Origin: Burkholderiales bacterium
GTDB lineage: Bacteria; Pseudomonadota; Gammaproteobacteria; Burkholderiales; Burkholderiaceae_C
DNA: 64,000 nucleotides
Direction: 5' to 3'
NCBI GenBank assembly: GCA_016195825.1
Contig: JACPYV010000136.1
Span: 1 to 64,000 of the forward strand
In this document: piece by piece, positions 1 to 64,000 of the stretch
How the letters are laid out: every line of letters begins with the position of its first letter
Numbering within the stretch: the stretch's first letter is position 1
Translations under genes and position numbers: made by a program
Notes under the pieces: model-generated
What the model was told of the DNA's origin: nothing
Seen by the model: the letters and a program-made list of their open reading frames with translations, nothing else
Databases searched by the model: none

Positions 1-22
1 AGGGTCCACATCGGAGTCCGCC

Positions 23-478
23 ATGAAAACCCTTGCCCGCACGCTGATCGTTTCTGCCTTGGTGGCTGCCACCGGCGTGGCGGGTGCCGGTCCGCGCTAC
101 TACGGCCCCTCGCATGGCCACTACCACCACCATGACGGCTGGGGCCTGGGCGGCCTGGTGCTGGGGCTGGCCGTGGCGGTGCCGCTGATTGCGTTGGCCA
201 GCCAGGCTGACCGGGCGCCCGATGTGGTCTACGTGCAGCCGCCGCCGGCCCCGCTGCCCCCGCCGCCGGTCGTCTACGCACCCCAGCCCGTGTATGCGCC
301 CAGTCGCCCCGCGCCGGTGATCTACCCGCGCAACGGGCAGAGCAACGCGCAGCTCGAGGCCGACAACCGCGAGTGCAACCGCTGGGCGACGACCCAGCAG
401 GCCGCCATGGCCGACGCCAGCGTGTTCCAGCGCGCCGTCGAAGCCTGCATGGACGGCCGCGGTTACACGCTGCGCTGA
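23..478 (+). CDS. Small exported hypothetical protein, Pro/Tyr-rich
   Basis: A 151-residue protein of unknown function. The first ~22 residues form a signal peptide ending near AGAG. A His/Tyr/Gly-rich patch follows (about 24-40, with an HYHHH run), then a hydrophobic Gly/Leu/Val segment (about 42-60) that could sit in a membrane. Residues about 70-105 are a Pro/Val/Tyr-rich low-complexity linker. The C-terminal ~45 residues form a compact block with two cysteines (CNRW and ACMDGRGY) that could be disulfide-bonded. A GGAG-like ribosome site precedes the ATG. The overall build resembles small periplasmic or outer-membrane-associated hypotheticals of Burkholderiales. The His-rich patch could bind metal, but nothing proves it. 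Confidence 0.75.
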   Translation: MKTLARTLIVSALVAATGVAGAGPRYYGPSHGHYHHHDGWGLGGLVLGLAVAVPLIALASQADRAPDVVYVQPPPAPLPPPPVVYAPQPVYAPSRPAPVIYPRNGQSNAQLEADNRECNRWATTQQAAMADASVFQRAVEACMDGRGYTLR

Positions 479-609
479 CCCGGCACCGTTCCCGGGGCGA
501 CGGCCCTTTGCGGTCTGGCGGTACCGTGAGTGACCTGGCTGCGGCCGGGTCGATACATTGCCCCCTGCGCCAACCCTTGGCGTCGGCAATCACAGTCACG
601 GAGGTCTCG

Positions 610-1065
610 ATGGACAACCCCAGCGTCACCCTGATCCAGCGTCAGGGCTACCAGTTCGAACACCACTACGCGCCGGAGCTGCCCGTGCTGCTGGCCGACG
701 AGCCGGTGCCCTTCGGTACCGGCCTGGGGCCGGACCCGGTGGAGCTGCTGGCCTCGGCGGTGGGCAATTGCCTGAGCGCGTCGCTGTGGTTTGCCTGCCA
801 GAAGTACAAGGACGACCCGTCGCCGCTGCGCACCGAGGTCAAGGCGACGGTGGGCCGCAACGAGCGGGGCCGCAACCGCGTGCAGGGACTGGCCGTGGAC
901 CTGCACCTGGGCAAGCCGGCGGACCAGCTCGGCCATCTCGCCCGCGTGCTGGAGACCTTCGAGGACTACTGCACCGTCACGCAGAGCGTGGCGCCGGCCA
1001 TCCCCGTGACGCTGCGCGTGCTGGACAGCAGCGGCGCCGTGCTGAAAGGGGACGGGCCGGCCTGA
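610..1065 (+). CDS. OsmC family protein
   Basis: A 151-residue OsmC/Ohr-superfamily protein. The two conserved cysteines are visible in GNCLSASLWF (about residue 58) and EDYCTVTQ (about 122), the typical spacing for the peroxidatic and resolving cysteines that reduce organic peroxides. The ATG at 610 follows GGAGG and gives a normal-length protein. The same frame is open much further upstream, but that extension overlaps the preceding gene and looks non-coding. It stands alone between two exported proteins. The divergent OsmC subgroup is not always a peroxidase, so the substrate is uncertain. Confidence 0.85.
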   Translation: MDNPSVTLIQRQGYQFEHHYAPELPVLLADEPVPFGTGLGPDPVELLASAVGNCLSASLWFACQKYKDDPSPLRTEVKATVGRNERGRNRVQGLAVDLHLGKPADQLGHLARVLETFEDYCTVTQSVAPAIPVTLRVLDSSGAVLKGDGPA

Positions 1066-1189
1066 GCCGCCGACATTCGAGACTTTGTTGACATTCCTGC
1101 CGCCGGGCCCCCCCGGGTTGAACGAGGCCAAATCACAGACCCCCACCATAGACTGCGACCCGTTGCAATTTACGTTCTAGGGGGGTCAT

Positions 1190-2125
1190 GTGGTGAAGAG
1201 CATTGTTTCGTCGGTGTGTGCGCTGGTGGCGCTGGGCGCGGTTTCGCAGGCGCAGGCCGGTGCGCTGACGCTGAACAACACCTACACGCTGGGTGCCACG
1301 CTGTCGGCGGCCTCGACCAACTACCACCCCCAGGGCATGAGCTACGACGAAAGCAGCAACGAGCTGATCTTCGTCGACCAAAGCGCCAACAGCATCGTCC
1401 GCACGGACCGTACCGGCGCCGTGCTCGGCACGCGCACCATCGGGCAGATCACCTTCAGGCCGGATGGCTCGAATGCGTCGACCGCCAATCACGTCGTGTC
1501 GGTCGCCGCGGATGCCGGCAACTACTACTTCAGCGACTACACCAACAACAGCACGGGCTATGACCTGTACCGCATCGGCAAGGCCTCCGGCGCGGCAGCA
1601 GCGGTTGGCGCCGAGACGGCAGCCTTTGGCGGCTATCCGATCGATGTCCGCAGCGGCCAGCTCTACCGCACCGAGGCGACGACGGGTTACTCCAACAGCA
1701 CGCTGCACAACATCCGCGTGTCGTCCACCACGACGCCCGACACCATCACCAAGACGCTGACGCTGACTGGCACGGGCATTGCCGATTTCGCCATCGACAC
1801 GAGCCACAACTCCATCTGGGTGCTGGACTACCTGGCCTCGGCGTCGATCCGCCGCTTCGACCTCACTACGGGCTCGTTGCTGGAGACCTTTGGCCTCGGC
1901 CTGGAAGGCCTGGACGCCGGCCTGACCTATGGCAACGGCCAGCTCTTCTATTACGACTGGCGCAGCGGCAGTGGCAGCAGCCTGAAGGTGTTCGACGTCA
2001 GCGGCATTGCCAGCACGACGCCTGCCTCCCTGCCGGAGCCCGGCGCGCTGGCCCTGTTGGGCGTCGCCCTGTCCGCGATGGTTGTGGCGGGCCGGCGTCG
2101 CAACCGGCGCGCTCAAGGCCTGTAA
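1190..2125 (+). CDS. PEP-CTERM sorting domain protein, beta-propeller-like
   Basis: A 311-residue exported protein. It begins with GTG GTG after an AGGGGGG ribosome site; the nearby ATG at 1188 is out of frame. A signal peptide ends near AQAG (about residue 22). The body is rich in Ser/Thr/Gly/Asn and has repeating strand-like units (HPQGMSYD, NELIFVDQ, NSIWVLDY), suggesting a 6-bladed propeller or SMP-30-like fold. The tail is a classic PEP-CTERM signal: LPEPGALALLG, a hydrophobic helix, then an Arg-rich end. In known systems this is cut by an exosortase, which is not in this window. Expected location is the cell surface or extracellular matrix. Confidence 0.85.
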   Translation: MVKSIVSSVCALVALGAVSQAQAGALTLNNTYTLGATLSAASTNYHPQGMSYDESSNELIFVDQSANSIVRTDRTGAVLGTRTIGQITFRPDGSNASTANHVVSVAADAGNYYFSDYTNNSTGYDLYRIGKASGAAAAVGAETAAFGGYPIDVRSGQLYRTEATTGYSNSTLHNIRVSSTTTPDTITKTLTLTGTGIADFAIDTSHNSIWVLDYLASASIRRFDLTTGSLLETFGLGLEGLDAGLTYGNGQLFYYDWRSGSGSSLKVFDVSGIASTTPASLPEPGALALLGVALSAMVVAGRRRNRRAQGL

Positions 2126-2148
2126 GCCGGCGCTCGACGCCGTCAACA

Positions 2149-2182
2149 AGCCGCTGGGGCCAGGCCTGCAGCGGCTTTTCTT
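2149..2182 (+). terminator. Rho-independent terminator after PEP-CTERM gene
   Basis: AGCCGCTG at 2149-2156 pairs perfectly with CAGCGGCT at 2169-2176 and is followed by TTTCTT. It sits 23 bp after the PEP-CTERM gene and just before the end of the convergent ABC operon. Confidence 0.75.
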
Positions 2183-2184
2183 AT

Positions 2185-2952
2185 TCAGGCCGGCATCTCC
2201 AGGCCCAGCTCCTTGAGGATGGCTTCGCGGAGCTGGTCCATCTCCGGGCTGATGAGGCGGCGGGGGTGCGGCATGTCCAGCTCGAAGCGGGCCTGGATGC
2301 GCGTGGGCCGGGGCGACAGCACGAGGATGCGGTCGGCCATGTAGAGCGCCTCGTCGACATCGTGGGTGATGAGGAGGACGGTGTGCTTCTCTTCGGCCAA
2401 GATGCGCAGCAGCTCGTTGCGCATGCGCAGGTTCATCAGCGCGTCCAGCGCCGAGAAGGGCTCGTCGAGATACAGGATCTCGGGCTTGACGATGAAGGCC
2501 CGCGCCAGCTCCACGCGCTTGAGCATGCCGCCCGACAACTCGTGCGGGTAGGCGCCCTCGAAGCCCTTCAGGCCCACCATGGCCGCGTAGTGGTCGGCCA
2601 GCTCGGCGTTGGCGGCGTTCTGGCCGTCAAGCAGGCCGAACATCAGGTTCTGCTGCACGGTCAGCCACGGGAAGACCGAGCCGTACTGCGAGATGACGAT
2701 GCCCTGCGGGCTGGGCCCGGGGTGGGGCCGGCCGGCGATGAGCAGCTCGCCCGCATCGGGCTTCTCGAAGCCGGCCAGGATGTTCATCAACGTGGACTTG
2801 CCGCAGCCCGAGGGTCCCACGATGGCGACGAACTCGCCCTCGGCAACCTCGAAGTCCACGCCCTGGATGACGGGCAGCTGGCCTCCCTTGGCGGCCTTGA
2901 AGCTCTTCGTCAGGCCGCTGACGGCGATCTTGGGAGTCTGCTTATCGGACAT
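2185..2952 (-). CDS. ABC transporter ATP-binding protein, NrtD/SsuB/TauB type
   Basis: A 255-residue ATPase of the nitrate/sulfonate/taurine importer class. Walker A is GPSGCGKST (about 46-54), the signature is LSGGMLKR rather than the usual LSGGQ-type, and Walker B is ILYLDEPFSALD. A downstream switch His is visible in LLITHDVDEA. It is the last gene of the leftward operon and overlaps the permease gene by 11 bp, so it should energise that permease. The substrate cannot be read from the ATPase. The SCO and cupredoxin genes in the same operon make the usual assignments (nitrate, sulfonate, taurine) doubtful. Confidence 0.9.
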   Translation of the reverse strand: MSDKQTPKIAVSGLTKSFKAAKGGQLPVIQGVDFEVAEGEFVAIVGPSGCGKSTLMNILAGFEKPDAGELLIAGRPHPGPSPQGIVISQYGSVFPWLTVQQNLMFGLLDGQNAANAELADHYAAMVGLKGFEGAYPHELSGGMLKRVELARAFIVKPEILYLDEPFSALDALMNLRMRNELLRILAEEKHTVLLITHDVDEALYMADRILVLSPRPTRIQARFELDMPHPRRLISPEMDQLREAILKELGLEMPA

Positions 2953-3709
2953 AGCGCCACCGCACGGTCTTGAGTTTTTCCAGAAGGCGTGTCGCGCCGT
3001 CCAGCATCAGCCCGATGACACCGATAAGGATCATGCTGGCGATGACGAGGTCGTAGCGGTTGCCGGCGTTGCGCGAGTCCATGATGAGGTACCCCAGGCC
3101 CGAGCGCAGCGCGATCATCTCGGCCGCCACCACCACCAGCCAGGCCACCCCGATGCCGATGCGCATGCCGATGATGATTTCCGGCAGCACGGCCGGAATG
3201 ACGACGCGGCGGAACATGACGCTGCGCGACACGCCGAAATTGGCCGCCGCGCGCAGGTAGCGCCGGTCGATGGTGTGCACGCCCGAGGTCGTCTGAACGA
3301 TGAGCGGGAACACCGACGAGATGAAGATCAGGAAGATGGGCGACACGTCGCCGACGCCGAACCACAGGATGGCCAACGGGATCCAGGCGATGGGTGAGAT
3401 GGGCCGCAACATCTGGAAGATGGGGTTGAACGTGCGGTAGGCGCCGCCCACCCAGCCCATCCACAGGCCCAGCGGGATGCCCACCCCCATGGCCAGCCCG
3501 AAGCCGACGCCCACGCGGAACAGCGAAGAGCCGATGTGCTCCCACAGCGTGCCGTCCTCGGCCAGCTCCAGCGTGCCGGTCACCACCTGCCAGGGCGTGG
3601 GGAAGATGGGGCTCTGGGTGTAGACGACGATGCCCCACCAGGCGGCGATGAGGACGGCGATGACCGCCAGCGGCGGCAGCACGCGGGCCAGACGAGAGTT
3701 CCAGTTCAA
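2942..3709 (-). CDS. ABC transporter permease, NrtB/SsuC type
   Basis: A 255-residue inner-membrane permease with about six membrane segments and the binding-protein-dependent transport motif near the C-terminal third (RAAANFGVSRSVMFRRVVIP), where the coupling helix contacts the ATPase. The most likely start is TTG at 3709, whose bases overlap the TGA of the upstream cupredoxin-like gene (TTGA), a translational-coupling arrangement. The longer reading back to 3832 runs into that upstream gene and adds a non-membrane stretch. Family: NrtB/SsuC/TauC. It is coupled to the ATPase at 2185-2952 and the binding protein at 4706-5746. Confidence 0.85.
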   Translation of the reverse strand: MNWNSRLARVLPPLAVIAVLIAAWWGIVVYTQSPIFPTPWQVVTGTLELAEDGTLWEHIGSSLFRVGVGFGLAMGVGIPLGLWMGWVGGAYRTFNPIFQMLRPISPIAWIPLAILWFGVGDVSPIFLIFISSVFPLIVQTTSGVHTIDRRYLRAAANFGVSRSVMFRRVVIPAVLPEIIIGMRIGIGVAWLVVVAAEMIALRSGLGYLIMDSRNAGNRYDLVIASMILIGVIGLMLDGATRLLEKLKTVRWRYVR

Positions 3710-4137
3710 GCAGCGGTCTCCGGGTTCATGAGTCTGTGCCTGTGCTGCCAGCGCCATTGCAGGCGCTGCCAGCCGGCTTGCGGCGTGGGTGCGACGACGA
3801 TGCTCATCTGCCCGCTGGCATGAGCCGAGCACGCGAAGCTGTAGGTCGATGCGACCTCGAAAGGCAGCCTAAAGCTCTGCCCCGGCATGATGAGCACGGG
3901 CCCGAACTGCTGCGGCACCTCGTCGCGGTTGCGCAGCAGCAACTGGTCGTTCAGGCCCAGCGTGAGGTCGATGCGGTCCGGCAGGATCTCGACCTTGTCG
4001 CCGGCCATGCGGCGGGCGTAGGTGCCGGGCGGGATCTCGAACAGCTCGTCGCGCGTGGGCAGGGTGATCGGCGCAAGCGCTGCCCAGGCAAGCGGCGCCA
4101 GCAGGACGACCGGCAGGAGCCAGAGAAGACGCTTCAC
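3706..4137 (-). CDS. Small cupredoxin-like periplasmic protein
   Basis: A 143-residue exported protein. Residues 1-20 form a signal peptide (ALAWAA-like end). Near residues 103-111 the segment CSAHASGQM has a Cys, a His three residues later and a Met eight residues after the Cys, which is the spacing of the type-1 copper site of plastocyanin-like proteins. The first copper His, normally 30-50 residues earlier, is not evident: the expected place reads EVPQQFG (about 74-79). So it may be a modified copper site or a copper chaperone. GTG start at 4137 overlaps the SCO gene stop (GTGA). It lies inside the ABC operon between SCO and permease. Confidence 0.75.
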   Translation of the reverse strand: MKRLLWLLPVVLLAPLAWAALAPITLPTRDELFEIPPGTYARRMAGDKVEILPDRIDLTLGLNDQLLLRNRDEVPQQFGPVLIMPGQSFRLPFEVASTYSFACSAHASGQMSIVVAPTPQAGWQRLQWRWQHRHRLMNPETAA

Positions 4138-4709
4138 CTGGCGGCCAGCAGCAGCTTGAGGTCGTGCACGAAGTCCGGCGCCGGGTGGCCGTAAGGCATC
4201 ATGGCCCGCAGCCTGCCGGTGCGGTCGATCAGCCAGACCGACGTGGAGTGGTTCATGCCGTAGGCGTTGGGCTGTGTGGCTGCGATCTTCTCGGCCACGA
4301 CGCCGTAGCGCTTGCGCATTGCAGCCAGCGTGGCTGGGGCCTCAGTGCCGCCGATGAAGCTGGGGTCGAACGCCGCCAGGTACTGGCGGATGCGCGCAGC
4401 GTCGTCGCGCTCCGGGTCCACCGTCACGTAGACGACCTGCACGTCTGCAGCATCCGCACCGAGTTGCTTGCGTGCCTGGGCGAGGGTCGCCAGCGTCGTC
4501 GGGCAGACCTCGGGGCAGTTCGTGAAGCCGAACACCAGCAGCACCAGCTTGCCCTTGAAGCGGGCGAGATTCAGCGCGGCGCCATCGCTGCCCTTGAGTG
4601 CGAACTCCGGGGCGGGCTGGGCGGGGTCGAAGACGCCGGCCTTGAGCCTCTCGTTCGCCGCCGCGGCGCCCAGCGGCAGCGCGGCGAGCATCAGGGCACG
4701 GCGTTTCAT
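4134..4709 (-). CDS. SCO1/SenC family copper-binding thioredoxin-fold protein
   Basis: A 191-residue exported protein with an N-terminal hydrophobic segment and the SCO core. CPEVC at residues 65-69 supplies the two copper-binding cysteines and H154 (in MNHSTS) the third ligand. The fold motif FGFTNCPEVCP and the VYVTVDPERD strand are typical. SCO proteins bring copper to cytochrome oxidase CuA sites or act as periplasmic thiol-disulfide/copper proteins. Here no oxidase gene is nearby. Instead it is translationally coupled to a binding protein (4-bp overlap) and to a cupredoxin-like gene, pointing to a role with this transporter. Confidence 0.9.
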   Translation of the reverse strand: MKRRALMLAALPLGAAAANERLKAGVFDPAQPAPEFALKGSDGAALNLARFKGKLVLLVFGFTNCPEVCPTTLATLAQARKQLGADAADVQVVYVTVDPERDDAARIRQYLAAFDPSFIGGTEAPATLAAMRKRYGVVAEKIAATQPNAYGMNHSTSVWLIDRTGRLRAMMPYGHPAPDFVHDLKLLLAAR

Positions 4710-5746
4710 ATCGGCATGGGCGCGGCCTTGGCCGCCTTCACGAAGCTCTCGTCCACGTACTTCTCGTAGGCCACCGGCGCCTTCAGCGTGCCGGCCTCAA
4801 TGGACAGCTGCATCAGCTCGTCGAACTCGGCGCGGATCATGCGCAGGTCGCCGTAGGTGACGCGGTCCGTCGGGTTCTCCATCACGAAGCGCAGGATGTT
4901 GGGGTCCTGGTTGAAGAACTTGCGACCGGCCGCGATCTGGATGGCCTTCTCGCGGTTGGCGGCCTGCAGGTCCAGCCAGTTGCCGGCGCCCTGCACGTGG
5001 TTGACCAGGTCCTGCACCAGCGGCCGGTTGTCCTTGATCAGCTCCTCACGCACCGTCAGCACGCAGCAGATGTAGTTGCGCCACTCGTCGCGCGTCATGC
5101 GCAGCGGCTTGGCATAGCCCGCGCGTTGGGCCGCGGCACCGAAGGGCTCGCCGGTGCAATAACCGTCCACCGCCTTGGCGAACAGCGCCGCCGGCATGTC
5201 GGGCGGCGGCATCTCGACGATCTGGACGTCCTTCGGGCTCATGCCCTCCTGCGCCAGCATCTTGCGCAGGAACAGGAAGTCCACAGCGAAGCGGCTGGGG
5301 ATGGCGATGCGCTTGCCCGTCAGGTCCTTGAACTTCTTGTAGGGCGAATCCGTGCGCACCATGATGACCGCGCCCGAACGGTGGCCCAGCGAGACGATCT
5401 TGACCGGGATCTTCTTGTCCGCCAGGTCCATGACCAGCGGCGCCAGCATGTAAGCCGCCTGGATACGGCCCGTCATCAGCGATTCCTTGATCTCGGGCCA
5501 GCCGTTGTACTTGCTGTACTCGAACTCGAAGGCCTTGCTGCCCGACGCCTTGTTGGACGCCATGCGTGCCGAGCAGGCGACGGGCAGCGTCAGGTTGCAG
5601 GTGACCGGCAGGCCGCCCACGATCAGCGGGTCGGACGCGGCCCCCGCCGTGAAACCGGCCGGCAGCAACGCCGAAGCCGCCAGGCCTTGTAGCAGCTGGC
5701 GGCGGCCGACACCGGTGGGCGGGAACTCGGTCGAATCTGGATTCAT
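4706..5746 (-). CDS. NrtA/SsuA-like ABC substrate-binding protein, Tat-exported
   Basis: A 346-residue periplasmic binding protein. The N-terminus carries GRRQLLQG followed by a hydrophobic stretch, a twin-arginine-type signal. The body has the NrtA/SsuA/TauA layout (DPLIVGGLPV, FEYSKYNGWPEI, GEPFGAAAQ). Unusual for the family are several cysteines: VTCNLTLPVACSARM near the start of the mature protein, GYCTGEP, and YICC. These could form a thiol-rich ligand site, which would fit a thiophilic metal better than nitrate or sulfonate. The ATG at 5746 is preferred; the longer open frame upstream covers the divergent promoter region. First gene of the five-gene leftward operon. Confidence 0.85.
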   Translation of the reverse strand: MNPDSTEFPPTGVGRRQLLQGLAASALLPAGFTAGAASDPLIVGGLPVTCNLTLPVACSARMASNKASGSKAFEFEYSKYNGWPEIKESLMTGRIQAAYMLAPLVMDLADKKIPVKIVSLGHRSGAVIMVRTDSPYKKFKDLTGKRIAIPSRFAVDFLFLRKMLAQEGMSPKDVQIVEMPPPDMPAALFAKAVDGYCTGEPFGAAAQRAGYAKPLRMTRDEWRNYICCVLTVREELIKDNRPLVQDLVNHVQGAGNWLDLQAANREKAIQIAAGRKFFNQDPNILRFVMENPTDRVTYGDLRMIRAEFDELMQLSIEAGTLKAPVAYEKYVDESFVKAAKAAPMPI

Positions 5747-5923
5747 GGGATGGGGCAGGGGCGTCGACGCTTCGCCAGAGAGCGGCCCAGCCGGGCGACG
5801 ACGGGGCGCCAAGACTTTGCCAGCGCCCTGGGTGCTGTCCATCCGTGCGAACGGCATTGATCCGACGTACCTACAAATCCGGCCGAAGCGACGCGCCGGG
5901 GATGCTGCGCGTACCATCGCGGC
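5747..5923. promoter_or_regulatory. Divergent promoter region between metal-handling-like operons
   Basis: A 177-bp gap separates the starts of the leftward ABC/SCO operon and the rightward Cys-rich pair, so promoters for both must lie here. It is less G+C-rich around 5855-5885. No confident -35/-10 pair or operator palindrome was recognised by eye. Confidence 0.45.
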
Positions 5924-6202
5924 ATGCGCAAGCTGCTCACCGTCCTGCTGGTGCTGTTCGGTTGCCTGACCTTCGTCGGGCAGGCGGTCGCGGGCGCTGC
6001 CGGCTACGACGACTGCTGCCTTCATGGCTGCAAGGGCATGACGCAGTGCGCGAGTGCTGCTTGCCACACTTGCGCCGCGCCTCAGCAGGCACCGTTGCCG
6101 GACCGGCCCGCAGCACCTGCGCCCGACGGACGGCACTGGCACGAGTCAGCTGCGCCGTTTGATACCGGCCCGCGACGGAAGCCCTGGACGCCGCCCGACT
6201 AG
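5924..6202 (+). CDS. Small exported Cys/His-rich protein
   Basis: A 92-residue protein that I do not recognise as a named family. Residues 1-24 form a signal peptide. The mature part opens with a dense cluster: CCLHGC at 31-36, C42, C47, H48 and C50, giving six cysteines and two histidines within about 20 residues. The remainder is Pro-rich with two more histidines. Such a cluster is what a periplasmic copper, zinc or mercury binder would look like. It is divergent from the SCO/cupredoxin/ABC operon and 45 bp upstream of a second Cys-rich micro-gene, with no terminator between them. Regulatory leader-peptide roles are also possible. Confidence 0.7.
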   Translation: MRKLLTVLLVLFGCLTFVGQAVAGAAGYDDCCLHGCKGMTQCASAACHTCAAPQQAPLPDRPAAPAPDGRHWHESAAPFDTGPRRKPWTPPD

Positions 6203-6247
6203 GGGATGACTGCCCTCACGCATTCATCAACCCTGAAAGGACATTCC

Positions 6248-6376
6248 ATGAAATCCAAGCTTATCAAGACCGGCGCAGCCGTGGCGCTGCTGGCGGGCTC
6301 CGCCGCCGCCTTCGCCTCCCAGGCCTGCTGCGGCGACATCGCCTGCTGCCTGCAGCAGCTGCTTTGCTGCCTGTAA
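6248..6376 (+). CDS. 42-residue exported peptide with three Cys-Cys pairs
   Basis: A very short gene. An AAAGGA ribosome site at 6236-6241 precedes the ATG at 6248 by 6 bp; the stop is TAA at 6374. Residues 1-24 are a textbook signal peptide (Lys-rich start, Ala/Leu core, AFAS cut site). The mature peptide of about 18 residues contains six cysteines in three pairs at 27-28, 33-34 and 40-41 (ACCGD, ACCLQ, LCCL). A strong terminator follows at once. The proper ribosome site, signal peptide and terminator argue it is real. It probably binds a soft metal or forms a disulfide-linked scaffold. No family assignment is made. Confidence 0.75.
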   Translation: MKSKLIKTGAAVALLAGSAAAFASQACCGDIACCLQQLLCCL

Positions 6377-6396
6377 GTTCCAGGTGAACTGAAAAA

Positions 6397-6421
6397 AAGG
6401 CCGGCGCATAGCGCCGGCCTT
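6397..6421. terminator. Bidirectional terminator between Cys-rich peptide and gdhA
   Basis: A perfect 11-bp stem, AAGGCCGGCGC (6397-6407) with GCGCCGGCCTT (6411-6421), and an ATA loop. A run of seven A (6392-6398) on its left serves as the T-tract for the leftward glutamate dehydrogenase gene, and CCTGTTT on its right serves the rightward peptide gene. Confidence 0.85.
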
Positions 6422-6443
6422 CCTGTTTGAGCGCCGTCCCGGC

Positions 6444-7715
6444 TCAGGGGTAGAGGCCACGCTCCTCGCGCGCCTGCAGCACCCGCGTGCAAGCCACCGT
6501 GAAGGCGGCCGTGCGCAGCGTGATCTTGTGCAGCTCGCTGGTTTCCCAGATGTGCTTGAAGGCGCCGATCATGATCTTGTCCAGGCGAACGTTGATCTCG
6601 TCCTCGGTCCAGAAGAAGGACGAGAAGTCCTGCACCCACTCGAAGTAGGACACGGTCACGCCGCCAGCGTTGGCGATGACGTCCGGCACCACCACGATGC
6701 CGCGGTCGGCCAGCACGGCCTCGCCGTCCGGCGTGGTCGGGCCGTTGGCGCCTTCCAGCACCAGGCGGGTGCGGATGCGCTTGGCACGCTCGGCGGTGAT
6801 CTGCCCTTCCAGCGCGGCGGGGATCAGCACGTCACTGGCCACGTCCCAGAAGTTCTCGTCGTCGATCTTGTCGGCGCCGGCGAAGCCCGCCACACCCTTG
6901 TAGGTGGCCACGTGCTCCAGCAGGCTGGTCATGTCGAAGCCGTTCTCGTTCAGGATGGTGCCGGTGTGGTCCTGCACGCAGACGATCTTGGCGCCGTTGG
7001 CGGCGAACAGCTTGGCCGCGATGGAGCCGACATTGCCGAAGCCCTGCACCGCGATGCGGGCGCCGTCCAGCGGCTGGTTCAGGCGGCGCATGGCCTCGCG
7101 TCCCACGACGAACACGCCGCGGCCGGTGGCGGCCACGCGGCCCAGCGAGCCACCCAGCGGGATGGGCTTGCCCGTGACCACGCCGGTCGCCGTGGCGCCC
7201 GTGTTCATCGAGTAGGTGTCCATCATCCAGGCCATGATCTGGCCGTTGGTGTTGACGTCCGGCGCCGGGATGTCCTGCTGCGGGCCGATGATGATGCCGA
7301 TCTCGCTGGTGTAGCGGCGCGTCATCTTCTCCAGCTCTTTGAGGCTGAGCAGCTTGGGGTCGACACGGATGCCGCCCTTGGCGCCGCCGTAGGGCAGGTT
7401 GACCGCGGCGTTCTTGATCGTCATCCAGGCCGACAGGGCCATCACTTCTTCCAGCGTCACGTCCGGGTGGTAGCGCACGCCGCCCTTGCCCGGGCCGCGC
7501 GTCAGGCTGTGCTGTACGCGGTAGCCCTCAAAGTGGGCGATGGTGCCGTTGTCCAGCTCGATGGGGATGTCCACGATCAGCGCGCGCTTGGGGCGACGCA
7601 GCGTCTCGACCCAGCGGGCCAGGTTGCCGAGATAGGGCTCGACCGCGTCGATCTGCGACAGGTAGGTTCCCCAGGGGCTGTTGCGCGTGGGCGAAACAAA
7701 CGACAGGTTGGGCAT
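6444..7715 (-). CDS. gdhA: Glutamate dehydrogenase (Glu/Leu/Phe/Val dehydrogenase family)
   Basis: A 423-residue cytoplasmic enzyme that interconverts glutamate and 2-oxoglutarate plus ammonia with a nicotinamide cofactor. The dimerisation domain carries the substrate motif [11 protein letters not shown] (about 113-123), whose Lys is catalytic, and the Rossmann domain carries VQGFGNVGS (about 225-233). The ATG at 7715 (MPNLSF) gives normal length; the longer reading to 7790 would absorb the promoter. The NAD-type hexamer is suggested by length and by the [10 protein letters not shown] motif. It links the arabinose-derived 2-oxoglutarate pool with nitrogen metabolism, but stands alone here with its own terminator. 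Confidence 0.92.
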
Positions 7716-7772
7716 GAAATGCTCCGTAACTTTGAGTGGGGCGAACGGTAGCGCGAAGGCTGCCTTGCCGGC

Positions 7773-7799
7773 CATGACTTGTCTAGCCAAGTGGTCATG
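7773..7799. promoter_or_regulatory. Nested palindrome upstream of gdhA
   Basis: CATGAC at 7773-7778 is mirrored by GTCATG at 7794-7799. Inside it CTTGTCTAGCCAAG (7778-7791) is a near-perfect 14-bp palindrome. It lies 58-84 bp upstream of the gdhA start, where an operator would be expected. The binding regulator is unknown. Confidence 0.45.
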
Positions 7800-7873
7800 C
7801 GCTCATGCAAGCAAAGCATGGCAACGCTTGCTGAGGGCGGATTTCACGATCTTGGACAGCGCCGAGCAAGAGA

Positions 7874-7895
7874 AAACCCGACCTTGGCCGGGTTT
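7874..7895 (-). terminator. Terminator of the putative-Ig lipoprotein gene
   Basis: Read leftward, AAACCCG (7895-7889) pairs with CGGGTTT (7880-7874) around an 8-nt loop and runs into TTTTCTCTT. It sits 30 bp after the lipoprotein stop. Confidence 0.65.
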
Positions 7896-7925
7896 GCATC
7901 GGTCTGCGTCGGTTCCCGACAGGCC

Positions 7926-9224
7926 TCAGGCAATCGTGAAACTCCATGTCTGGATGGACGAGAAGCTCTTGCCGCCGCGCTGCGTCGTCACCTTCAGCCG
8001 CAGGCCGTAGACGCGGCGTTCGGCATCGTCGGGCACCGTGATCGAGACGACGCCCGTCGTCGGGTTCACGACAGCCCAGCTGGGCAGGGTGCTTGAGTCG
8101 AGCGGCGGCAGGATCTCAAAGGCGTAGCTGTCGCCGGCCTGGCCTTGGAACATGGCGCGCGGAATGAAGACGTTGCTGCCCTTGTAGACCTGACCCAGCC
8201 GGAAGGGCACGTAGCAGATGCTGGCGCCCGGGGGGAGGCAGTCGCGTGGGTCGTAGATGGGCAGCACGCCATTGACGCGGACCTCCACGGGCGCCGTGTC
8301 GACGGAATATTGGAGCCCGTCGGCCGTCGCCAGCGAAATGCGAACGACGAAGCTGGCCTGGAAGGCGGTGTCGATGATGCCCGCGAGGACGCCCGTGGCT
8401 GCATCCAGCTTCAGCCCCGGCGGTGCCGCACCGACGAACTCGAAGCGCACCGGCCGGTAAGGGCCCAGCATCTCTGTGGACGGCTGGACGGGGATCACGG
8501 GCTTGAGCTCGCCCATGTCGACGGCGTTGACGAAGGCGCCGTAGTAGCTGAAGGTGAGGCCCGGGACGCCCACCTTGAACTTGCGGGTGGCGGGCAGGAG
8601 GGTCAGGCGTTGGCCGCTGCGGTCCAGGGTGGCGGACACGGTGATCTCGAAGTCACCCGTTTCCAGCGGTGTGCCCGTGAACGCGCCGGTTTTCGGGTCC
8701 AGCGTCAGCCCGGCAGGCAGCTTTCCGGCGGTCACGCTGAAATTGCTGACGTCCGAGGGGCGTGTGCTGAACATGCCGGCGGCCTGAAAATAGGCGCGCG
8801 CATTCGTATCCACCGCGCTGAGCATGCGGGCTTCGGCGGGTTCCGACACGGCGAGCACGGGGCCGCCAATGTCGACGCTGAGCCTGACCGTGGCGCTGCC
8901 GCTGTAGCCGCTGGCCGTCACCAGGACCTGGGCATCGAAGCGACCGGGTTGTGTGGGCGTCCCGGTTAAGCTGCAGTCTCCCGCCAGCGCCATGCCGGGC
9001 GGCAGATTGCCGTTCGAGTAGCTGCACTTCAACCCGCCGGGCAGCGTCGGGGCGACGGCGGTCAAGCTGGCGGGAACCAGCACTTCGGCCGCGGCGCTCA
9101 GGTCATAGGTTCCCGACAGCGCGGGCTGGTTGGCGGGCGAGCCGCCCGAACCGCCGCCGCCACATGCCGAGAGCAGGGCCAAAACCCCCCAAACAAATGC
9201 GCCACGCGCACCGATCCGCACCAT
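7926..9224 (-). CDS. Putative-Ig (He_PIG-like) domain lipoprotein
   Basis: A 432-residue lipoprotein. The signal peptide ends in LLSAC followed by GGGGSGG, a lipobox at about residue 20. The rest is built of repeated beta-sandwich units with the phrase LPxGLxLDxxTGxxxGTP-like (for example KLPAGLTLDPKTGAFTGTP and APPGLKLDAATGVLAG), typical of He_PIG cadherin-like modules. There is one further unit near the C-terminus (LPSWAVVNPTTGVVS). At least four units can be counted. The function is probably surface adhesion or a structural role. ATG at 9224 is chosen for the signal peptide; the long upstream open frame overlaps the divergent Kef gene and is not real. Confidence 0.8.
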   Translation of the reverse strand: MVRIGARGAFVWGVLALLSACGGGGSGGSPANQPALSGTYDLSAAAEVLVPASLTAVAPTLPGGLKCSYSNGNLPPGMALAGDCSLTGTPTQPGRFDAQVLVTASGYSGSATVRLSVDIGGPVLAVSEPAEARMLSAVDTNARAYFQAAGMFSTRPSDVSNFSVTAGKLPAGLTLDPKTGAFTGTPLETGDFEITVSATLDRSGQRLTLLPATRKFKVGVPGLTFSYYGAFVNAVDMGELKPVIPVQPSTEMLGPYRPVRFEFVGAAPPGLKLDAATGVLAGIIDTAFQASFVVRISLATADGLQYSVDTAPVEVRVNGVLPIYDPRDCLPPGASICYVPFRLGQVYKGSNVFIPRAMFQGQAGDSYAFEILPPLDSSTLPSWAVVNPTTGVVSITVPDDAERRVYGLRLKVTTQRGGKSFSSIQTWSFTIA

Positions 9225-9332
9225 CCAACCCTCCCAGGTCTTTGTCGATTGAGGGGGCGGAGTCTGCCAGTCGGAAAGGCCAGATCCGGGCCGCGCCCTC
9301 TGGATGCGGGGAACGGGCTCTACCATCGCCTG

Positions 9333-11327
9333 GTGACCTCCCTTGACCTTGCCCTGCTCTATCTCGTGGCCGCCGTGCTGGGCGTGGTGGTGTGCCGCTC
9401 GCTGAAGCTGCCGCCCATGCTGGGCTACCTGGCCGTGGGGGTGCTGATCGGCCCGAACGCGCTGGCGTTTGCGCACGATTCGGCCAGCATCCAGTACCTG
9501 GCGGAGTTCGGCGTCGTGTTCCTGATGTTCGCCATCGGGCTGGAGTTCAACCTGCCCAAGCTGCGCGCGCTGAAGACGGCCGTATTCGGCATCGGCATGG
9601 CGCAGGTGGTGCTGACCATCGCCGGCGCCGTGGCCGGCAACGTGCTGCTGATCGCCGGCTACGCGCTGCTGGGCGGCCTGTGGGAGCTGCAGTGGCAGGG
9701 CGCGCTGGTGCTGGGTGCGGCCATGGCGATGAGCTCGACGGCCATCGTCGTCAAGCTGATGGCTGAGCGGCTGGAGCTGGAGGGCCCGCACGGCAAGCTG
9801 GTCATGGGCGTGCTGCTGTTCCAGGATCTGGCCGTGGTGCCGCTGCTGGTGCTGATCCCGGCGTTGAACAGCAGCGGCAGCCAGATGATGAGCGCACTGG
9901 CCTGGGCCGGGCTGAAGGCGGCTGTGCTGCTGGGGCTGCTGCTGTATGGCGGCCAGAAGCTCATGCGCTGGTGGCTGACGCTGGTGGCCCGGCGCAAGAG
10001 CGACGAGCTGTTCATGCTCAACCTGCTGCTGGTGACGCTGGGCCTAGCCTGGATGACGGAGCATGCCGGGCTGAGCCTGGCGCTGGGCGCGTTCGTGGCG
10101 GGCATGCTGATCGCCGAGACCGAATACAAGCACCAGGTGGAGACCGACATCCGGCCCTTCCACGATGTGCTGCTGGGCCTGTTTTTCATCACCATCGGCA
10201 TGAAGCTGGACTGGCGGCCGCTGGTGGACAGCTGGTGGCTGGTCATCCTGCTCACCGCCCTGCCCGTGGTCGCCAAGTTCGCGCTGATCGCGGGCCTGGC
10301 GCGGCTGTTCAAGTCGCCGCCGGGCGTCGCGCTGCGCACGGGCCTGTACCTGGCCCAGGCCGGCGAATTCGGCTTCGTGCTGCTGACGCTGGGCGCCCAG
10401 CACGACCTGATCGCTGCCCACTGGGTCAGCCCGGTGCTCGCGAGCATGGTGCTGTCCATGCTGGCCACGCCCATCCTGGTCATGTACAGCAACCGCATCG
10501 TCATGAAGCTGTCCAGCAGTGACTGGCTGATGCAGTCCGTGCAGCTGACGTCGATCGCCAAGAAGTCCATCAAGACCGAGGCCCACGTCATCATCTGCGG
10601 CTACGGCCGCTCGGGCCAGAACCTGGCGCGTCTGCTGGAGGGCGAGGCCATTCCCTACATGGCGCTGGACCTGGACCCCGACCGTGTGCGCCAGGCTGCC
10701 GCGGCCGGCCAGAGCGTGGTGTTCGGCGATGCGGCCAAGGTGCAGAGCCTGATGGCCGCGGGCCTGGCGCGCGCCAGCGCCGTGGTCGTCAGCTACCACG
10801 ACACGCCGTCGGCGCTGAAGATCCTCAACCTCGTGCAGACCCATGCGCCGCGCGTGCCGGTGGTCGTGCGCACCATCGACGACAGCGACCTGGAGCGGCT
10901 GAAGGCCGCCGGCGCCACCGAGGTGGTGCCCGAGGCCATCGAGGGCAGCCTGATGCTGGCCTCGCACGCGCTGGCGCTGGTGGGCGTGCCGATGCGCCGC
11001 GTTATCCGCATCACGCGCGACGCCCGTGACAAGCGCTACGGCCTGCTGCGCGGCTACTTCCACGGCGCGGACGACGACACCGGCGACGAGGTCAACCAGG
11101 CCCGCCTGGCCTCGGTGACGCTGCCCACCGCCTCGCCGCACGCCGGCCGGCCGCTGGACGACCTGGCGCTGCATGCCATGGGGGTCGCTGTGGTGTCGCT
11201 GCGGCGCGCCAACGGCAAGGCCGTACTGGTCGACGGCGGCGCAGCGCTGGCCGGTGGCGACACCTTGGTCATCAGCGGCATGCCGGCCGCGCTGGCGCTG
11301 GCCGAGGGCAAGCTGCTGGCAGGCTGA
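9333..11327 (+). CDS. Kef/YbaL-type cation:proton antiporter with RCK domain
   Basis: A 664-residue CPA2-family membrane protein. About twelve hydrophobic segments fill residues 1-385. A Rossmann RCK/TrkA-N domain starts near 418 (HVIICGYGRSGQNLARLL), and a TrkA-C-like domain lies near 590-660. Family members exchange K+ (or Na+) for H+ and are gated by nucleotide or glutathione binding to the RCK domain. GTG at 9333 (VTSLDLALLY) is taken as start because the upstream in-frame stretch is polar and not membrane-like. There is no KefF/KefG partner nearby. It ends 10 bp from the convergent acyltransferase gene. Confidence 0.88.
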   Translation: MTSLDLALLYLVAAVLGVVVCRSLKLPPMLGYLAVGVLIGPNALAFAHDSASIQYLAEFGVVFLMFAIGLEFNLPKLRALKTAVFGIGMAQVVLTIAGAVAGNVLLIAGYALLGGLWELQWQGALVLGAAMAMSSTAIVVKLMAERLELEGPHGKLVMGVLLFQDLAVVPLLVLIPALNSSGSQMMSALAWAGLKAAVLLGLLLYGGQKLMRWWLTLVARRKSDELFMLNLLLVTLGLAWMTEHAGLSLALGAFVAGMLIAETEYKHQVETDIRPFHDVLLGLFFITIGMKLDWRPLVDSWWLVILLTALPVVAKFALIAGLARLFKSPPGVALRTGLYLAQAGEFGFVLLTLGAQHDLIAAHWVSPVLASMVLSMLATPILVMYSNRIVMKLSSSDWLMQSVQLTSIAKKSIKTEAHVIICGYGRSGQNLARLLEGEAIPYMALDLDPDRVRQAAAAGQSVVFGDAAKVQSLMAAGLARASAVVVSYHDTPSALKILNLVQTHAPRVPVVVRTIDDSDLERLKAAGATEVVPEAIEGSLMLASHALALVGVPMRRVIRITRDARDKRYGLLRGYFHGADDDTGDEVNQARLASVTLPTASPHAGRPLDDLALHAMGVAVVSLRRANGKAVLVDGGAALAGGDTLVISGMPAALALAEGKLLAG

Positions 11328-11337
11328 GGCGCCGCGC

Positions 11338-13332
11338 TCAGCGCGCCAGCGCCGCAATGGCCTGGCGGCTGGCGATCTGCGGCAGCAGCCGGCGCGAGCC
11401 CTCGACGCTCAGGTGGCCGGCGTCGCGGTACAAGGCCAGGCCGTCGGCGTCCGCGGTGCGGCAGGCCTGGGCATCGCACAGCGCGGCGTCCAGCCACAGC
11501 ACCGGCACGCCGGCCTCATGCTCGAAGCGCTTGAGCAGGGCCGTGACGCGCTGCTGCAGCGGCGGTATTTCGGCGCGGACGATGCGGCAGTCCGCGGGCG
11601 CCCCCAGCGTGAGCAGGCCATGCTGGCGCCGCTCCAGGCAGGCGCCGGCATCGAAACCGCCCTTGGGTGGGGGTGACACCCAGACCAGCCGCTGGCCCTG
11701 CGCGCGCAGCGCCTGCGCCAGCCGCCCGGCTGCCGCCACCAGCGCGTCCTCGATGCGGTCTTGCGGCACCTCCTGCTCCGCAGGGCCCTCCAGGCGCAGC
11801 AACTGCCCGCCCGGCGGGCCCAGGTATTGCGCCAGCAGGCTGGACACCAGCACCACTCGGGGCGCACCTGGCGCCGACAGCGCGTCAAGCACCGAGCGGT
11901 TGAAACGCTCGCACTGCCGTGCCCAGTCGCGCGTGAAGCTGGCGCCGGGCTGGGCCTCGGCCCGCCAGGGCGCCACACCCAGCAGCGGGCCGCAGGACGA
12001 TTCGGTCATCTGCAGCAGCCCCGGCGCGGCGACGGCCAGGCCGGGCACGAGGTGCATCGCGTAGGAGTCACCCCAGACCGCCCAGCCCGGCTGGCCGGCG
12101 TCGCGGCACTCGGACCGGTCCGCCCAGCGCTCCCATTGATCGCAGCTGGCGGCGAAGCCGTGGTTGGGGCGACGCGCGTCGGCCGCTTGTGCGGCCGGGT
12201 CGGCGGACCAGGCCAGCGGCAGCAAGGCCAGCAGAGCCGTCATCGCCAGAACCGCGCCCCAGGCCCGCGCCGTGCGGGGCAGCGGCCAGCGCCGCGTCGT
12301 CTGCTCCACGCCGCGCCACAGCAGCCAGGCCAGCGGCAGCGCCAGCGCGGCGGCCAGCAGGCGGGCATGCGCCAGGCCCGGCGCGTCCGGCGGGCCTACC
12401 CAGGCGTTGTTGACGAAGGCGATCAGTGGCCAATGCACCAGGTAGAGGGAGTAGGACAGGTCGCCCAGTCGCGCCAGCGGCACCAGCGCACGTAGCGCCT
12501 GGGGCCGGCCCTCGCTGAGCAGCAGCGCCAGCGTGGCCAGGCCCACCAGCAGCGCGTTGGCGCCCGGGTGGCCCATGCCGCCCCAGGCCGGCAGCGGCGC
12601 CATCGGCAAGGCCACCAGCAGCAGCGCGGCCGGGACCCGCCAGGCCCGCCCCGCGCGCCAGCCGCCGGCGTGGGCAAAGGCGCCCAGGGAGCCTAGGCCC
12701 AGCTCCCACGCGCGGCTGGGCAGCAGGTAGAAAGCGGCGCTGGCGTCGTGGCGCTGCAGCCCCAAGCCCAGCAGCAGGCTGGCCAGCGTCAGCGCCACCA
12801 GCAGCACCAGCCCGCGCCGGCCTGTGCCGGCGGCCAGCAGCAGCGCGGGCAGCAGCAGGTAGTACTGCTCCTCCAGCGACAGCGACCAGAAATGCAGCAG
12901 CGGCTTGAGCTCCGCCGCCACATCGAAATAGCCGCTCTGCTGCCACAGCACCATGTTGCTGGCGAAGCCCAGCGCGCCCCAGTGCTGGCGGGCCAGGTCC
13001 GCCTGCTCCACCGACCCCAGCCACCATGGGCTGGCCAGCAGCGTGGCCGCCAGCACCACGTAGGCAGCCGGCAGCAGGCGGCGGGCGCGGCGGGCGTAGA
13101 ACTGCGCCAGGCTGAAGCGCCGTTCGCGCTGCGCCCGCAGCACCAGGCCGGTGATGAGAAAGCCCGAGATGACGAAGAACAGGTCCACGCCCAGGTAGCC
13201 GCCCGGCAACAAGCCGGGCGCCGCGTGTTGCAGCAGCACGCCGGCGACGGCCAGGCCGCGCAGGGCCTGGATGTCCCAGCGGTGGTCGGGCTCGCTGGCA
13301 GGCGACGGCGTCGTGAAAGGCATGGCCGGCAT
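11338..13332 (-). CDS. OafA/YrhL-type O-acyltransferase fused to SGNH domain
   Basis: A 664-residue two-part enzyme. Residues about 15-360 form the integral-membrane acyltransferase-3 domain ([54 protein letters not shown]). After a spacer, an SGNH hydrolase-like domain follows with [10 protein letters not shown] (Ser block) and DAGHLSVEG (catalytic Asp/His block) near the C-terminus. Such fusions acetylate O-antigen, exopolysaccharide or peptidoglycan in the periplasm. The start may be ATG 13332 or ATG 13323; longer readings run into the divergent acyl-CoA dehydrogenase promoter. No polysaccharide synthesis genes are adjacent, so the acceptor is unknown. Confidence 0.85.
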
Positions 13333-13411
13333 TGTTGCGGGCCCTGCCACCTCGGCGACAAGCCGCGGCGCCCGCGGGTGCCACACTTTGCCCACAGCAA
13401 GGAGCCGCGCC

Positions 13412-14674
<1,263 letters not shown>

Positions 14675-14811
14675 CGGGTCGGGCAGATCGGGCGGGTCGC
14701 GCCCGCCCTGCCCTCTGTAGCCTCACAGCAAGGCAGCGCGGCTAGAGTCAGTGCTCCCAAGCAAGGAGCACGATCCTGGCCGCAGATGTCCATCCGCAGT
14801 TCGACCGCCAC

Positions 14812-16931
14812 ATGCGGTACCTGGAGTCCCAGGCGCTCCCGTTGGCCAGCCGGTGGGTGGAGGGCATGCTGCAGGCGATGCGTGACCCGGTCGAGGCCGG
14901 GCTGGGCGGCGTGGAGCGCAAGCATCTCTATGGCCTGCTGGCGGCGACCGAGCCGCTGCGCATGCACATCAGCGAATGCCTGGCCGGCCACCTGCTGCAG
15001 GGCTTCCAGGGCGCCGAGGCCCGCGCCCTGGGCCGCGGCAGCGCGGCGTCCGCGCTGAGCGGCTTCGACATCGACGAGTTGACCCTCGTCGACGAGGCCC
15101 AGGCCGAGAAGGACATCGAGATCTCGCGCGTCGTGCAGCTGGCCGACCTCAAGCTCGAATGGGAGCTGCGCGAGCTGCAAGGCCTGGCCACCCTGATGCT
15201 GCCCGACGCGCACCGCGGGGAAGACCCCACCGCCTGCGGGCCGGCCGTGTTTGCGCGTGCCGTGAGCCAGACCGTCTACGAGCAGACCCTGGAGCCAGAG
15301 CAGCAGGCGCTGTGGATGCGCGTGGCCGCGCTCACGCTGGTGGCTCAGCTGCAGCCCTTCTTGCCGCTGGTGACCGAGCAGCTCAAGGCCGCCGGTCTGC
15401 AGGCGCCGCGCTACCGCACCATCCGGGCGCCCGACGCCGGCGCCGCCTCCAGGGGCCCGGCCGTCGCGTCGGGCGAGGCGGCAGTGCCCGCCATGTCGCC
15501 CGAGCAGCTGCAGGCCTTGCTGCGCAGCATGCCCCTGCTGCAGCGGGGCCTGCCCGCGGGCGCCCCACGTGCGGCGACGCCTGCCGTGCCACGCGTCGAG
15601 GGCGAGGCCGAGGGCGAGTTCCAGCTCCAGCTCCAGCCTGCGGACGATGCGGGCGCGGGCGCCGGCGGCGCCAGCCATGTGCTGCTGGGCCGGCTCTTCG
15701 AGCGGCTGCTGGCCGATCCTGCGCTGGCGCCGACGCTGCGCGGCTCCATCGCGCGGCTGGAGGCGCCGGTGCGCGAGCTGGCCGCCCGCGACCCCGGCGT
15801 GCTGAGCTCGGAGCAGCACCCGGCCTGGGCGCTGATCAACCGGATCGCCGGCCATTCCGCCGACCTGCCCGCGCATGACGCTGTCCGCGGCGAGGCCTTC
15901 CAGCGTTTCGTCGACCCGCTGGTCGCGCGGCTCACCCTGGGCGCGCCCGACAAGCCCGAGGCCTATGCCGAGGCCTTGCAGCAGGTGCAGTCCTTCATCG
16001 ATGAGGAACAGCAGCAGCAGATCGAGCACACGCGCCCGGCGATGGACGCGCTGGGCCGGATGGAGGCCGAGCGCCGCCTGCTGCCGCTGATGCGCGACCA
16101 GGTCGAGGTGCAACTCATGCGCGCCCAGGACGTCAGCCCCACGGTGCAGACCTTCCTGCGCGGCCCGTGGATCGAGGTGCTGGCCAAGGTGATGGCGGCC
16201 GAGGGCGCCGAATCGCCTGAGGCGCAGGCCCTGGTGGGCACCGTGGACGAGCTGCTGGCCAGCCTGCAGCGGCCCGAGACGCCTGCCGCGCGCACGGAGC
16301 TGCGCCGGCGCCTGCCCACGTTGATCGGCCGCGTCCAGCAGGGCATGGCGTTGATCGACCTGCCCCAGCAGCACCGCACCCGCGTGCTGGCCGAACTGAT
16401 GCAGACCCACCGCCGCCATCTGGCGGAGCGTGCCGAGGCACCGGCCTCTCCGTCGGTGCCTGTGATGCCTGCGGTGCCTGCAGTGCCTGCAGTGCCCGCA
16501 GTGTCTGCGGCCCCGCTCGCCGAGCCGGCTTCGGTGATGCCGCCGAACGCCGCCGCGTCGGCGACCGAGGCGCATCCGGACGTCGCCGACTGGCAGGCCG
16601 GCGACTCTCACGTTGGTGCGCTGCTGACAGTGCCTATGGCCCTGGACGGCCAGACGCAGGGCGACCCGGCCGGCGACTGGATCAACACGCTGCGGCCCGG
16701 CTTGCGCTGCAAGCTCCACCTGCAAGGCGTGTGGGCCACGGCCGAGCTGGCCTGGGCCAGCGACAACGGTGCCTTCTTCATGTTCACGAGCAACCTGGCC
16801 GGCGGCATGCACTCGTTGACCCGCCGTGCACTCAAGCGCCTGCGCAGCGAGGGCCTGGCCACGGAGATGGCCGAGGCCAGTCCCGTGCAGCGAGCCCTCG
16901 GCGGCCTGCTGCAGGAGCTGGGCGGCGGGCG

Positions 16932-16935
<4 letters not shown>
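14812..16935 (+). CDS. DUF1631 family protein
   Basis: A 707-residue cytoplasmic protein of the DUF1631 family, function unknown. It is helical and Glu/Arg/Leu-rich with a conserved FDIDELTLVDEAQAEKDIEISRVV segment, split here as FDIDELTLVDE and EKDIEISRVV (about 84-110). Near residues 549-567 a Val-Pro-Ala tandem tract links it to a C-terminal PilZ-like region (WINTLRPGLRCKLHLQG, about 623-640). The only ATG in frame (14812) has no ribosome site. An AAGGAG at 14763-14768 instead sits 7 bp before an in-frame CTG at 14776, which would add 12 residues (AADVHPQFDRH). The true start may therefore be non-standard. Its stop overlaps the recQ stop. Confidence 0.82.
16456..16512 (+). repeat. Tandem Val-Pro-Ala codon repeat inside DUF1631 gene
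   Basis: Nine-base units close to GTGCCTGCA follow each other about five to six times, encoding V/M-P-A repeats. It forms a flexible linker between the helical body and the C-terminal domain, and could change length by replication slippage without shifting frame. Confidence 0.7.
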
Positions 16936-18721
<1,786 letters not shown>

Positions 18722-18725
<4 letters not shown>

Positions 18726-19498
18726 GCGGCGGCCTGAGCGGCGTGGCGGTTGCGGTGGATGGCCAGCAGGGCGGTCACGCGCTGGAGCACCTCCGGGCTC
18801 CAGCCCATGCCCATGTGGCTGGCCTGGACCTCGATGTCGCGCGCCAGCGGCCAGCTCACGGTGTGTTTGCAAGCCTCCCAGGACACGATGCCGTCGCGGC
18901 GGCTGTACAGCGAGATGGTGGGCACTGGCGGCGGTTCGGCCAGGCGGTCGCGCATGCGGTGGTGCTCCTCGGCGCGGCGACCGTTGAGCAGGCGGAACAG
19001 CCAGCCGACGTGGGTGTCCTCCGGGCCGCCGCTGAAGGGCGTGCCGATGGTGATGACGTGCGGCACGCACCCGGGCAGGCGCTTGGCCAGCTCGCGGGCG
19101 TAGAAGCCGCCCAGGCTCCAGCCGACGAGGCTGGCCTCGTCTGCAGGGGTGATCCGTTCGTGGACGGACACGGCCAGCCTGTCCAGCCAGGCATCGACGT
19201 CGCCCTGCGGGCCGCGGTTCACGCCCTGCCCCCAGTCCAGCGCCCGAAAGCCGGCGCGCTCCAGGTGGCGGCGCAGCGGCCACAGCGACAGACTGTCCGT
19301 GCCCAGCCCTGGGAACAGCACGACGGTGCGTCCCTGGCCGACCTGCCCGGGCTGGGATCGCCAATGGGTCAGCGCCCGGACCGCTTCCAGCGCGGCGCGC
19401 GCGGCCTCTGTGGCCAGCAGCGACAGCGCGGGCCGGCGGTGCGGCGTGGTGGCCGGTCTGGTGGGTCTGGCGGGCAGTGGCAGCAAGGAGGAGGTCAT
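18722..19498 (-). CDS. Alpha/beta hydrolase, lipase-like
   Basis: A 258-residue alpha/beta-hydrolase. The nucleophile elbow GWSLGG (about 125-130) follows the strand EASLVGW. The oxyanion strand is TVVLFPGLGTDS, an acid is likely in YSRRDGIVSW, and the catalytic His in ASHMGMGW. This resembles the class often annotated as alpha/beta hydrolase or triacylglycerol-lipase-like, acting on esters. No clear signal peptide is seen, so it is probably cytoplasmic. It is translationally coupled to recQ downstream through a GTGA overlap, though no functional link is known. Confidence 0.8.
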
Positions 19499-19681
19499 GT
19501 CCGTGGCGGCGGTGCCGGTTTGCGTCTTGATGGGCTCATGCTGCGGCGCGCAGCCACCTAGCGGTGCCAGCGTGCGGCGCCGGCGCTTGTAGGACGAGGA
19601 GCGGTGGCGGCGCGCGCAGGGTGTCCTGCGGCGCCTTCCTACAGGGCTGCGTGTGCGGCGCGGGGCACACTCGGCGTTGCC

Positions 19682-20077
19682 ATGAACACCGCCTTCAAAC
19701 CCTACCTCGCCGCGCTGATCGTCATGGGCGTGCTGGACGCGCTCTGGCTCGGTGTGCTTGCCAAGGACTTCTACCGCCAGGAGATGGGCGCGCTGATGGT
19801 GGAGCCGGTCCGCTGGGTGCCGGCGCTGGCGTTCTACTTTGCCTACCCGGCCGCACTGGTCGCGCTGGCGCTCTTCCCGGCAGGACAGCCGCTGGGCCAG
19901 CAGATCGCCCGCGCGGCGCTGGTGGGCCTGACGGCTTATGGCGTCTACGACGTGACCAACCTCGCGACGCTGCGCCAGTGGCCGCTGCGGCTGGCGCTGG
20001 TGGACACCGCCTGGGGCACCTTCGCCAGTGCCTTGGCCGGCGCCGCCGCGGCCTGGGTGGCGCAGCGCCGGGGCTGA
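19682..20077 (+). CDS. DUF2177 family membrane protein
   Basis: A 131-residue integral membrane protein with four hydrophobic helices. The first helix contains MGVLDALWLGVLAKDFY and the third LTAYGVYDVTNLATL, both hallmarks of DUF2177. The function of the family is unknown. ATG at 19682 begins right before the first helix, and the longer open frame upstream is non-membrane and unlikely. It is a single gene, running toward the kelch gene on the other strand with a 24-bp gap. Confidence 0.85.
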   Translation: MNTAFKPYLAALIVMGVLDALWLGVLAKDFYRQEMGALMVEPVRWVPALAFYFAYPAALVALALFPAGQPLGQQIARAALVGLTAYGVYDVTNLATLRQWPLRLALVDTAWGTFASALAGAAAAWVAQRRG

Positions 20078-20101
20078 GCTGCGCGTGCGGGGTGGCGCGG
20101 G

Positions 20102-21466
20102 CTACTCGTAGATCAGCCCGCCACCCGCCGCCGCGCCGTCCAAGGCATCGCCGCCGAGGATGAGGACGCGGCCATCCGGCAGCGGATTCACGGTGTGCCA
20201 GGCGCGCCCGGTCGGCATGGCCGCCAGCGCCTGACCCGTGCCGTCGCGGTAGCTGCCAGCGGTGGCTGTGCAGGGGTCGTCGACGCCATCGCCGCCGAAC
20301 ATCAGCACCCGCCCGTCCGGGCGCAGCAGGCTGCGCACCAGCGAACGCGGCCTGTCCAGCGCACCCACCTCCTCCACCGCCTGCGTGGCCGGGTCGAAGC
20401 GCAGCACGCTGGCCAGCGGCGTGCGCGAGGCCATGCCGTCGCGCCGCTCGCCGCCAAGGATCAGCACCTTGCCGTCCGGCAGCGTGAACGCCTCGTGGAA
20501 GTAGCGGATCGGTGCATCGACGGGCGCGCGCACCGGCTCGAAGCGCTCGGTGCGCGGGTCGAAGACCTCCGCGGTGACGTTGATGTCTTCGACATGGTCG
20601 CCGCCGACGATGAGCACGCGACCATCGGCCAGCAGCGTGGCACTGGGGAACTCGCGGCTGTGGCGCATCGGGGCCGTCACGAGGCGAAAACTCGCCGAGT
20701 CAGGGTCCCACAGCTCCACGCTGTTGCGCCACAGCCCGCCCACCACCAGCACGCGGCCGTCCTGCAGCACCACGCCGGCATGCCGGTTGCGCGTCAGCGC
20801 GGGTCGCCCGGCCGGCGTGACCGTGCCGCGAACGGTGTCGATCAACTCGGCCTGCCCCGCGCTGGCCAGCGACACCTGCCCGCCCAGCACCAGGATGCGG
20901 CCGTCCGGCAGCCGGTGGGCCGTGTGCCCGCTGCGACCGGCCACCATGGTGGCGATGCGGGTGAACTGGCGCGTCGCGGGATCGAAACGGTCGACGGCCT
21001 CCGACATCGTGGGCAGGCCGCGCGAGCCGCCGATGACGATGACGCTGCCGTCCGCCGCGTTCACCGTCGCGTGGTACTGCAGCGGCTGCGGCGTGGCGAT
21101 GCTCAGGTAGCGGTCGCGGTATTGCGGCACCAGGTCCAGCTCGCGCCGCGCGGTCGGTTGGCCGGTGGCCTCGACGATCAGCGTGTAGCGGCGAGGTCCG
21201 GCCAGCGGGGGCGTGGACACGGCCACGCCGCTGTGCACCGTGCCGATGTCGGGCTCGATGCGGCCAGCGCCGCCGCTGAAGAGGGGCGTGATGCGCGCGC
21301 CCTCGCCCATGGCCACGGGTGCCGCGGCCAGACCCTGGATGCTGGGGCTGGATGCCGGGGCCGAGTTATCGCCCCCGCCCCCGCAGGCCGACAGGCCCAG
21401 GGCAGCCGCGGCACCCAGGAAGTGGCGGCGGGTGGGGGTATTCAGAGGGGGGATCTGCGGTGGCAT
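20102..21466 (-). CDS. Kelch-repeat lipoprotein
   Basis: A 454-residue exported protein. TRRHFLGAAAALGLSAC carries both a twin-arginine-like motif and a lipobox (Cys about residue 26), followed by GGGG. At least six kelch-type units follow, each with a phrase like LPDGRVLILGG or LLADGRVLIVGG and a following VEVFDP-like strand, predicting a beta-propeller. An Ig-like spacer precedes them (RRYTLIVEATG). The architecture resembles kelch lipoproteins and galactose-oxidase-like propellers, but no copper ligands could be assigned. ATG 21466 is taken as start. It is divergent from a LysR regulator that may control it. Confidence 0.82.
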   Translation of the reverse strand: MPPQIPPLNTPTRRHFLGAAAALGLSACGGGGDNSAPASSPSIQGLAAAPVAMGEGARITPLFSGGAGRIEPDIGTVHSGVAVSTPPLAGPRRYTLIVEATGQPTARRELDLVPQYRDRYLSIATPQPLQYHATVNAADGSVIVIGGSRGLPTMSEAVDRFDPATRQFTRIATMVAGRSGHTAHRLPDGRILVLGGQVSLASAGQAELIDTVRGTVTPAGRPALTRNRHAGVVLQDGRVLVVGGLWRNSVELWDPDSASFRLVTAPMRHSREFPSATLLADGRVLIVGGDHVEDINVTAEVFDPRTERFEPVRAPVDAPIRYFHEAFTLPDGKVLILGGERRDGMASRTPLASVLRFDPATQAVEEVGALDRPRSLVRSLLRPDGRVLMFGGDGVDDPCTATAGSYRDGTGQALAAMPTGRAWHTVNPLPDGRVLILGGDALDGAAAGGGLIYE

Positions 21467-21550
21467 CACGGGGCTCCAGGCAACAACGGCGCGCATGCTG
21501 GGGCGTACGGCCGGTGGCGTGAATTCCAGAATTGGTGATACCTTTTCGGC

Positions 21551-22465
21551 ATGAACCCGGCCGGCCACCGCAGCATCGACATCCGCCAGCTGCGCTACTT
21601 CCTGGTCGTGGCCGAGGAGCTGAACTTCCGCCGCGCGGCCGAGCGCCTGCACCTGACGCAGCCGCCGCTGTCGCGCCAGATCGCCGCGCTGGAGCAGGCG
21701 CTGGGCGTGGCGCTGCTGGACCGTGCCGGGCCAGGTACGCGGCTGACCGCTGCCGGTGAGCAGGCCTGGCGCGAGTTCGAGCAGGTCGTGCAGGCCTTTG
21801 ACGCGGCACTGGCCCGGGTGGCCACGCTGGCCCCAGCCCCGCGCCACAGCCTGCGCCTGGGCCTGCCCTGGTGGATGGACATGAGCGCCTTTGCCACACT
21901 GGACCGCGACTGGCGCCGCGCCACCGGCCTGGTGCCGCTGGAGCCGCAGCTGGAGATCGGGCCCGAGTTGCTGGCCGGCTTGCAGCGGCATGCGCTGGAC
22001 GCCGCGCTGATCGCGATGCCGCAGGACCTGCAGGGGCTGAGCCACGTCGAGGTGGCGCGGCTGCGCCACGTGGCCGTCGTGCCGGCCGACAGCCCGCTGG
22101 CGCGCCGGCGCGCACTGCGCCTGGCTGATCTGCAGGACGGGCCGGTCTTCCTGCGCTTTGCCCGGCGCGTCAACCCGGCCCTGTGGGCCCACTACCAGCG
22201 CCAGTACGACGTCCTGGGCTTCAAGCCCGCCCGCGAGGCCGAGGCCCCCGGCACCACGGCCACGATCGCGCAGATCGCGGCGGGCCGCGGCTGCACGCTC
22301 CTGCCGACCGCCCTGGCCTGGCAGCGCTACCCTGGCGTGGCCTACCGCCGCCTGCTCGACGAGGTGAGCGTGGACCTGCACCTGGTCTTCAGCGAGACGC
22401 TGGAGCCGGCACTCGTGCAAGCCTTGACCGACCAGCGCGCGTTGTTCCAGGCCGCCATCGGCTGA
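21551..22465 (+). CDS. LysR family transcriptional regulator
   Basis: A 304-residue regulator. The N-terminal winged helix-turn-helix is clear (DIRQLRYFLVVAEELNF, RAAERLHLTQPPLSRQI), and the remainder is the two-lobed effector domain. The subgroup is the one with LNFRRAAERLHLTQPPLSRQIAALE-type helices typical of aromatic or organic acid regulators. It is divergently transcribed from the kelch lipoprotein gene across an 84-bp gap, the usual arrangement for a LysR protein acting on its neighbour. The effector is unknown. Confidence 0.9.
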   Translation: MNPAGHRSIDIRQLRYFLVVAEELNFRRAAERLHLTQPPLSRQIAALEQALGVALLDRAGPGTRLTAAGEQAWREFEQVVQAFDAALARVATLAPAPRHSLRLGLPWWMDMSAFATLDRDWRRATGLVPLEPQLEIGPELLAGLQRHALDAALIAMPQDLQGLSHVEVARLRHVAVVPADSPLARRRALRLADLQDGPVFLRFARRVNPALWAHYQRQYDVLGFKPAREAEAPGTTATIAQIAAGRGCTLLPTALAWQRYPGVAYRRLLDEVSVDLHLVFSETLEPALVQALTDQRALFQAAIG

Positions 22466-22487
22466 CGGGCCGCGCGACAATCCGGCC

Positions 22488-22721
22488 ATGGCCAAGACCG
22501 CACCCCGACTCACCCCCGAAGAAATCAAGCGCGTCATCGCCACCGCCTGGGACGACAAGCCGCCCTACCGGCGCGTGCTGATCGAACACGGCATCGGCCA
22601 CGGCGAACTCGTGGCGCTGCTCAAGCGCGAGCTGACGCCGCCTGCCTACAAGTTGTGGGCCGCGCGCAGCAAGACGGCCAAGGGGCCGGCCACCAAGGCC
22701 ACCTGGCCGCACGGCCGCTGA
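22488..22721 (+). CDS. TIGR03643/DUF2805 family small protein
   Basis: A 77-residue basic cytoplasmic protein. It begins MAKTAPRLTPEEIKRVIATAWDD and contains ERDRP-like and LKRELTPPAYKLWAARS segments typical of the TIGR03643 (DUF2805) family. The conserved helix-turn-helix-like core suggests nucleic-acid binding, but the function is unknown. It follows the LysR gene by 22 bp in the same direction and may be co-transcribed. It faces the sterol-desaturase gene on the opposite strand with a 3-bp gap. Confidence 0.82.
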   Translation: MAKTAPRLTPEEIKRVIATAWDDKPPYRRVLIEHGIGHGELVALLKRELTPPAYKLWAARSKTAKGPATKATWPHGR

Positions 22722-22724
22722 AGC

Positions 22725-23540
22725 TCAGGCGCGCCGGTCCAGCAGCTCCATGAAGGGCGCCATCAGCTGGTCCAGCCAGGCACGGCGGGGCGGCTCGCTG
22801 GTGCCGTAGCGCGCCGGCCAGCCTTCGCGCGGCAGGCGCAGTGTGCCGAAGAGAGCGTCCAGCCCCGGCAGCAGCGCCGCGTAGTTGCCGTGGGCGTGGC
22901 CGCCATCACCCAGCTGCTCGTGATGCCAGTGGTGAAAGCGCGGCGTGGCGATGAGCCATTCCAGCAGGCCGAAACGCCAGCGCAGGTTGGCGTGGATCAG
23001 GTAGCCCCACACGTTGGCCGCCAGTGCCACGCCCAGCGGCAACCCGTCGATCTGCTGGCCCCCGCTGCGCGCGAAGCCCAGCAGGTACAGCGGCGCCAGC
23101 CCGCACAGCCGCACGAACGCCACGTCGACCGGGTGCGCGCGCGTGTTGACCAGCCAGTCCAGTCGTTCGGCGCCGTGGTGCAGCGCATGGAAGCGCCACA
23201 GCACGGGCGAGGCATGCAGCGCGCGGTGGCCCCAGTAGAAGCCCAGCTCGGCCACCAGCAAGGCCAGCGGCAGGCGCTGCCACAGCGGCAGCTCGCCAAG
23301 CCGCGGCCACAGCCCCTGCCAGCCGGGCAGCGCCAGCAGCGCCAGCGCGATGGCCAGCGCCACGAGGCGGTTGGGCAGCAGGCTGGTGACGAAGTACCAG
23401 GCCACGTCCGGCGCCCAGGGCTCCGGACGCGGGCCTCGCCTCAGCGCGAACAGCCGCTCCAGCGGCAGGAACACGACGAGCAGCAGCAGCAGGCCGTTGG
23501 CGAGCCGCCAGCCCTCGAACAGCCAGGCTGGCAGCGTCAA
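22725..23540 (-). CDS. Sterol desaturase/fatty acid hydroxylase family protein
   Basis: A 271-residue membrane di-iron enzyme. The histidine motifs are all visible: HRALH (about 105-109), HALHH (about 118-122), and HHWHH plus the following HGNY in the C-terminal part (about 203-225). Four hydrophobic segments surround them. Family members hydroxylate or desaturate lipid or sterol substrates using O2. The start is TTG at 23540, whose bases overlap the stop of the upstream PEP-CTERM gene (TTGA), so translation is probably coupled. The substrate is not predictable from sequence. Confidence 0.88.
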   Translation of the reverse strand: MTLPAWLFEGWRLANGLLLLLVVFLPLERLFALRRGPRPEPWAPDVAWYFVTSLLPNRLVALAIALALLALPGWQGLWPRLGELPLWQRLPLALLVAELGFYWGHRALHASPVLWRFHALHHGAERLDWLVNTRAHPVDVAFVRLCGLAPLYLLGFARSGGQQIDGLPLGVALAANVWGYLIHANLRWRFGLLEWLIATPRFHHWHHEQLGDGGHAHGNYAALLPGLDALFGTLRLPREGWPARYGTSEPPRRAWLDQLMAPFMELLDRRA

Positions 23541-24268
23541 GCGGCGTCGGCCTGCCAGCGACGGCGCCGGTAGACGGCGCCACCGGCCAGGAAGGCCGCC
23601 AGCGTGAGGCCCAGCGTGGCGGGCTCGGGCAGTGCGGCCACGTCAACGCCATCCAGCAGCACCAGCGGCGGGTCGCCCGTGCCGAAGGCCAGAAAGCTCA
23701 GCACTTCGGTCGAGCTGTTGGCTTGCAGCACGAGGTTTTCCTGCTGCCAGTTGGTGAACGTCAGCGTTGCGCCGTTGCCGGTCATGAAGGCGCCGCTGGT
23801 CGTGTTGCTGCCCAGCGAAACCTGCCAGTAGCCCGTCACGGGGCCGGGGATGGTGACGTTGGCCTCGGTGTCCTGGATCAGGCCTTCCCAGAAGCTGATC
23901 TTGTAGAACGCGCCGGGCGTCAGGCCGGTCAGCGTCTGCGTGATGGCGGAGTTGAAATAGTCGCCGTCGGAGAACACCCAGTTGCCGCCGTCGGGGCTGT
24001 ACTGCGGCAGCGCGCCGGCCACGCCGACGCCGGGGTACAGACCCAACGTGTACCAGCTGGGCAGCACGATGCTGTCGCCGATGGCACTGGGGCCGCCGTT
24101 GCTCCAGTTGGCGACCTGGTTGTAGAACTGGGTGGTGATCGTCGCCGTCGTGTTCTCGAACGAGCCGTTCTGCACGAGGTTGGCCTGCGCCATGGACACG
24201 ACGGCCAGGCTGGTCAGGGCCAGCGTGGCTTGCAGGCCGCGCCGGGCCTGTCGAAAGAACGGGGCCAT
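23537..24268 (-). CDS. PEP-CTERM sorting domain protein
   Basis: A 243-residue exported protein. The signal peptide ends near SMAQA (about residue 29), followed at once by NLVQNGSFENTT, a typical start for the carbohydrate-binding-like (DUF642/PEP-CTERM) beta-sandwich fold. The C-terminus has LPEPATLGLTLAAFLAGG, a hydrophobic helix and a YRRRR tail, the exosortase sorting signal. ATG 24268 is preceded by GGAGACG and gives a clean signal peptide. It is coupled to the downstream sterol-desaturase-like gene. Second PEP-CTERM protein of the window; no exosortase is present here. Confidence 0.85.
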   Translation of the reverse strand: MAPFFRQARRGLQATLALTSLAVVSMAQANLVQNGSFENTTATITTQFYNQVANWSNGGPSAIGDSIVLPSWYTLGLYPGVGVAGALPQYSPDGGNWVFSDGDYFNSAITQTLTGLTPGAFYKISFWEGLIQDTEANVTIPGPVTGYWQVSLGSNTTSGAFMTGNGATLTFTNWQQENLVLQANSSTEVLSFLAFGTGDPPLVLLDGVDVAALPEPATLGLTLAAFLAGGAVYRRRRWQADAA

Positions 24269-24905
24269 GGGCGTCTCCTGTGGTGTTGGAGCATCGAGGA
24301 TAGAGAGGCCCGGGCGCGCGGCAACCCCCCGAGTCGGGCATGCCGGAGCGGCGCGATCACGCCATCCCGCGCGCCGGCCCGGGCGCCGCCGCCATGAATC
24401 CACCGCCCCAGCCGTGGCAAAGGGCGACATACCCGCCCACGAGGGTGCAAATAAATGTCGAGCCCCGCATGCCAGATACCCAAAACGCTTCGGCACGTGA
24501 ATATGAAAGCGCCTCGACGAGATACGGCGCCGGCAGCGAGCGCAAGCCGTAGAAACTGAAACCCTCCCCCATTTTGGGCCCCCGGCCTGCATGCGCAAGC
24601 CCGGCGGCTGGTCGGGTTTAGGGGCGGACGGGGACACGGCCCCGGCGAGCATGGATGCAGGCCTTTGAAGAGGCTTTTGGCGGATGCGGCCGGCCGCTTG
24701 TTGGGCCGTTAGGGCGCGGGCGCCAGCACAGGGGATACCCGCAGTGACGATGCGAAAAGCGGCATCGAGAAGTCCAAAAATGTGATTAGTCGCGGATCAG
24801 TCGGCCCCTTAGCATGAAGTTAGACCCCAGCCACACAGGCCCGCCATAGAGGCCCTGAACGGTTGCAGAGGTTGGCCGTTCCTCCCATAACGATCCGGAG
24901 ACAAG
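24269..24905. other. 637-bp intergenic region upstream of the TonB receptor
   Basis: There is no convincing gene here; short open frames lack ribosome sites and protein-like composition. It must hold the promoter of the leftward PEP-CTERM gene and, near 24786-24815, that of the rightward TonB receptor. The stretch 24430-24570 is less G+C-rich. A long untranslated leader of roughly 85 bp for the receptor is implied. Confidence 0.6.
24786..24815 (+). promoter_or_regulatory. Putative promoter of the TonB receptor gene
   Basis: TTAGTC (24786-24791), an 18-bp spacer, and TAGCAT (24810-24815). The element TCGGCCCC directly before TAGCAT recurs upstream of the arabinonate dehydratase gene, and TAGCAT again with the same 18-bp spacing before the furanose-importer gene. 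The -10 fits TATAAT at four of six positions. Transcription start not verified. Confidence 0.5.
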
Positions 24906-27797
24906 ATGAAAAAACCAGCCCTGGTGCCGCTGCGCGCGGCCGCCTATTCCGCCCAGTCCCCTGCACGCTTCGCCCTGAGCCTGACGGCCGCCGCCGCGCT
25001 CGCCGCCCTGTCCACCACCGCCGTGGGTCAAGAAGCCGCCAAGGCCGAACAGCAGTTGGAAACGGTGACCATCTCCGGCGTCAGGGCATCGCTGACCAAG
25101 AGCCTGTCGATCAAGCGCACCAGCGACCAGGTCGTGGAATCGGTCGTTGCCGAAGACATCGGCAAGCTGCCCGACAACAATGTCGTCGAAGCGCTGCAGC
25201 GCGTGACGGGTATCCAGGTCACCAACCGCGCCGGCGGCGAAGTCGGCACCTTGTCCATCCGCGGTCTGCCCGACGTGGCCACCACCTGGAACGGCCGCAA
25301 TATCTTTACCGCGTCCGGCACGCAGGTGGCGCTTCAGGACATTCCGTCGACCCTGGTTCGCCAGATCGACGTCTACAAGACGCGTGACGCCAGCCAGTTG
25401 GAAAACGGTATTGCCGGCCAGATCGACGTCAAATCTTTGCGCCCGTTCGATTTCAAGGGCTCGAAGTTGTCGCTGTTGGCGCGTGAAACCTATCTCGACC
25501 CTGCGAAGAAGTCGAATCCGCAGCTGAGCGCGATGGCCAGCAACCGCTGGAAAACCGACGCCGGTGAAATCGGTGCGCTGGTCAATCTGTCGATGGTCAA
25601 GACGGACTATCGCAACGAAAGCGTGACGCCGGGGGCCATGGTGCCCTTTGTCAGCCCGAATGCCGCTGAAGTTCCGGCGGGCTATACCCCGTTGCAGCGT
25701 ATCTTCGACAACAACATCTGGACGCCTGGAACCTATACCGGCCTGCCACAGAAGGCGGGTTCAACGCTGAATTTCAACGGGGTTGCTCGCCCCTATTACC
25801 TGGCGCGAGACGCCGTTTTCCAGAGCGACGTCGAAGGCCAGCGCGAGCGCCCGGCCGCCAACGTCGCGCTGCAATGGCAGCCGAACGCAGATTCCGTCTA
25901 CACGTTTGAGGCGATGTACAACGGTTACCGCGACAAGGTTTTCAACAAGCTGCTGTTCAGCTTTGTCGACTGGTGGGGCAGTCTCGGCAGCAACCCGGCC
26001 AGCACGATCACCACATTCCCGGGAACGAACGTCATCAAGACGCGGACCGTGAATGACGTCTACGGTTTCAACAGCGGCGACTACACCACGTCGGCCACCG
26101 ATTCCTATGTCTATGCCCTGAATGGCAAGTGGAATCTCGGTGACCGGCTGAGGCTGGAGGGCGATGTGTCGTACCAGACCAGTGCCTTCCATTCGGAATT
26201 CACCGCCACCCGCATTGACCGTGTTGCGCCGTCGATCACCGTCGATTTCAATTCGGGCGGCGGCAATATGGCCTTCGGTTTCAACAACAACGCCGACCTG
26301 GCGAACCCCGCCAAGTGGAACGTGGCGCAGTTCTACGACAACGCCAACCGCAACGAGGGCAACGCGGCAACCGCCAACCTGTCGGGCGCCTACGATGCCG
26401 ACTGGGGTCCGTTGAAGACGCTGCATTTCGGCGTGCGCTTTGACAGCCGCAAGGCGTCGGAAGCCAACCGGACGCAATCGGGTTTCCTGGGCCGCAACCT
26501 GGCCGATGCCACGCTGGGTTCGAACTATTACCACGTCAATTCGAATTTCGGCACGGACATCTCAGACGTTCCGCGCTCCTGGATCGAGCCGAATGCTTAC
26601 TACATTCGCGACAATATCGATGCGTGGCGCAAGCTGTATAACTCGGTCGATAAGAATTTCCTGACGACCGACAAGCTGAGTCTGCAGAAAACCTTCGAGG
26701 TCAAGGAAGACACCACCAATCTGTTCCTGATGGCAGATTCCGAGCACGAGTTGTTCGGTCGCCCGCTGCGCGCTAATTTCGGCGTGCGCTACGTGCAGGT
26801 CAATACCAGCATGACCGCCTACAGCGTCAATGCCACCTCCAAGGTGGTGACGCCCACGAACGGCGAGAAGACGGCCCGGAAGTTCCTGCCCAGCCTGACG
26901 CTGCGTTACGAGCCAGTCAAGGACGTCCTGGTGCGCTTCAACTACGGTGAAACGCTGCGCCGGCCGGGCTTCGGCGACCTCAACCCGGTTCTGCAACTCG
27001 GGGATGACGTCTCGAAGGTGGGTTACGGCGGCGGCAGCGGCGGCAACCCGGGCCTGGAACCGACGCGCTCCAAGAACCTCGACCTGACCGGCGAGTGGTA
27101 TTTCCAGAAGGACAGCGCGCTTTACGGCACCCTGTTCCAACGCAAGATCGAGGGCCTGGTCGTGCCGCTGCGTCGCCGCGTTCACGTCGACCCGGCCAAC
27201 GACCCGTTCCGCAACTCGACCTCCGGCGGCGACCACACGAACGGCTATGACTACGTCATCAGTTCGCCGGTCAATGCGTCCAACGGCAAGATCAGCGGCC
27301 TCGAACTCGGCGCGATCTACTTCCCGAAGGGGTTGCCTTGGTATCTGGACGGCCTGGGTTTCCAGGGCAGCGTCACGCGCCTGAGTTCGTCGCAGAACGT
27401 GCCGACCGCCAACAACGCCGGCGAGATCGTCTCCCAGCTTGAGGCGCCGTTCTTCGGCGTGTCCAAGCTGTCGTGGAATGCCACCTTGGCCTACGACAAG
27501 GGCCCGATTGGCGCGCGGCTGTCCTATGTCCGTCGCTCCAGCTTCCTGGCCGGCAACGAAGCGGCCCTGTTTGCCAACCCGATTGGCATCTGGCGCCGTC
27601 CGGAAAAGAGCGTGGATCTGCAGCTCACCTACAACATCAACGACCGCATGTCGCTCGATTTCAGCGGTGTCAACCTGACCAACGAAATGCAGCAGCAGTA
27701 CTACCACTTCGGCGACGCGGGCAGCCCCGAGTTGACCAGCTTCGGTACGGTCCAGATCGGACGCGCGTTCTCGGCCGGTTTCCGCTGGAAGATTTGA
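24906..27797 (+). CDS. TonB-dependent receptor, Caulobacter type (TIGR01782-like)
   Basis: A 963-residue outer-membrane receptor. There is a long N-terminal signal region (to about 42), then VTISGVRASL and the plug: SDQVVESVVAEDIGKLPDNNVVEALQRVTG, shown here as ESVVAEDIGKLPDNN and EALQRVTGIQV, followed by TLSIRGLPDV. A ~800-residue beta-barrel ends in FSAGFRWKI with terminal aromatic pattern. The AEDIGKLPD signature is typical of carbohydrate-uptake receptors of proteobacteria. As first gene of the arabinan locus it probably imports arabino-oligosaccharides with TonB energy. A good ribosome site (GGAGACA) precedes the start. Confidence 0.93.
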   Translation: MKKPALVPLRAAAYSAQSPARFALSLTAAAALAALSTTAVGQEAAKAEQQLETVTISGVRASLTKSLSIKRTSDQVVESVVAEDIGKLPDNNVVEALQRVTGIQVTNRAGGEVGTLSIRGLPDVATTWNGRNIFTASGTQVALQDIPSTLVRQIDVYKTRDASQLENGIAGQIDVKSLRPFDFKGSKLSLLARETYLDPAKKSNPQLSAMASNRWKTDAGEIGALVNLSMVKTDYRNESVTPGAMVPFVSPNAAEVPAGYTPLQRIFDNNIWTPGTYTGLPQKAGSTLNFNGVARPYYLARDAVFQSDVEGQRERPAANVALQWQPNADSVYTFEAMYNGYRDKVFNKLLFSFVDWWGSLGSNPASTITTFPGTNVIKTRTVNDVYGFNSGDYTTSATDSYVYALNGKWNLGDRLRLEGDVSYQTSAFHSEFTATRIDRVAPSITVDFNSGGGNMAFGFNNNADLANPAKWNVAQFYDNANRNEGNAATANLSGAYDADWGPLKTLHFGVRFDSRKASEANRTQSGFLGRNLADATLGSNYYHVNSNFGTDISDVPRSWIEPNAYYIRDNIDAWRKLYNSVDKNFLTTDKLSLQKTFEVKEDTTNLFLMADSEHELFGRPLRANFGVRYVQVNTSMTAYSVNATSKVVTPTNGEKTARKFLPSLTLRYEPVKDVLVRFNYGETLRRPGFGDLNPVLQLGDDVSKVGYGGGSGGNPGLEPTRSKNLDLTGEWYFQKDSALYGTLFQRKIEGLVVPLRRRVHVDPANDPFRNSTSGGDHTNGYDYVISSPVNASNGKISGLELGAIYFPKGLPWYLDGLGFQGSVTRLSSSQNVPTANNAGEIVSQLEAPFFGVSKLSWNATLAYDKGPIGARLSYVRRSSFLAGNEAALFANPIGIWRRPEKSVDLQLTYNINDRMSLDFSGVNLTNEMQQQYYHFGDAGSPELTSFGTVQIGRAFSAGFRWKI

Positions 27798-27826
27798 ACC
27801 GACGGGGCTGAACTCACCCCCTGTAC

Positions 27827-27868
27827 GGGCGTTGCGCGGGCCTCCCGGGCAACGCCCTTTTTCTTTTT
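27827..27868 (+). terminator. Terminator after the TonB receptor gene
   Basis: GGGCGTTGC (27827-27835) pairs with GCAACGCCC (27849-27857) and is followed by TTTTTCTTTTT. It ends about 10 bp before the next gene, so it may act as an attenuator that lowers downstream expression relative to the receptor. Confidence 0.85.
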
Positions 27869-27878
27869 CGCAGTCCCC

Positions 27879-28832
27879 ATGTCCGACCTGATCCAGCCGC
27901 TGATCCGCCAGCGCGCCGACCCCCACATCACGGCCCAGGCCGACGGCTATTACTACTTCACCGCGTCGGTGCCGCAGTACGACCGCATCGAGGTGCGGCG
28001 TGCGCTGACCATCGAAGGCCTGGCCGACGCGCCGGTCTACGACGTCTGGCACAAGCCCGACACCGGCCCGTACTCGGAGCTGATCTGGGCGCCCGAGCTG
28101 CATTTCAACGACGGCGCCTGGTACGTCTACTTCGCGGCTGCGCACACCCGCGCGTTGGACGGCCTGGGCATGTTCCAGCACCGGATGTACGCGATCCGCA
28201 ACACGGCGAAAGACCCGCTGGGCGGCCCCTGGGAATTCCTGGGCCAGATCGATTCCGGCATCGACAGCTTCTGCCTGGACGCCACCACCTTCACCCACCG
28301 CGGCCAGCTCTACTACCTGTGGGCGCAGAAGGACTCAGGCGTGGCCGGCAACTCCAACCTCTACATCGCGCCCATGAAGACGCCCTGGCAGCTGGGCGGC
28401 GCGCCGGTACTGCTCAGCAAGCCCGAGTTCGATTGGGAGTGCCGCGGCTTCCTCGTCAACGAGGGGCCGTCGGTGCTGCAGCGCCATGGCCGTGTCTTTA
28501 TCAGTTACTCGGCCAGCGCGACGGACGAGAACTACGCGATGGGCCTGCTGTGGGCCCACGAGGGCGCCGACCTGCTGGATCCGGCGAGCTGGCACAAGTC
28601 CGCCCAGCCCGTGATGCGCAGCGCCGCCGAGGACAGCGTCTTCGGCCCGGGCCACAACAGCTTCACGCAGGGATCGACGCCCGACGAGGTGCTGCTGGTC
28701 TATCACGCCCGCACCTATACCGAGATCGAAGGCGACCCGCTGTGGAACCCCGACCGGCACACCTTCGTGAAGCCGCTGCGCTGGAGCGCCGACGGCATGC
28801 CGCTGTTCGGCAAGCCTTCCCGCCGCGACTGA
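27879..28832 (+). CDS. GH43 arabinofuranosidase, cytoplasmic
   Basis: A 317-residue glycoside hydrolase family 43 five-bladed propeller. Catalytic residues can be placed as D14 (base, in RADPHI), D134 (modulator, in LDATTF) and E195 (acid, in VNEGPS). There is no signal peptide, so it works in the cytoplasm, probably as an exo-acting alpha-L-arabinofuranosidase trimming imported arabino-oligosaccharides. A paralogue with the same build lies at 54462-55400 in the other arm of the locus. No clear ribosome site is seen: a terminator T-tract lies immediately upstream, which is odd and may keep expression low. Confidence 0.88.
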   Translation: MSDLIQPLIRQRADPHITAQADGYYYFTASVPQYDRIEVRRALTIEGLADAPVYDVWHKPDTGPYSELIWAPELHFNDGAWYVYFAAAHTRALDGLGMFQHRMYAIRNTAKDPLGGPWEFLGQIDSGIDSFCLDATTFTHRGQLYYLWAQKDSGVAGNSNLYIAPMKTPWQLGGAPVLLSKPEFDWECRGFLVNEGPSVLQRHGRVFISYSASATDENYAMGLLWAHEGADLLDPASWHKSAQPVMRSAAEDSVFGPGHNSFTQGSTPDEVLLVYHARTYTEIEGDPLWNPDRHTFVKPLRWSADGMPLFGKPSRRD

Positions 28833-28867
28833 TATCAAAAACAACATCGTTACACCGAGGAAATTGA

Positions 28868-28897
28868 TTGGATTGCAATTCCTTCGGCCCCTAGCAT
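28868..28897 (+). promoter_or_regulatory. Putative promoter of the arabinonate dehydratase operon
   Basis: TTGGAT (28868-28873), an 18-bp spacer and TAGCAT (28892-28897). TTCGGCCCC directly before the -10 matches the TonB receptor promoter. An inverted repeat GGAAATTG (28859-28866)/CAATTCC (28876-28882) overlaps the -35. TCGTTACACCG just upstream fits the FadR-type half-pattern N-GT-N3-AC. Confidence 0.5.
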
Positions 28898-28986
28898 CGT
28901 TTTGAAGGGCTGACGCGCGCGAATCGCCCGATCAGCCCAACCCAGCGGCACCCCCTGCACGCCGCAAGAACGACACGAGACAAGAC

Positions 28987-30741
28987 ATGACGACTGAGGA
29001 CAAGAAGAGCAAGGTCAAGCTGCGCTCGGCCGAATGGTTTGGCACCCAGGACAAGAACGGTTTCATGTACCGCTCCTGGATGAAGAACCAGGGCATCCCG
29101 GACCATGAGTTCAACGGCAAGCCCATCATCGGCATCTGCAACACCTGGAGCGAGCTGACGCCCTGCAACGCCCACTTCCGCAAGCTGGCCGAGCACGTCA
29201 AGCGCGGCATCATCGAAGCGGGCGGCTGGCCGGTCGAGTTCCCGGTGTTCTCCAGCGGCGAGTCCAACCTGCGCCCCACGGCCATGCTGACGCGCAACCT
29301 GGCGAGCATGGACGTCGAGGAGAGCATCCGCGGTAACCCGATGGACGCCGTCGTGCTGCTGGTGGGCTGCGACAAGACCACGCCTGCGCTGCTGATGGGC
29401 GCGGCCAGCGTCGACGTGCCGGCCATCGTCGTCACCGGCGGGCCGATGCTGAACGGCAAGCTCAATGGCAAGAACATCGGCTCCGGCACGGCCGTGTGGC
29501 AGCTGCACGAGCAGGTCAAGGCCGGCGAGATCAGCATGCACGACTTCATGGCCGCCGAGGCCGGCCACTCGCGCTCGGCCGGCACCTGCAACACCATGGG
29601 CACCGCGTCCACGATGGCCTGCATGGCCGAGGCGCTGGGCACCTCGCTGCCGCACAACGCCGCGATTCCCGCCGTGGACGCGCGCCGTTATGTGCTGGCC
29701 CATCTGTCCGGCATGCGCATCGTCGACATGGTCTGGGAGCAGCTCACGCTGTCCAAGGTGCTGACGAAAGAGGCGTTCGAGAACGCCATCCGCGTCAACG
29801 CGGCCATCGGCGGCTCCACCAACGCCGTCATCCACCTGAAGGCCATCGCCGGCCGCATCGGCGTGGACCTGGAGCTGGAAGACTGGACCCGCATCGGCCG
29901 CGGCACGCCGACCGTTGTGGACCTGCTGCCCTCGGGCCGCTTCCTGATGGAAGAGTTCTATTACGCCGGCGGCCTGCCCGCCGTGCTGCGTCGCCTGGGC
30001 GAGGCCGACCTGCTGCCGCACAAGGACGCGCTGACCGTCAACGGCAAGACCCTGTGGGCCAACGTCGTCGACGCGCCCATCTACGACGACGAAGTCATCC
30101 GCAAGATCGACAACCCGCTGATCGCCGATGGCGGCATCTGCATCCTGCGCGGCAACCTGGCGCCGCGCGGTGCCGTGCTCAAGCCCTCCGCCGCCACGCC
30201 CGAGCTGATGAAGCACCGCGGCCGCGCCGTCGTGTTCGAGCACTTCGAGGACTACAAGGCCCGCATCGTCGACCCCGACCTGGTGGTGGACGCGACCTCC
30301 ATCCTGGTCATGAAGAACTGCGGCCCCAAGGGCTACCCCGGCATGGCCGAGGTCGGCAACATGGGCCTGCCGCCCAAGCTGCTCGCGGCCGGCGTGAAGG
30401 ACATGGTGCGCATCTCCGACGCGCGCATGAGCGGCACCGCATACGGCACTGTCGTGCTGCACGTGGCGCCCGAGGCGCGCGCCGGCGGGCCGCTGGCGGT
30501 GGTCAAGGAAGGCGACTGGATCGAGCTGGACTGTGCTGCCGGCCGCCTGCACCTGGACGTGCCTGAGGCCGAGCTGGCGCAGCGCCTGGCCGACTGGGCC
30601 GCCGCCCAGACCGTGGACCCGCAGGACGCCAGCGGCTACCGCCAGCTCTACGTGAACCACGTGCTGCAGGCCGACGAAGGCTGCGACTTCGACTTCCTGC
30701 GCGGCAAGCGCGGCTCGGCCGTGCCGCGCCACTCCCACTGA
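28987..30741 (+). CDS. L-arabinonate dehydratase (IlvD/Edd family)
   Basis: A 584-residue iron-sulfur dehydratase. The three [2Fe-2S] cysteines of the arabinonate-dehydratase branch are visible as C60 (LTPCNAHF), C128 (VGCDKTT) and C201 (AGTCNTMGT). The start WFGTQDKNGFMYRSWMKNQG, given here as WFGTQDKNGF and YRSWMKNQG, is distinctive for sugar-acid dehydratases rather than IlvD. It converts L-arabinonate to L-2-keto-3-deoxyarabonate; D-fuconate or D-galactonate might also be accepted. Followed 15 bp later by the semialdehyde dehydrogenase, it forms the core of the Weimberg-type L-arabinose route, with the next dehydratase at 62004-62942. Confidence 0.9.
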   Translation: MTTEDKKSKVKLRSAEWFGTQDKNGFMYRSWMKNQGIPDHEFNGKPIIGICNTWSELTPCNAHFRKLAEHVKRGIIEAGGWPVEFPVFSSGESNLRPTAMLTRNLASMDVEESIRGNPMDAVVLLVGCDKTTPALLMGAASVDVPAIVVTGGPMLNGKLNGKNIGSGTAVWQLHEQVKAGEISMHDFMAAEAGHSRSAGTCNTMGTASTMACMAEALGTSLPHNAAIPAVDARRYVLAHLSGMRIVDMVWEQLTLSKVLTKEAFENAIRVNAAIGGSTNAVIHLKAIAGRIGVDLELEDWTRIGRGTPTVVDLLPSGRFLMEEFYYAGGLPAVLRRLGEADLLPHKDALTVNGKTLWANVVDAPIYDDEVIRKIDNPLIADGGICILRGNLAPRGAVLKPSAATPELMKHRGRAVVFEHFEDYKARIVDPDLVVDATSILVMKNCGPKGYPGMAEVGNMGLPPKLLAAGVKDMVRISDARMSGTAYGTVVLHVAPEARAGGPLAVVKEGDWIELDCAAGRLHLDVPEAELAQRLADWAAAQTVDPQDASGYRQLYVNHVLQADEGCDFDFLRGKRGSAVPRHSH

Positions 30742-30755
30742 TTTCAAGGTTCTCC

Positions 30756-32342
30756 ATGAGCAACACCATTCAAGGCCTGGCGCTGATCGGCGGCCAGCCG
30801 GTGCGCGGTGCCGGCAAGCCCTTCCAAGCGTTCGATCCGGGCAAGAACGAAGCCCTGGGCCCCGACTTCAACGCCGTTGACGCCGCCCAAGTGGCCCAAG
30901 CCTGCGCCCTCGCCGGCGCCGCCTTCGACACCTTTCGCGCCACGACCGACCAGGAGCGTGCCGACTTTCTGGAGCAGATCGCCGCGCAGATCCTGGCGCT
31001 GGGCGACGACCTCATCGTCCGCGCCATGGCCGAGACCGGTCTGCCGCGCGCCCGCCTGGAAGGCGAGCGCGGGCGCACGATGAACCAGCTCAAGCTGTTC
31101 GCCGAGCTGCTGCGCGAAGGCAGCTGGCAGGACGCCCGCATCGATACCGCCCTGCCTGCGCGCACGCCGCCGCGGCCGGACCTGCGCCTGCGCTTCGTGG
31201 GCGTGGGCCCTGTGGCCGTGTTCGGCGCCAGCAACTTCCCGCTGGCCTTCTCGGTCGCCGGTTGCGACACCGCCGCGGCGCTCGCCGCCGGCTGCCCCGT
31301 CGTCGTCAAGGCGCACTCGGCTCACCCGGGCACGTCGGAGCTCGTGGGTCGCGCTGTCGTCGAGGCCGTGCGCCTGAGCCACCTGCCCGCCGGCGTCTTC
31401 GCGCTGCTGACGGGCAGTGGGCACGGCATCGGCGACACGCTGGTGCGCCACCCTGCCATCCAGGCCGTGGGCTTCACCGGCTCGCGCAGCGGCGGCCTCG
31501 CGCTGATGGCTGCCGCGGCGGCCCGCCCCCAGCCCATCCCTGTCTACGCCGAGATGAGCAGCATCAACCCGGTTGTCCTGCTGCCCGGGGCGCTCAGCCA
31601 ACGCGGCGCCGACGTCGCGATGGGCTTCGCCGCCTCGCTGGTCATGGGCGTGGGCCAGTTCTGCACCAATCCCGGCCTGGTGCTGGGCCTGGCCGGTGCC
31701 GACTTCGACCGCTTCGCTGCGGCCGCCGCCGAGGCGCTCAAGCCCGTGGCCGCCGGCACCATGCTGACGCCCGGCATCGCCAGCGCCTACCAGCGCGGCG
31801 AAGACCAGCTCGCCGGCCAGCCCGCGGTCACCACGTTGACCCGCGGCGAGTCGGCCGGTTGCCAGGGCGCCCCGGCGCTGTTCAAGACCACCGGCGCGGC
31901 CTTCCTGGCCAATCATGCGATGTCCGCCGAAATCTTCGGCCCCGCTTCGCTGCTGGTGGCCTGCAGCGACCTTGACGAACTGCTGGCCGTCATCGAGGGC
32001 CTGGAAGGCCAGTTGACCGCCACGCTGCAGTTGCAGGACGACGACGAGGCCGACCTCGCCGCCGCCCGCCGCCTGCTGCCCGCGCTGGAGCGCAAGGTCG
32101 GCCGCATCCTGGCCAACGGCTACCCCACCGGCGTCGAGGTGTCGACGGCCATGGTCCACGGGGGCCCCTTCCCGGCCACGAGCGATGGTCGCAGCAGCTC
32201 GGTCGGCACCGCGGCCATCCAGCGCTTCCTGCGCCCGGTCTGCTACCAGAACCTGCCGCGCGCATTGCTGCCAGCGGTGCTGCGCGAACCCAACGAGCGC
32301 GGCGTCTGGCGGCGCCGCGACGGGGCACTGACGCGCAACTGA
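30756..32342 (+). CDS. 2-oxoglutarate semialdehyde (2,5-dioxovalerate) dehydrogenase
   Basis: A 528-residue NAD(P)+ aldehyde dehydrogenase. The general base E266 lies in YAEMSSINPV and the nucleophile C303 in GQFCTNPGL. The opening phrase GLALIGGQPV and the substrate-loop sequences are those of the KGSADH type III branch found in sugar-acid clusters. It makes 2-oxoglutarate, the end product of the pathway, which enters the TCA cycle. It follows the dehydratase gene by 15 bp and precedes the exported GH51 gene by 42 bp, so all three are probably co-transcribed. Confidence 0.9.
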   Translation: MSNTIQGLALIGGQPVRGAGKPFQAFDPGKNEALGPDFNAVDAAQVAQACALAGAAFDTFRATTDQERADFLEQIAAQILALGDDLIVRAMAETGLPRARLEGERGRTMNQLKLFAELLREGSWQDARIDTALPARTPPRPDLRLRFVGVGPVAVFGASNFPLAFSVAGCDTAAALAAGCPVVVKAHSAHPGTSELVGRAVVEAVRLSHLPAGVFALLTGSGHGIGDTLVRHPAIQAVGFTGSRSGGLALMAAAAARPQPIPVYAEMSSINPVVLLPGALSQRGADVAMGFAASLVMGVGQFCTNPGLVLGLAGADFDRFAAAAAEALKPVAAGTMLTPGIASAYQRGEDQLAGQPAVTTLTRGESAGCQGAPALFKTTGAAFLANHAMSAEIFGPASLLVACSDLDELLAVIEGLEGQLTATLQLQDDDEADLAAARRLLPALERKVGRILANGYPTGVEVSTAMVHGGPFPATSDGRSSSVGTAAIQRFLRPVCYQNLPRALLPAVLREPNERGVWRRRDGALTRN

Positions 32343-32383
32343 GACGCGCAGGCCCGAACAGAACAACGACGGAGACAAAAGAC

Positions 32384-33928
32384 ATGAAGAAGCAACTCGC
32401 CGCCCTCGCGGCCTGCCTGGCCTGGACCTTGGGTGCCCAGGCGGCTGACATCAAGCTGGTCGTCAATGCCGACCAGCCTGGGCCGGTCATCCACCGCAAC
32501 ATCTACGGCCAGTTCGCCGAGCATCTGGGCACCGGCATCTACGAGGGCATGTGGGTCGGTCCCGACTCCAAGATCCCCAACGTGCGCGGTTGGCGCAAGG
32601 ACGTCATCGGCGCGCTGAAGGACCTGAAGGTGCCGCTGGTGCGCTGGCCCGGTGGCTGCTTTGCGGACGAATACCACTGGCGCGAAGGCATCGGCCCGCG
32701 CGCCAAGCGCCCGATCAAGGTCAACAGCAACTGGGGTGGCGTGCCCGAGAACAACGCCGTCGGCACGCACGAGTTCTTTGATCTCGTCGAACAGCTCGGC
32801 GCCGAGGCCTACGTCAACGGCAACATGGGTACCGGCAGCCCGCAGGAAATGGCTGAGTGGCTGGAGTACATGACGGCCGAGGGCAACTCCTCGCTGGCTC
32901 AGGCGCGCCGCAAGAACGGCCGTGACAAGCCCTTCCGCGTGCACTACTTCGCCCTCGGCAACGAGACCTGGGGTTGCGGCGGCAACATGCGGCCGGAGTA
33001 CTACGCCGACATGTACAAGCACTGGGCGACCTTCCTGAAGACGCCCGAGAACAACCGGCCCAAGTTCATCGCCAGTGGCGGCAACGACCAGGACACCACC
33101 TGGGAAGACGTGCTGAGCAAGAGCGTCAAGTACAACTTCGACGCCATCGCTCACCACGCTTACACCTTCCCCAGCGGCAAGTGGGAGGGCAAGGGCTCGG
33201 CGGTCGGCTTCCCCGAGGACGAGTGGATCTCGATGCTGTCGCAGGTCAGCAAGATCGACAACACGCTGGCCAAGACCACGGTCGTCCTTGACAAGAATGA
33301 CCCGAAGAAGAAGCTCGAAATCTACTTCGACGAATGGGGCAGCTGGTACGACCCCGAGCCCGGTAGCAACCCCGGCTTCCTGGTCCAGCGCAACACGCTG
33401 CGCGATGCGCTGCTGGCGGCGCTGCACTTCAACGTCTTCCACGCCCATGCCGACCGCGTGAAGATGAGCAACGTGGCGCAGATGGTCAACGTGCTGCAGG
33501 CCATGATCCAGACGTCGAAAGACAAGCTGGTGCTGACGCCGACGTACCACGCCTTCGCGCTTTACACGCCCTTCCAGGACGCGACCTCGCTGCCCGCGAC
33601 GATCGAGAACAACCCGGTCTACAAGGTCGGCGCGACCGAGATGCCGGGCCTGTCGGCCACGGCAGCGCGCGGTAAGGACGGCAAGCTCTACATCGGTCTC
33701 GTGAACTCCAACGCCACGCAGTCTGCGGAGCTGACGCTGCAGGTCGGCGCCAGTGCGCCCAAGGCCGTCAAGGGCAAGCTGCTGACCGCCGGCGCGATGG
33801 ACGCGCAGAACGAGCTCGGCAAGTCCGCGCAAGTCGTGCCCGTGGCCTATGAGGCCCAGGCCGCCGACGGCAAGCTCACGCTGAAGCTCCCGGCCAAGTC
33901 CATCGTCGTCGTCGCCGTCGAGGGCTGA
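32384..33928 (+). CDS. GH51 alpha-L-arabinofuranosidase, exported
   Basis: A 514-residue family-51 enzyme. A signal peptide ends in AQAA (about residue 21). The (beta/alpha)8 barrel carries the acid/base E194 in ALGNETWG and the nucleophile E317 in YFDEWGSW. The C-terminal beta domain (about 400-514) is the usual GH51 jelly-roll-like end. It releases L-arabinofuranose from arabinan or arabinoxylan side chains in the periplasm, with retention. A second GH51 without signal peptide lies at 55397-56923, so exported and cytoplasmic versions coexist. A GGAGACA ribosome site precedes the ATG. Confidence 0.92.
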   Translation: MKKQLAALAACLAWTLGAQAADIKLVVNADQPGPVIHRNIYGQFAEHLGTGIYEGMWVGPDSKIPNVRGWRKDVIGALKDLKVPLVRWPGGCFADEYHWREGIGPRAKRPIKVNSNWGGVPENNAVGTHEFFDLVEQLGAEAYVNGNMGTGSPQEMAEWLEYMTAEGNSSLAQARRKNGRDKPFRVHYFALGNETWGCGGNMRPEYYADMYKHWATFLKTPENNRPKFIASGGNDQDTTWEDVLSKSVKYNFDAIAHHAYTFPSGKWEGKGSAVGFPEDEWISMLSQVSKIDNTLAKTTVVLDKNDPKKKLEIYFDEWGSWYDPEPGSNPGFLVQRNTLRDALLAALHFNVFHAHADRVKMSNVAQMVNVLQAMIQTSKDKLVLTPTYHAFALYTPFQDATSLPATIENNPVYKVGATEMPGLSATAARGKDGKLYIGLVNSNATQSAELTLQVGASAPKAVKGKLLTAGAMDAQNELGKSAQVVPVAYEAQAADGKLTLKLPAKSIVVVAVEG

Positions 33929-34063
33929 TCGCCCTCCGCGCAGCAAGCGACTTCTGCTGATCCGCAACCCTGGGCCCGCCATGCTGCTTGCCCAGGCCTT
34001 GCGCTGTCTCCGTGGCCGACACGGGGCATATCAAAACCAGGATCGACCGTGTCTGCAATGTCA

Positions 34064-34093
34064 TTGGTGCGCCGCCGCCGAGCCTCCTAGGCT
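34064..34093 (+). promoter_or_regulatory. Putative promoter of the second GH43/GH127 transcription unit
   Basis: TTGGTG (34064-34069), an 18-bp spacer and TAGGCT (34088-34093), similar in layout to the TAGCAT promoters of this locus. Upstream, ATATCAAAA at 34028-34036 is shared with the region before the dehydratase gene (28832-28840). Confidence 0.35.
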
Positions 34094-34132
34094 GCGCCGG
34101 GCTCAACCACCAGACACGGAGACAAACACATC

Positions 34133-35653
34133 ATGGCCTTCCAGAACCGACGCAACTTCCTTGCGGGCACTGCCGCCCTCGCGCTGACCGCCTGCGGCGG
34201 CGGTGGCGGCGGCAGCACCGGCACCGTCACGCCTGCCACCCCCACCCCGGTGACCCCCACACCGCCCACCAACCCCAACGCGGTCCAGACGGCGCTCACG
34301 TTCGGCAACGCGTCGGTCCATGACCCGTCGGTGATCAAGTCGGGCAGCACGTTCTACGTCTTCGGCTCCCACCTCGCGGCGGCCAAGACGACGGACCTGA
34401 TGAACTGGACCAAGCTGGCTGACGGCGTCGACAACAACAACGCGCTGTTCGGCAACAAGGTCACCACGGAGCTGGCCGCCACCTTCGCCTGGACCACGGT
34501 GACCGACCTGTGGGCCCCCGACGTCGCCAAGCTCGACGACGGCAAGTTCTACATGTACTACTGCTCCTGCCAGGGCAGCAGCCCGCTGTCCGCGCTGGGC
34601 GTGGCCGTGGCCACCAACATCGAAGGCCCGTACGCGAACAAGCAGATCCTGCTGAAATCCGGCATGGTGGGCGTGTCCGACGACGGCACCACTTACGACG
34701 CGACCAAGCACCCCAACGTCGTTGACCCGCAGGTCTTCAAGGATGCGACGGGCAAGCTGTGGATGGTCTACGGCTCCTACTCGGGCGGCATCTTCATCCT
34801 GCAGCTGGACCTGACGACAGGCCTGCCCATCGCGGGCCAGGGCTACGGCAAGCACTTGCTGGGCGGCAACCATGCCGAGATCGAGGGTGCCTACATCCTC
34901 TACAGCCCGACAAGCAAGTACTACTACCTGTTCACGTCCTGGGGCGGCCTGGCCGCCAACGGCGGCTACAACGTGCGCCTGGCGCGCTCGCTGTCGCCCG
35001 ACGGCCCTTACGTGGACGGCTCCGGCAAGGACATGGCCACGGTCAGGGCAAGCGTGGCCTTCGACCGGCCCAGCATCCAGGACAACGCCATGAAGCTGAT
35101 GGGCGGCCATCAGTTCACCAACGCGGACTTCGAGACCGGCACCGCGCTGGGCTACGTGTCCCCGGGCCACAACTCGGCCTACTACGACGCGGCCACGGGC
35201 CAGTACTTCATCATCTTCCACACGCGCTTCCCGAGCACGGGCGAGGCCCACGAGATCCGCGTGCACGAGATGCACCTCAACGAAGACGGCTGGCTGGTCA
35301 TCGCGCCGCTGCGTTATGCACCACTGAGCCTGGCAAGCCCCGCGCAGACGGTCGACGTCAGCGCCGCGCAGGCGGCCGGCACCTACAAGCTGGTCAACCA
35401 TGGCCGGGACATCACGGCGGTGAGCAAGTCGTCCGTTGTCGTCGTCTTGAACACCGACGGGACCGTCAGCGGCGGCGTCACCGGCACCTGGACGCACAAC
35501 GGCAGCAACAAACTCACCGTTGTGAGCGGCGGCACGACCTACAAGGGCGTACTGTCCCGGCAATGGAACACGAACTCCAGCGCGTTCGTTGTGAGCTTCA
35601 GCGCGCTGTCGTCGGGTGGTGTCTCGCTGTGGGCCATTCGGTTGAGCAGCTGA
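34133..35653 (+). CDS. GH43 endo-arabinanase-like lipoprotein
   Basis: A 506-residue exported GH43. RRNFLAGTAALALTAC combines a twin-arginine-like start with a lipobox (C21), followed by Gly and a Thr/Pro-rich linker to about residue 48. Catalytic residues can be placed as D64 (SVHDPSV), D198 (VVDPQVF) and E251 (EIEGAYI). The C-terminal ~100 residues form a separate beta domain common in endo-1,5-alpha-L-arabinanases of subfamilies 4/5. It cuts the arabinan backbone on the periplasmic side or at the cell surface. The next gene starts within its stop codon (TGATG), so both are coupled. Confidence 0.88.
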   Translation: MAFQNRRNFLAGTAALALTACGGGGGGSTGTVTPATPTPVTPTPPTNPNAVQTALTFGNASVHDPSVIKSGSTFYVFGSHLAAAKTTDLMNWTKLADGVDNNNALFGNKVTTELAATFAWTTVTDLWAPDVAKLDDGKFYMYYCSCQGSSPLSALGVAVATNIEGPYANKQILLKSGMVGVSDDGTTYDATKHPNVVDPQVFKDATGKLWMVYGSYSGGIFILQLDLTTGLPIAGQGYGKHLLGGNHAEIEGAYILYSPTSKYYYLFTSWGGLAANGGYNVRLARSLSPDGPYVDGSGKDMATVRASVAFDRPSIQDNAMKLMGGHQFTNADFETGTALGYVSPGHNSAYYDAATGQYFIIFHTRFPSTGEAHEIRVHEMHLNEDGWLVIAPLRYAPLSLASPAQTVDVSAAQAAGTYKLVNHGRDITAVSKSSVVVVLNTDGTVSGGVTGTWTHNGSNKLTVVSGGTTYKGVLSRQWNTNSSAFVVSFSALSSGGVSLWAIRLSS

Positions 35654-38031
35654 TGTCGAAACGCCTGCTCGCCGCCCTCGCCCTTGCACTGTGCGCCCAC
35701 AGTGCGAGCGCGGCGACGCAGGCTTTCCCGTTGGATCGGGTCCGTCTCCAGGACGGCCCGTTCCTCGACGCGCAGGCCACCGACCTGCACTACCTGCTGG
35801 CGCTGGACGCGGACCGCCTGCTGGCGCCCTTCCGCCGCGAAGCCGGTCTGCCGGTGACTGCGCCGAGCTACGGCAACTGGGAGTCCAGCGGCCTGGACGG
35901 TCACATGGGTGGGCACTACGTGTCGGCGCTCGCCTTGATGGTCGCGTCCACCGGCGACCCCGAGGCGAAGAAGCGCCTGGACTACGTCATCGGAGAACTC
36001 AAACGTTGCCAGGACGCCATCGGCACCGGCTACATCGGCGGCGTCCCGGATGGCGCCAAGGCTTGGGGCCAGGTGGCCGCGGGCGAACTCAAGGTCGACA
36101 GCTTCTCCGTCAACGGCCGCTGGGTGCCTTGGTACAACCTGCACAAGCTCTTCGCCGGCCTGCGCGACGCCTGGGTCCATGCCGGCAATGCCGACGCCAA
36201 GGCCATGCTCATCGCCTTGAGCGACTGGGCGCTGCGGCTGACGACACCGCTTTCTGATCAGCAGATGCAGGACATGCTGCGCGCTGAGCACGGCGGCATG
36301 AACGAGGTGCTGGCCGACGTGTCGCAGATGACCGGCGACCTGCGCTACCTGGCGCTGGCGCGGCGCTTTTCGCACCAGGCCATCCTGCAGCCGCTGGCCG
36401 CCGGCCAGGACAAGCTCACCGGCCTGCACGCCAACACCCAGATCCCCAAGGTCATCGGCTTCGCGCGCATCGCGCAGCTTGCCGGTGAAGATGAAGGCCG
36501 CCGTGCCGCCGAATTCTTCTGGCACACGGTCACCGAGAAGCGCACCGTCGCCATCGGCGGCAACAGCGTCAAGGAGCACTTCCACCCGGCCGACGACTTC
36601 CGGCCCATGCTCAACGAAGTGGAAGGCCCCGAGACCTGCAACAGCTACAACATGCTCAAGCTGACGGCGCTGCTGGCGCAGGCCCAGCCGGAGCAGGGCA
36701 GCTACACGGACTTCTACGAGCGCACGCTCTACAACCACATCCTCGCGTCGCAGCATCCGGGCGAGGGGGGCTTCGTCTATTTCACGCCGATGCGGCCGCA
36801 GCACTACCGCGTCTACTCGAAGATCGACGAGGGCATGTGGTGCTGCGTCGGCTCAGGCATCGAGAGCCACGCCCGCCACGGTGAATTCATCTACGCGCAC
36901 GACGGCGACGCGCTGTACGTGAACCTCTTCATCGCGTCCAAGCTGGACTGGCGCGAGCGCGGCATCCACGTCACGCAGAGCACGCGCTTCCCCGACGAGG
37001 CGCGCACGCGGCTGACGGTGCACGACGCCGGCGAGTTCGCGCTGAAGATCCGCTACCCCGGCTGGGTTGCGCCCGGCGCGCTCAAGGTCAAGCTCAACGG
37101 CAAGCTTGTCAAGGTGACGGCCAAGCCGGGTGGCCATGTCGAACTGCGCCGCGTGTGGGCGACCGGTGACCACGTGGACGTCGAGCTGCCGATGCGCACG
37201 ACGCTGGAGCCCATGCCGGGCCTGAAGAACTACGTCGCCGTGCTGCACGGCCCCATCGTGCTGGCCGCCAAGACGCCGCAGGCGGGAGAGAAGCTGGCCT
37301 TCACCGCAGACGGTTCGCGCATGGGCCACATCGCGCAGGGCGCGGTCTGCCCGCAAGACGCAGCCCCCGTGTTCGTGAGCGACAAGGCCAACTTCATCCG
37401 CCGCTTCAAGCCCGTGGCCGGCCAACCGCTGACCTTCACGGCGCCTGGCCTCATCCAGGGCCTGAAGCCAGGCTTTGACGCGGATCGCCTGCAGCTCATC
37501 CCGTTCTTCCGGCTGCACGACTCGCGCTACATGGTCTATTGGGCGCGCTCCACGCCTGCCCAGCAGAGCTTGTTGCGCGTGGAGCTGGCCAAGGCCGAGG
37601 AGGCGCGGCTGGCGCTGGACGCGCAGACCATCGACCAGGTCGCACCCGGTGAGCAGCAGCCCGAGTCCGACCACGGCTTCAAGGGCGAAGGTGCCGAGAA
37701 CGGCATCGCACCGGCCGGCCGCTGGCGGCATGCGAAGCAGTGGTTCAGCTATGACCTCAACGACCGTGTTGGCGAGGCCCAGGCGCTGCGCCTGAGCTTC
37801 GCCAAGGGCGATGCCGGCCGCCGTTTCGACGTCGTCGTCAACGGTCAGCTCATCGCCGAAGTCGAGCTGGGCAAGCTCCCGGGTGCTGATTCGCCGGACG
37901 AGATCTACTCGCGCGACTTCCCGCTGCCTGCCGACCTCGTGCGCGCGGCCGGCGGCAAGCTCACCGTGAAGTTCGTCGCCAAACCCGGTTCCATCGCCGG
38001 TGGGCTCTACGGCCTTCGGCTGCTTCGCTGA
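35653..38031 (+). CDS. GH127 beta-L-arabinofuranosidase, exported
   Basis: A 792-residue enzyme. A signal peptide ends near SASA (about 21). The (alpha/alpha)6 barrel contains the zinc/catalytic set of GH127: E327 and C329 in GPETCNSYN, and C397-C398 in MWCCVGSG. In the characterised enzyme of this family these four residues hold Zn2+ and one Cys acts as nucleophile. C-terminal beta domains extend beyond about residue 480. It releases beta-linked L-arabinofuranose, which widens the locus from plain arabinan toward hydroxyproline-linked or rhamnogalacturonan-type arabinose. ATG at 35653 overlaps the upstream stop. Confidence 0.9.
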   Translation: MSKRLLAALALALCAHSASAATQAFPLDRVRLQDGPFLDAQATDLHYLLALDADRLLAPFRREAGLPVTAPSYGNWESSGLDGHMGGHYVSALALMVASTGDPEAKKRLDYVIGELKRCQDAIGTGYIGGVPDGAKAWGQVAAGELKVDSFSVNGRWVPWYNLHKLFAGLRDAWVHAGNADAKAMLIALSDWALRLTTPLSDQQMQDMLRAEHGGMNEVLADVSQMTGDLRYLALARRFSHQAILQPLAAGQDKLTGLHANTQIPKVIGFARIAQLAGEDEGRRAAEFFWHTVTEKRTVAIGGNSVKEHFHPADDFRPMLNEVEGPETCNSYNMLKLTALLAQAQPEQGSYTDFYERTLYNHILASQHPGEGGFVYFTPMRPQHYRVYSKIDEGMWCCVGSGIESHARHGEFIYAHDGDALYVNLFIASKLDWRERGIHVTQSTRFPDEARTRLTVHDAGEFALKIRYPGWVAPGALKVKLNGKLVKVTAKPGGHVELRRVWATGDHVDVELPMRTTLEPMPGLKNYVAVLHGPIVLAAKTPQAGEKLAFTADGSRMGHIAQGAVCPQDAAPVFVSDKANFIRRFKPVAGQPLTFTAPGLIQGLKPGFDADRLQLIPFFRLHDSRYMVYWARSTPAQQSLLRVELAKAEEARLALDAQTIDQVAPGEQQPESDHGFKGEGAENGIAPAGRWRHAKQWFSYDLNDRVGEAQALRLSFAKGDAGRRFDVVVNGQLIAEVELGKLPGADSPDEIYSRDFPLPADLVRAAGGKLTVKFVAKPGSIAGGLYGLRLLR

Positions 38032-38041
38032 GGTCGCCTTC

Positions 38042-39655
38042 ATGAAACGACGTCACCTCCTCCAACAGCTCGGCGGTCTCGCGTCGTTGAGTGCCGCGGG
38101 CCATCTGCGGGCGGCGACGCAGGGTGGCGCCGGCTTCAAGCCCAGTTGGGATTCGCTGGCCGGCTACCAGACCCCCGACTGGTTCCGCGACGCCAAGTTC
38201 GGCATCTGGGCGCACTGGGGGCCACAGTGCCAGCCCGAGATGGGCGACTGGTACGCCCGCGAGATGTACGTCGAGGGCAGCGCCACGAACCGCCACCACG
38301 TCGCCACCTACGGGCACCCGTCGATCTACGGTTTCAAGGACGTCATCCGCGACTGGAAGGCCGAGCGTTGGGAGCCGGAGGAGCTGCTCGGGCTCTACAA
38401 GAAGGCCGGCGCACGCTACTTCATGGCGATGGCCAACCACCACGACAACTTCGACCTGTTCGCCAGTCGCCACCACGCGTGGAACGCCACGCGCGTCGGA
38501 CCGCGCCAGGACATCATCAAGCGCTGGGCCGCCGCCGCACGCGCGCAGGGTCTGCCGCTGGGCGTGAGCGTGCACGCGGCTCACGCCTGGACCTGGTACG
38601 AGCCCGCCCAACGCGCCGACACCAAGGGCCCCAAGACCGGTGTGCCCTACGACGGCCGGCTGCGCAAGGAAGACGGCCGCGGCCAGTGGTGGGACGGGCT
38701 GGACCCGCAAGCCCTCTACGCGCAGGACCACGCACCCAGCGCGAACGCGCAAGACCCCAAGGCCCTCCATGGCCAGTGGGAGTGGGGCAACGGCGCCAGC
38801 CAGCCCAGCGAGGCCTACTGCCGCAACTTCCTCGCCCGCACGCTGGATCTGCTGGACCAGCACCGCCCCGAGCTGGTCTATTTCGACGACACCGCGCTGC
38901 CGCTGTGGCCCGTCAGCCCCGTGGGACTGGACATCGCCGCCCACCTCTACAACCAGCACCTGGACGCGTCGGGCCGCACGCAGGCCGTGCTGTTCGGCAA
39001 GATCCTCAACGAGCAGCAGCGCCGCTGCATGGTGTGGGACATCGAGCGCGGCCAGGCCCAGGGCATCGAGCCCCTGCCCTGGCAGACCGACACCTGCCTG
39101 GGCGGCTGGCATTACGACAAGCGCATCCTGGCGCAGCAGAAATACAAGTCCGCCGAGACGGTGGTGCGCATGCTGATTGATGTGGTCAGCAAGAACGGCA
39201 ACCTGCTGCTCAACGTGCCGGTCAAGGGCGACGGCCGCATCGACGACGCCGAGCGCCGCGTCGTGGAGGCCATCGGCGTCTGGCTGCAGCGTCACGGCGA
39301 AAGCATCTACGGCACCCGCCCCTGGCGCGTGTTCGGCGAAGGCCCGTCGCTGGCCAACCAGGCGCCGCTGACGGCCCAGGGCTTCAACGAAGGCAAGGGC
39401 GCCGCCTTAGGCGCGGCGGACTTCCGCTTCACTGCGCGCGGCGACATCGTCTACGCCAGCGGCTTTGCGGCGCCTGACGGCGGCCGCGCACTCATCCGCA
39501 GCCTGGCACGCGGCCAGCACCGGCCGGTGCAGCGCGTGGACCTGCTGGGCGGTGCCGAGGCGTTGCGCTTCGAGCAGCGCGACGACGGCCTGTCGGTGCA
39601 ACTGCCGCTCGACGGCATCGCGACGCTGCCCGCCTACGTTCTGCGGATTGCGTGA
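38042..39655 (+). CDS. GH29 alpha-L-fucosidase-like protein, exported
   Basis: A 537-residue family-29 enzyme. MKRRHLLQQLGGLASLSAAG is an export signal with an RR pair. The barrel carries WFRDAKFGIWAHWGP, MANHHDNFDLF (substrate-binding HH), and the nucleophile region LVYFDDTALP, where D282 or D283 is the likely nucleophile. The family removes alpha-L-fucose, but close members act on related sugars, and the arabinan setting leaves open an alpha-L-fucosyl or an alpha-L-galactosyl/arabinosyl cap. The ATG is 10 bp after the GH127 stop. The reading begun at 38000 overlaps GH127 and is less likely. Confidence 0.85.
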   Translation: MKRRHLLQQLGGLASLSAAGHLRAATQGGAGFKPSWDSLAGYQTPDWFRDAKFGIWAHWGPQCQPEMGDWYAREMYVEGSATNRHHVATYGHPSIYGFKDVIRDWKAERWEPEELLGLYKKAGARYFMAMANHHDNFDLFASRHHAWNATRVGPRQDIIKRWAAAARAQGLPLGVSVHAAHAWTWYEPAQRADTKGPKTGVPYDGRLRKEDGRGQWWDGLDPQALYAQDHAPSANAQDPKALHGQWEWGNGASQPSEAYCRNFLARTLDLLDQHRPELVYFDDTALPLWPVSPVGLDIAAHLYNQHLDASGRTQAVLFGKILNEQQRRCMVWDIERGQAQGIEPLPWQTDTCLGGWHYDKRILAQQKYKSAETVVRMLIDVVSKNGNLLLNVPVKGDGRIDDAERRVVEAIGVWLQRHGESIYGTRPWRVFGEGPSLANQAPLTAQGFNEGKGAALGAADFRFTARGDIVYASGFAAPDGGRALIRSLARGQHRPVQRVDLLGGAEALRFEQRDDGLSVQLPLDGIATLPAYVLRIA

Positions 39656-39707
39656 GCCCATGCCTTCTAGCATCCTCAAACTGACATGGTTTGCACGAAC
39701 AAACTCA

Positions 39708-39737
39708 TGGGTCGTGCATCACCGCGCTTCCTAGCAT
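39708..39737 (+). promoter_or_regulatory. Putative promoter/operator region of the furanose importer
   Basis: TGGGTC (39708-39713), 18 bp, TAGCAT (39732-39737), repeating the layout seen before the TonB receptor and dehydratase genes. A second TAGCAT is at 39668-39673. TGCACGA (39692-39698) and TCGTGCA (39712-39718) form an inverted repeat straddling the -35, a possible operator. Confidence 0.45.
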
Positions 39738-39762
39738 CCGCTCACAACAAGGAGACAACCGA

Positions 39763-40719
39763 ATGATGAAGTTGATTGCCCGCCGCACGCTGCTCGCCGC
39801 AGCCCTGGCCCTGCCCGCCCTTGCGGCCGTCGCCGCGCCGCTGACGCTGGGCTTCTCCCAGGTCGGCGCAGAGAGCGAGTGGCGCACGGCCAATTCCGCG
39901 TCCATCAAGGCCGCGGCCAAAGAGGCCGGCGTCACGCTGAAGTTCGCCGACGCGCAGCAGAAGCAGGAAAACCAGGTCAAGGCCATCCGCAGCTACATCG
40001 CGCAGAAGGTCGACGTCATCGCCTTCTCGCCGGTCGTCGAGAGCGGCTGGGACACGGTGCTGAAGGAAGCCAAGGCTGCCGGCATCCCCGTTATCCTGAC
40101 CGACCGCGCCGTCAAGGTCGCCGACCCGTCGCTGTACGTCACCTTCATCGGCTCGGACTTCGTCGAGGAAGGCCGCAAGGCCGCCAAGTGGCTGGTGGAG
40201 CGCGCCGCCAAGACCCCGAACGCCGCGCTGAACATCGTCGAGCTGCAAGGCACCGTGGGTTCGGCACCGGCCATCGACCGCAAGAAAGGCTTCGAGGAAG
40301 GCATCAAGGCCAACCCCAAGCTGCAGATCATCCGCTCGCAGTCCGGCGAGTTCACGCGCGCCAAGGGCAAGGAGGTCATGGAGTCCTTCCTGAAGCAGCG
40401 CGACAAGAAGATCGACGTGCTGTACGCGCACAACGACGACATGGCCATCGGCGCCATCCAGGCCATCGAGGAAGCCGGCCTCAAGCCGGGCGTGGACATC
40501 GTCATCATCTCCATCGACGGCGTGCGTGGCGCCTTCGAGGCGATGAAGGCCGGCAAGCTCAACGTGACGGTGGAATGCAACCCGCTGCTGGGTCCGCAGC
40601 TGATGCAGCTGGCCAAGGACGTTGTCGCCAAGAAGCCGATCGAGAAGCGCATCACCGTGACGGAAGGTGTATTCCCGGCCGAAGTGGCGGCCAAGGAACT
40701 GCCGAATCGGAAGTATTGA
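39763..40719 (+). CDS. ytfQ: YtfQ-like sugar ABC substrate-binding protein
   Basis: A 318-residue periplasmic-binding-protein-like (CUT2) protein with signal peptide to about residue 24. LGFSQVGAESEWRTANS, DAQQKQENQVKAIRSYI and VVESGWDTVLKEAKAAGIPV, each quoted only in part by family, match E. coli YtfQ, which prefers galactofuranose and binds furanose forms. In an arabinan locus L-arabinofuranose is the obvious ligand. AAGGAG at 39750-39755 precedes the start; two adjacent ATG codons (39763, 39766) are possible. It begins a four-gene importer followed by a GH43 gene. Confidence 0.88.
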   Translation: MMKLIARRTLLAAALALPALAAVAAPLTLGFSQVGAESEWRTANSASIKAAAKEAGVTLKFADAQQKQENQVKAIRSYIAQKVDVIAFSPVVESGWDTVLKEAKAAGIPVILTDRAVKVADPSLYVTFIGSDFVEEGRKAAKWLVERAAKTPNAALNIVELQGTVGSAPAIDRKKGFEEGIKANPKLQIIRSQSGEFTRAKGKEVMESFLKQRDKKIDVLYAHNDDMAIGAIQAIEEAGLKPGVDIVIISIDGVRGAFEAMKAGKLNVTVECNPLLGPQLMQLAKDVVAKKPIEKRITVTEGVFPAEVAAKELPNRKY

Positions 40720-40720
40720 A

Positions 40721-42256
40721 ATGACGGTGAGTGCGGCCCCGGTGCTGGCCCTGTCCGGCATCCACAAAGGCTTTCCGGGCGTGAAAGCCCTCAGCGACGT
40801 CAGCCTGCGCCTGTTCCCGGGCGAGGTGCATGCGCTGATGGGCCAGAACGGCGCCGGCAAGTCCACGCTGATCAAGGTGCTGACGGGGCTGTACCAACCC
40901 GATGCCGGCACCATCACGCTGGATGGCCACCCGATCGCCCCACGCCGCACCGAGGAAGCCCAGGCCTTGGGTATCCAGACCGTCTACCAGGAGGTCAACC
41001 TCTGCACCAATCTCAGCGTGGCGGAGAACATCTGCGCTGGCCGCTTCCCACGCAAGTGGGGGCGCATCGACTGGTCGGCCGTCAACGCCGAAGCCCGGCG
41101 TGTGCTCGCGCAGATGGACCTCGACATCGACGTCACCGCACCGCTGTCGCGCTTCTCGCTGTCCGTGCAGCAGATGGTGGCCATCGCCCGCGCGCTGCGC
41201 GTGCAGGCGAAGGTGCTCATCCTCGATGAACCGACGTCCAGCCTGGACGACGCGGCCGTGCAGCGACTGTTCACTGTTCTGCGCCGTCTGCGCGACCAGG
41301 GTCTTGCCATCCTGTTCGTCACCCACTTCCTTGACCAGACCTATGCCTTGGCCGATCGCATCACGGTGATGCGCAACGGCGAGACGGAGGGCGAGTACCT
41401 GGCGAGCGACCTCAGCCGCCTGGCCCTCGTCAACAAGATGGTGGGCGCGCCGCCCGACCAGCAACCCACCCGCCTGGACAGCCGCGCCCCGAACACCGGC
41501 GCCCCTGTCTTGAAGGCGCAAGGGCTGACCCGGCGCGGCGCGCTTCACCCGCTGGACCTGGAACTCAAGCGCGGCGAGGTGCTGGGCCTGGCCGGGCTGC
41601 TGGGCTCCGGCCGCACGGAGGCCGCGCGCCTGCTCTTCGGCGCCGACGCGGCCGACGCGGGCCATGTCGCCACCGAGGGCCGTACCGGCCGGTGGCGCTC
41701 GCCGCGCGAGGCCATCGCCGCCGGCATCGCTTTCTGCTCCGAAGACCGCAAGCACGAAGGCGCCATCCTGGACCTCTCCGTGCGCGACAACATCCTGCTG
41801 GCATTGCAGGCCCGCCACGGCCTGCGCCTGGTCATGTGCCACGAGCAGCAGCAGGCGCTGGCCGACGACTACATCCAGCGTCTCGGCATCAAGACCGCCA
41901 GTGCGGACACGCCCATCGGGCAACTCTCCGGCGGCAATCAGCAGAAGGCCCTGCTGGCCCGCTGGCTGGCCACCGAGCCTGTTGTCCTCATCCTCGACGA
42001 GCCCACGCGCGGCATCGACGTGCGTGCCAAGGAAGACCTGATGGACGCCGTGCGCGCGCTGGCCCATCGCCCGGCAGAAGAAGGCGGCAACGGCATGTCC
42101 ATCCTCTTCATCTCCTCCGAACTGCCCGAGGTCCTGCACTGCAGCGACCGCGTCCTCGTGTTGCGCGACCGCCGCGCCGCTGGCGAATACCGCCGCGGCG
42201 AGCTGGATGAACGCAGCGTGCTTGAAGTGATCGCCGCGGAGCCTGTCGCGGCATGA
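40721..42256 (+). CDS. ytfR: Sugar ABC transporter ATP-binding protein, YtfR-like
   Basis: A 511-residue double-ATPase of the CUT2 class. The first half has Walker A GQNGAGKST (about 41-49), signature LSVQQMVAIARAL and Walker B ILDEPTSSLD. The second half has the degenerate GLLGSGRTE in place of Walker A, LSGGNQQKALLARWL, and ILDEPTRGID. It drives uptake through the two permeases that follow. The ATG at 40721 is one base after the binding-protein stop. The four genes are tightly spaced or overlapping. Confidence 0.92.
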   Translation: MTVSAAPVLALSGIHKGFPGVKALSDVSLRLFPGEVHALMGQNGAGKSTLIKVLTGLYQPDAGTITLDGHPIAPRRTEEAQALGIQTVYQEVNLCTNLSVAENICAGRFPRKWGRIDWSAVNAEARRVLAQMDLDIDVTAPLSRFSLSVQQMVAIARALRVQAKVLILDEPTSSLDDAAVQRLFTVLRRLRDQGLAILFVTHFLDQTYALADRITVMRNGETEGEYLASDLSRLALVNKMVGAPPDQQPTRLDSRAPNTGAPVLKAQGLTRRGALHPLDLELKRGEVLGLAGLLGSGRTEAARLLFGADAADAGHVATEGRTGRWRSPREAIAAGIAFCSEDRKHEGAILDLSVRDNILLALQARHGLRLVMCHEQQQALADDYIQRLGIKTASADTPIGQLSGGNQQKALLARWLATEPVVLILDEPTRGIDVRAKEDLMDAVRALAHRPAEEGGNGMSILFISSELPEVLHCSDRVLVLRDRRAAGEYRRGELDERSVLEVIAAEPVAA

Positions 42257-43260
42257 ATTCCCCGAGTCTCGCTATGTCCACCGCAAGCGCCCGCCCTCGG
42301 GCCTGGCAACACCCCCTCGCGCGGCCCGTCGCCGCGCTCGCGCTGCTGCTCGCCGTCGCGGCCATCTTCGTGCCCGGTTTCCTGCACCTGGAGATCAAGG
42401 ACGGTCATCTCTACGGCAGCCTCGTCGACATCCTGCACCGCGCGGCTCCGCTGATGCTGGCGGCGTTGGGCATGACGCTGGTCATCGCCACGCGCGGCAT
42501 CGACGTGTCCGTGGGCGCCGTGGTTGCCATCGCCGGCACCGTGGGCTGTGTGCTGGTTGGCTCGCACGGCCTGGCCGTCGCGTTCGCAGCGGCCTTGGGC
42601 GCTGCGCTGCTGTGCGGGCTGTGGAACGGCCTGCTGGTGTCGGCCCTGGGCCTGCAGCCCATCATCGCGACGCTGATCCTGATGGTCGCCGGCCGCGGCC
42701 TCGCGCAGCTGCTGACCGACGGTCAGATCATCACTGTCTACGAGCCCGCCAGCTTCTTCTGGCTGGGTGGCGGCTACCTGCTGGGCCTGCCGGTGTCGCT
42801 GTTCGTCGTCGCCACCGTGGCGGGCCTCACCGGCCTGCTGATGAAACGTACGGCGCTGGGCCTGTTCATCCAGACCGTCGGCATCAACCCCGTCGCGGCG
42901 CGCCTGGCCGGCGTGCGCACGGCGGCCATCGTCTTTTTCGTCTACGTCTACTGCAGCCTCGGCGCCGGGCTGGCGGGGCTGATGATCTCGTCCAACATCA
43001 AGAGCGCCGATGCCAACAACGCCGGCCTGCTGCTGGAGCTGGATGCCATCCTCGCCGTCACCCTCGGCGGTGGCCAGCTCAGCGGCGGCAAGTTCAGTCT
43101 GGCCGGCAGCCTCATCGGCGCGCTCATCATCCAGACGCTGACGTCCACCATCTACGCGATGGGCGTGCCGCCGCAGGTCACGATGGTCGTCAAGGCCGTC
43201 GTCGTGTTCGCAGTCTGCATCTCGCAGTCGTCGGCCTGGTCGACCTGGAGGAAGGCATGA
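42253..43260 (+). CDS. ytfT: Sugar ABC transporter permease, YtfT-like
   Basis: A 335-residue inner-membrane protein with eight to ten hydrophobic helices. The CUT2 permease signature is present around GMTLVIATRGIDVSVGAV, and the conserved LGGGQLSGGKFSLAGSLIGA near the C-terminus. Two permeases of unequal sequence form the channel, as in YtfT-YjfF. It overlaps the ATPase gene by 4 bp (ATGA) and the second permease by 4 bp, so the three are translated together. Confidence 0.9.
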   Translation: MNSPSLAMSTASARPRAWQHPLARPVAALALLLAVAAIFVPGFLHLEIKDGHLYGSLVDILHRAAPLMLAALGMTLVIATRGIDVSVGAVVAIAGTVGCVLVGSHGLAVAFAAALGAALLCGLWNGLLVSALGLQPIIATLILMVAGRGLAQLLTDGQIITVYEPASFFWLGGGYLLGLPVSLFVVATVAGLTGLLMKRTALGLFIQTVGINPVAARLAGVRTAAIVFFVYVYCSLGAGLAGLMISSNIKSADANNAGLLLELDAILAVTLGGGQLSGGKFSLAGSLIGALIIQTLTSTIYAMGVPPQVTMVVKAVVVFAVCISQSSAWSTWRKA

Positions 43261-44234
43261 AAGCCCTGCGCGCGGCCATGGCCGCTCCCTCCTTCACGAG
43301 CTGGGTCAGTGTTGCGTTGATGGCCGTGCTATTCATTGTCGGCGCCAGCAGCTACACGGGCTTTGGCTCCACGCAGGTGGTGCTGAACCTGCTCATCGAC
43401 AACGCCTTCCTGCTCGTCATCGCCGTGGGCATGAGCTTCGTCATCCTGTCTGGCGGCATCGACCTGTCGGTGGGCTCGGTGCTGGCACTCACCACCATGG
43501 TGGCCGCCTGGCTGCTGCAGGTGGCGCACTGGCCGGCCGAACTGGTCATCGTGCTCGTACTCGTCGGCGGCGCGGCTTTCGGCGCGCTGCAGGGCGTCGT
43601 CATCCACGTGTTCAAGCTGCAGGCCTTCATCGTCACGCTGGCCGGCATGTTCCTGGCGCGCGGGCTGTGCTTTCTCATCAGTGTGGACAGCATCACCATC
43701 GACGCGCCGCTGTTCGTCACGCTGTCGCAGACGCAGATCACGCTGTTCGGCGGCGCCTTCCTGTCGCCTGGCGCGGTCATCGCGCTGGCCGTACTGGGTG
43801 CGGGCCTGTGGGTCGCCCACTGCACAGCCTTCGGCCGCACGGTCTATGCGCTCGGCGGCAGCGAGGCCTCCGCGCTGATGATGGGCCTCAATGTCGGCCG
43901 CACCAAGGTGGCGGTCTACGCGCTGAGCGGCTTCTGCGCGTCGCTGGCCGGCCTGCTTTTCGCGTTCTACATGCTCAGCGGCTATGGCCAGCATGCGCAA
44001 GGCGTGGAGCTGGACGCCATCGCGGCGGTGGTCATCGGCGGCACCGTGCTGACGGGCGGCTACGGCTACGTGGCCGGCGCGCTGTCCGGCGTGTTGGTGC
44101 TGGGCCTGATCCAGACGCTGATCGCCTTCGACGGCACGCTCAGCTCCTGGTGGACCAAGATCGTCATCGGCGCGCTGCTGTTCGTCTTCTGCGCCGTGCA
44201 GCGCTTGCTCTCCTTGAAGAAGGCCACTGCCTGA
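43257..44234 (+). CDS. yjfF: Sugar ABC transporter permease, YjfF-like
   Basis: A 325-residue inner-membrane permease of the CUT2 class. GMSFVILSGGIDLSVGSV (the core motif) and IGGTVLTGGYGYVAGAL near the C-terminus are clear. The ATG at 43257 overlaps the previous stop (ATGA) and is the reading that gives a normal first helix. It pairs with the preceding permease. Its stop overlaps the start of the next gene, an exported GH43 (TGATG). Confidence 0.9.
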   Translation: MKALRAAMAAPSFTSWVSVALMAVLFIVGASSYTGFGSTQVVLNLLIDNAFLLVIAVGMSFVILSGGIDLSVGSVLALTTMVAAWLLQVAHWPAELVIVLVLVGGAAFGALQGVVIHVFKLQAFIVTLAGMFLARGLCFLISVDSITIDAPLFVTLSQTQITLFGGAFLSPGAVIALAVLGAGLWVAHCTAFGRTVYALGGSEASALMMGLNVGRTKVAVYALSGFCASLAGLLFAFYMLSGYGQHAQGVELDAIAAVVIGGTVLTGGYGYVAGALSGVLVLGLIQTLIAFDGTLSSWWTKIVIGALLFVFCAVQRLLSLKKATA

Positions 44235-45190
44235 TGTTGAAGAACCTCTTTGCGGCCGCGCTGCTGTGCGGTGCCGGCGTGGTGCAAGCCGCGACCAACC
44301 CGCTGTTCGCCCCGCTCTACACGGCTGACCCGGCCGTGCTGGTGGATGGCGGTCGCGTCTACCTCTTCACCGGCCGCGACGAGGCCCTGCCGGAGGGCAA
44401 GGACTACGTCATGCACGACTGGCACGTGTTCTCGTCCTGCGACATGGTGAACTGGAAGGACGAGGGCGTGCCCATCAAGGCCCGCGACTTCGCCTGGGCC
44501 AAGGGCCGCGCCTGGGCGTCGGACATCGTCAAGCGCGATGGCAAGTACTGGTTCTACTCGACCGTCGAGCATGCGACAGTGCCGGGCTTCGCCATCGGCG
44601 TTGCGGTGTCGGACTCGCCGACCGGGCCGTTCGTCGATGCGCGCGGCTCCGCGCTCGTCACCAACGACATGACCACGCAGACTGACATCGCGTGGGACGA
44701 CATCGACCCGGCCATCTTCATCGACGACGACGGCCAGGCCTATCTGTACTGGGGCAACACGGTCATGAAGTACGCCAAGCTCAAGGCCAACATGACCGAG
44801 CTGGACGGGCCGATCACCGCGGTGCCGGTGAAGGACTTCGTGGAGGCGTCCTACCTGCACAAGCGCAAAGGCGTGTACTACCTGAGCTATTCGCAGCACT
44901 TCCCCGAGGAGACGGCCTACATGACCGGGCCGTCACCTACCGGGCCGTGGACGCCGCGGGGCGTTGTCATGGCCAAGAATCTGAAGACGAAGACCATCCA
45001 TCAGGCGTTCTTCGAGTTCAACGGTCGCAGTTATGTGGCGTATCACAACGCCGAGCTGCCGGGGGGCGGCGAGTTCCGGCGGTCGGTGGCCATGGAGGAG
45101 TTCTCGTACCGGGCGGATGGGACGATTCCGTTCATTCGGCAGACGAAGGCGGGGCCGAGGGCGAATCCTTCGGCGGCTTGCAAGCGCTGA
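44234..45190 (+). CDS. GH43 family glycosidase, exported
   Basis: A 318-residue GH43. A signal peptide ends near VVQAA (about 20). Catalytic residues can be placed as D32 (base, YTADPAV), D158 (DDIDPAIF) and E204 (DFVEASYL). Its sequence differs from the other three GH43 genes here and resembles the subfamily with alpha-L-arabinofuranosidase/beta-xylosidase activity that has the HDWHVFSSCDMVNW segment. Position directly after the furanose importer suggests it makes the imported monosaccharide. It is the last gene of the rightward arm before the degraded patch. Confidence 0.85.
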   Translation: MLKNLFAAALLCGAGVVQAATNPLFAPLYTADPAVLVDGGRVYLFTGRDEALPEGKDYVMHDWHVFSSCDMVNWKDEGVPIKARDFAWAKGRAWASDIVKRDGKYWFYSTVEHATVPGFAIGVAVSDSPTGPFVDARGSALVTNDMTTQTDIAWDDIDPAIFIDDDGQAYLYWGNTVMKYAKLKANMTELDGPITAVPVKDFVEASYLHKRKGVYYLSYSQHFPEETAYMTGPSPTGPWTPRGVVMAKNLKTKTIHQAFFEFNGRSYVAYHNAELPGGGEFRRSVAMEEFSYRADGTIPFIRQTKAGPRANPSAACKR

Positions 45191-45684
45191 GGTGTTGGGT
45201 TCGGGTTGCTTTTGCGTGGAGGGTGTTGGCTCGGTGCATTGCCGGGAATCCTGCCCGGCAAGCGGAGCAACTTTCATCTGCGGGGCCAGAAGAAGGTCAC
45301 CAAAGAAGAGGTCCTGAACCGCACACGATCGCGGCGACGCCGTCGGCGGCGCGCGAAAACGGTCGGCGGCATTTCGCCCAGACGCACGCCGCTGCGCCCT
45401 CGCTGCTGTCCCTGTGAAGAGCAACGTCCATCGCGCCTTCACGCCGCTCAACGCCGGCTGCGCGCCGGACTCATCAGGAGTGCGAAGCCAGCGTCGCTCG
45501 GACGAAGCTCGCCGTTCGCGTGCGGGCTAAACGCTGCAGCTCACCAAGGTTCTGAACCCGAGGTCTGTTGCCGACCCGCCGCAGACCTCGGCGTCGCCGA
45601 TCTGGCCGCCGAACAGCGGTCACTGAATGATTGACATGAGAAACGGTGGCCGCCGTGCCTGTCAGCGTTTAATCGATGGAAGGG
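45191..45684. other. 494-bp non-coding stretch bordering the degraded patch
   Basis: No credible gene is present. Its words (for example AAGAAGGTCACCAAAGAAGAG at 45289-45309 and the following inverted GC-rich words) resemble the degenerate intergenic sequence that recurs in Burkholderiales genomes, but I cannot confirm that here. It forms the left border of the accessory patch. Confidence 0.4.
45239..45261. terminator. Stem-loop after the rightward arm
   Basis: TTGCCGGG (45239-45246) pairs perfectly with CCCGGCAA (45254-45261) around a 7-nt loop, about 50 bp past the GH43 stop. There is no T-tract, so it may be a Rho-assisted end or an RNA-stabilising hairpin. Confidence 0.4.
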
Positions 45685-46460
45685 TTAGCCGGCCCTTTCC
45701 GCAATTGGCGAAAGCAGTAACCGTTCGAACTCGGCGTGGTGGTGCGTTGCTGCTTCAAGCAGTGTGACGACTTTTTCCACAAGATCGTTCTTGTTGTACT
45801 CGACACCGCCCCTAGACACACGGTCGCCAACGATTGTTAGCTCTCCGGAGCCTGGGAATATCTTGTCGACGAGTTTTGGCGGATAAAAGTGCTCAATCCC
45901 GTTCAATGACCACTTGACTATGTTGTCCCGAAGCACTCCCATCTTTTCCAACTGCTCGGGTAGCGAAGCTGAATGAACGGAGTCCAGAACGACAAATATT
46001 CGATCTCTATACGGACTCTTTTGAATATCGGTCAGGAGGCCGCCTGCGATTGTGAGCACCTCTTTAATTCGGGTGTCTGAATTTGCCGCGATGACACTCA
46101 GCTGAGAGTTCGGGAACCTAAGGCTTGTGGCCCGCTCAATGAAGCGGTGATCACATTTGCCTTCAACCAGTAGGATGGCAGAGGGAAGGTACAGGGTTTC
46201 AAAGCGATTGCCGAGAAGAAAGAAGTGAACCTTGTTCAATTCGCCAAGTGTAGAAACAACTTTCAAATCGATCTCGTCACCCTGCTTTGAGACAACGTAG
46301 TTATTGCTGATGTTTCGCCGATCTAGGAACACCGTTGAATGCGTTGCAAAAACAATGGTTCGAATGTGGGGGAAATACTTGGCTCTGTGTTCTCGATCAA
46401 AGAGAAAGTCAGCCAGTACTCCTTGCGCCTCGGGACTGACTCCAAGTTCGGGCTCGTCGA

Positions 46461-46466
46461 TAAGAA
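46461..46466. repeat. Left target site duplication of the insertion sequence
   Basis: TAAGAA immediately before the left end of the element. An identical TAAGAA follows the right end at 48108-48113. Joining the flanks through one copy restores the reading frame YDTFLIDEP of the nuclease. Confidence 0.8.
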
Positions 46467-48107
46467 GTCAGACCTGCGAAATTCATTTCGCCGCCATCAA
46501 TGGCAACGGATCGCCCCCTTGCGCGCCCGTCAACAGCGATGTCGGACGTCGTGTGACGCCGTATAGAAGTCGCGAGCGCTCATGGCGGTCATGGCCCAAA
46601 TCGCTTGTGCGGCCCACAGGGCGTAAAAAAGTGCCTTCAGGCCCAGGCGAACGATCGCCCGCAGCAGCCAGCGCACATTGAAGCCTGCCGCGCACAGCAC
46701 CGCATGCAGCGCATCGCCTTCAGCGCCCTTGAGCCAGCACCGGTCCATCCGGTGATCGGCCTTGGTGTGGCCGATCAGGGGCTCGATGGCCTGGCGCCGC
46801 TTCAACCAGGTCCGCTGCCGAGGCGTCAGGGACTTGTACTTGCCGCGGTGGATCACGTGCACCGGTGCCACCTCTTGGTCCACCCCGCGATAGCCCAGGT
46901 CAACGACCGCCGTGCTCGGCCTCACGCCGATGTCTTGCAGCAAGGTGTTGGTCTGCTCGAGCTGTGCGGCCAGGGTGTGGCCGTCGTACGGATTGCCGGT
47001 GAAGCTGCGCGCGCCCACCATCAGCCCGTGCTGGTGCGTGATCGCCAAGCTGACCTTGACGCCGAATTCGTACGGCTGGCGGGCCTTGCCCTTGGAGATG
47101 CATTCAGCTTCCGGCGCGTGCAGGGCGTACAGCTTGTTCTTGTCCTTGGTGCGCTGGCTGTGGATGCGCTCAGCACGCTGGACCCAGAGCTCGAGCGCTT
47201 GCCGGGCAACGTCGCCCAGACCGGTCATCTTGCGCCGCACCTCGCGCAGCAAGCGGCCCAGGATGGTTCGCTGGCGGCGCAGCACCGATCGCAAGCGCTT
47301 GAACTGCTTGGCGTGGGCGTAGCCGCCGGCACGCCGGCGCAGTGTTCTGCCTTCGCGCTCGTGGGTTTGCTTGAGCTCGATGCCGGCACGCTTGGCAAGC
47401 CGCACGATCTTGTCGCGGGCGACCTCCAGCAGCCGGCTGTCGGTGGGGTGCGCGATCGCCTTGCTCTGCACGGTGCTGTCGACGATCACGCGTTCGAACT
47501 CGGTCTTCTTGACCGCACCCATGGTCACCGCGGCTTCGATGGTGCTCTTGAGCAGTTGTTCCACGCCGGCTTCGCCCAGCACCCGCCGGAACCGGCCGAT
47601 CTGAGTGGCGTCGCACGGCACACGGGGTTCGAAGTACACCTGGCCGCTGAAGAACTGGAAGTACACGTCCTGGGCCCAGCGCTCCACGAGCGCCTCGTCG
47701 CTCTCGTTGTAGGCGTGCTTCAGGTAAAGCAGCGCGACCATCAACCGAATGGGCAGACGAGGCCGGCCGGCGCTGCTCACGCCCCCCCCCGGCGACCACC
47801 ACGCTGGGGCCAAACAGGTCAGCCCCTTCGCTGAGCCGGCCCTTGCGGTCGCGATGCGCAAACACCGGCGCCAGCGAAGCTTCGATCTGCGCCCACGGCA
47901 TCCGCGTGGCCAGCACCGCCAGCGGGTGACGCAGATCGATCATCACATCCAGTCGGGCGCGAAAGAAGTCGTCGGTGGCCATCTGCGAGGTCTCCAAAAC
48001 TCCCAGGAACTGCACTCCATTGGAATCAGTCTTGGGAGTTCTGACCATCAGCGATCACCCCACAACACCAGTGTTCATGCGGGTCTCAGCGGTATTGCAG
48101 GCCCGAC
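46467..48107 (-). mobile_element. Insertion sequence, IS5/IS1182-like, 1641 bp
   Basis: The ends carry imperfect inverted repeats: GTCAGACCTGC at 46467-46477 and, read from the right end, GTCGGGCCTGC (48107-48097), matching at 9 of 11 positions. The ends are defined independently by the 6-bp duplication TAAGAA and by restoration of the disrupted gene. It holds a single leftward transposase gene with a DDE domain and DUF772-like N-terminus. Six bp is not the standard duplication size for every IS5 subgroup, so the family is left at IS5/IS1182-like. Confidence 0.85.
46530..48048 (-). pseudogene. DDE transposase with frameshift at a run of nine C
   Basis: It starts at ATG 48048 (MVRTPKTDS), runs in frame through MATDDFFRARLDVMIDLRHP to SVVVAGGG, then continues in another frame as VSSAGRPRLPIRLMVALLYLKHAYNE-type sequence to a stop at 46530. 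The break is at C47782-C47790 (nine C on the + strand). Eight would give one 505-residue protein. DDE residues are likely in VIVDSTVQ, AVVDLGYRG and AIEPLIGHTKAD. It is either inactivated, a sequencing-length error in the homopolymer, or expressed by slippage on the G run. Confidence 0.8.
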
Positions 48108-48113
48108 TAAGAA
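48108..48113. repeat. Right target site duplication of the insertion sequence
   Basis: TAAGAA, identical to 46461-46466, directly after the right end (GGCCCGAC) of the element. Confidence 0.8.
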
Positions 48114-48886
48114 AAGTGTCGTAGTCGGTATTGAGTAAGCTTGTTAGCAAGGTTGCGATCAAGCGGAAACCAGAACTTGTGTATGAGATGTTGTGCCCAT
48201 TGCAAGAGATGTACTTTTGAGACATCGAGTTGTCAGGAACTGTTTCCTTTATCTATATCCGCGTGCCAAGAAGCAGTTCGACAATCTCAACAAGAGTATT
48301 GCGCTGAGAGTCAGTTAGTTCTGCGATTGCTTGTTGCAGATTGACTGGCGAGTTGTCGATGTTCTGCTGTTGTTGGCTCCACTGGTTTAGAAATTCGCGC
48401 CAACGTTCATCCTTCCTGTTTTTATTTGGCGTGAAATAGCCTAAAAGGTTGAAGTTTTGATAGCGCGCGGGGCCAAGGTACGAAGCGGCTTGACCCCACT
48501 GTTGCGTGAGCGTCTTCAGGAGGAAGGATTTTCCGCAGTTGTTGCGGCCGACCAATACTGCGTACTCGCATTCACGGATTTTTGTCAGTTCGACTTGTGC
48601 GGTCTCAGTGAAATGAGTGCTTGGTCGTTGGTCATACTGGTACATGAAATCTCCCTGCTTCTTGAGTGCCGGCAAAGGTGTTGCATGCAGCTGGCTGACG
48701 AATTCTGCGCAACATTTGAGCAATTGATCTGCTCGCATGCCCGAATCCGCTGCTCCCACTAGCAGGCATTCACCAGCGTCGGCTGGTGGCCGACAACGGG
48801 CCATAGAGCGGCACCCAACGCGGCTTGTCAAATGTGAGACCACTGCTGAGGTTGGCAGCGCAGAACCAGGATTCCCCGGGGTCGTC

Positions 48887-48915
48887 TTGACAACGGTTGC
48901 CAACGGGTTCACGAT
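48887..48915 (+). promoter_or_regulatory. Possible parDE promoter with small palindrome
   Basis: A perfect -35 TTGACA (48887-48892) lies 17 bp before CACGAT (a weak -10). Between them GTTGCCAAC (48897-48905) is a 9-bp near-palindrome of the size an autoregulating ParD could bind. Confidence 0.4.
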
Positions 48916-48921
48916 TCCTCC

Positions 48922-49173
48922 ATGAGCAGCGGAACCATGAACATCGCTCTTCCCGACGCCCTGCGGGCCTTCGTCGCTCAGCGGGTCGAGTCCGGCGAGT
49001 ACGGCAACACCAGCGAGTACGTGCGCGAACTGATTCGAAAGGACCAGCGTGAGCAACGAGTCCAGCGACTGCGCGCCTTGGTCGAGGACGGCCTGGCCAG
49101 CGGCACGGCAACGGCGGACACGCGCGACGACTGGGCTGAACTGAACGCCATCGCCGACGGCCGAGGCCAGTGA
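48922..49173 (+). CDS. parD: ParD-type antitoxin
   Basis: An 83-residue ribbon-helix-helix antitoxin. MNIALPDALRAFVAQRVESGEYGNTSEYVRELIRKD is the family's DNA-binding start, seen here in the pieces NIALPDALRAFV, GEYGNTSEYVRELIRKD. The C-terminal tail (DDWAELNAIADG) would wrap the toxin. The start may be ATG 48922 or ATG 48937; the second matches the usual ParD start better. It should repress its own operon together with ParE. It overlaps parE by 4 bp. Unlike its neighbours, this pair shows no damage. Confidence 0.85.
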   Translation: MSSGTMNIALPDALRAFVAQRVESGEYGNTSEYVRELIRKDQREQRVQRLRALVEDGLASGTATADTRDDWAELNAIADGRGQ

Positions 49174-49487
49174 AGCCGGCACGGCTGGCGCCGGCGGCCA
49201 AGCAAGACCGCCGCGACGAGGTTCTGTATTACCGCAACGAGGCCGGGGTGAGGGTCGCGAAGAAGCTGGTCGACGCCATGAAGAAGGCGCTGCATGCGCT
49301 CGAGCAGCAGCCTGGGATGGGCTCACCGGCCATCGGCCAGGAACTTGACATCGATGGGCTGCGCGCTTGGCGCCTGGACGGCTTCCCTCTGTCGCTCTGG
49401 TACTTCGAGCGCGCAGATCACGTGTTCGTTGTCCGCCTGGTTGGGCAGCGACAAGACCCCGGCGAAATCGCAGTCACGGACAACTGA
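49170..49487 (+). CDS. parE: ParE-type toxin (RelE/ParE superfamily)
   Basis: A 105-residue basic toxin, probably a gyrase inhibitor by family. It opens with APAAKQDRRDEVLYYRNEAGVRVAKKLVDAM (pieces: AAKQDRRDEVLYYRNEAG and AKKLVDAMKKAL), then GLRAWRLDGFPLSLWYFER and VVRLVGQRQDP, the typical three beta strands. GTG start at 49170 overlaps the antitoxin stop (GTGA). With parD it forms a complete toxin-antitoxin module inside the degraded patch, which could help keep that region in the chromosome. Confidence 0.85.
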   Translation: MKPARLAPAAKQDRRDEVLYYRNEAGVRVAKKLVDAMKKALHALEQQPGMGSPAIGQELDIDGLRAWRLDGFPLSLWYFERADHVFVVRLVGQRQDPGEIAVTDN

Positions 49488-49636
49488 GCCCGACCATTGG
49501 CTTTGCGCTTTGCTGCTGGCTTGGTCGGCATCCGAAACCTGGCTTCCGCGAACGGCAGCTCCCGCCGAAAGCGGCGTCTGATGCTGTTTGATTCTCCGAG
49601 CGCAACCACTGCACCGTACACATTCGCGTCGACACT

Positions 49637-49948
49637 TTGGCAGTGCACCACCTCACCTTCGACCTCACCGACAGCTCCGACGGCATCCTCACGCTGGAAG
49701 CCATGGCGTCCACGCGAGAGGCGCAGCATGCGGCCGTGTTGGCCGAGGTGGAGCAGGTGCTGGCCTGGGCGCGGGCTGAGTTCCACGGCCGGCAGGGGCC
49801 GGTGGAGGACGGGAATGCCTGGGACCACGAACTGCTGGTGCAGCAGGAGGCGGGCGGGTGGGTGACGGTGACGCTGACGTTCAGTGCGTCGGCAGAGTTC
49901 GCCGAGGCCTTTCAGGCGGCGTTCGGCGCGGATGACGAGGATGATTGA
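49637..49948 (+). CDS. Small conserved-looking hypothetical protein
   Basis: A 103-residue acidic protein of unknown function. It begins at TTG 49637 or, more likely, GTG 49643 (VHHLTFDLTDSSDG). An alternating strand/helix pattern (LTLEAMAST, AEVEQVLAWARAEF, WVTVTLTFSASAEFAEAFQ) ending in a short acidic tail looks like a compact alpha/beta fold. No signal peptide or membrane segment. It shares no evident link with the toxin-antitoxin pair or the Fic remnant beside it. The protein-like pattern and codon use support it modestly. Confidence 0.55.
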   Translation: MAVHHLTFDLTDSSDGILTLEAMASTREAQHAAVLAEVEQVLAWARAEFHGRQGPVEDGNAWDHELLVQQEAGGWVTVTLTFSASAEFAEAFQAAFGADDEDD

Positions 49949-50002
49949 GGTGGCGACCTCCGTGTGGCCTCGCCGGTCGATTCAAGCCTAGATACGTTCG
50001 GT

Positions 50003-50036
50003 TTTCTATGCACATCAGCCCACACATGCATAGAAA
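50003..50036. repeat. Perfect 10-bp inverted repeat
   Basis: TTTCTATGCA (50003-50012) and TGCATAGAAA (50027-50036) with a 14-nt spacer, located just before the point where Fic-like coding begins. It could be an operator of the former Fic gene or the scar of an excised element. No T-tract. Confidence 0.6.
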
Positions 50037-50062
50037 TCCAACTTTTCGATACGCGTCCGCGC

Positions 50063-50794
50063 ATCCAGCAAGAGTTGGAACGCAACCACGCGGGCCTTCG
50101 CCGCGCACTCGGCACTGCGCTGAAGGACTGCACGGGCCGCATCGTCCACACGCCGCCGCAGGACCCCGATGAGATCGTGCGGCTGATGACGGAACTGGGG
50201 CGCTTCGCCAACGACGCATCGAGCTTCGACGTGGGCCCGCTCATCAAGATGGCGTTGATCCATCCCCCGTTCGAGAGCATTCATCCGTCCTACGACGGCA
50301 ACGGCTGCACGGGTCGCATCGTGAATGTGCTGTGCCTGGCGAGGGAAGGCCTGCTCGACATCCCTGTGCTCTGCCTGAGCCGGCACATCGTGCGCACCAA
50401 GGCGCGTTACCACGAGCTGCTGCAATCGGTGCGGGATGAGGATCGCTAGGAAGACCGGGTGCTGTACATGCTGGATGCGGTGGAGTCCACGTCCACCAAC
50501 ACCATGCACACCATCGCGGCGATCAAGGATGCGTTGCAGGACTACAAGCACCGCACCCGTGCTGCTCACCGCTTCTACAGCCAGGACCTCATCAACAACC
50601 TGTTCACCCACCCATGCACGAAGATCGGGTTCGTTCAGCAGGGCCTGGGTGTATCGCGGCCAACCGCAACGAAGTACCTGGATACGCTGGCTGGCGATGG
50701 CTTTCTGCGCAAGCTGAAGTTCGGGCGTACCAACGACCACATGAACGAAGCGCTACGGAACACCCTGGTGGTGCCGAGCGAGGGATTTCAATAA
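50063..50794 (+). pseudogene. Degraded Fic-domain (AMPylation) gene
   Basis: Coding resembles the C-terminal two-thirds of a Fic protein from IQQELERNHAGLRR on. The core motif at 50282-50317 reads HPSYDGNGCTGR, where the family has HPFxDGNGRxGR: Phe is replaced by Ser and the first Arg by Cys. The usual N-terminal part is missing; no start or ribosome site is seen. A TAG at 50447-50449 interrupts the frame where the family has Trp, and the same frame resumes with VLYMLDAVEST and a winged-helix tail (LGVSRPTATKYLDTLAGDGFL). Thus an inactive remnant. Its end overlaps the convergent LysR gene by 7 bp. Confidence 0.82.
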
Positions 50795-51765
50795 AGATCC
50801 CGCGCCGCCAGCCGCACCTCGTGCAGCAGCTGCCTCGCCCCCGGCGACATCAGATGCCCTTCACGCGTGATGATCCCAAACGCATCCATGTGGCACGGCA
50901 ACTCAATCGGCAATATCGCCAGCACGTTCAGCGAAGCGTAGTAGCGAGCCACCTCCACCGGCATCACATGCAGCGAGTCTGTCTGCTGCAGCAGCGCGGT
51001 GATCAGCAGCAACGCTGTCGTGTCCACGTTGTTCGCCGGCGGCTCCAGCTCTGCGCGGCGGAACATCAGCTCCCAGCGGTGGCGCAGCACGCTGCCCTGC
51101 GGCGGCAATATCCATGGCTGGTTCGCGAGGTCAGCCAGCTTCAGGTTGTCCGCCTTCAGCAGCGGATGCCCCACGCGCGCCACCGCGCAGGCGGGCTCGA
51201 CCGTCAGCTCTTCATAGTGCATGCCCGCGGCGCCTTCCTCCTCGACGATGCGGCCGATCATGAAATCCAGCTTGCCTCGGCGCAGCATGTCCAGCAGCAC
51301 CTTGCTGCTGTCCATCTGCACACCGATGCGCAGCTTGGGCGCCTGCAGCTTGATGCGCGAGATGGCGCGCGGCAGCAGGCCCATGGCCGGCGTCATGATG
51401 ACGCCCACCTCGACCTGGCCCGACAGACCGTGCTTCAGCGCGACGATGTCGTCATGCGCGGCCGACAGTGACGTCAGCGCCATCCGCGCGTGGCGGATCA
51501 TGGTCTCGCCGTAGAGCGTGGGTTCCATGCCGCGCGGGTGGCGCTCGAACAGCTTCACGTCCAGCATGTCCTCCAGGTCCTTGAGCTGCTTGGAGGCGGC
51601 GGGCTGCGTCATGCACAGCACCTCGGCGGCGCGGTGGATGTTGCGCTCGTCGTCCAGCGCGATCAGCAGCAGCAGCTGGCGCGTCTTCAAGCGCGCGCGC
51701 AGGAACCAGTTCGGGTTGGGGCTGGCGTCGGTCAGGCCGCTGTCGTCGTCGTCATCGCGGGCCAT
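50788..51765 (-). CDS. LysR family regulator, GbpR-like
   Basis: A 325-residue LysR protein. After an acidic start (MARDDDDDSG) comes the helix-turn-helix (RLKTRQLLLLIALDDERNIHRAAEVL, shown as LLLLIALDDERNIHRAAEVL) with MTQPAASKQLKDLE. The effector domain follows. The DDERNIHRAAE and TQPAASKQLK helices are those of the branch that includes GbpR, a regulator of sugar-binding-protein genes. It is the last gene of the leftward arabinan operon, 10 bp after the GntR gene, so the locus carries two regulators. ATG 51765 is used; the longer reading overlaps the GntR gene. Confidence 0.88.
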   Translation of the reverse strand: MARDDDDDSGLTDASPNPNWFLRARLKTRQLLLLIALDDERNIHRAAEVLCMTQPAASKQLKDLEDMLDVKLFERHPRGMEPTLYGETMIRHARMALTSLSAAHDDIVALKHGLSGQVEVGVIMTPAMGLLPRAISRIKLQAPKLRIGVQMDSSKVLLDMLRRGKLDFMIGRIVEEEGAAGMHYEELTVEPACAVARVGHPLLKADNLKLADLANQPWILPPQGSVLRHRWELMFRRAELEPPANNVDTTALLLITALLQQTDSLHVMPVEVARYYASLNVLAILPIELPCHMDAFGIITREGHLMSPGARQLLHEVRLAARDLY

Positions 51766-51775
51766 GGTGACTTTC

Positions 51776-52558
51776 TTAAGCAAGATTGACTCGGCCGTCG
51801 TTGGCAAGAACGCTGTTGATGTCGTCACCGGTCTCGTCCAGCTGTACCAGCGTGGCCTGGCGGGCGCCCAGCGGGTCGCGTGCTTGCAGCGCGGTCAGGA
51901 TGGCCTTGTGGCGCGGCAGCGAGAGCTCGTGCGTGTTGGGCAGCTGGCTGGACAGCGTGATGGACTCGCGCAGCGCCAGCGACAGCATGTTCCCGATGTA
52001 GGCCAGCAGGTCGTTGCCCGTGGCCTCGGCGATGCGGCGGTGGAAGGCCAGGTCGGGCTCCAGCAGTTCCTCGGTCGTCTTTGCGGCGGCCATGCCGGCG
52101 TAGGCGGCGGCGATCGACTGCAACTGCTCGTCGGTTGCCGCGCGAGCGGCGAGTGCAGCGGCGGCGGGCTCGAAGATCTGGCGCACTTCCAGCAGTGTCT
52201 GCACGAAGTCGCGCTGGGGGCGGGACTGGATGAGCCAGTACAGCACGTCCGGGTCCAGCAGATGCCACTCATTGCGCGGCCGCACGATGGCGCCGGCGCG
52301 CTGGCGCGACACGACCAGGCCCTTGGCCACGAGCACCCGCACGGCCTCGCGCAGCACGGGGCGGCTGATCTCGTAGCGCTCCAGCAGCTGCGCCTCGGGC
52401 GGCAGCTTGTCGCCGGGCTGCAGCTCGCCACCGACGATGGCCAGGCCCAGCTCGCTGACGATGCGGCCGTGCTGGCTCTTGCCCTCGGTCTGGGCGCTGT
52501 AGGTGGAGTGATCCGCTCGGGTTCTCATCGGCGCCAGGCTGGTCAGTAAAGCCTTCAT
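51776..52558 (-). CDS. GntR family regulator, FadR subfamily
   Basis: A 260-residue regulator. The winged helix-turn-helix includes GGELQPGDKLPPEAQLLERYEISRPVLREAVRVL, quoted here as LPPEAQLLERYEISRP and LREAVRVLVAKGLV. The C-terminal FCD all-helical domain carries the His/Asp metal pattern (DLAFHRRIAEATGN). FadR-type members repress sugar-acid catabolism genes and release DNA on binding the sugar acid. Its start overlaps the GH97 stop (TAATG). Repeats at 63032-63043 and 63096-63107 at the head of this operon match the N-GT-N3-AC operator pattern of this subfamily, suggesting autoregulation. Confidence 0.9.
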   Translation of the reverse strand: MKALLTSLAPMRTRADHSTYSAQTEGKSQHGRIVSELGLAIVGGELQPGDKLPPEAQLLERYEISRPVLREAVRVLVAKGLVVSRQRAGAIVRPRNEWHLLDPDVLYWLIQSRPQRDFVQTLLEVRQIFEPAAAALAARAATDEQLQSIAAAYAGMAAAKTTEELLEPDLAFHRRIAEATGNDLLAYIGNMLSLALRESITLSSQLPNTHELSLPRHKAILTALQARDPLGARQATLVQLDETGDDINSVLANDGRVNLA

Positions 52559-54453
52559 TATCGAAAGCGCGCGACAAAGCCGCCGTGAGGCGCCAGCGTC
52601 AGCTTCGCTCCCGGTGCGGCGAGCTTGCCTTCGGTGAATTCGCGCTCACCCGCGCCGTCGGTGATGAGTTGGCCTTCACGGGCGCCCAGCCAGGCCAGGT
52701 CCAGCAGCACGTCGCGCGGCTGGTCGTCGGCGTTCAGGCCCGCGATGAACCATTGCTTGCCGGCGCGGCGGGCCAGCACGACGTACTTGCCGGGCTCGCC
52801 GTCGAGGAAGCGCACCTCGTCCCAGTGACGCGGCAGCTCGCGCAGCAGGCCCTTCACGTAGGCCGGCACGGTGGCCATGCCCTCGGGCGTTTCGGCGAAA
52901 TGCTGGATGCCCGACAGGAAGACGACGCTCTCCGCCAGCTCGAACCCGTTGCGCGTGGCGCGCTTGATGTTGGGGATGTCGGCGAACACCATGGGCGTGA
53001 AGTCCATGGGGTCGAACAGGTTGCGCGCGAATGGCAGCATGGCCGCATGACGGGGCACCTTGTCCTGGTCTTCCTGCGTGAAGGTCGTGAACTCCAGGCC
53101 CCGCACGGCCTCGACCGTCAACAGGTTGGGGTAGGTGCGTGCCCAGCCGCGCGGCAAGGTCGCGCCGTGGAAGTTCAGCAGCAGGCCGGCGGCTGCCGTT
53201 TCCTTCAACAGGTCGACGTAGTAGGCCTGCATGGAGGCGCCGTCGCCGCCGAAGAAGTCCACCTTGAGGCCCTTGATGCCGATGGCTTTCACGCGGGCGA
53301 ACTCCCTGGCGCGGGCTTCTTTCGTCAGCAGCGCGCTCTTGGGGCTGTACTCGGTGTCGTTCCAGGCGCCCGAAGAGTTGTACCAAGCCAGCAGGCTGAC
53401 GTTCTTGGTCCTGGCGTAGTCGGCCAGGGCCTTCATCTTGGCGTCGCCGATCTTGCGGTCCCAGTCAGCGTCCACCAGCGTGTAGTTCCAGCCCATGTCG
53501 GCCGCGTAATCGATGAAACGCTTCTGCACGTCGTAGACCGTGGCGTCGTCCTTGAGCAGCGCCCAGCTCCAGGAGGCGTGGCCGGGCTTGAGCTTGTTCT
53601 TGTCGAAGGCGACGGCGGGCGCGGCGAGGTCGGTGCCCAGCGTGGACTCCATGACCGTCTTCAGCGGGCCGATGGCCAGCACACGCCAAGGAGTCGTCAG
53701 CGGGCCGTTCACGTCGGCCAGCAGGTGGCCGTTCGTGTTGACCTCGCTCGCCTCGGGCAGGCCGATGCGGTAGGTGCCACCGGTCGAGTCCGCGGCCAGG
53801 CGCGACGCATGGAAGCGGCCTTCCATGCCGGCCTCGGTCAGCGCCACCCAGTTGGCGCCCGAGCGAAACAGCGCGGGAAAGACCCAGCCCGCGTGAGAGG
53901 GCGCGGCGGTGCCGACGGTGATGTCGGCCTGGTAATGCTCTTCGTAGGACGGGTTGGTGCGCTTCCAGCCCGTCTTGGCGACGGACATGGGCTGCAGCCA
54001 GGCGCGCGCTTCAGCCGGGAAGGCGAAGCTGGTCAGCTCATCCTTGAACTGCTTGCGACCGGCGCCGTCCACCGTGTAGCGCAGCGCCAGGCCGTCGTTG
54101 GAAGCACGCAGCGTGAGCACGAGCTTCTGGCCGCCGGTGTTGGCGACGGTGAAGCGCTGTTCGTTGGCGCGGTAGTCGATGCTGCTCTTCTTGCCGGCGG
54201 CGAGCGTGTAGTGCTCGTGGTGCGCCTTCACCGGCGAGGTCGCGACGAGCTTGAGGCCGTTGGCGAAGTCGCCCTGCTCGAGCACCAGGCCGAGCCGCGA
54301 AGCCAGCAGCACCGGCTGGCCGGCGCGCTGCACCGTGTAGACGAGCTGCTGCTCGGCATTGACCGACACGTCGACCTGGAGCTGGCCGTCGGGGCTGCCC
54401 AGCGCTTGAGCCAAGGCGGGCAGGGCGAGCAGGAGCGAAGCGATGAGGCGCAT
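52558..54453 (-). CDS. GH97 alpha-galactosidase/arabinopyranosidase-like, exported
   Basis: A 631-residue family-97 enzyme. The signal peptide ends near AQA (about 20). The N-terminal beta-sandwich (to about 270) is followed by the (beta/alpha)8 barrel with YTLVDADWD and GLKVDFFGGDG, where D399 matches the nucleophile of the retaining branch, rather than the Glu-based inverting branch. Retaining GH97 members act on alpha-galactosides or, in some, beta-L-arabinopyranosides. In this locus it probably removes galactose or arabinopyranose caps. ATG 54453 lies 9 bp after the preceding GH43 stop. Confidence 0.88.
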   Translation of the reverse strand: MRLIASLLLALPALAQALGSPDGQLQVDVSVNAEQQLVYTVQRAGQPVLLASRLGLVLEQGDFANGLKLVATSPVKAHHEHYTLAAGKKSSIDYRANEQRFTVANTGGQKLVLTLRASNDGLALRYTVDGAGRKQFKDELTSFAFPAEARAWLQPMSVAKTGWKRTNPSYEEHYQADITVGTAAPSHAGWVFPALFRSGANWVALTEAGMEGRFHASRLAADSTGGTYRIGLPEASEVNTNGHLLADVNGPLTTPWRVLAIGPLKTVMESTLGTDLAAPAVAFDKNKLKPGHASWSWALLKDDATVYDVQKRFIDYAADMGWNYTLVDADWDRKIGDAKMKALADYARTKNVSLLAWYNSSGAWNDTEYSPKSALLTKEARAREFARVKAIGIKGLKVDFFGGDGASMQAYYVDLLKETAAAGLLLNFHGATLPRGWARTYPNLLTVEAVRGLEFTTFTQEDQDKVPRHAAMLPFARNLFDPMDFTPMVFADIPNIKRATRNGFELAESVVFLSGIQHFAETPEGMATVPAYVKGLLRELPRHWDEVRFLDGEPGKYVVLARRAGKQWFIAGLNADDQPRDVLLDLAWLGAREGQLITDGAGEREFTEGKLAAPGAKLTLAPHGGFVARFR

Positions 54454-54461
54454 GGAGGGTC

Positions 54462-55400
54462 TCAGGTCGAGCAAGGGCCGTCCGGCACAGGCGTGCCGAA
54501 GTTGGGGAAGCCGTCGTCGCGCCAGCCGAAGGGCTGCACGCGTGCGTGGCGGTTGGGGTCGTTCAGCGGGTCGCCGACGATGTCGCGGTAGTTGCGGGCG
54601 TGATAGACCAGCAGGTCCGTCTTGCCGTCGGGCGTCGTCGTGAAGCTGTTGTGGCCAGGGCCGAACTGGCTGACCGACTCATCCGTCGTGAACACCGGCG
54701 AGGGCGACTTGTGCCAGCTCTTGGGATCGAGCAGGTCCGCGTGCTCGTCGGCCCACAGCAGGCCCATGCAGTAGTTCGCGTCGGTCGCGGCGGCCGAGTA
54801 GGCGATGAAGACACGGCCATGGCGCTTGAGCACGGCCGGGCCCTCGTTGACGCAGAAGCCGATGCGCTCCCAGGCCAGGTCGGGGCGCGTGATGACGGCC
54901 GGCGCGGTCGCCAGCGTCCACGGGTTGGCCATCTCGGCGATGTAGAGGTTGCTCTGCGTCGGCGGGCTCTTCTGCGCCCAGCACAGGAAGCGGCGGCCGC
55001 CGTGCTCGAAGGGCGTCGCGTCCAACGAGAAGCCTTCTTCGGGCGTTGCGATCTGGCCGCGCTCCGACCAGGTGTCGTGCAGCGGGTCGTTGCCCTGGCA
55101 TTCCAGCACGTACATGCGCAGCTTCCAGATGTCGTCGCGTTCGCTGGCTGCGAAGTAGACGTACCAGCGGCCGTCGATGCGGTGAAGCTCGGGCGCCCAG
55201 ACGTGGAAGCTCATCGGGCCGCTCTCGTGCTTGTGCCAGATGGTCGTGGGCGTGGCGGTGGCCAGGCCGGCGATGCTGTCGGCGCTGCGGATCTCGATGG
55301 CGTCGTAGCTGGGTACTGACGCAGTGAACCAGTAGCGGCCGTCGACGAGCGTGATCTGCGGGTCGGCGCGCTGTTCGATGAGGGGGTTGTTCCAGGTCAT
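54462..55400 (-). CDS. GH43 arabinofuranosidase, cytoplasmic paralogue
   Basis: A 312-residue GH43 without signal peptide, clearly related along its length to the enzyme at 27879-28832. Catalytic residues: D13 (RADPQI), D127 (LDATPF), E186 (VNEGPA). It probably removes single arabinofuranose units from imported oligosaccharides in the cytoplasm. It overlaps the GH51 gene by 4 bp, and both follow the CUT1 importer genes, so import and cleavage are produced together. Whether the two paralogues differ in linkage preference cannot be judged from sequence. Confidence 0.88.
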   Translation of the reverse strand: MTWNNPLIEQRADPQITLVDGRYWFTASVPSYDAIEIRSADSIAGLATATPTTIWHKHESGPMSFHVWAPELHRIDGRWYVYFAASERDDIWKLRMYVLECQGNDPLHDTWSERGQIATPEEGFSLDATPFEHGGRRFLCWAQKSPPTQSNLYIAEMANPWTLATAPAVITRPDLAWERIGFCVNEGPAVLKRHGRVFIAYSAAATDANYCMGLLWADEHADLLDPKSWHKSPSPVFTTDESVSQFGPGHNSFTTTPDGKTDLLVYHARNYRDIVGDPLNDPNRHARVQPFGWRDDGFPNFGTPVPDGPCST

Positions 55401-56923
55401 GCGCGGATCGCTTGGGTGACGATGACGTTCCAGGAGGCGGGCTTCAATCGCACGCTGAGCTGTTCGTCGAGGATGTTGATGCCATCCAGCGGTTGTGGTG
55501 CGACGCGGTTGGGCGCGTCGGCGGTGTTGGTGGCGTTCAGGTCGGCGCTGAAGAGCTGCTCAGCGCTGACGAGGCGGCGTTCATGGCCGAGGCCGCGCAG
55601 CGTGATGGCCAGGTCCATCTCGTCGCTCAGATGGCGGTTCAGCAGGAAGACGGCGGTGCGGCCAGTGGCCGGGTCATCGACGACGCTGGCGCACAGGTAA
55701 GGCAGTTCACCGTGCCGCGCGTTGGTGAAGCCAGGCGACTTCACGACCGAGCGCAGTACCTCGCCATGCGCCCAGCGCGCGGCCTGCGCGAAAGGGTGGA
55801 AGATGGTTTGCCGCCACGCCGCGCCACCGGGCTCGGTCATGATGGGCGCGATGACGTTGCACAGCTGCGCCATGCAGGCGACCTTGAGGCGGTCCGCATG
55901 GTTCATGAACATCGTCAGCATGCCGCCGATGAGCAGCGCATCCTCGGCCGTGTAGACCTCTTCCAGCAGTCGCGGGGCCTCGGGCCAGCCCGCTTGCTTC
56001 AGGTGCTCGCCATGGCGGGCGCGGTACCAGACGTTCCACTCGTCGAAGGACAGCTTCAGTCGCTTGTTCGACCGCTTGCGCGTGGCCACGGCATCGGCAA
56101 TGGCGACCGTGTCCTCGATGTAGCGCGCATTCGTCTCGATCTGCGCGAAGAAGCTCTCGGTGCTGGTGTCGGCCGGTGGTTTGACGAAGTAGCTGTGCAG
56201 CGACAGGTAGTCCACGAACTCGAAGCAATGCTCCAGCACGCGGTCTTCCCAGACGCCGTAGCTCGGCATGTCGTAGGCCGACGAGCCGCAGGCGGCCAGC
56301 TCGATGGTCGGGTCCACCCAGCGCATCAGCTTGGCGGTCTCCTTCGCGATGCGGCCGTACTCGTCCGGCGTCTTCTGGCAGATCTGCCAGGGGCCGTCCA
56401 TCTCGTTGCCCAGGCACCAGAACTTGATGCCCAGCGGCGCCTCCGCGCCATGGGCGCGGCGCAAATCCGACAGCGCCGTGCCGCCGGGGTGGTTGCAGTA
56501 TTCGAGGTAGTGCCGCGCCTCGTCCGGCCCGCGCGTGCCGAGGTTGACGCCGAACATCGGCTCAATGCCCACCTTCGCGCACCAGGCCATGAACTCATGC
56601 GTGCCGACCTGGTTGTTCTCGGTCGAGAACCAGGCCAGATCAAGCCGGCGCGGGCGCTGGTCCTTGGGGCCGACGCCGTCTTCCCAGTTGTAGCCCGACA
56701 TGAAGTTGCCACCGGGGTAGCGCACGATGGTCGCGCCCAGCTCGTTCGTCAGCTCGGCCACGTCGCCGCGAAAGCCGTGCTCGTCCGCCGTCGGGTGGCC
56801 GGGCTCATGGATGCCGTTGTAGACACAGCGCCCGAGGTGCTCGACGAACACACCGAACAGCCGGCGGTCCAGCGGCGCGATGTCGAAATCGCGGTCGACG
56901 ACCAGTGATGCTTCAAATGTCAT
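55397..56923 (-). CDS. abfA: GH51 alpha-L-arabinofuranosidase, cytoplasmic
   Basis: A 508-residue GH51 without signal peptide. Acid/base E174 in CLGNEMDG and nucleophile E295 in LSFDEWNVWY. The opening segment (FGVFVEHLGRCVYNGIHEPG, within length as FGVFVEHLGRCVYNGI) matches the classical intracellular arabinofuranosidases AbfA. It is paired with the cytoplasmic GH43 and a lipoprotein-based importer in an operon with 4-bp overlaps on both sides. It hydrolyses imported alpha-1,5- or 1,3-linked oligosaccharides to L-arabinose for the oxidative pathway. The in-frame extension upstream belongs to the binding-protein gene region. Confidence 0.92.
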   Translation of the reverse strand: MTFEASLVVDRDFDIAPLDRRLFGVFVEHLGRCVYNGIHEPGHPTADEHGFRGDVAELTNELGATIVRYPGGNFMSGYNWEDGVGPKDQRPRRLDLAWFSTENNQVGTHEFMAWCAKVGIEPMFGVNLGTRGPDEARHYLEYCNHPGGTALSDLRRAHGAEAPLGIKFWCLGNEMDGPWQICQKTPDEYGRIAKETAKLMRWVDPTIELAACGSSAYDMPSYGVWEDRVLEHCFEFVDYLSLHSYFVKPPADTSTESFFAQIETNARYIEDTVAIADAVATRKRSNKRLKLSFDEWNVWYRARHGEHLKQAGWPEAPRLLEEVYTAEDALLIGGMLTMFMNHADRLKVACMAQLCNVIAPIMTEPGGAAWRQTIFHPFAQAARWAHGEVLRSVVKSPGFTNARHGELPYLCASVVDDPATGRTAVFLLNRHLSDEMDLAITLRGLGHERRLVSAEQLFSADLNATNTADAPNRVAPQPLDGINILDEQLSVRLKPASWNVIVTQAIRA

Positions 56924-58248
56924 CGCCTTGCCTTCTTGAGTGCCTTGTTGACCCGCTTCTCGACGCTGTCCTGCACCTCGTCGATGGCCTTGCCGGAGAT
57001 CATCACGTTGGCCACGTCCTCGCCGATCAGCAGCTCGATGGCGCGTTGCGTCGGCACGTTGCCGGGCATGCCGGTGCCGGTTTGCGTGATCTCGGTCAGT
57101 GCCGCGCGCATCGGCAGCGCCTTGAACGCCGCACTGTCGGCCACGGTCTTGCTGACCGGCAGGTGGCCCGTGCGCGACCACTCGGCGCTGTGGTCCCAGA
57201 CGAACTTCAGGAACTTGGACGCAGCCTCGTGCGCCTTGGCGTCCTTGGCGCCGCCCTTGAACAGCGCCCAGGAGTGGCCGTCGGCGAACACTGCGGGCTT
57301 CTCGTACAGCTGCGGGAAGGGCTTCACCGTGTAGGCGCCCTTGAGCCTGGACTCGTCCTTCTGCGACTCTCGCAGGAACTGGTCGATGGTCCATGTGCCG
57401 CCGACGACGACGCCCGCCTCGCTGTTCAGGAAGGCCTGGTTGGCTGCGGCGTAGTCGAGGTTGGGCCGCACATGGCCTTCGCGGTACAGCGTCTGCATCA
57501 GCGTCAGCGCGTTGACGACGGCCGGCTGGTGCATGTTGATGGTCTTGCCATCGTCGGAGAACAGCTGGGTGTTCTGCTGAGCGACCAGCGTCAGGAAGGT
57601 GCGATCGTTCGCCGCCGTCTCGTTGGCCACGGCCCACGCGAAGTAGGGCTTGCCGGTGCGCTGCTTGAACTGCCGAGCCTGCGCCAGCAACTCGTCGGGC
57701 GAGCGCGGCAGCTTCGGCTCCCCGTCTGCGCCCGTCAGTCCCGCCTTCTTGAACAGGCCGGTGTTGATGTGCCAGAGCCAGGCCCACGTGTCGAAGGGCA
57801 GCGCGTAGGTCTGGCCGTTGAACGACGTGCCGCGGCGCGCGTGCTCGGTGAAGTCGTCCACCGGCACGCCGACGCGCTTGAAGTCCTCGTCCAGCGGCAG
57901 CACCAGCTTGCGGCGCACGTAGTCGCCCAGGGCCGACTCGTGCATGACGGCGATGGTCGGGATGTCCTTGGCGACCAGGCGCGCGGTGAGTTGGTCGTAG
58001 TACGGGCCCCACTCGCCGATCTGCGTCTTGACGACGATGTCGGGGTGCGTCGCGTTGAACTCGTTGACCAGCGCGGTGACGATGCCGCACTCGCCCACAC
58101 CGTCGGACGCCTTCACCACTTGGCCATACTGCGCCTCGCAGCTGCCGAAGAAGCGCATCAGCGTGATCTCGGTCTTGCCCGAGGTGTCCTTGCTGGCGCC
58201 ACAGGCGGCCAGCAGCATGGCGGAAAAACAGATCAGCAGGCGCTTCAT
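56920..58248 (-). CDS. CUT1 sugar-binding lipoprotein
   Basis: A 442-residue extracellular solute-binding protein of family 1. The signal ends in LLAAC (lipobox, Cys about 16). The body includes FGSCEAQYGQV, YALPFDTWAWLWHINTGLFKKAG (quoted partly), and the PAVFADGHSWALFKGG region typical of oligosaccharide-binding lipoproteins. It probably captures arabino-oligosaccharides, like AraN of Bacillus subtilis. It overlaps the GH51 and permease genes by 4 bp each. Two cysteines near the start of the mature part (SCEAQ, GECG) may be disulfide-bonded, and are uncommon in the family. Confidence 0.88.
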   Translation of the reverse strand: MKRLLICFSAMLLAACGASKDTSGKTEITLMRFFGSCEAQYGQVVKASDGVGECGIVTALVNEFNATHPDIVVKTQIGEWGPYYDQLTARLVAKDIPTIAVMHESALGDYVRRKLVLPLDEDFKRVGVPVDDFTEHARRGTSFNGQTYALPFDTWAWLWHINTGLFKKAGLTGADGEPKLPRSPDELLAQARQFKQRTGKPYFAWAVANETAANDRTFLTLVAQQNTQLFSDDGKTINMHQPAVVNALTLMQTLYREGHVRPNLDYAAANQAFLNSEAGVVVGGTWTIDQFLRESQKDESRLKGAYTVKPFPQLYEKPAVFADGHSWALFKGGAKDAKAHEAASKFLKFVWDHSAEWSRTGHLPVSKTVADSAAFKALPMRAALTEITQTGTGMPGNVPTQRAIELLIGEDVANVMISGKAIDEVQDSVEKRVNKALKKARR

Positions 58249-59081
58249 GACTTGCCCGTCCCCGCGACGGCCGTCACCAGATGGCGTTGGAAAAAGAGAT
58301 ACAGCATCAGCGCCGGCATGCCCGCGAACACGGCTTGCGCCATCAGGAAGCCCAGGCCCTCGGACTGCGCGAAGTTGGTCTGCGTGGAGGCGAGGCCGCG
58401 CGTCAGCGTGTACATGTCCGGCTGCGTCGCGATGACCAGCGGCCAGAGGTAGTCGTTCCAGCAGCCCAGGAAGGTGAAGATGCCTAAAGTGGCCTGCGCC
58501 GGCAGGCTCAGTGGCAGGATGATGCGAATGAAGGTCTTGAAGCGCGACGCGTTGTCCAGCAGCGCGGCCTCTTCCAGCTCGGTGGGGATGGCCTTGAAAT
58601 ACTGCGTCATCAGGTAGACGCCGAACGGTGCCGACAGGCCCGGCAGCGTGAGGCCCGCAATCGTGTTCTGCAGGTTCCACTCCGAGAACAACCGGTGCAG
58701 CGGAATGAACACTGACTGCGCCGGCACCGCCAGGCCGAACATGACCAACGCGAACAGCCACTTGCGGCCAGGGAACTCGCAGCGCGCGAAGCCGTAGCCC
58801 GCCAGCGACGACAGCACCAGCACGCCCGCCGTCTGCAGCAGCGCGACGAGGGCGCTGTTGCCCAGCCAGCGGAACACCTGCGAGGTCTGCAGGATGTCCA
58901 GGTAGTTGGCCAGCGTGTAGGGCGGCGCGAGGAACACGTCCGTGCGCGTCAGCAGGAACTCGTTGGGCTTGAAGGACAGCGCCAGCACCCACAGCAGCGG
59001 CGCCATCCAGACGAGGGCCAGCAGGGTCAGTGCGACCATCACGAGGCGGTCGAACCCGCCGCGTCGGAGCAAGGGATTCAT
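58245..59081 (-). CDS. CUT1 sugar ABC permease, MalG/AraQ-like
   Basis: A 278-residue permease with six membrane segments and the EAA coupling motif EEAALLDNASRFKTFIRIILP (within length as EEAALLDNASRFKTF). It is the second of the two permeases and begins in ATG 59081, overlapping the first by 4 bp. The length and the C-terminal RHLVTAVAGTGKS tail fit the MalG/AraQ class. Coupled with the upstream permease it forms the channel for the binding lipoprotein's ligand. Confidence 0.92.
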   Translation of the reverse strand: MNPLLRRGGFDRLVMVALTLLALVWMAPLLWVLALSFKPNEFLLTRTDVFLAPPYTLANYLDILQTSQVFRWLGNSALVALLQTAGVLVLSSLAGYGFARCEFPGRKWLFALVMFGLAVPAQSVFIPLHRLFSEWNLQNTIAGLTLPGLSAPFGVYLMTQYFKAIPTELEEAALLDNASRFKTFIRIILPLSLPAQATLGIFTFLGCWNDYLWPLVIATQPDMYTLTRGLASTQTNFAQSEGLGFLMAQAVFAGMPALMLYLFFQRHLVTAVAGTGKS

Positions 59082-59961
59082 CGTTGACCTCCGCGGTCAC
59101 GTTCCAGCCAGAGCTGCGTCGACACGCCCACCAGCATGATCGCCAGCAGCACCTGCGACGCCGCCGTGGCGTAGCCCAGTGAGAGCTGCATGAAGGCCTG
59201 TTCGTAGATGAACTGCACGACCGAGCGCGTCGTGTTGTTGGGCCCGCCGTTGGTCATCAGCATGATCTGCGGGAAGACCTGGAACTGGCGGATCACCTCG
59301 ATCAGCGCGACCAGCACGATGGCGCGCTTGAGGCTGGGCAGCGTGATGTGCGTCAAGACGCGCCAGCGCGGCGTGTTGTCCAGCGCGGCGGCTTCATAGA
59401 TGTCGCTCGGAATCTGCTGCAGCGCCGACAGGAACATGATCATCGGCAGGCCGATGATCCACCAGACGGTCACCAGGGCCACGGTCAGCAGCGCGAGGTT
59501 GTCGCTGGTCAGCAGCGGCAACTCCGGCAGGCCTAGCGCCCCGAAGAACTGGGCGATGAGGCCGCGCTCGGGCATCAGCGCGAGCTTCCAGACCAGCGTG
59601 ATCAGCGTCACCGAGAACACGGAAGCGCAGAAGAACGTGGCGCGCAGGAAGGTGGCGAGCTTGCCGGGGCGGTTCAGGGCGAGGGCCAGCATCAGCGACA
59701 GCACGACGAAGATCTGCGTGCTGATGGCGACGAAGCGGAGGGTGTTCCACACGACCTGGTGGAAGACCTCGTCGCCCCACAGCTCCTGGTAGTTGGCCAG
59801 GCCCACCCACAGGCTGTCGTCGGACAGCAGGTCATGGTCATGGAAGCTGATCCACGCGCCCTTGGCCAGTGGCCAAAGGAGCAACAGCACGTACAGCGCC
59901 ACGAAGGGCAGCACGAACAGCGCATAGGCCGGGCGCGAGGCGCGCAGCCCGACGGCGGCGC

Positions 59962-59965
<4 letters not shown>
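59078..59965 (-). CDS. CUT1 sugar ABC permease, MalF/AraP-like
   Basis: A 295-residue permease with six membrane segments; the coupling motif is EAAALDNTPRWRVLTHITLPSL (shown as EAAALDNTPRWRVLTHI). The start SRPAYALFVLPFVALYVLLL is typical of the first helix in UgpA/MalF-type proteins. It overlaps the ATPase gene by 4 bp (59962-59965). Together with the MalG-like subunit it imports oligosaccharides. Confidence 0.92.
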
Positions 59966-61053
<1,088 letters not shown>

Positions 61054-61069
61054 GGTGCTCGTCTCCGGT

Positions 61070-62002
61070 TCATTCTTCTTGGGGGATCACGGGCCAGCCG
61101 TCGTCGGACCAGCTCAGGCGCTTGATGCGCAGATGCGGCTTGCCGCCGCTTTCGGTGTCGTAGGCGTGATGGACCAGCCAGTCGCCCACGACGTCCTGGT
61201 GGCCGGGGCCTTTCCAGCGCGCGCCGCCCGCCAGCAGCGGGGTGCCACCGGCGTCCATCAGGTCCTTGCCGTCGCGGTCCAGATAAGGGCCGGTGACGCT
61301 GCGCGAGCGGCCCACGCGGATGTTGTAGGTGCTGTCGGCGCCGCGGCAGCACAGGTCGTAGGACGCGAACAGGTAGAACCAGTCGCCGTGCTTTTGAATC
61401 GTGGGCGCCTCGATGCCGCCCTTGCGGCGCGCAATGAACTGGGTCTCGCCGATGGGTCGCAAGGTGTCAGCGCTCAACTCGGTCAGGCGGATGCCGCCCC
61501 AGAACGAGCCGTAGCTCAGCCACAGCCTGCCGTCGGTATCGGCGAACAGGTCGGGGTCGATGGCGTTGAAGTTGTCCGTCGCCGAGCTCTGCACGACCAG
61601 GCCTTCGTCGCGCCAGTCACCGCCATCCGGCTTGTCGCTGCTGATGAGGCCGATGGCCGAGCGGTTCTTGCCGAACGTCGAGATCGAGTACAGCGCCCAC
61701 ACACGGCCGCGGTGCGTGAAGACCTTGGGCGCCCAGACGTCCAGGCCTTTGTGCTCGGGCACGGCGTCAGCCCACCAGGCGGGCGTCTCGCTGAATACGG
61801 GCGCCAGGCGGTGCCAGGTCTTGCCGGTATCGGTCGACGCCAGCCGCTGCAGGCCGCGGCCAGTCGTGAAGACGAACCAGCGTTCGCCCTGGATCAGCAG
61901 CGTGGGATCGTGGGCGCCGGTGTCGCCCTGCGGCTCCACGGCATCCACGTGCGCCGCCAGCAGCAGCGCGAGCAGCGCCACCAGCGCGGTCAGCGCCCGC
62001 AT
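61070..62002 (-). CDS. GH43 endo-1,5-alpha-L-arabinanase, exported
   Basis: A 310-residue GH43. A signal peptide ends near VDA (about 21). Catalytic residues: D32 (HDPTLL), D149 (NAIDPDLF) and E198 (GIEAPTI), with LYSISTFGKNRSAIGL and LFASYDLCCRG typical of endo-arabinanases (subfamily 5, AbnA-like). It cuts the alpha-1,5-arabinan backbone into oligosaccharides that the adjacent CUT1 importer would take up. It follows the keto-deoxyarabonate dehydratase by 1 bp. Compared with the lipoprotein GH43 at 34133, it lacks the C-terminal domain. Confidence 0.9.
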   Translation of the reverse strand: MRALTALVALLALLLAAHVDAVEPQGDTGAHDPTLLIQGERWFVFTTGRGLQRLASTDTGKTWHRLAPVFSETPAWWADAVPEHKGLDVWAPKVFTHRGRVWALYSISTFGKNRSAIGLISSDKPDGGDWRDEGLVVQSSATDNFNAIDPDLFADTDGRLWLSYGSFWGGIRLTELSADTLRPIGETQFIARRKGGIEAPTIQKHGDWFYLFASYDLCCRGADSTYNIRVGRSRSVTGPYLDRDGKDLMDAGGTPLLAGGARWKGPGHQDVVGDWLVHHAYDTESGGKPHLRIKRLSWSDDGWPVIPQEE

Positions 62003-62003
62003 G

Positions 62004-62942
62004 TCACTTGCCCCAGCGCAGGACCAGGGGGTCGAGTCGTTTGGCGGCGTCCAGCAGGCCGGCGCGCGTCTCGGGGCTCATCTCGGGGAAGGGGTGGCGG
62101 GGCGCGTCGCTGGCGATGACGCCGCCGGCCTTCATCAGCGCCTTGGCGGTCAGGATGCCGCCCTGGCGGTTTTCGTAGTTGATCAGCGGCAGCCAGCGGC
62201 CGTACTCGACGACGGCGGTCTCGCGGTCACCGGCGTGGAAGGCGTCGAAGATCTTGCGGATGCCGTCGGGGAAGCCGCCGCCGGTCATCGCGCCGGTGGC
62301 ACCGGCGTCCAGGTCGGCCAGCAGCGTGATGGCTTCTTCACCGTCCCACGGGCCTTCGATGGCGGTGCCGCCGACGCGGATCAGCTCGCGCATCTTGCTG
62401 GCGGCTTGCGGCATCTCCAGCTTGAAGTACTTCACGTTGGCGATGGTGTTGGCCATGCGCGCCAGGAAGGGCACCGACAGCGGCGTGCCGGCGACCGGGG
62501 CGTCCTGGATCATGATGGGAATCGAGATCGCGTCGGACAGGCGCTGGTAGAAGCTCTCGATCTGGCCCTCCGATACGCGGAAGGTGGCGCCGTGGTACGG
62601 CGGCATGACCATGACCATCGCCGCGCCGAGCGCTTCAGCCAATTGGCTGCGCTCGATGCAGATCTGCGTGGCGTAGTGCGTCGTCGTGACGATGACCGGC
62701 ACTCGGCCGGCGACGTGCTCCAGGATGGCGCGGGTCAGCGTCTCGCGCTCGGCGTCCGACAGCACAAACTGCTCGGAGAAGTTGGCCAGGATGCACAGGC
62801 CCGTGGAGCCTGCGTCGATCATGAAGTCCACGCAGCGCAGCTGGCCGGGAACATCCAGCGTGCCATCGGCGTGGAAGATGGTCGGAACGACCGGGAAGAC
62901 GCCGCGGTAGGGTCGTGCGGCAGGGGTGGCGGAGGCGCTCAT
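62004..62942 (-). CDS. L-2-keto-3-deoxyarabonate dehydratase (DapA/NAL family)
   Basis: A 312-residue class-I (Schiff-base) TIM-barrel enzyme. The catalytic Lys is K174 in VKYFKLEMP. The substrate loop contains NFSEQFVLSD, and THYATQICIERSQ is typical of the arabinose-pathway dehydratase rather than of DapA. It converts the product of the dehydratase at 28987-30741 to 2-oxoglutarate semialdehyde. First gene of the leftward operon, so the catabolic step is produced with import and hydrolysis. ATG 62942 is preferred over the longer reading. The pathway thus spans both arms. Confidence 0.9.
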   Translation of the reverse strand: MSASATPAARPYRGVFPVVPTIFHADGTLDVPGQLRCVDFMIDAGSTGLCILANFSEQFVLSDAERETLTRAILEHVAGRVPVIVTTTHYATQICIERSQLAEALGAAMVMVMPPYHGATFRVSEGQIESFYQRLSDAISIPIMIQDAPVAGTPLSVPFLARMANTIANVKYFKLEMPQAASKMRELIRVGGTAIEGPWDGEEAITLLADLDAGATGAMTGGGFPDGIRKIFDAFHAGDRETAVVEYGRWLPLINYENRQGGILTAKALMKAGGVIASDAPRHPFPEMSPETRAGLLDAAKRLDPLVLRWGK

Positions 62943-63031
62943 GATGCGGTCCCTTGTCTCTGGGGGAAGTTGGTCCAAGCGCCGGCTCGCGGGCGCAGGG
63001 CTGGCTGTGTTCGCCGGCATGCCGTCATTAA

Positions 63032-63043
63032 AGTATGACTATT
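63032..63043. promoter_or_regulatory. Operator-like direct repeat, copy 1
   Basis: AAAGTATGACTA, repeated exactly at 63096-63107. AAGTATGACTA fits the FadR/GntR consensus T-N-G-T-N3-A-C-N-A at five of six fixed bases. It lies about 90 bp upstream of the dehydratase start. Confidence 0.6.
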
Positions 63044-63060
63044 TATGCATGATCATCGGG

Positions 63061-63070
63061 GTTAACCCGA
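63061..63070. repeat. GGGTTAACCC palindrome in the divergent promoter
   Basis: A perfect 10-bp palindrome midway between the two operator-like repeats, possibly a second regulator's site (for example the LysR protein of the locus). Confidence 0.45.
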
Positions 63071-63084
63071 AATTCAGCGGCTTT

Positions 63085-63112
63085 GCAAACAAAAAAGTAT
63101 GACTAATAATCG
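63085..63112 (+). promoter_or_regulatory. Putative promoter of the SDR gene with operator copy 2
   Basis: TTGCAA (63085-63090), 16 bp, AATAAT (63107-63112). The second copy of AAAGTATGACTA (63096-63107) fills the spacer, so a bound repressor would block RNA polymerase. Confidence 0.55.
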
Positions 63113-63163
63113 GTCCATCGCCAGGCCAAAGCAGCCAGGCCGGCTATCGCAGGAGACAGTTCG

Positions 63164-63928
63164 ATGAGTTCTTACGCCCGTTACCCCAGCCTGCAGGACC
63201 GGGGTGTGCTGATCACCGGCGGGGCCACCGGCATTGGTGCCACCCTGGTCGAGGCCTTTGCCGAACAGGGCGCCCGGGTGGGCTTCATCGACCTGGCCGC
63301 AGACGAGGGCGCGGCCCTGACCGCCCGCCTCGCTGGGGCCCGTCATGCACCGCAGTTCGTCGCGGCCGACCTGTCCAACGTCGAATCCCTGCGTGCGGCC
63401 ATCGCGGCGCTGCGCGAGCCTGTGGGACCGTTCACGGTGCTGCTGAACAACGCCGCCAACGACAAGCGTCACGCCGTCGAGGAGACGACGCCGGAGTTCT
63501 GGGACGCCAGCATGGCCGTCAACCTCAAGCACCAGTTCTTCACCGCCCAGGCCGTGCTGGCGGACATGAAGGCCGCCGGCGGCGGCAGCATCGTCAACTT
63601 CGGCTCCATCAGTTGGATGCTCAAGCAAGGCGGCATGCCGGCCTACACGGCCAGCAAGGCCGCGGCCCAGGGCCTCACGCGCTGCCTGGCGCGCGATTTC
63701 GGGCCGCACAACATCCGCGTCAACACGCTGGTGCCGGGCTGGGTCATGACCGAGAAGCAGCTCAAGCTCTGGGTCACGGAAGAGACCAAGCAAGAGATCG
63801 CCAAGGGCCAGTGCATCAACCAGCCGCTGATGCCCGATCACATCGCCCGCATGGCGCTGTTCCTGGCGGCCGACGACAGTGCCATGTGCACCGCGCAAGA
63901 CTTCATCGTCGACGGCGGCTGGGTCTGA
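63164..63928 (+). CDS. SDR sugar 1-dehydrogenase (L-arabinose/D-xylose type)
   Basis: A 254-residue short-chain dehydrogenase. The NAD(P) motif TGGATGIG is at 18-25, NNAAN near 100, catalytic Ser in NFGSISWML, and Y161/K165 in YTASK. The sequence closely follows the pattern of Caulobacter xylose dehydrogenase (FGSISW, VPGWVMTEKQ, DFIVDGGW). It oxidises the aldose to its lactone, the first step of the oxidative route; L-arabinose is the likely substrate from context. It is divergent from the dehydratase operon across a 221-bp region with repeats, and is followed by an epimerase gene. Confidence 0.9.
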   Translation: MSSYARYPSLQDRGVLITGGATGIGATLVEAFAEQGARVGFIDLAADEGAALTARLAGARHAPQFVAADLSNVESLRAAIAALREPVGPFTVLLNNAANDKRHAVEETTPEFWDASMAVNLKHQFFTAQAVLADMKAAGGGSIVNFGSISWMLKQGGMPAYTASKAAAQGLTRCLARDFGPHNIRVNTLVPGWVMTEKQLKLWVTEETKQEIAKGQCINQPLMPDHIARMALFLAADDSAMCTAQDFIVDGGWV

Positions 63929-63930
63929 AC

Positions 63931-64000
63931 ATGGACTGTCGTGAGTACGGCCGCCTGCCCGACGGCCGGCCGGTGCATGAGTACACCCTCGCCAACGGCC
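63931..64000 (+). CDS. Start of aldose 1-epimerase-like gene (partial)
   Basis: ATG at 63931, 2 bp after the SDR stop. The 23 visible residues (MDCREYGRLPDGRPVHEYT then LANG) match the N-terminus of galactose mutarotases, which begin FGxLPDGxxVxxYTLxN. The gene runs off the window. A mutarotase would interconvert L-arabinose anomers next to the dehydrogenase. Confidence 0.7.
   Translation, partial: MDCREYGRLPDGRPVHEYTLANG

Follow-up and report, generated by a model that had tools for sequence, protein, structure and literature searches.

Copper entry into the bacterial cytoplasm is poorly known, and in the literature searched the phrases tried led to no paper on an ABC copper importer. CcoA and the uptake of methanobactin fulfil the task of copper uptake, while neither is an ABC pump with a SCO protein and a cupredoxin. 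If the operon analyzed here takes up copper, it would share their task. ABC importers of the NitT/TauT type (SsuA/NrtA/TauA) have the fold of the substrate-binding protein (SBP) and the permease and ATPase families in common with this operon. However, the operon scores too low for the NCBIfam models of nitrate, taurine or sulfonate transporters (ntrCD 193 of 292, TauC 153 of 342 and SsuA_fam 121 of 163.5 bits; for the ATPase among the best 25 of 199 matches), and in addition it comprises five conserved SBP cysteines and fixed genes for a SCO and a cupredoxin-like protein. The closest solved relative of the SBP is an S. aureus protein titled as zinc-bound (3UN6; E 2.5e-47 by profile, rank 1 by fold). 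It is 27% identical, has a Cys-Cys pair as well and could bind metal through its residue at position 50, but it carries His instead of C50 and Ser instead of C197, and its zinc may stem from the crystallisation liquor. Another related ABC set (SBP-permease-ATPase) belongs to the cooS operon of R. albus plasmid pRUMAL02. Its SBP is 30% identical and has the GYC and VCC motifs in common with ours, whereas position 50 is His and the partner gene is cooS instead of SCO and cupredoxin. For the ABC sets of clade B Ni-CODH clusters, import of a metal, nickel, is a published hypothesis (PMC6344411), and the R. albus set may be of this kind, its CooS being presumably of clade B. A haloarchaeal cupredoxin-SCO-thioredoxin-CcdA operon is induced under denitrifying conditions; its cupredoxin adjoins SCO as here, but an ABC transporter does not form part of it (PMC11218638). 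The selenoprotein-linked Sao ABC system provides the nearest NCBIfam names for our ATPase (SaoA, 194 of 360 bits) and permease (SaoP, 184 of 295 bits), while these, as well as SaoX (53 of 300 bits), stay far below their cut-offs.

The window, i.e., the whole stretch of 64,000 nucleotides analyzed, contains the five-gene operon on the minus strand (2185-5746), opposite two Cys-rich ORFs on the plus strand. The operon begins with the SBP gene (4706-5746; 346 aa, ATG start; NMT1_2/SsuA-like), followed by the genes for SCO (4134-4709; 191 aa), the cupredoxin-like protein (3706-4137; 143 aa, GTG start), a NitT/TauT-type ABC permease (2942-3709; 255 aa, with a TTG start that is likewise found in two congeners compared) and an ATPase of the same type (2185-2952; 255 aa). 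Neighboring genes overlap by 4 bases each, except for permease and ATPase, which share 11. Divergently, 177 bp from the SBP start, lies the gene of P92 (5924-6202, plus; 92 aa), a small exported-looking Cys-rich protein, and it is followed by that of P42 (6248-6376, plus; 42 aa), a tiny exported-looking peptide with three Cys-Cys pairs, for which a mechanical ORF list places the start 14 codons earlier, at 6206. An earlier note on this DNA had described five leftward genes with overlaps of 4-11 bp, a SCO protein with CPEVC and H154 and, across 177 bp, two Cys-rich ORFs of 92 and 42 residues; all of this can be read in the sequence, the SCO residues within the 191-aa ORF.

The same note assigned SCO and cupredoxin to the importer operon, and the gene order in relatives bears this out. 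Our locus survey comprised the best 80 of 91 relatives, found with two search patterns from close relatives, and thus distant operon forms are under-sampled; L015-L021 and L024-L030 stem from identical contigs, and each of these entered the count a single time. All five genes were present in 73 of the 82 loci read, in each case in the order SBP-SCO-cupredoxin-permease-ATPase and on a single strand. Among the remaining nine, eight are truncated by contig ends (L035, L036, L043, L049, L069, L070, L072, L076) and one, L023, is a distant form (39% identity), an ABC set of the same branch lacking SCO and cupredoxin, which was excluded from the SBP alignment. Complete units occur in Sphaerotilaceae, Oxalobacteraceae, Comamonadaceae, Steroidobacteraceae, Cellvibrionaceae, Nevskiaceae and one MAG filed as Polyangiaceae. 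Conservation of the gene order over several families exceeds what chance would give, and the distances of the five genes correlate with each other (r 0.54-0.79 over 66 loci, compared to a maximum of 0.26 in 200 permutations). A profile search over the phylum (398 genomes, including our own) delivered, in addition to the window itself, three further genomes, all from a single genus. Clusters lacking the accessory genes had been named earlier as a test of the proposed system: clusters without the Cys-rich genes do exist, whereas among the loci read no close cluster lacked SCO or cupredoxin, only the distant L023. In a plasmid search for operon copies, the cooS-linked SBP was the sole SBP match at 1e-30; the best plasmid SCO match belongs to an unrelated TonB-receptor/PepSY/SCO cluster and was discarded.

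The SCO protein exceeds the Pfam cut-off (SCO1-SenC, 131.9 bits) and possesses the CxxxC motif and distal His of copper-binding SCO proteins. C65 and C69 of CPEVC are kept in 80/80 sequences and H154 in 79, the exception (L064) being a gene that contains N runs. An extra His182 was present in all 22 operon rows, but in only 1 of 16 others, and in the SCO tree a branch (78/97) separates the operon proteins from the rest. At least one further strong SCO gene accompanies that of the operon in 9/9 operon-bearing genomes compared. Judged by the tree and His182, the operon SCO is a dedicated paralogue.

The cupredoxin-like protein scores below its Pfam cut-off (16.6 of 21.2 bits). Its AlphaFold model (pLDDT 94.3), however, finds experimental cupredoxin structures in Foldseek (lowest E 1.8e-5; TM of the top hit 0.46, normalized to the query), so that a cupredoxin fold is predicted from the model. 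The protein comprises an N-terminal helix, C103-x2-H106-x4-M111, M84 and Gln76. C103 and H106 are found in 79/79 sequences, while position 111 is Met in 75 and Leu in four, a variation that is known for type-1 axial ligands. Gln76 (78/79; His in L103) occupies the place at which a type-1 site should have its first His, with the register set by eye. Thus the full type-1 ligand set of two His, Cys and an axial residue is not given, since the first His is replaced by Gln.

Permease (BPD_transp_1, 71.4 bits) and ATPase (ABC_tran, 104.4 bits) both exceed their Pfam cut-offs, and together with an NMT1-type SBP in one operon they constitute an ABC importer of the NitT/TauT type; across the aligned loci the permease has no conserved Cys. 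For the SBP, the families NMT1_2, NMT1 and Phosphonate-bd lie over their Pfam cut-offs, all of them general, and its AlphaFold model reaches a pLDDT of 87.8. The twin arginine of its leader (R15 R16) was found in 82/82 sequences, hence the protein is probably exported in folded form. C50, C197, C227 and C228 are equally kept in 82/82 sequences, C58 in 80/82, and H122 is conserved as well. That a Cys-rich SBP supports a soft metal, as had been proposed earlier, holds insofar as the cysteines are conserved; they are compatible with a soft metal, free or in a complex, but do not prove it. Position 50 is Cys in the operon, His in 3UN6 and in the cooS-linked SBP, and Asp in four SBPs adjoining acyl-CoA dehydrogenase genes. 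The exchange of His for Cys would be expected for a softer metal. The pair 227/228 is not copper-specific, since it recurs in 4/4 SBPs read beside acyl-CoA dehydrogenase genes, which are possible organosulfur importers.

These relatives raise the question whether the SBP carries an organosulfur or other redox-active organic compound (thiol, sulfonate, thiocyanate or similar) instead, with SCO as thiol-disulfide reductase for the SBP cysteines or the ligand and the cupredoxin as electron carrier. We consider this unlikely, yet a live rival, because the wider kin of the SBP is zinc-bound (3UN6), located beside Ni-CODH or located beside acyl-CoA dehydrogenase genes. SsuA_fam is the best NCBIfam match of the SBP, the four acyl-CoA-dehydrogenase-linked plasmid SBPs share its Cys-Cys pair, and three of them are also located near OsmC or carboxymuconolactone decarboxylase genes. 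Furthermore, in nine Duganella/Rugamonas loci MsrA-like and DipZ-like thiol genes, named by eye, are found directly upstream on the same strand. However, nearly all operon SCOs retain the copper-binding His, for which an enzyme that only reduces thiols should have no use, the Asp at position 50 of the plasmid SBPs differs from the Cys of the operon SBP, and no desulfonation gene recurs beside the operon in the flank clusters inspected.

On balance, we regard it as somewhat probable that the operon is a self-contained copper-acquisition module, importing Cu(I) or a copper-ligand complex. The Tat-type SBP would bind its cargo, Cu(I) or a small copper-ligand complex, in the cleft through soft cysteine ligands; candidates are C50, just past the first strand, together with C58, C197, C227/C228 and H122, and the cysteines would converge in one site. 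The dedicated SCO, by means of CxxxC and His, and the membrane-anchored cupredoxin might reduce, hold or pass on periplasmic copper, and the NitT/TauT-type ABC pump would then move the ligand into the cytoplasm. We infer copper as the metal, and likewise in which direction it is transferred and that import results. Several observations speak against this reading: the permease has no conserved Cys, the cupredoxin lacks the first type-1 His, the Cys-Cys pair is not confined to the operon, the SBP families over their cut-offs are general ones, L023 manages without SCO and cupredoxin, and in the flank clusters inspected no copper regulator, TonB receptor or cuproenzyme recurs. A narrower version is put forward tentatively and is, taken as a whole, somewhat improbable: a Cu(I) ABC importer whose Tat-exported, sulfur-rich SBP is loaded by SCO and a Gln-for-His cupredoxin, and which belongs to a branch of metal-binding SBPs where one cleft position, position 50, tunes the ligand (Asp for an organic anion, His for Ni or Zn, Cys for Cu).

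The genes beside the operon bear on a further alternative, namely an ATP-driven periplasmic copper-insertion machine as known from NosDFY, which serves NosZ: SBP, SCO and cupredoxin would deliver copper to a periplasmic cuproenzyme and the ABC part would power its release. Two dedicated periplasmic copper-protein families within one operon are in line with this idea, and the usual clients of SCO proteins are copper centres in the periplasm. Nevertheless, we consider it quite improbable. SBP-linked permeases of the NitT/TauT type are known as importers from characterised cases, and in the flank clusters inspected no cuproenzyme gene recurs. Flanking ORFs of at least 90 aa were clustered over 76 loci, and seven cluster representatives as well as 28 further flank ORFs were read. 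The largest cluster (14 loci, five of them outside Duganella/Rugamonas) is a response regulator, the next (13 loci, four outside) a PAS sensor kinase and one of eight loci a GGDEF/EAL protein, all named by eye, while many clusters of nine loci reflect Duganella/Rugamonas synteny. No convincing shared partner emerged among the clusters inspected, although a rarer one could be missed. NosZ was surveyed in 60 genomes, including our own, with strong matches in 11. Three are over the cut-off, none of them operon-bearing; eight, at 432-454 bits, are below it, three operon-bearing (G002, G008, G026) and five not. Since neither the window genome nor 5/8 operon-bearing relatives gave a strong match, NosZ was rejected as a general client.

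The earlier note further joined importer and Cys-rich mini-proteins into one thiophilic-metal system, and in the window the divergent layout across 177 bp and the Cys-rich, exported-looking character of all partners invite such a view. Yet in no other locus read was a P92/P42 match found near the operon (E 1e-4). Two congeners, G010 (83% complete) and G018, have the pair but not the operon, and G007, the one other relative with both, carries two cassettes, one on another contig and one 434 kb off. Moreover, the stretch 5' of the operon (5804-5874, minus) aligns with the SBP-gdhA spacers of seven congeners (pieces of 39-71 bp, 69-77% identity), and the pair separates this stretch from gdhA, whereas in congeners little distance lies between the two. 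On the basis of these neighborhoods we rejected the pair as part of the operon, and the one-system reading is very improbable. P92-P42 is a separate cassette and an unrelated neighbor, which in the window was added upstream of the operon, on the gdhA side of its conserved 5' stretch. Consequently, of the proposed soft-metal import or buffering, the membership of SCO and cupredoxin and the conserved cysteines stand, while the mini-proteins drop out. The stretch 5804-5874 probably holds the putative promoter of the operon; no consensus sigma-70 site was found in it. Shared upstream 9-mers were present in at most 10/82 sequences, k-mer counts being a weak method, and no Rfam RNA reached gathering scores in positions 1-12000.

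At E 0.1, neither P92 nor P42 hits any family of Pfam or NCBIfam. They are real genes nonetheless, since neighboring homologues occur in three congeners as well as in a genome from a different family, and the two were adjacent in 6/6 copies. C31, C32, C36, C42, C47 and C50 of P92 are invariant in five aligned copies, while the mature part of P42, with cleavage judged by eye, comprises about 19 residues with the three Cys-Cys pairs. One copy of the pair follows a Cd/Pb-type regulator gene near heavy-metal exporters. The idea of P42 as a SaoC protein had to be abandoned: it lacks an NCBIfam match and ends in Cys-Cys-Leu rather than Cys-Cys-COOH, with a residue after the last Cys in 6/6 copies.

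Taken together, P92-P42 represents an unnamed gene pair, and the SBP branch provides a series of natural variants in which ligand choice can be compared on a single fold. With the operon being compact, strictly ordered and present in culturable genera (Pelomonas/Roseateles, Duganella, Massilia), the copper question is testable.

The five overlapping leftward genes and the two rightward genes for Cys-rich mini-proteins that the earlier note described are indeed present in the window. The operon lies on the minus strand and encodes a substrate-binding protein (SBP, 4706-5746), an SCO protein (4134-4709), a cupredoxin-like protein (3706-4137) and the permease (2942-3709) and ATPase (2185-2952) of a NitT/TauT-type ABC importer. 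In this order neighbouring genes share 4, 4, 4 and 11 bases, and the operon sits between an osmC/PEP-CTERM region on one side and gdhA on the other. Pfam cut-offs were passed by four of the five proteins, SCO, permease and ATPase among them, the exception being the cupredoxin-like protein (16.6 bits, cut-off 21.2). The mini-protein genes, P92 and P42, stand on the plus strand, 177 bp across from the operon. A short tandem array (period 9/18) is found at 16454-16510.

The mini-proteins had been proposed as part of the importer system, but a neighbourhood comparison of the pair argues against this, as homologous pairs in relatives stand apart from the operon or occur where it has no match. Homologues of both proteins occur in 3 of 59 relatives, adjacent in each, with a second pair (L116) in genome G007; 300 order-level genomes (own included) gave one other match, again with both genes as a pair. 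P92 and P42 are adjacent in 6/6 copies (window 5924-6376, L113, L114, L115, L116, L132). In G010 (83% complete) the pair adjoins a cation-efflux gene and in G018 a nickel/cobalt efflux gene lies at most 2 kb away, an operon match being absent from both genomes. In G007 a regulator gene of the CadR/PbrR type (TIGR02047; 179 bits against a cut-off of 151) precedes one pair by 36 bp, and further upstream on this strand come genes for a heavy-metal P-type ATPase and a cation-efflux protein. This pair is on a different contig from the operon, while L116 shares the operon's contig at a distance of 434 kb. No metal genes were seen by eye in the ORF lists near L116 and L132. Judging from the context in three genomes, with two copies without such context, this unnamed two-gene cassette is probably a heavy-metal resistance accessory. 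In the window it was most likely inserted between the stretch 5804-5874 and gdhA, since in seven congeners the spacer matches first 5804-5874 and next the gdhA end at ~6440. The six Cys of P92 and the three Cys-Cys pairs of P42 are kept in five aligned copies, and the P42 pairs are also present in the sixth. With cleavage judged by eye, the mature part of P42 comprises about 19 residues with the three Cys-Cys pairs.

The five-gene operon itself is a fixed unit. An SBP match at E 1e-40 or better was found in 9 of 60 relative genomes (own included), namely the window's genome, 7 of 19 congeners and a single member of a different genus in this family. All eight relatives carry the five genes in identical order, and gdhA and osmC flank the operon as in the window in 7/7 operon-bearing congeners. 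A collection of 84,980 species, scanned once, gave 91 relatives, the best 80 of which were kept. We read 82 loci (L022-L103): 73 complete, eight broken by contig ends and one distant form (L023). Order and strand are the same in 73/73 complete loci, with median intergenic gaps of 14, 11, 4 and -11 bases along the operon. In L064, an Alginate_exp outer-membrane protein gene (544 residues, L064:6375-8009) splits cupredoxin from permease. Across 66 loci, the pairwise distances of the five genes show correlations of 0.54-0.79, whereas 200 permutations reached no more than 0.26. Hosts, according to the labelled rows of an SCO tree, belong to Sphaerotilaceae, Oxalobacteraceae, Comamonadaceae, Steroidobacteraceae, Cellvibrionaceae and Nevskiaceae, besides one Polyangiaceae MAG; a few further groups are named in MAG record titles from the scan. 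The system is uncommon: 2 of 369 class-level genomes (own included) matched at 1e-50, the second match being of the distant L023 type. Directly upstream of the operon and on the same strand, nine Duganella/Rugamonas loci (L047, L048, L050-L053, L056, L060, L062) contain genes named by eye as MsrA-like and DipZ-like (CcdA-thioredoxin). A description of the operon was not found in the literature searched, most subscription papers lying outside its coverage. PMC11218638 describes a haloarchaeal operon that combines cupredoxin and SCO but has no ABC transporter.

SCO C65 and C69 are kept in 80/80 sequences and H154 in 79/80, the sole exception being L064, where the SCO gene contains N runs. In the SCO tree (38 rows), all 22 operon SCOs fall on one side of a branch with moderate support (78/97; recovered in 80% of bootstrap trees), and H182 occurs in 22/22 of them versus 1/16 other SCOs. 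At least one additional strong SCO gene is carried by 9/9 operon-bearing genomes checked. The cupredoxin model, built with 55 sequences, reached a mean pLDDT of 94.3. Foldseek against solved structures placed Nitrosopumilus purple cupredoxin first and amicyanin next, while the copper chaperone CupA ranked 42nd; even the best match is distant (TM 0.46 by query length). C103, H106 and M84 are kept in 79/79 cupredoxins, and position 111 is Met in 75/79 and Leu in 4. A type-1 copper site is expected to carry His at the place of position 76 (register judged by eye). Since Gln stands there in 78 sequences (His in L103), the predicted copper site is altered relative to type-1, and the protein may serve to carry Cu(I) instead of electrons. 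With these two proteins beside an ABC transporter, the operon might also be read as a NosDFY-like copper-insertion machine, which we consider improbable.

C50, C197, C227, C228, H122 and the twin arginine of the SBP are kept in 82/82 sequences and C58 in 80/82. By mean identity, conservation of the SBP (0.745) is similar to that of the permease (0.758) and exceeds that of the ATPase (0.710). Its closest solved relative, with E 2.5e-47 by profile and E 4.2e-26 by Foldseek, is 3UN6, an S. aureus SBP deposited with zinc, which shares the Cys-Cys pair but has His at position 50 where the operon SBP has Cys. The sole plasmid match at 1e-30 is an R. albus set of SBP, permease and ATPase with cooS directly after it. 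According to PMC6344411, NitT/TauT transporters accompany clade B Ni-CODHs, their SBP has been likened to 3UN6 and metal import has been proposed for them. More distant SBPs adjoin acyl-CoA dehydrogenase genes (R. albus query: 16 plasmid records). In the four further records opened (L125, L126, L127, L128), SBP-ABC sets stand beside such genes, three of them also close to a gene for OsmC or carboxymuconolactone decarboxylase, and all four SBPs contain the Cys-Cys motif. The L023 SBP has 39% identity, and SCO and cupredoxin are absent from its locus. There (L023:81-7177), the SBP-permease-ATPase set, which belongs to the same branch, is tightly flanked by a 4HBT_2 thioesterase gene and a multidomain PKS-domain gene (AT, KR and DH found), which by eye resembles iterative enediyne/PUFA-type synthases. 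In L122, L123 and L124, the gene after a distant SBP (29-31% identity) resembles, by eye, one for a chemoreceptor or sensor; the stretches read gave no permease or ATPase match.

All 82 SCO-linked sequences, and L023 as well, have Cys at position 50; the cooS-linked SBP and 3UN6 have His there, and the four SBPs beside acyl-CoA dehydrogenase genes have Asp. Apart from L023, where Ser-Cys stands instead, every one of these proteins contains the Cys-Cys pair. Because the pair is thus shared by SBPs with other partners, it is by itself no evidence for copper. What speaks for copper is C50 and C58 of the SBP together with the SCO and cupredoxin genes. An organosulfur ligand of the SBP is conceivable, if rather unlikely. 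We favour, with some reservation, a copper system: the Cys-rich SBP would capture Cu(I) or a Cu complex, SCO and cupredoxin would act as reducing or relay partners, and the ABC permease and ATPase would import the captured ligand.
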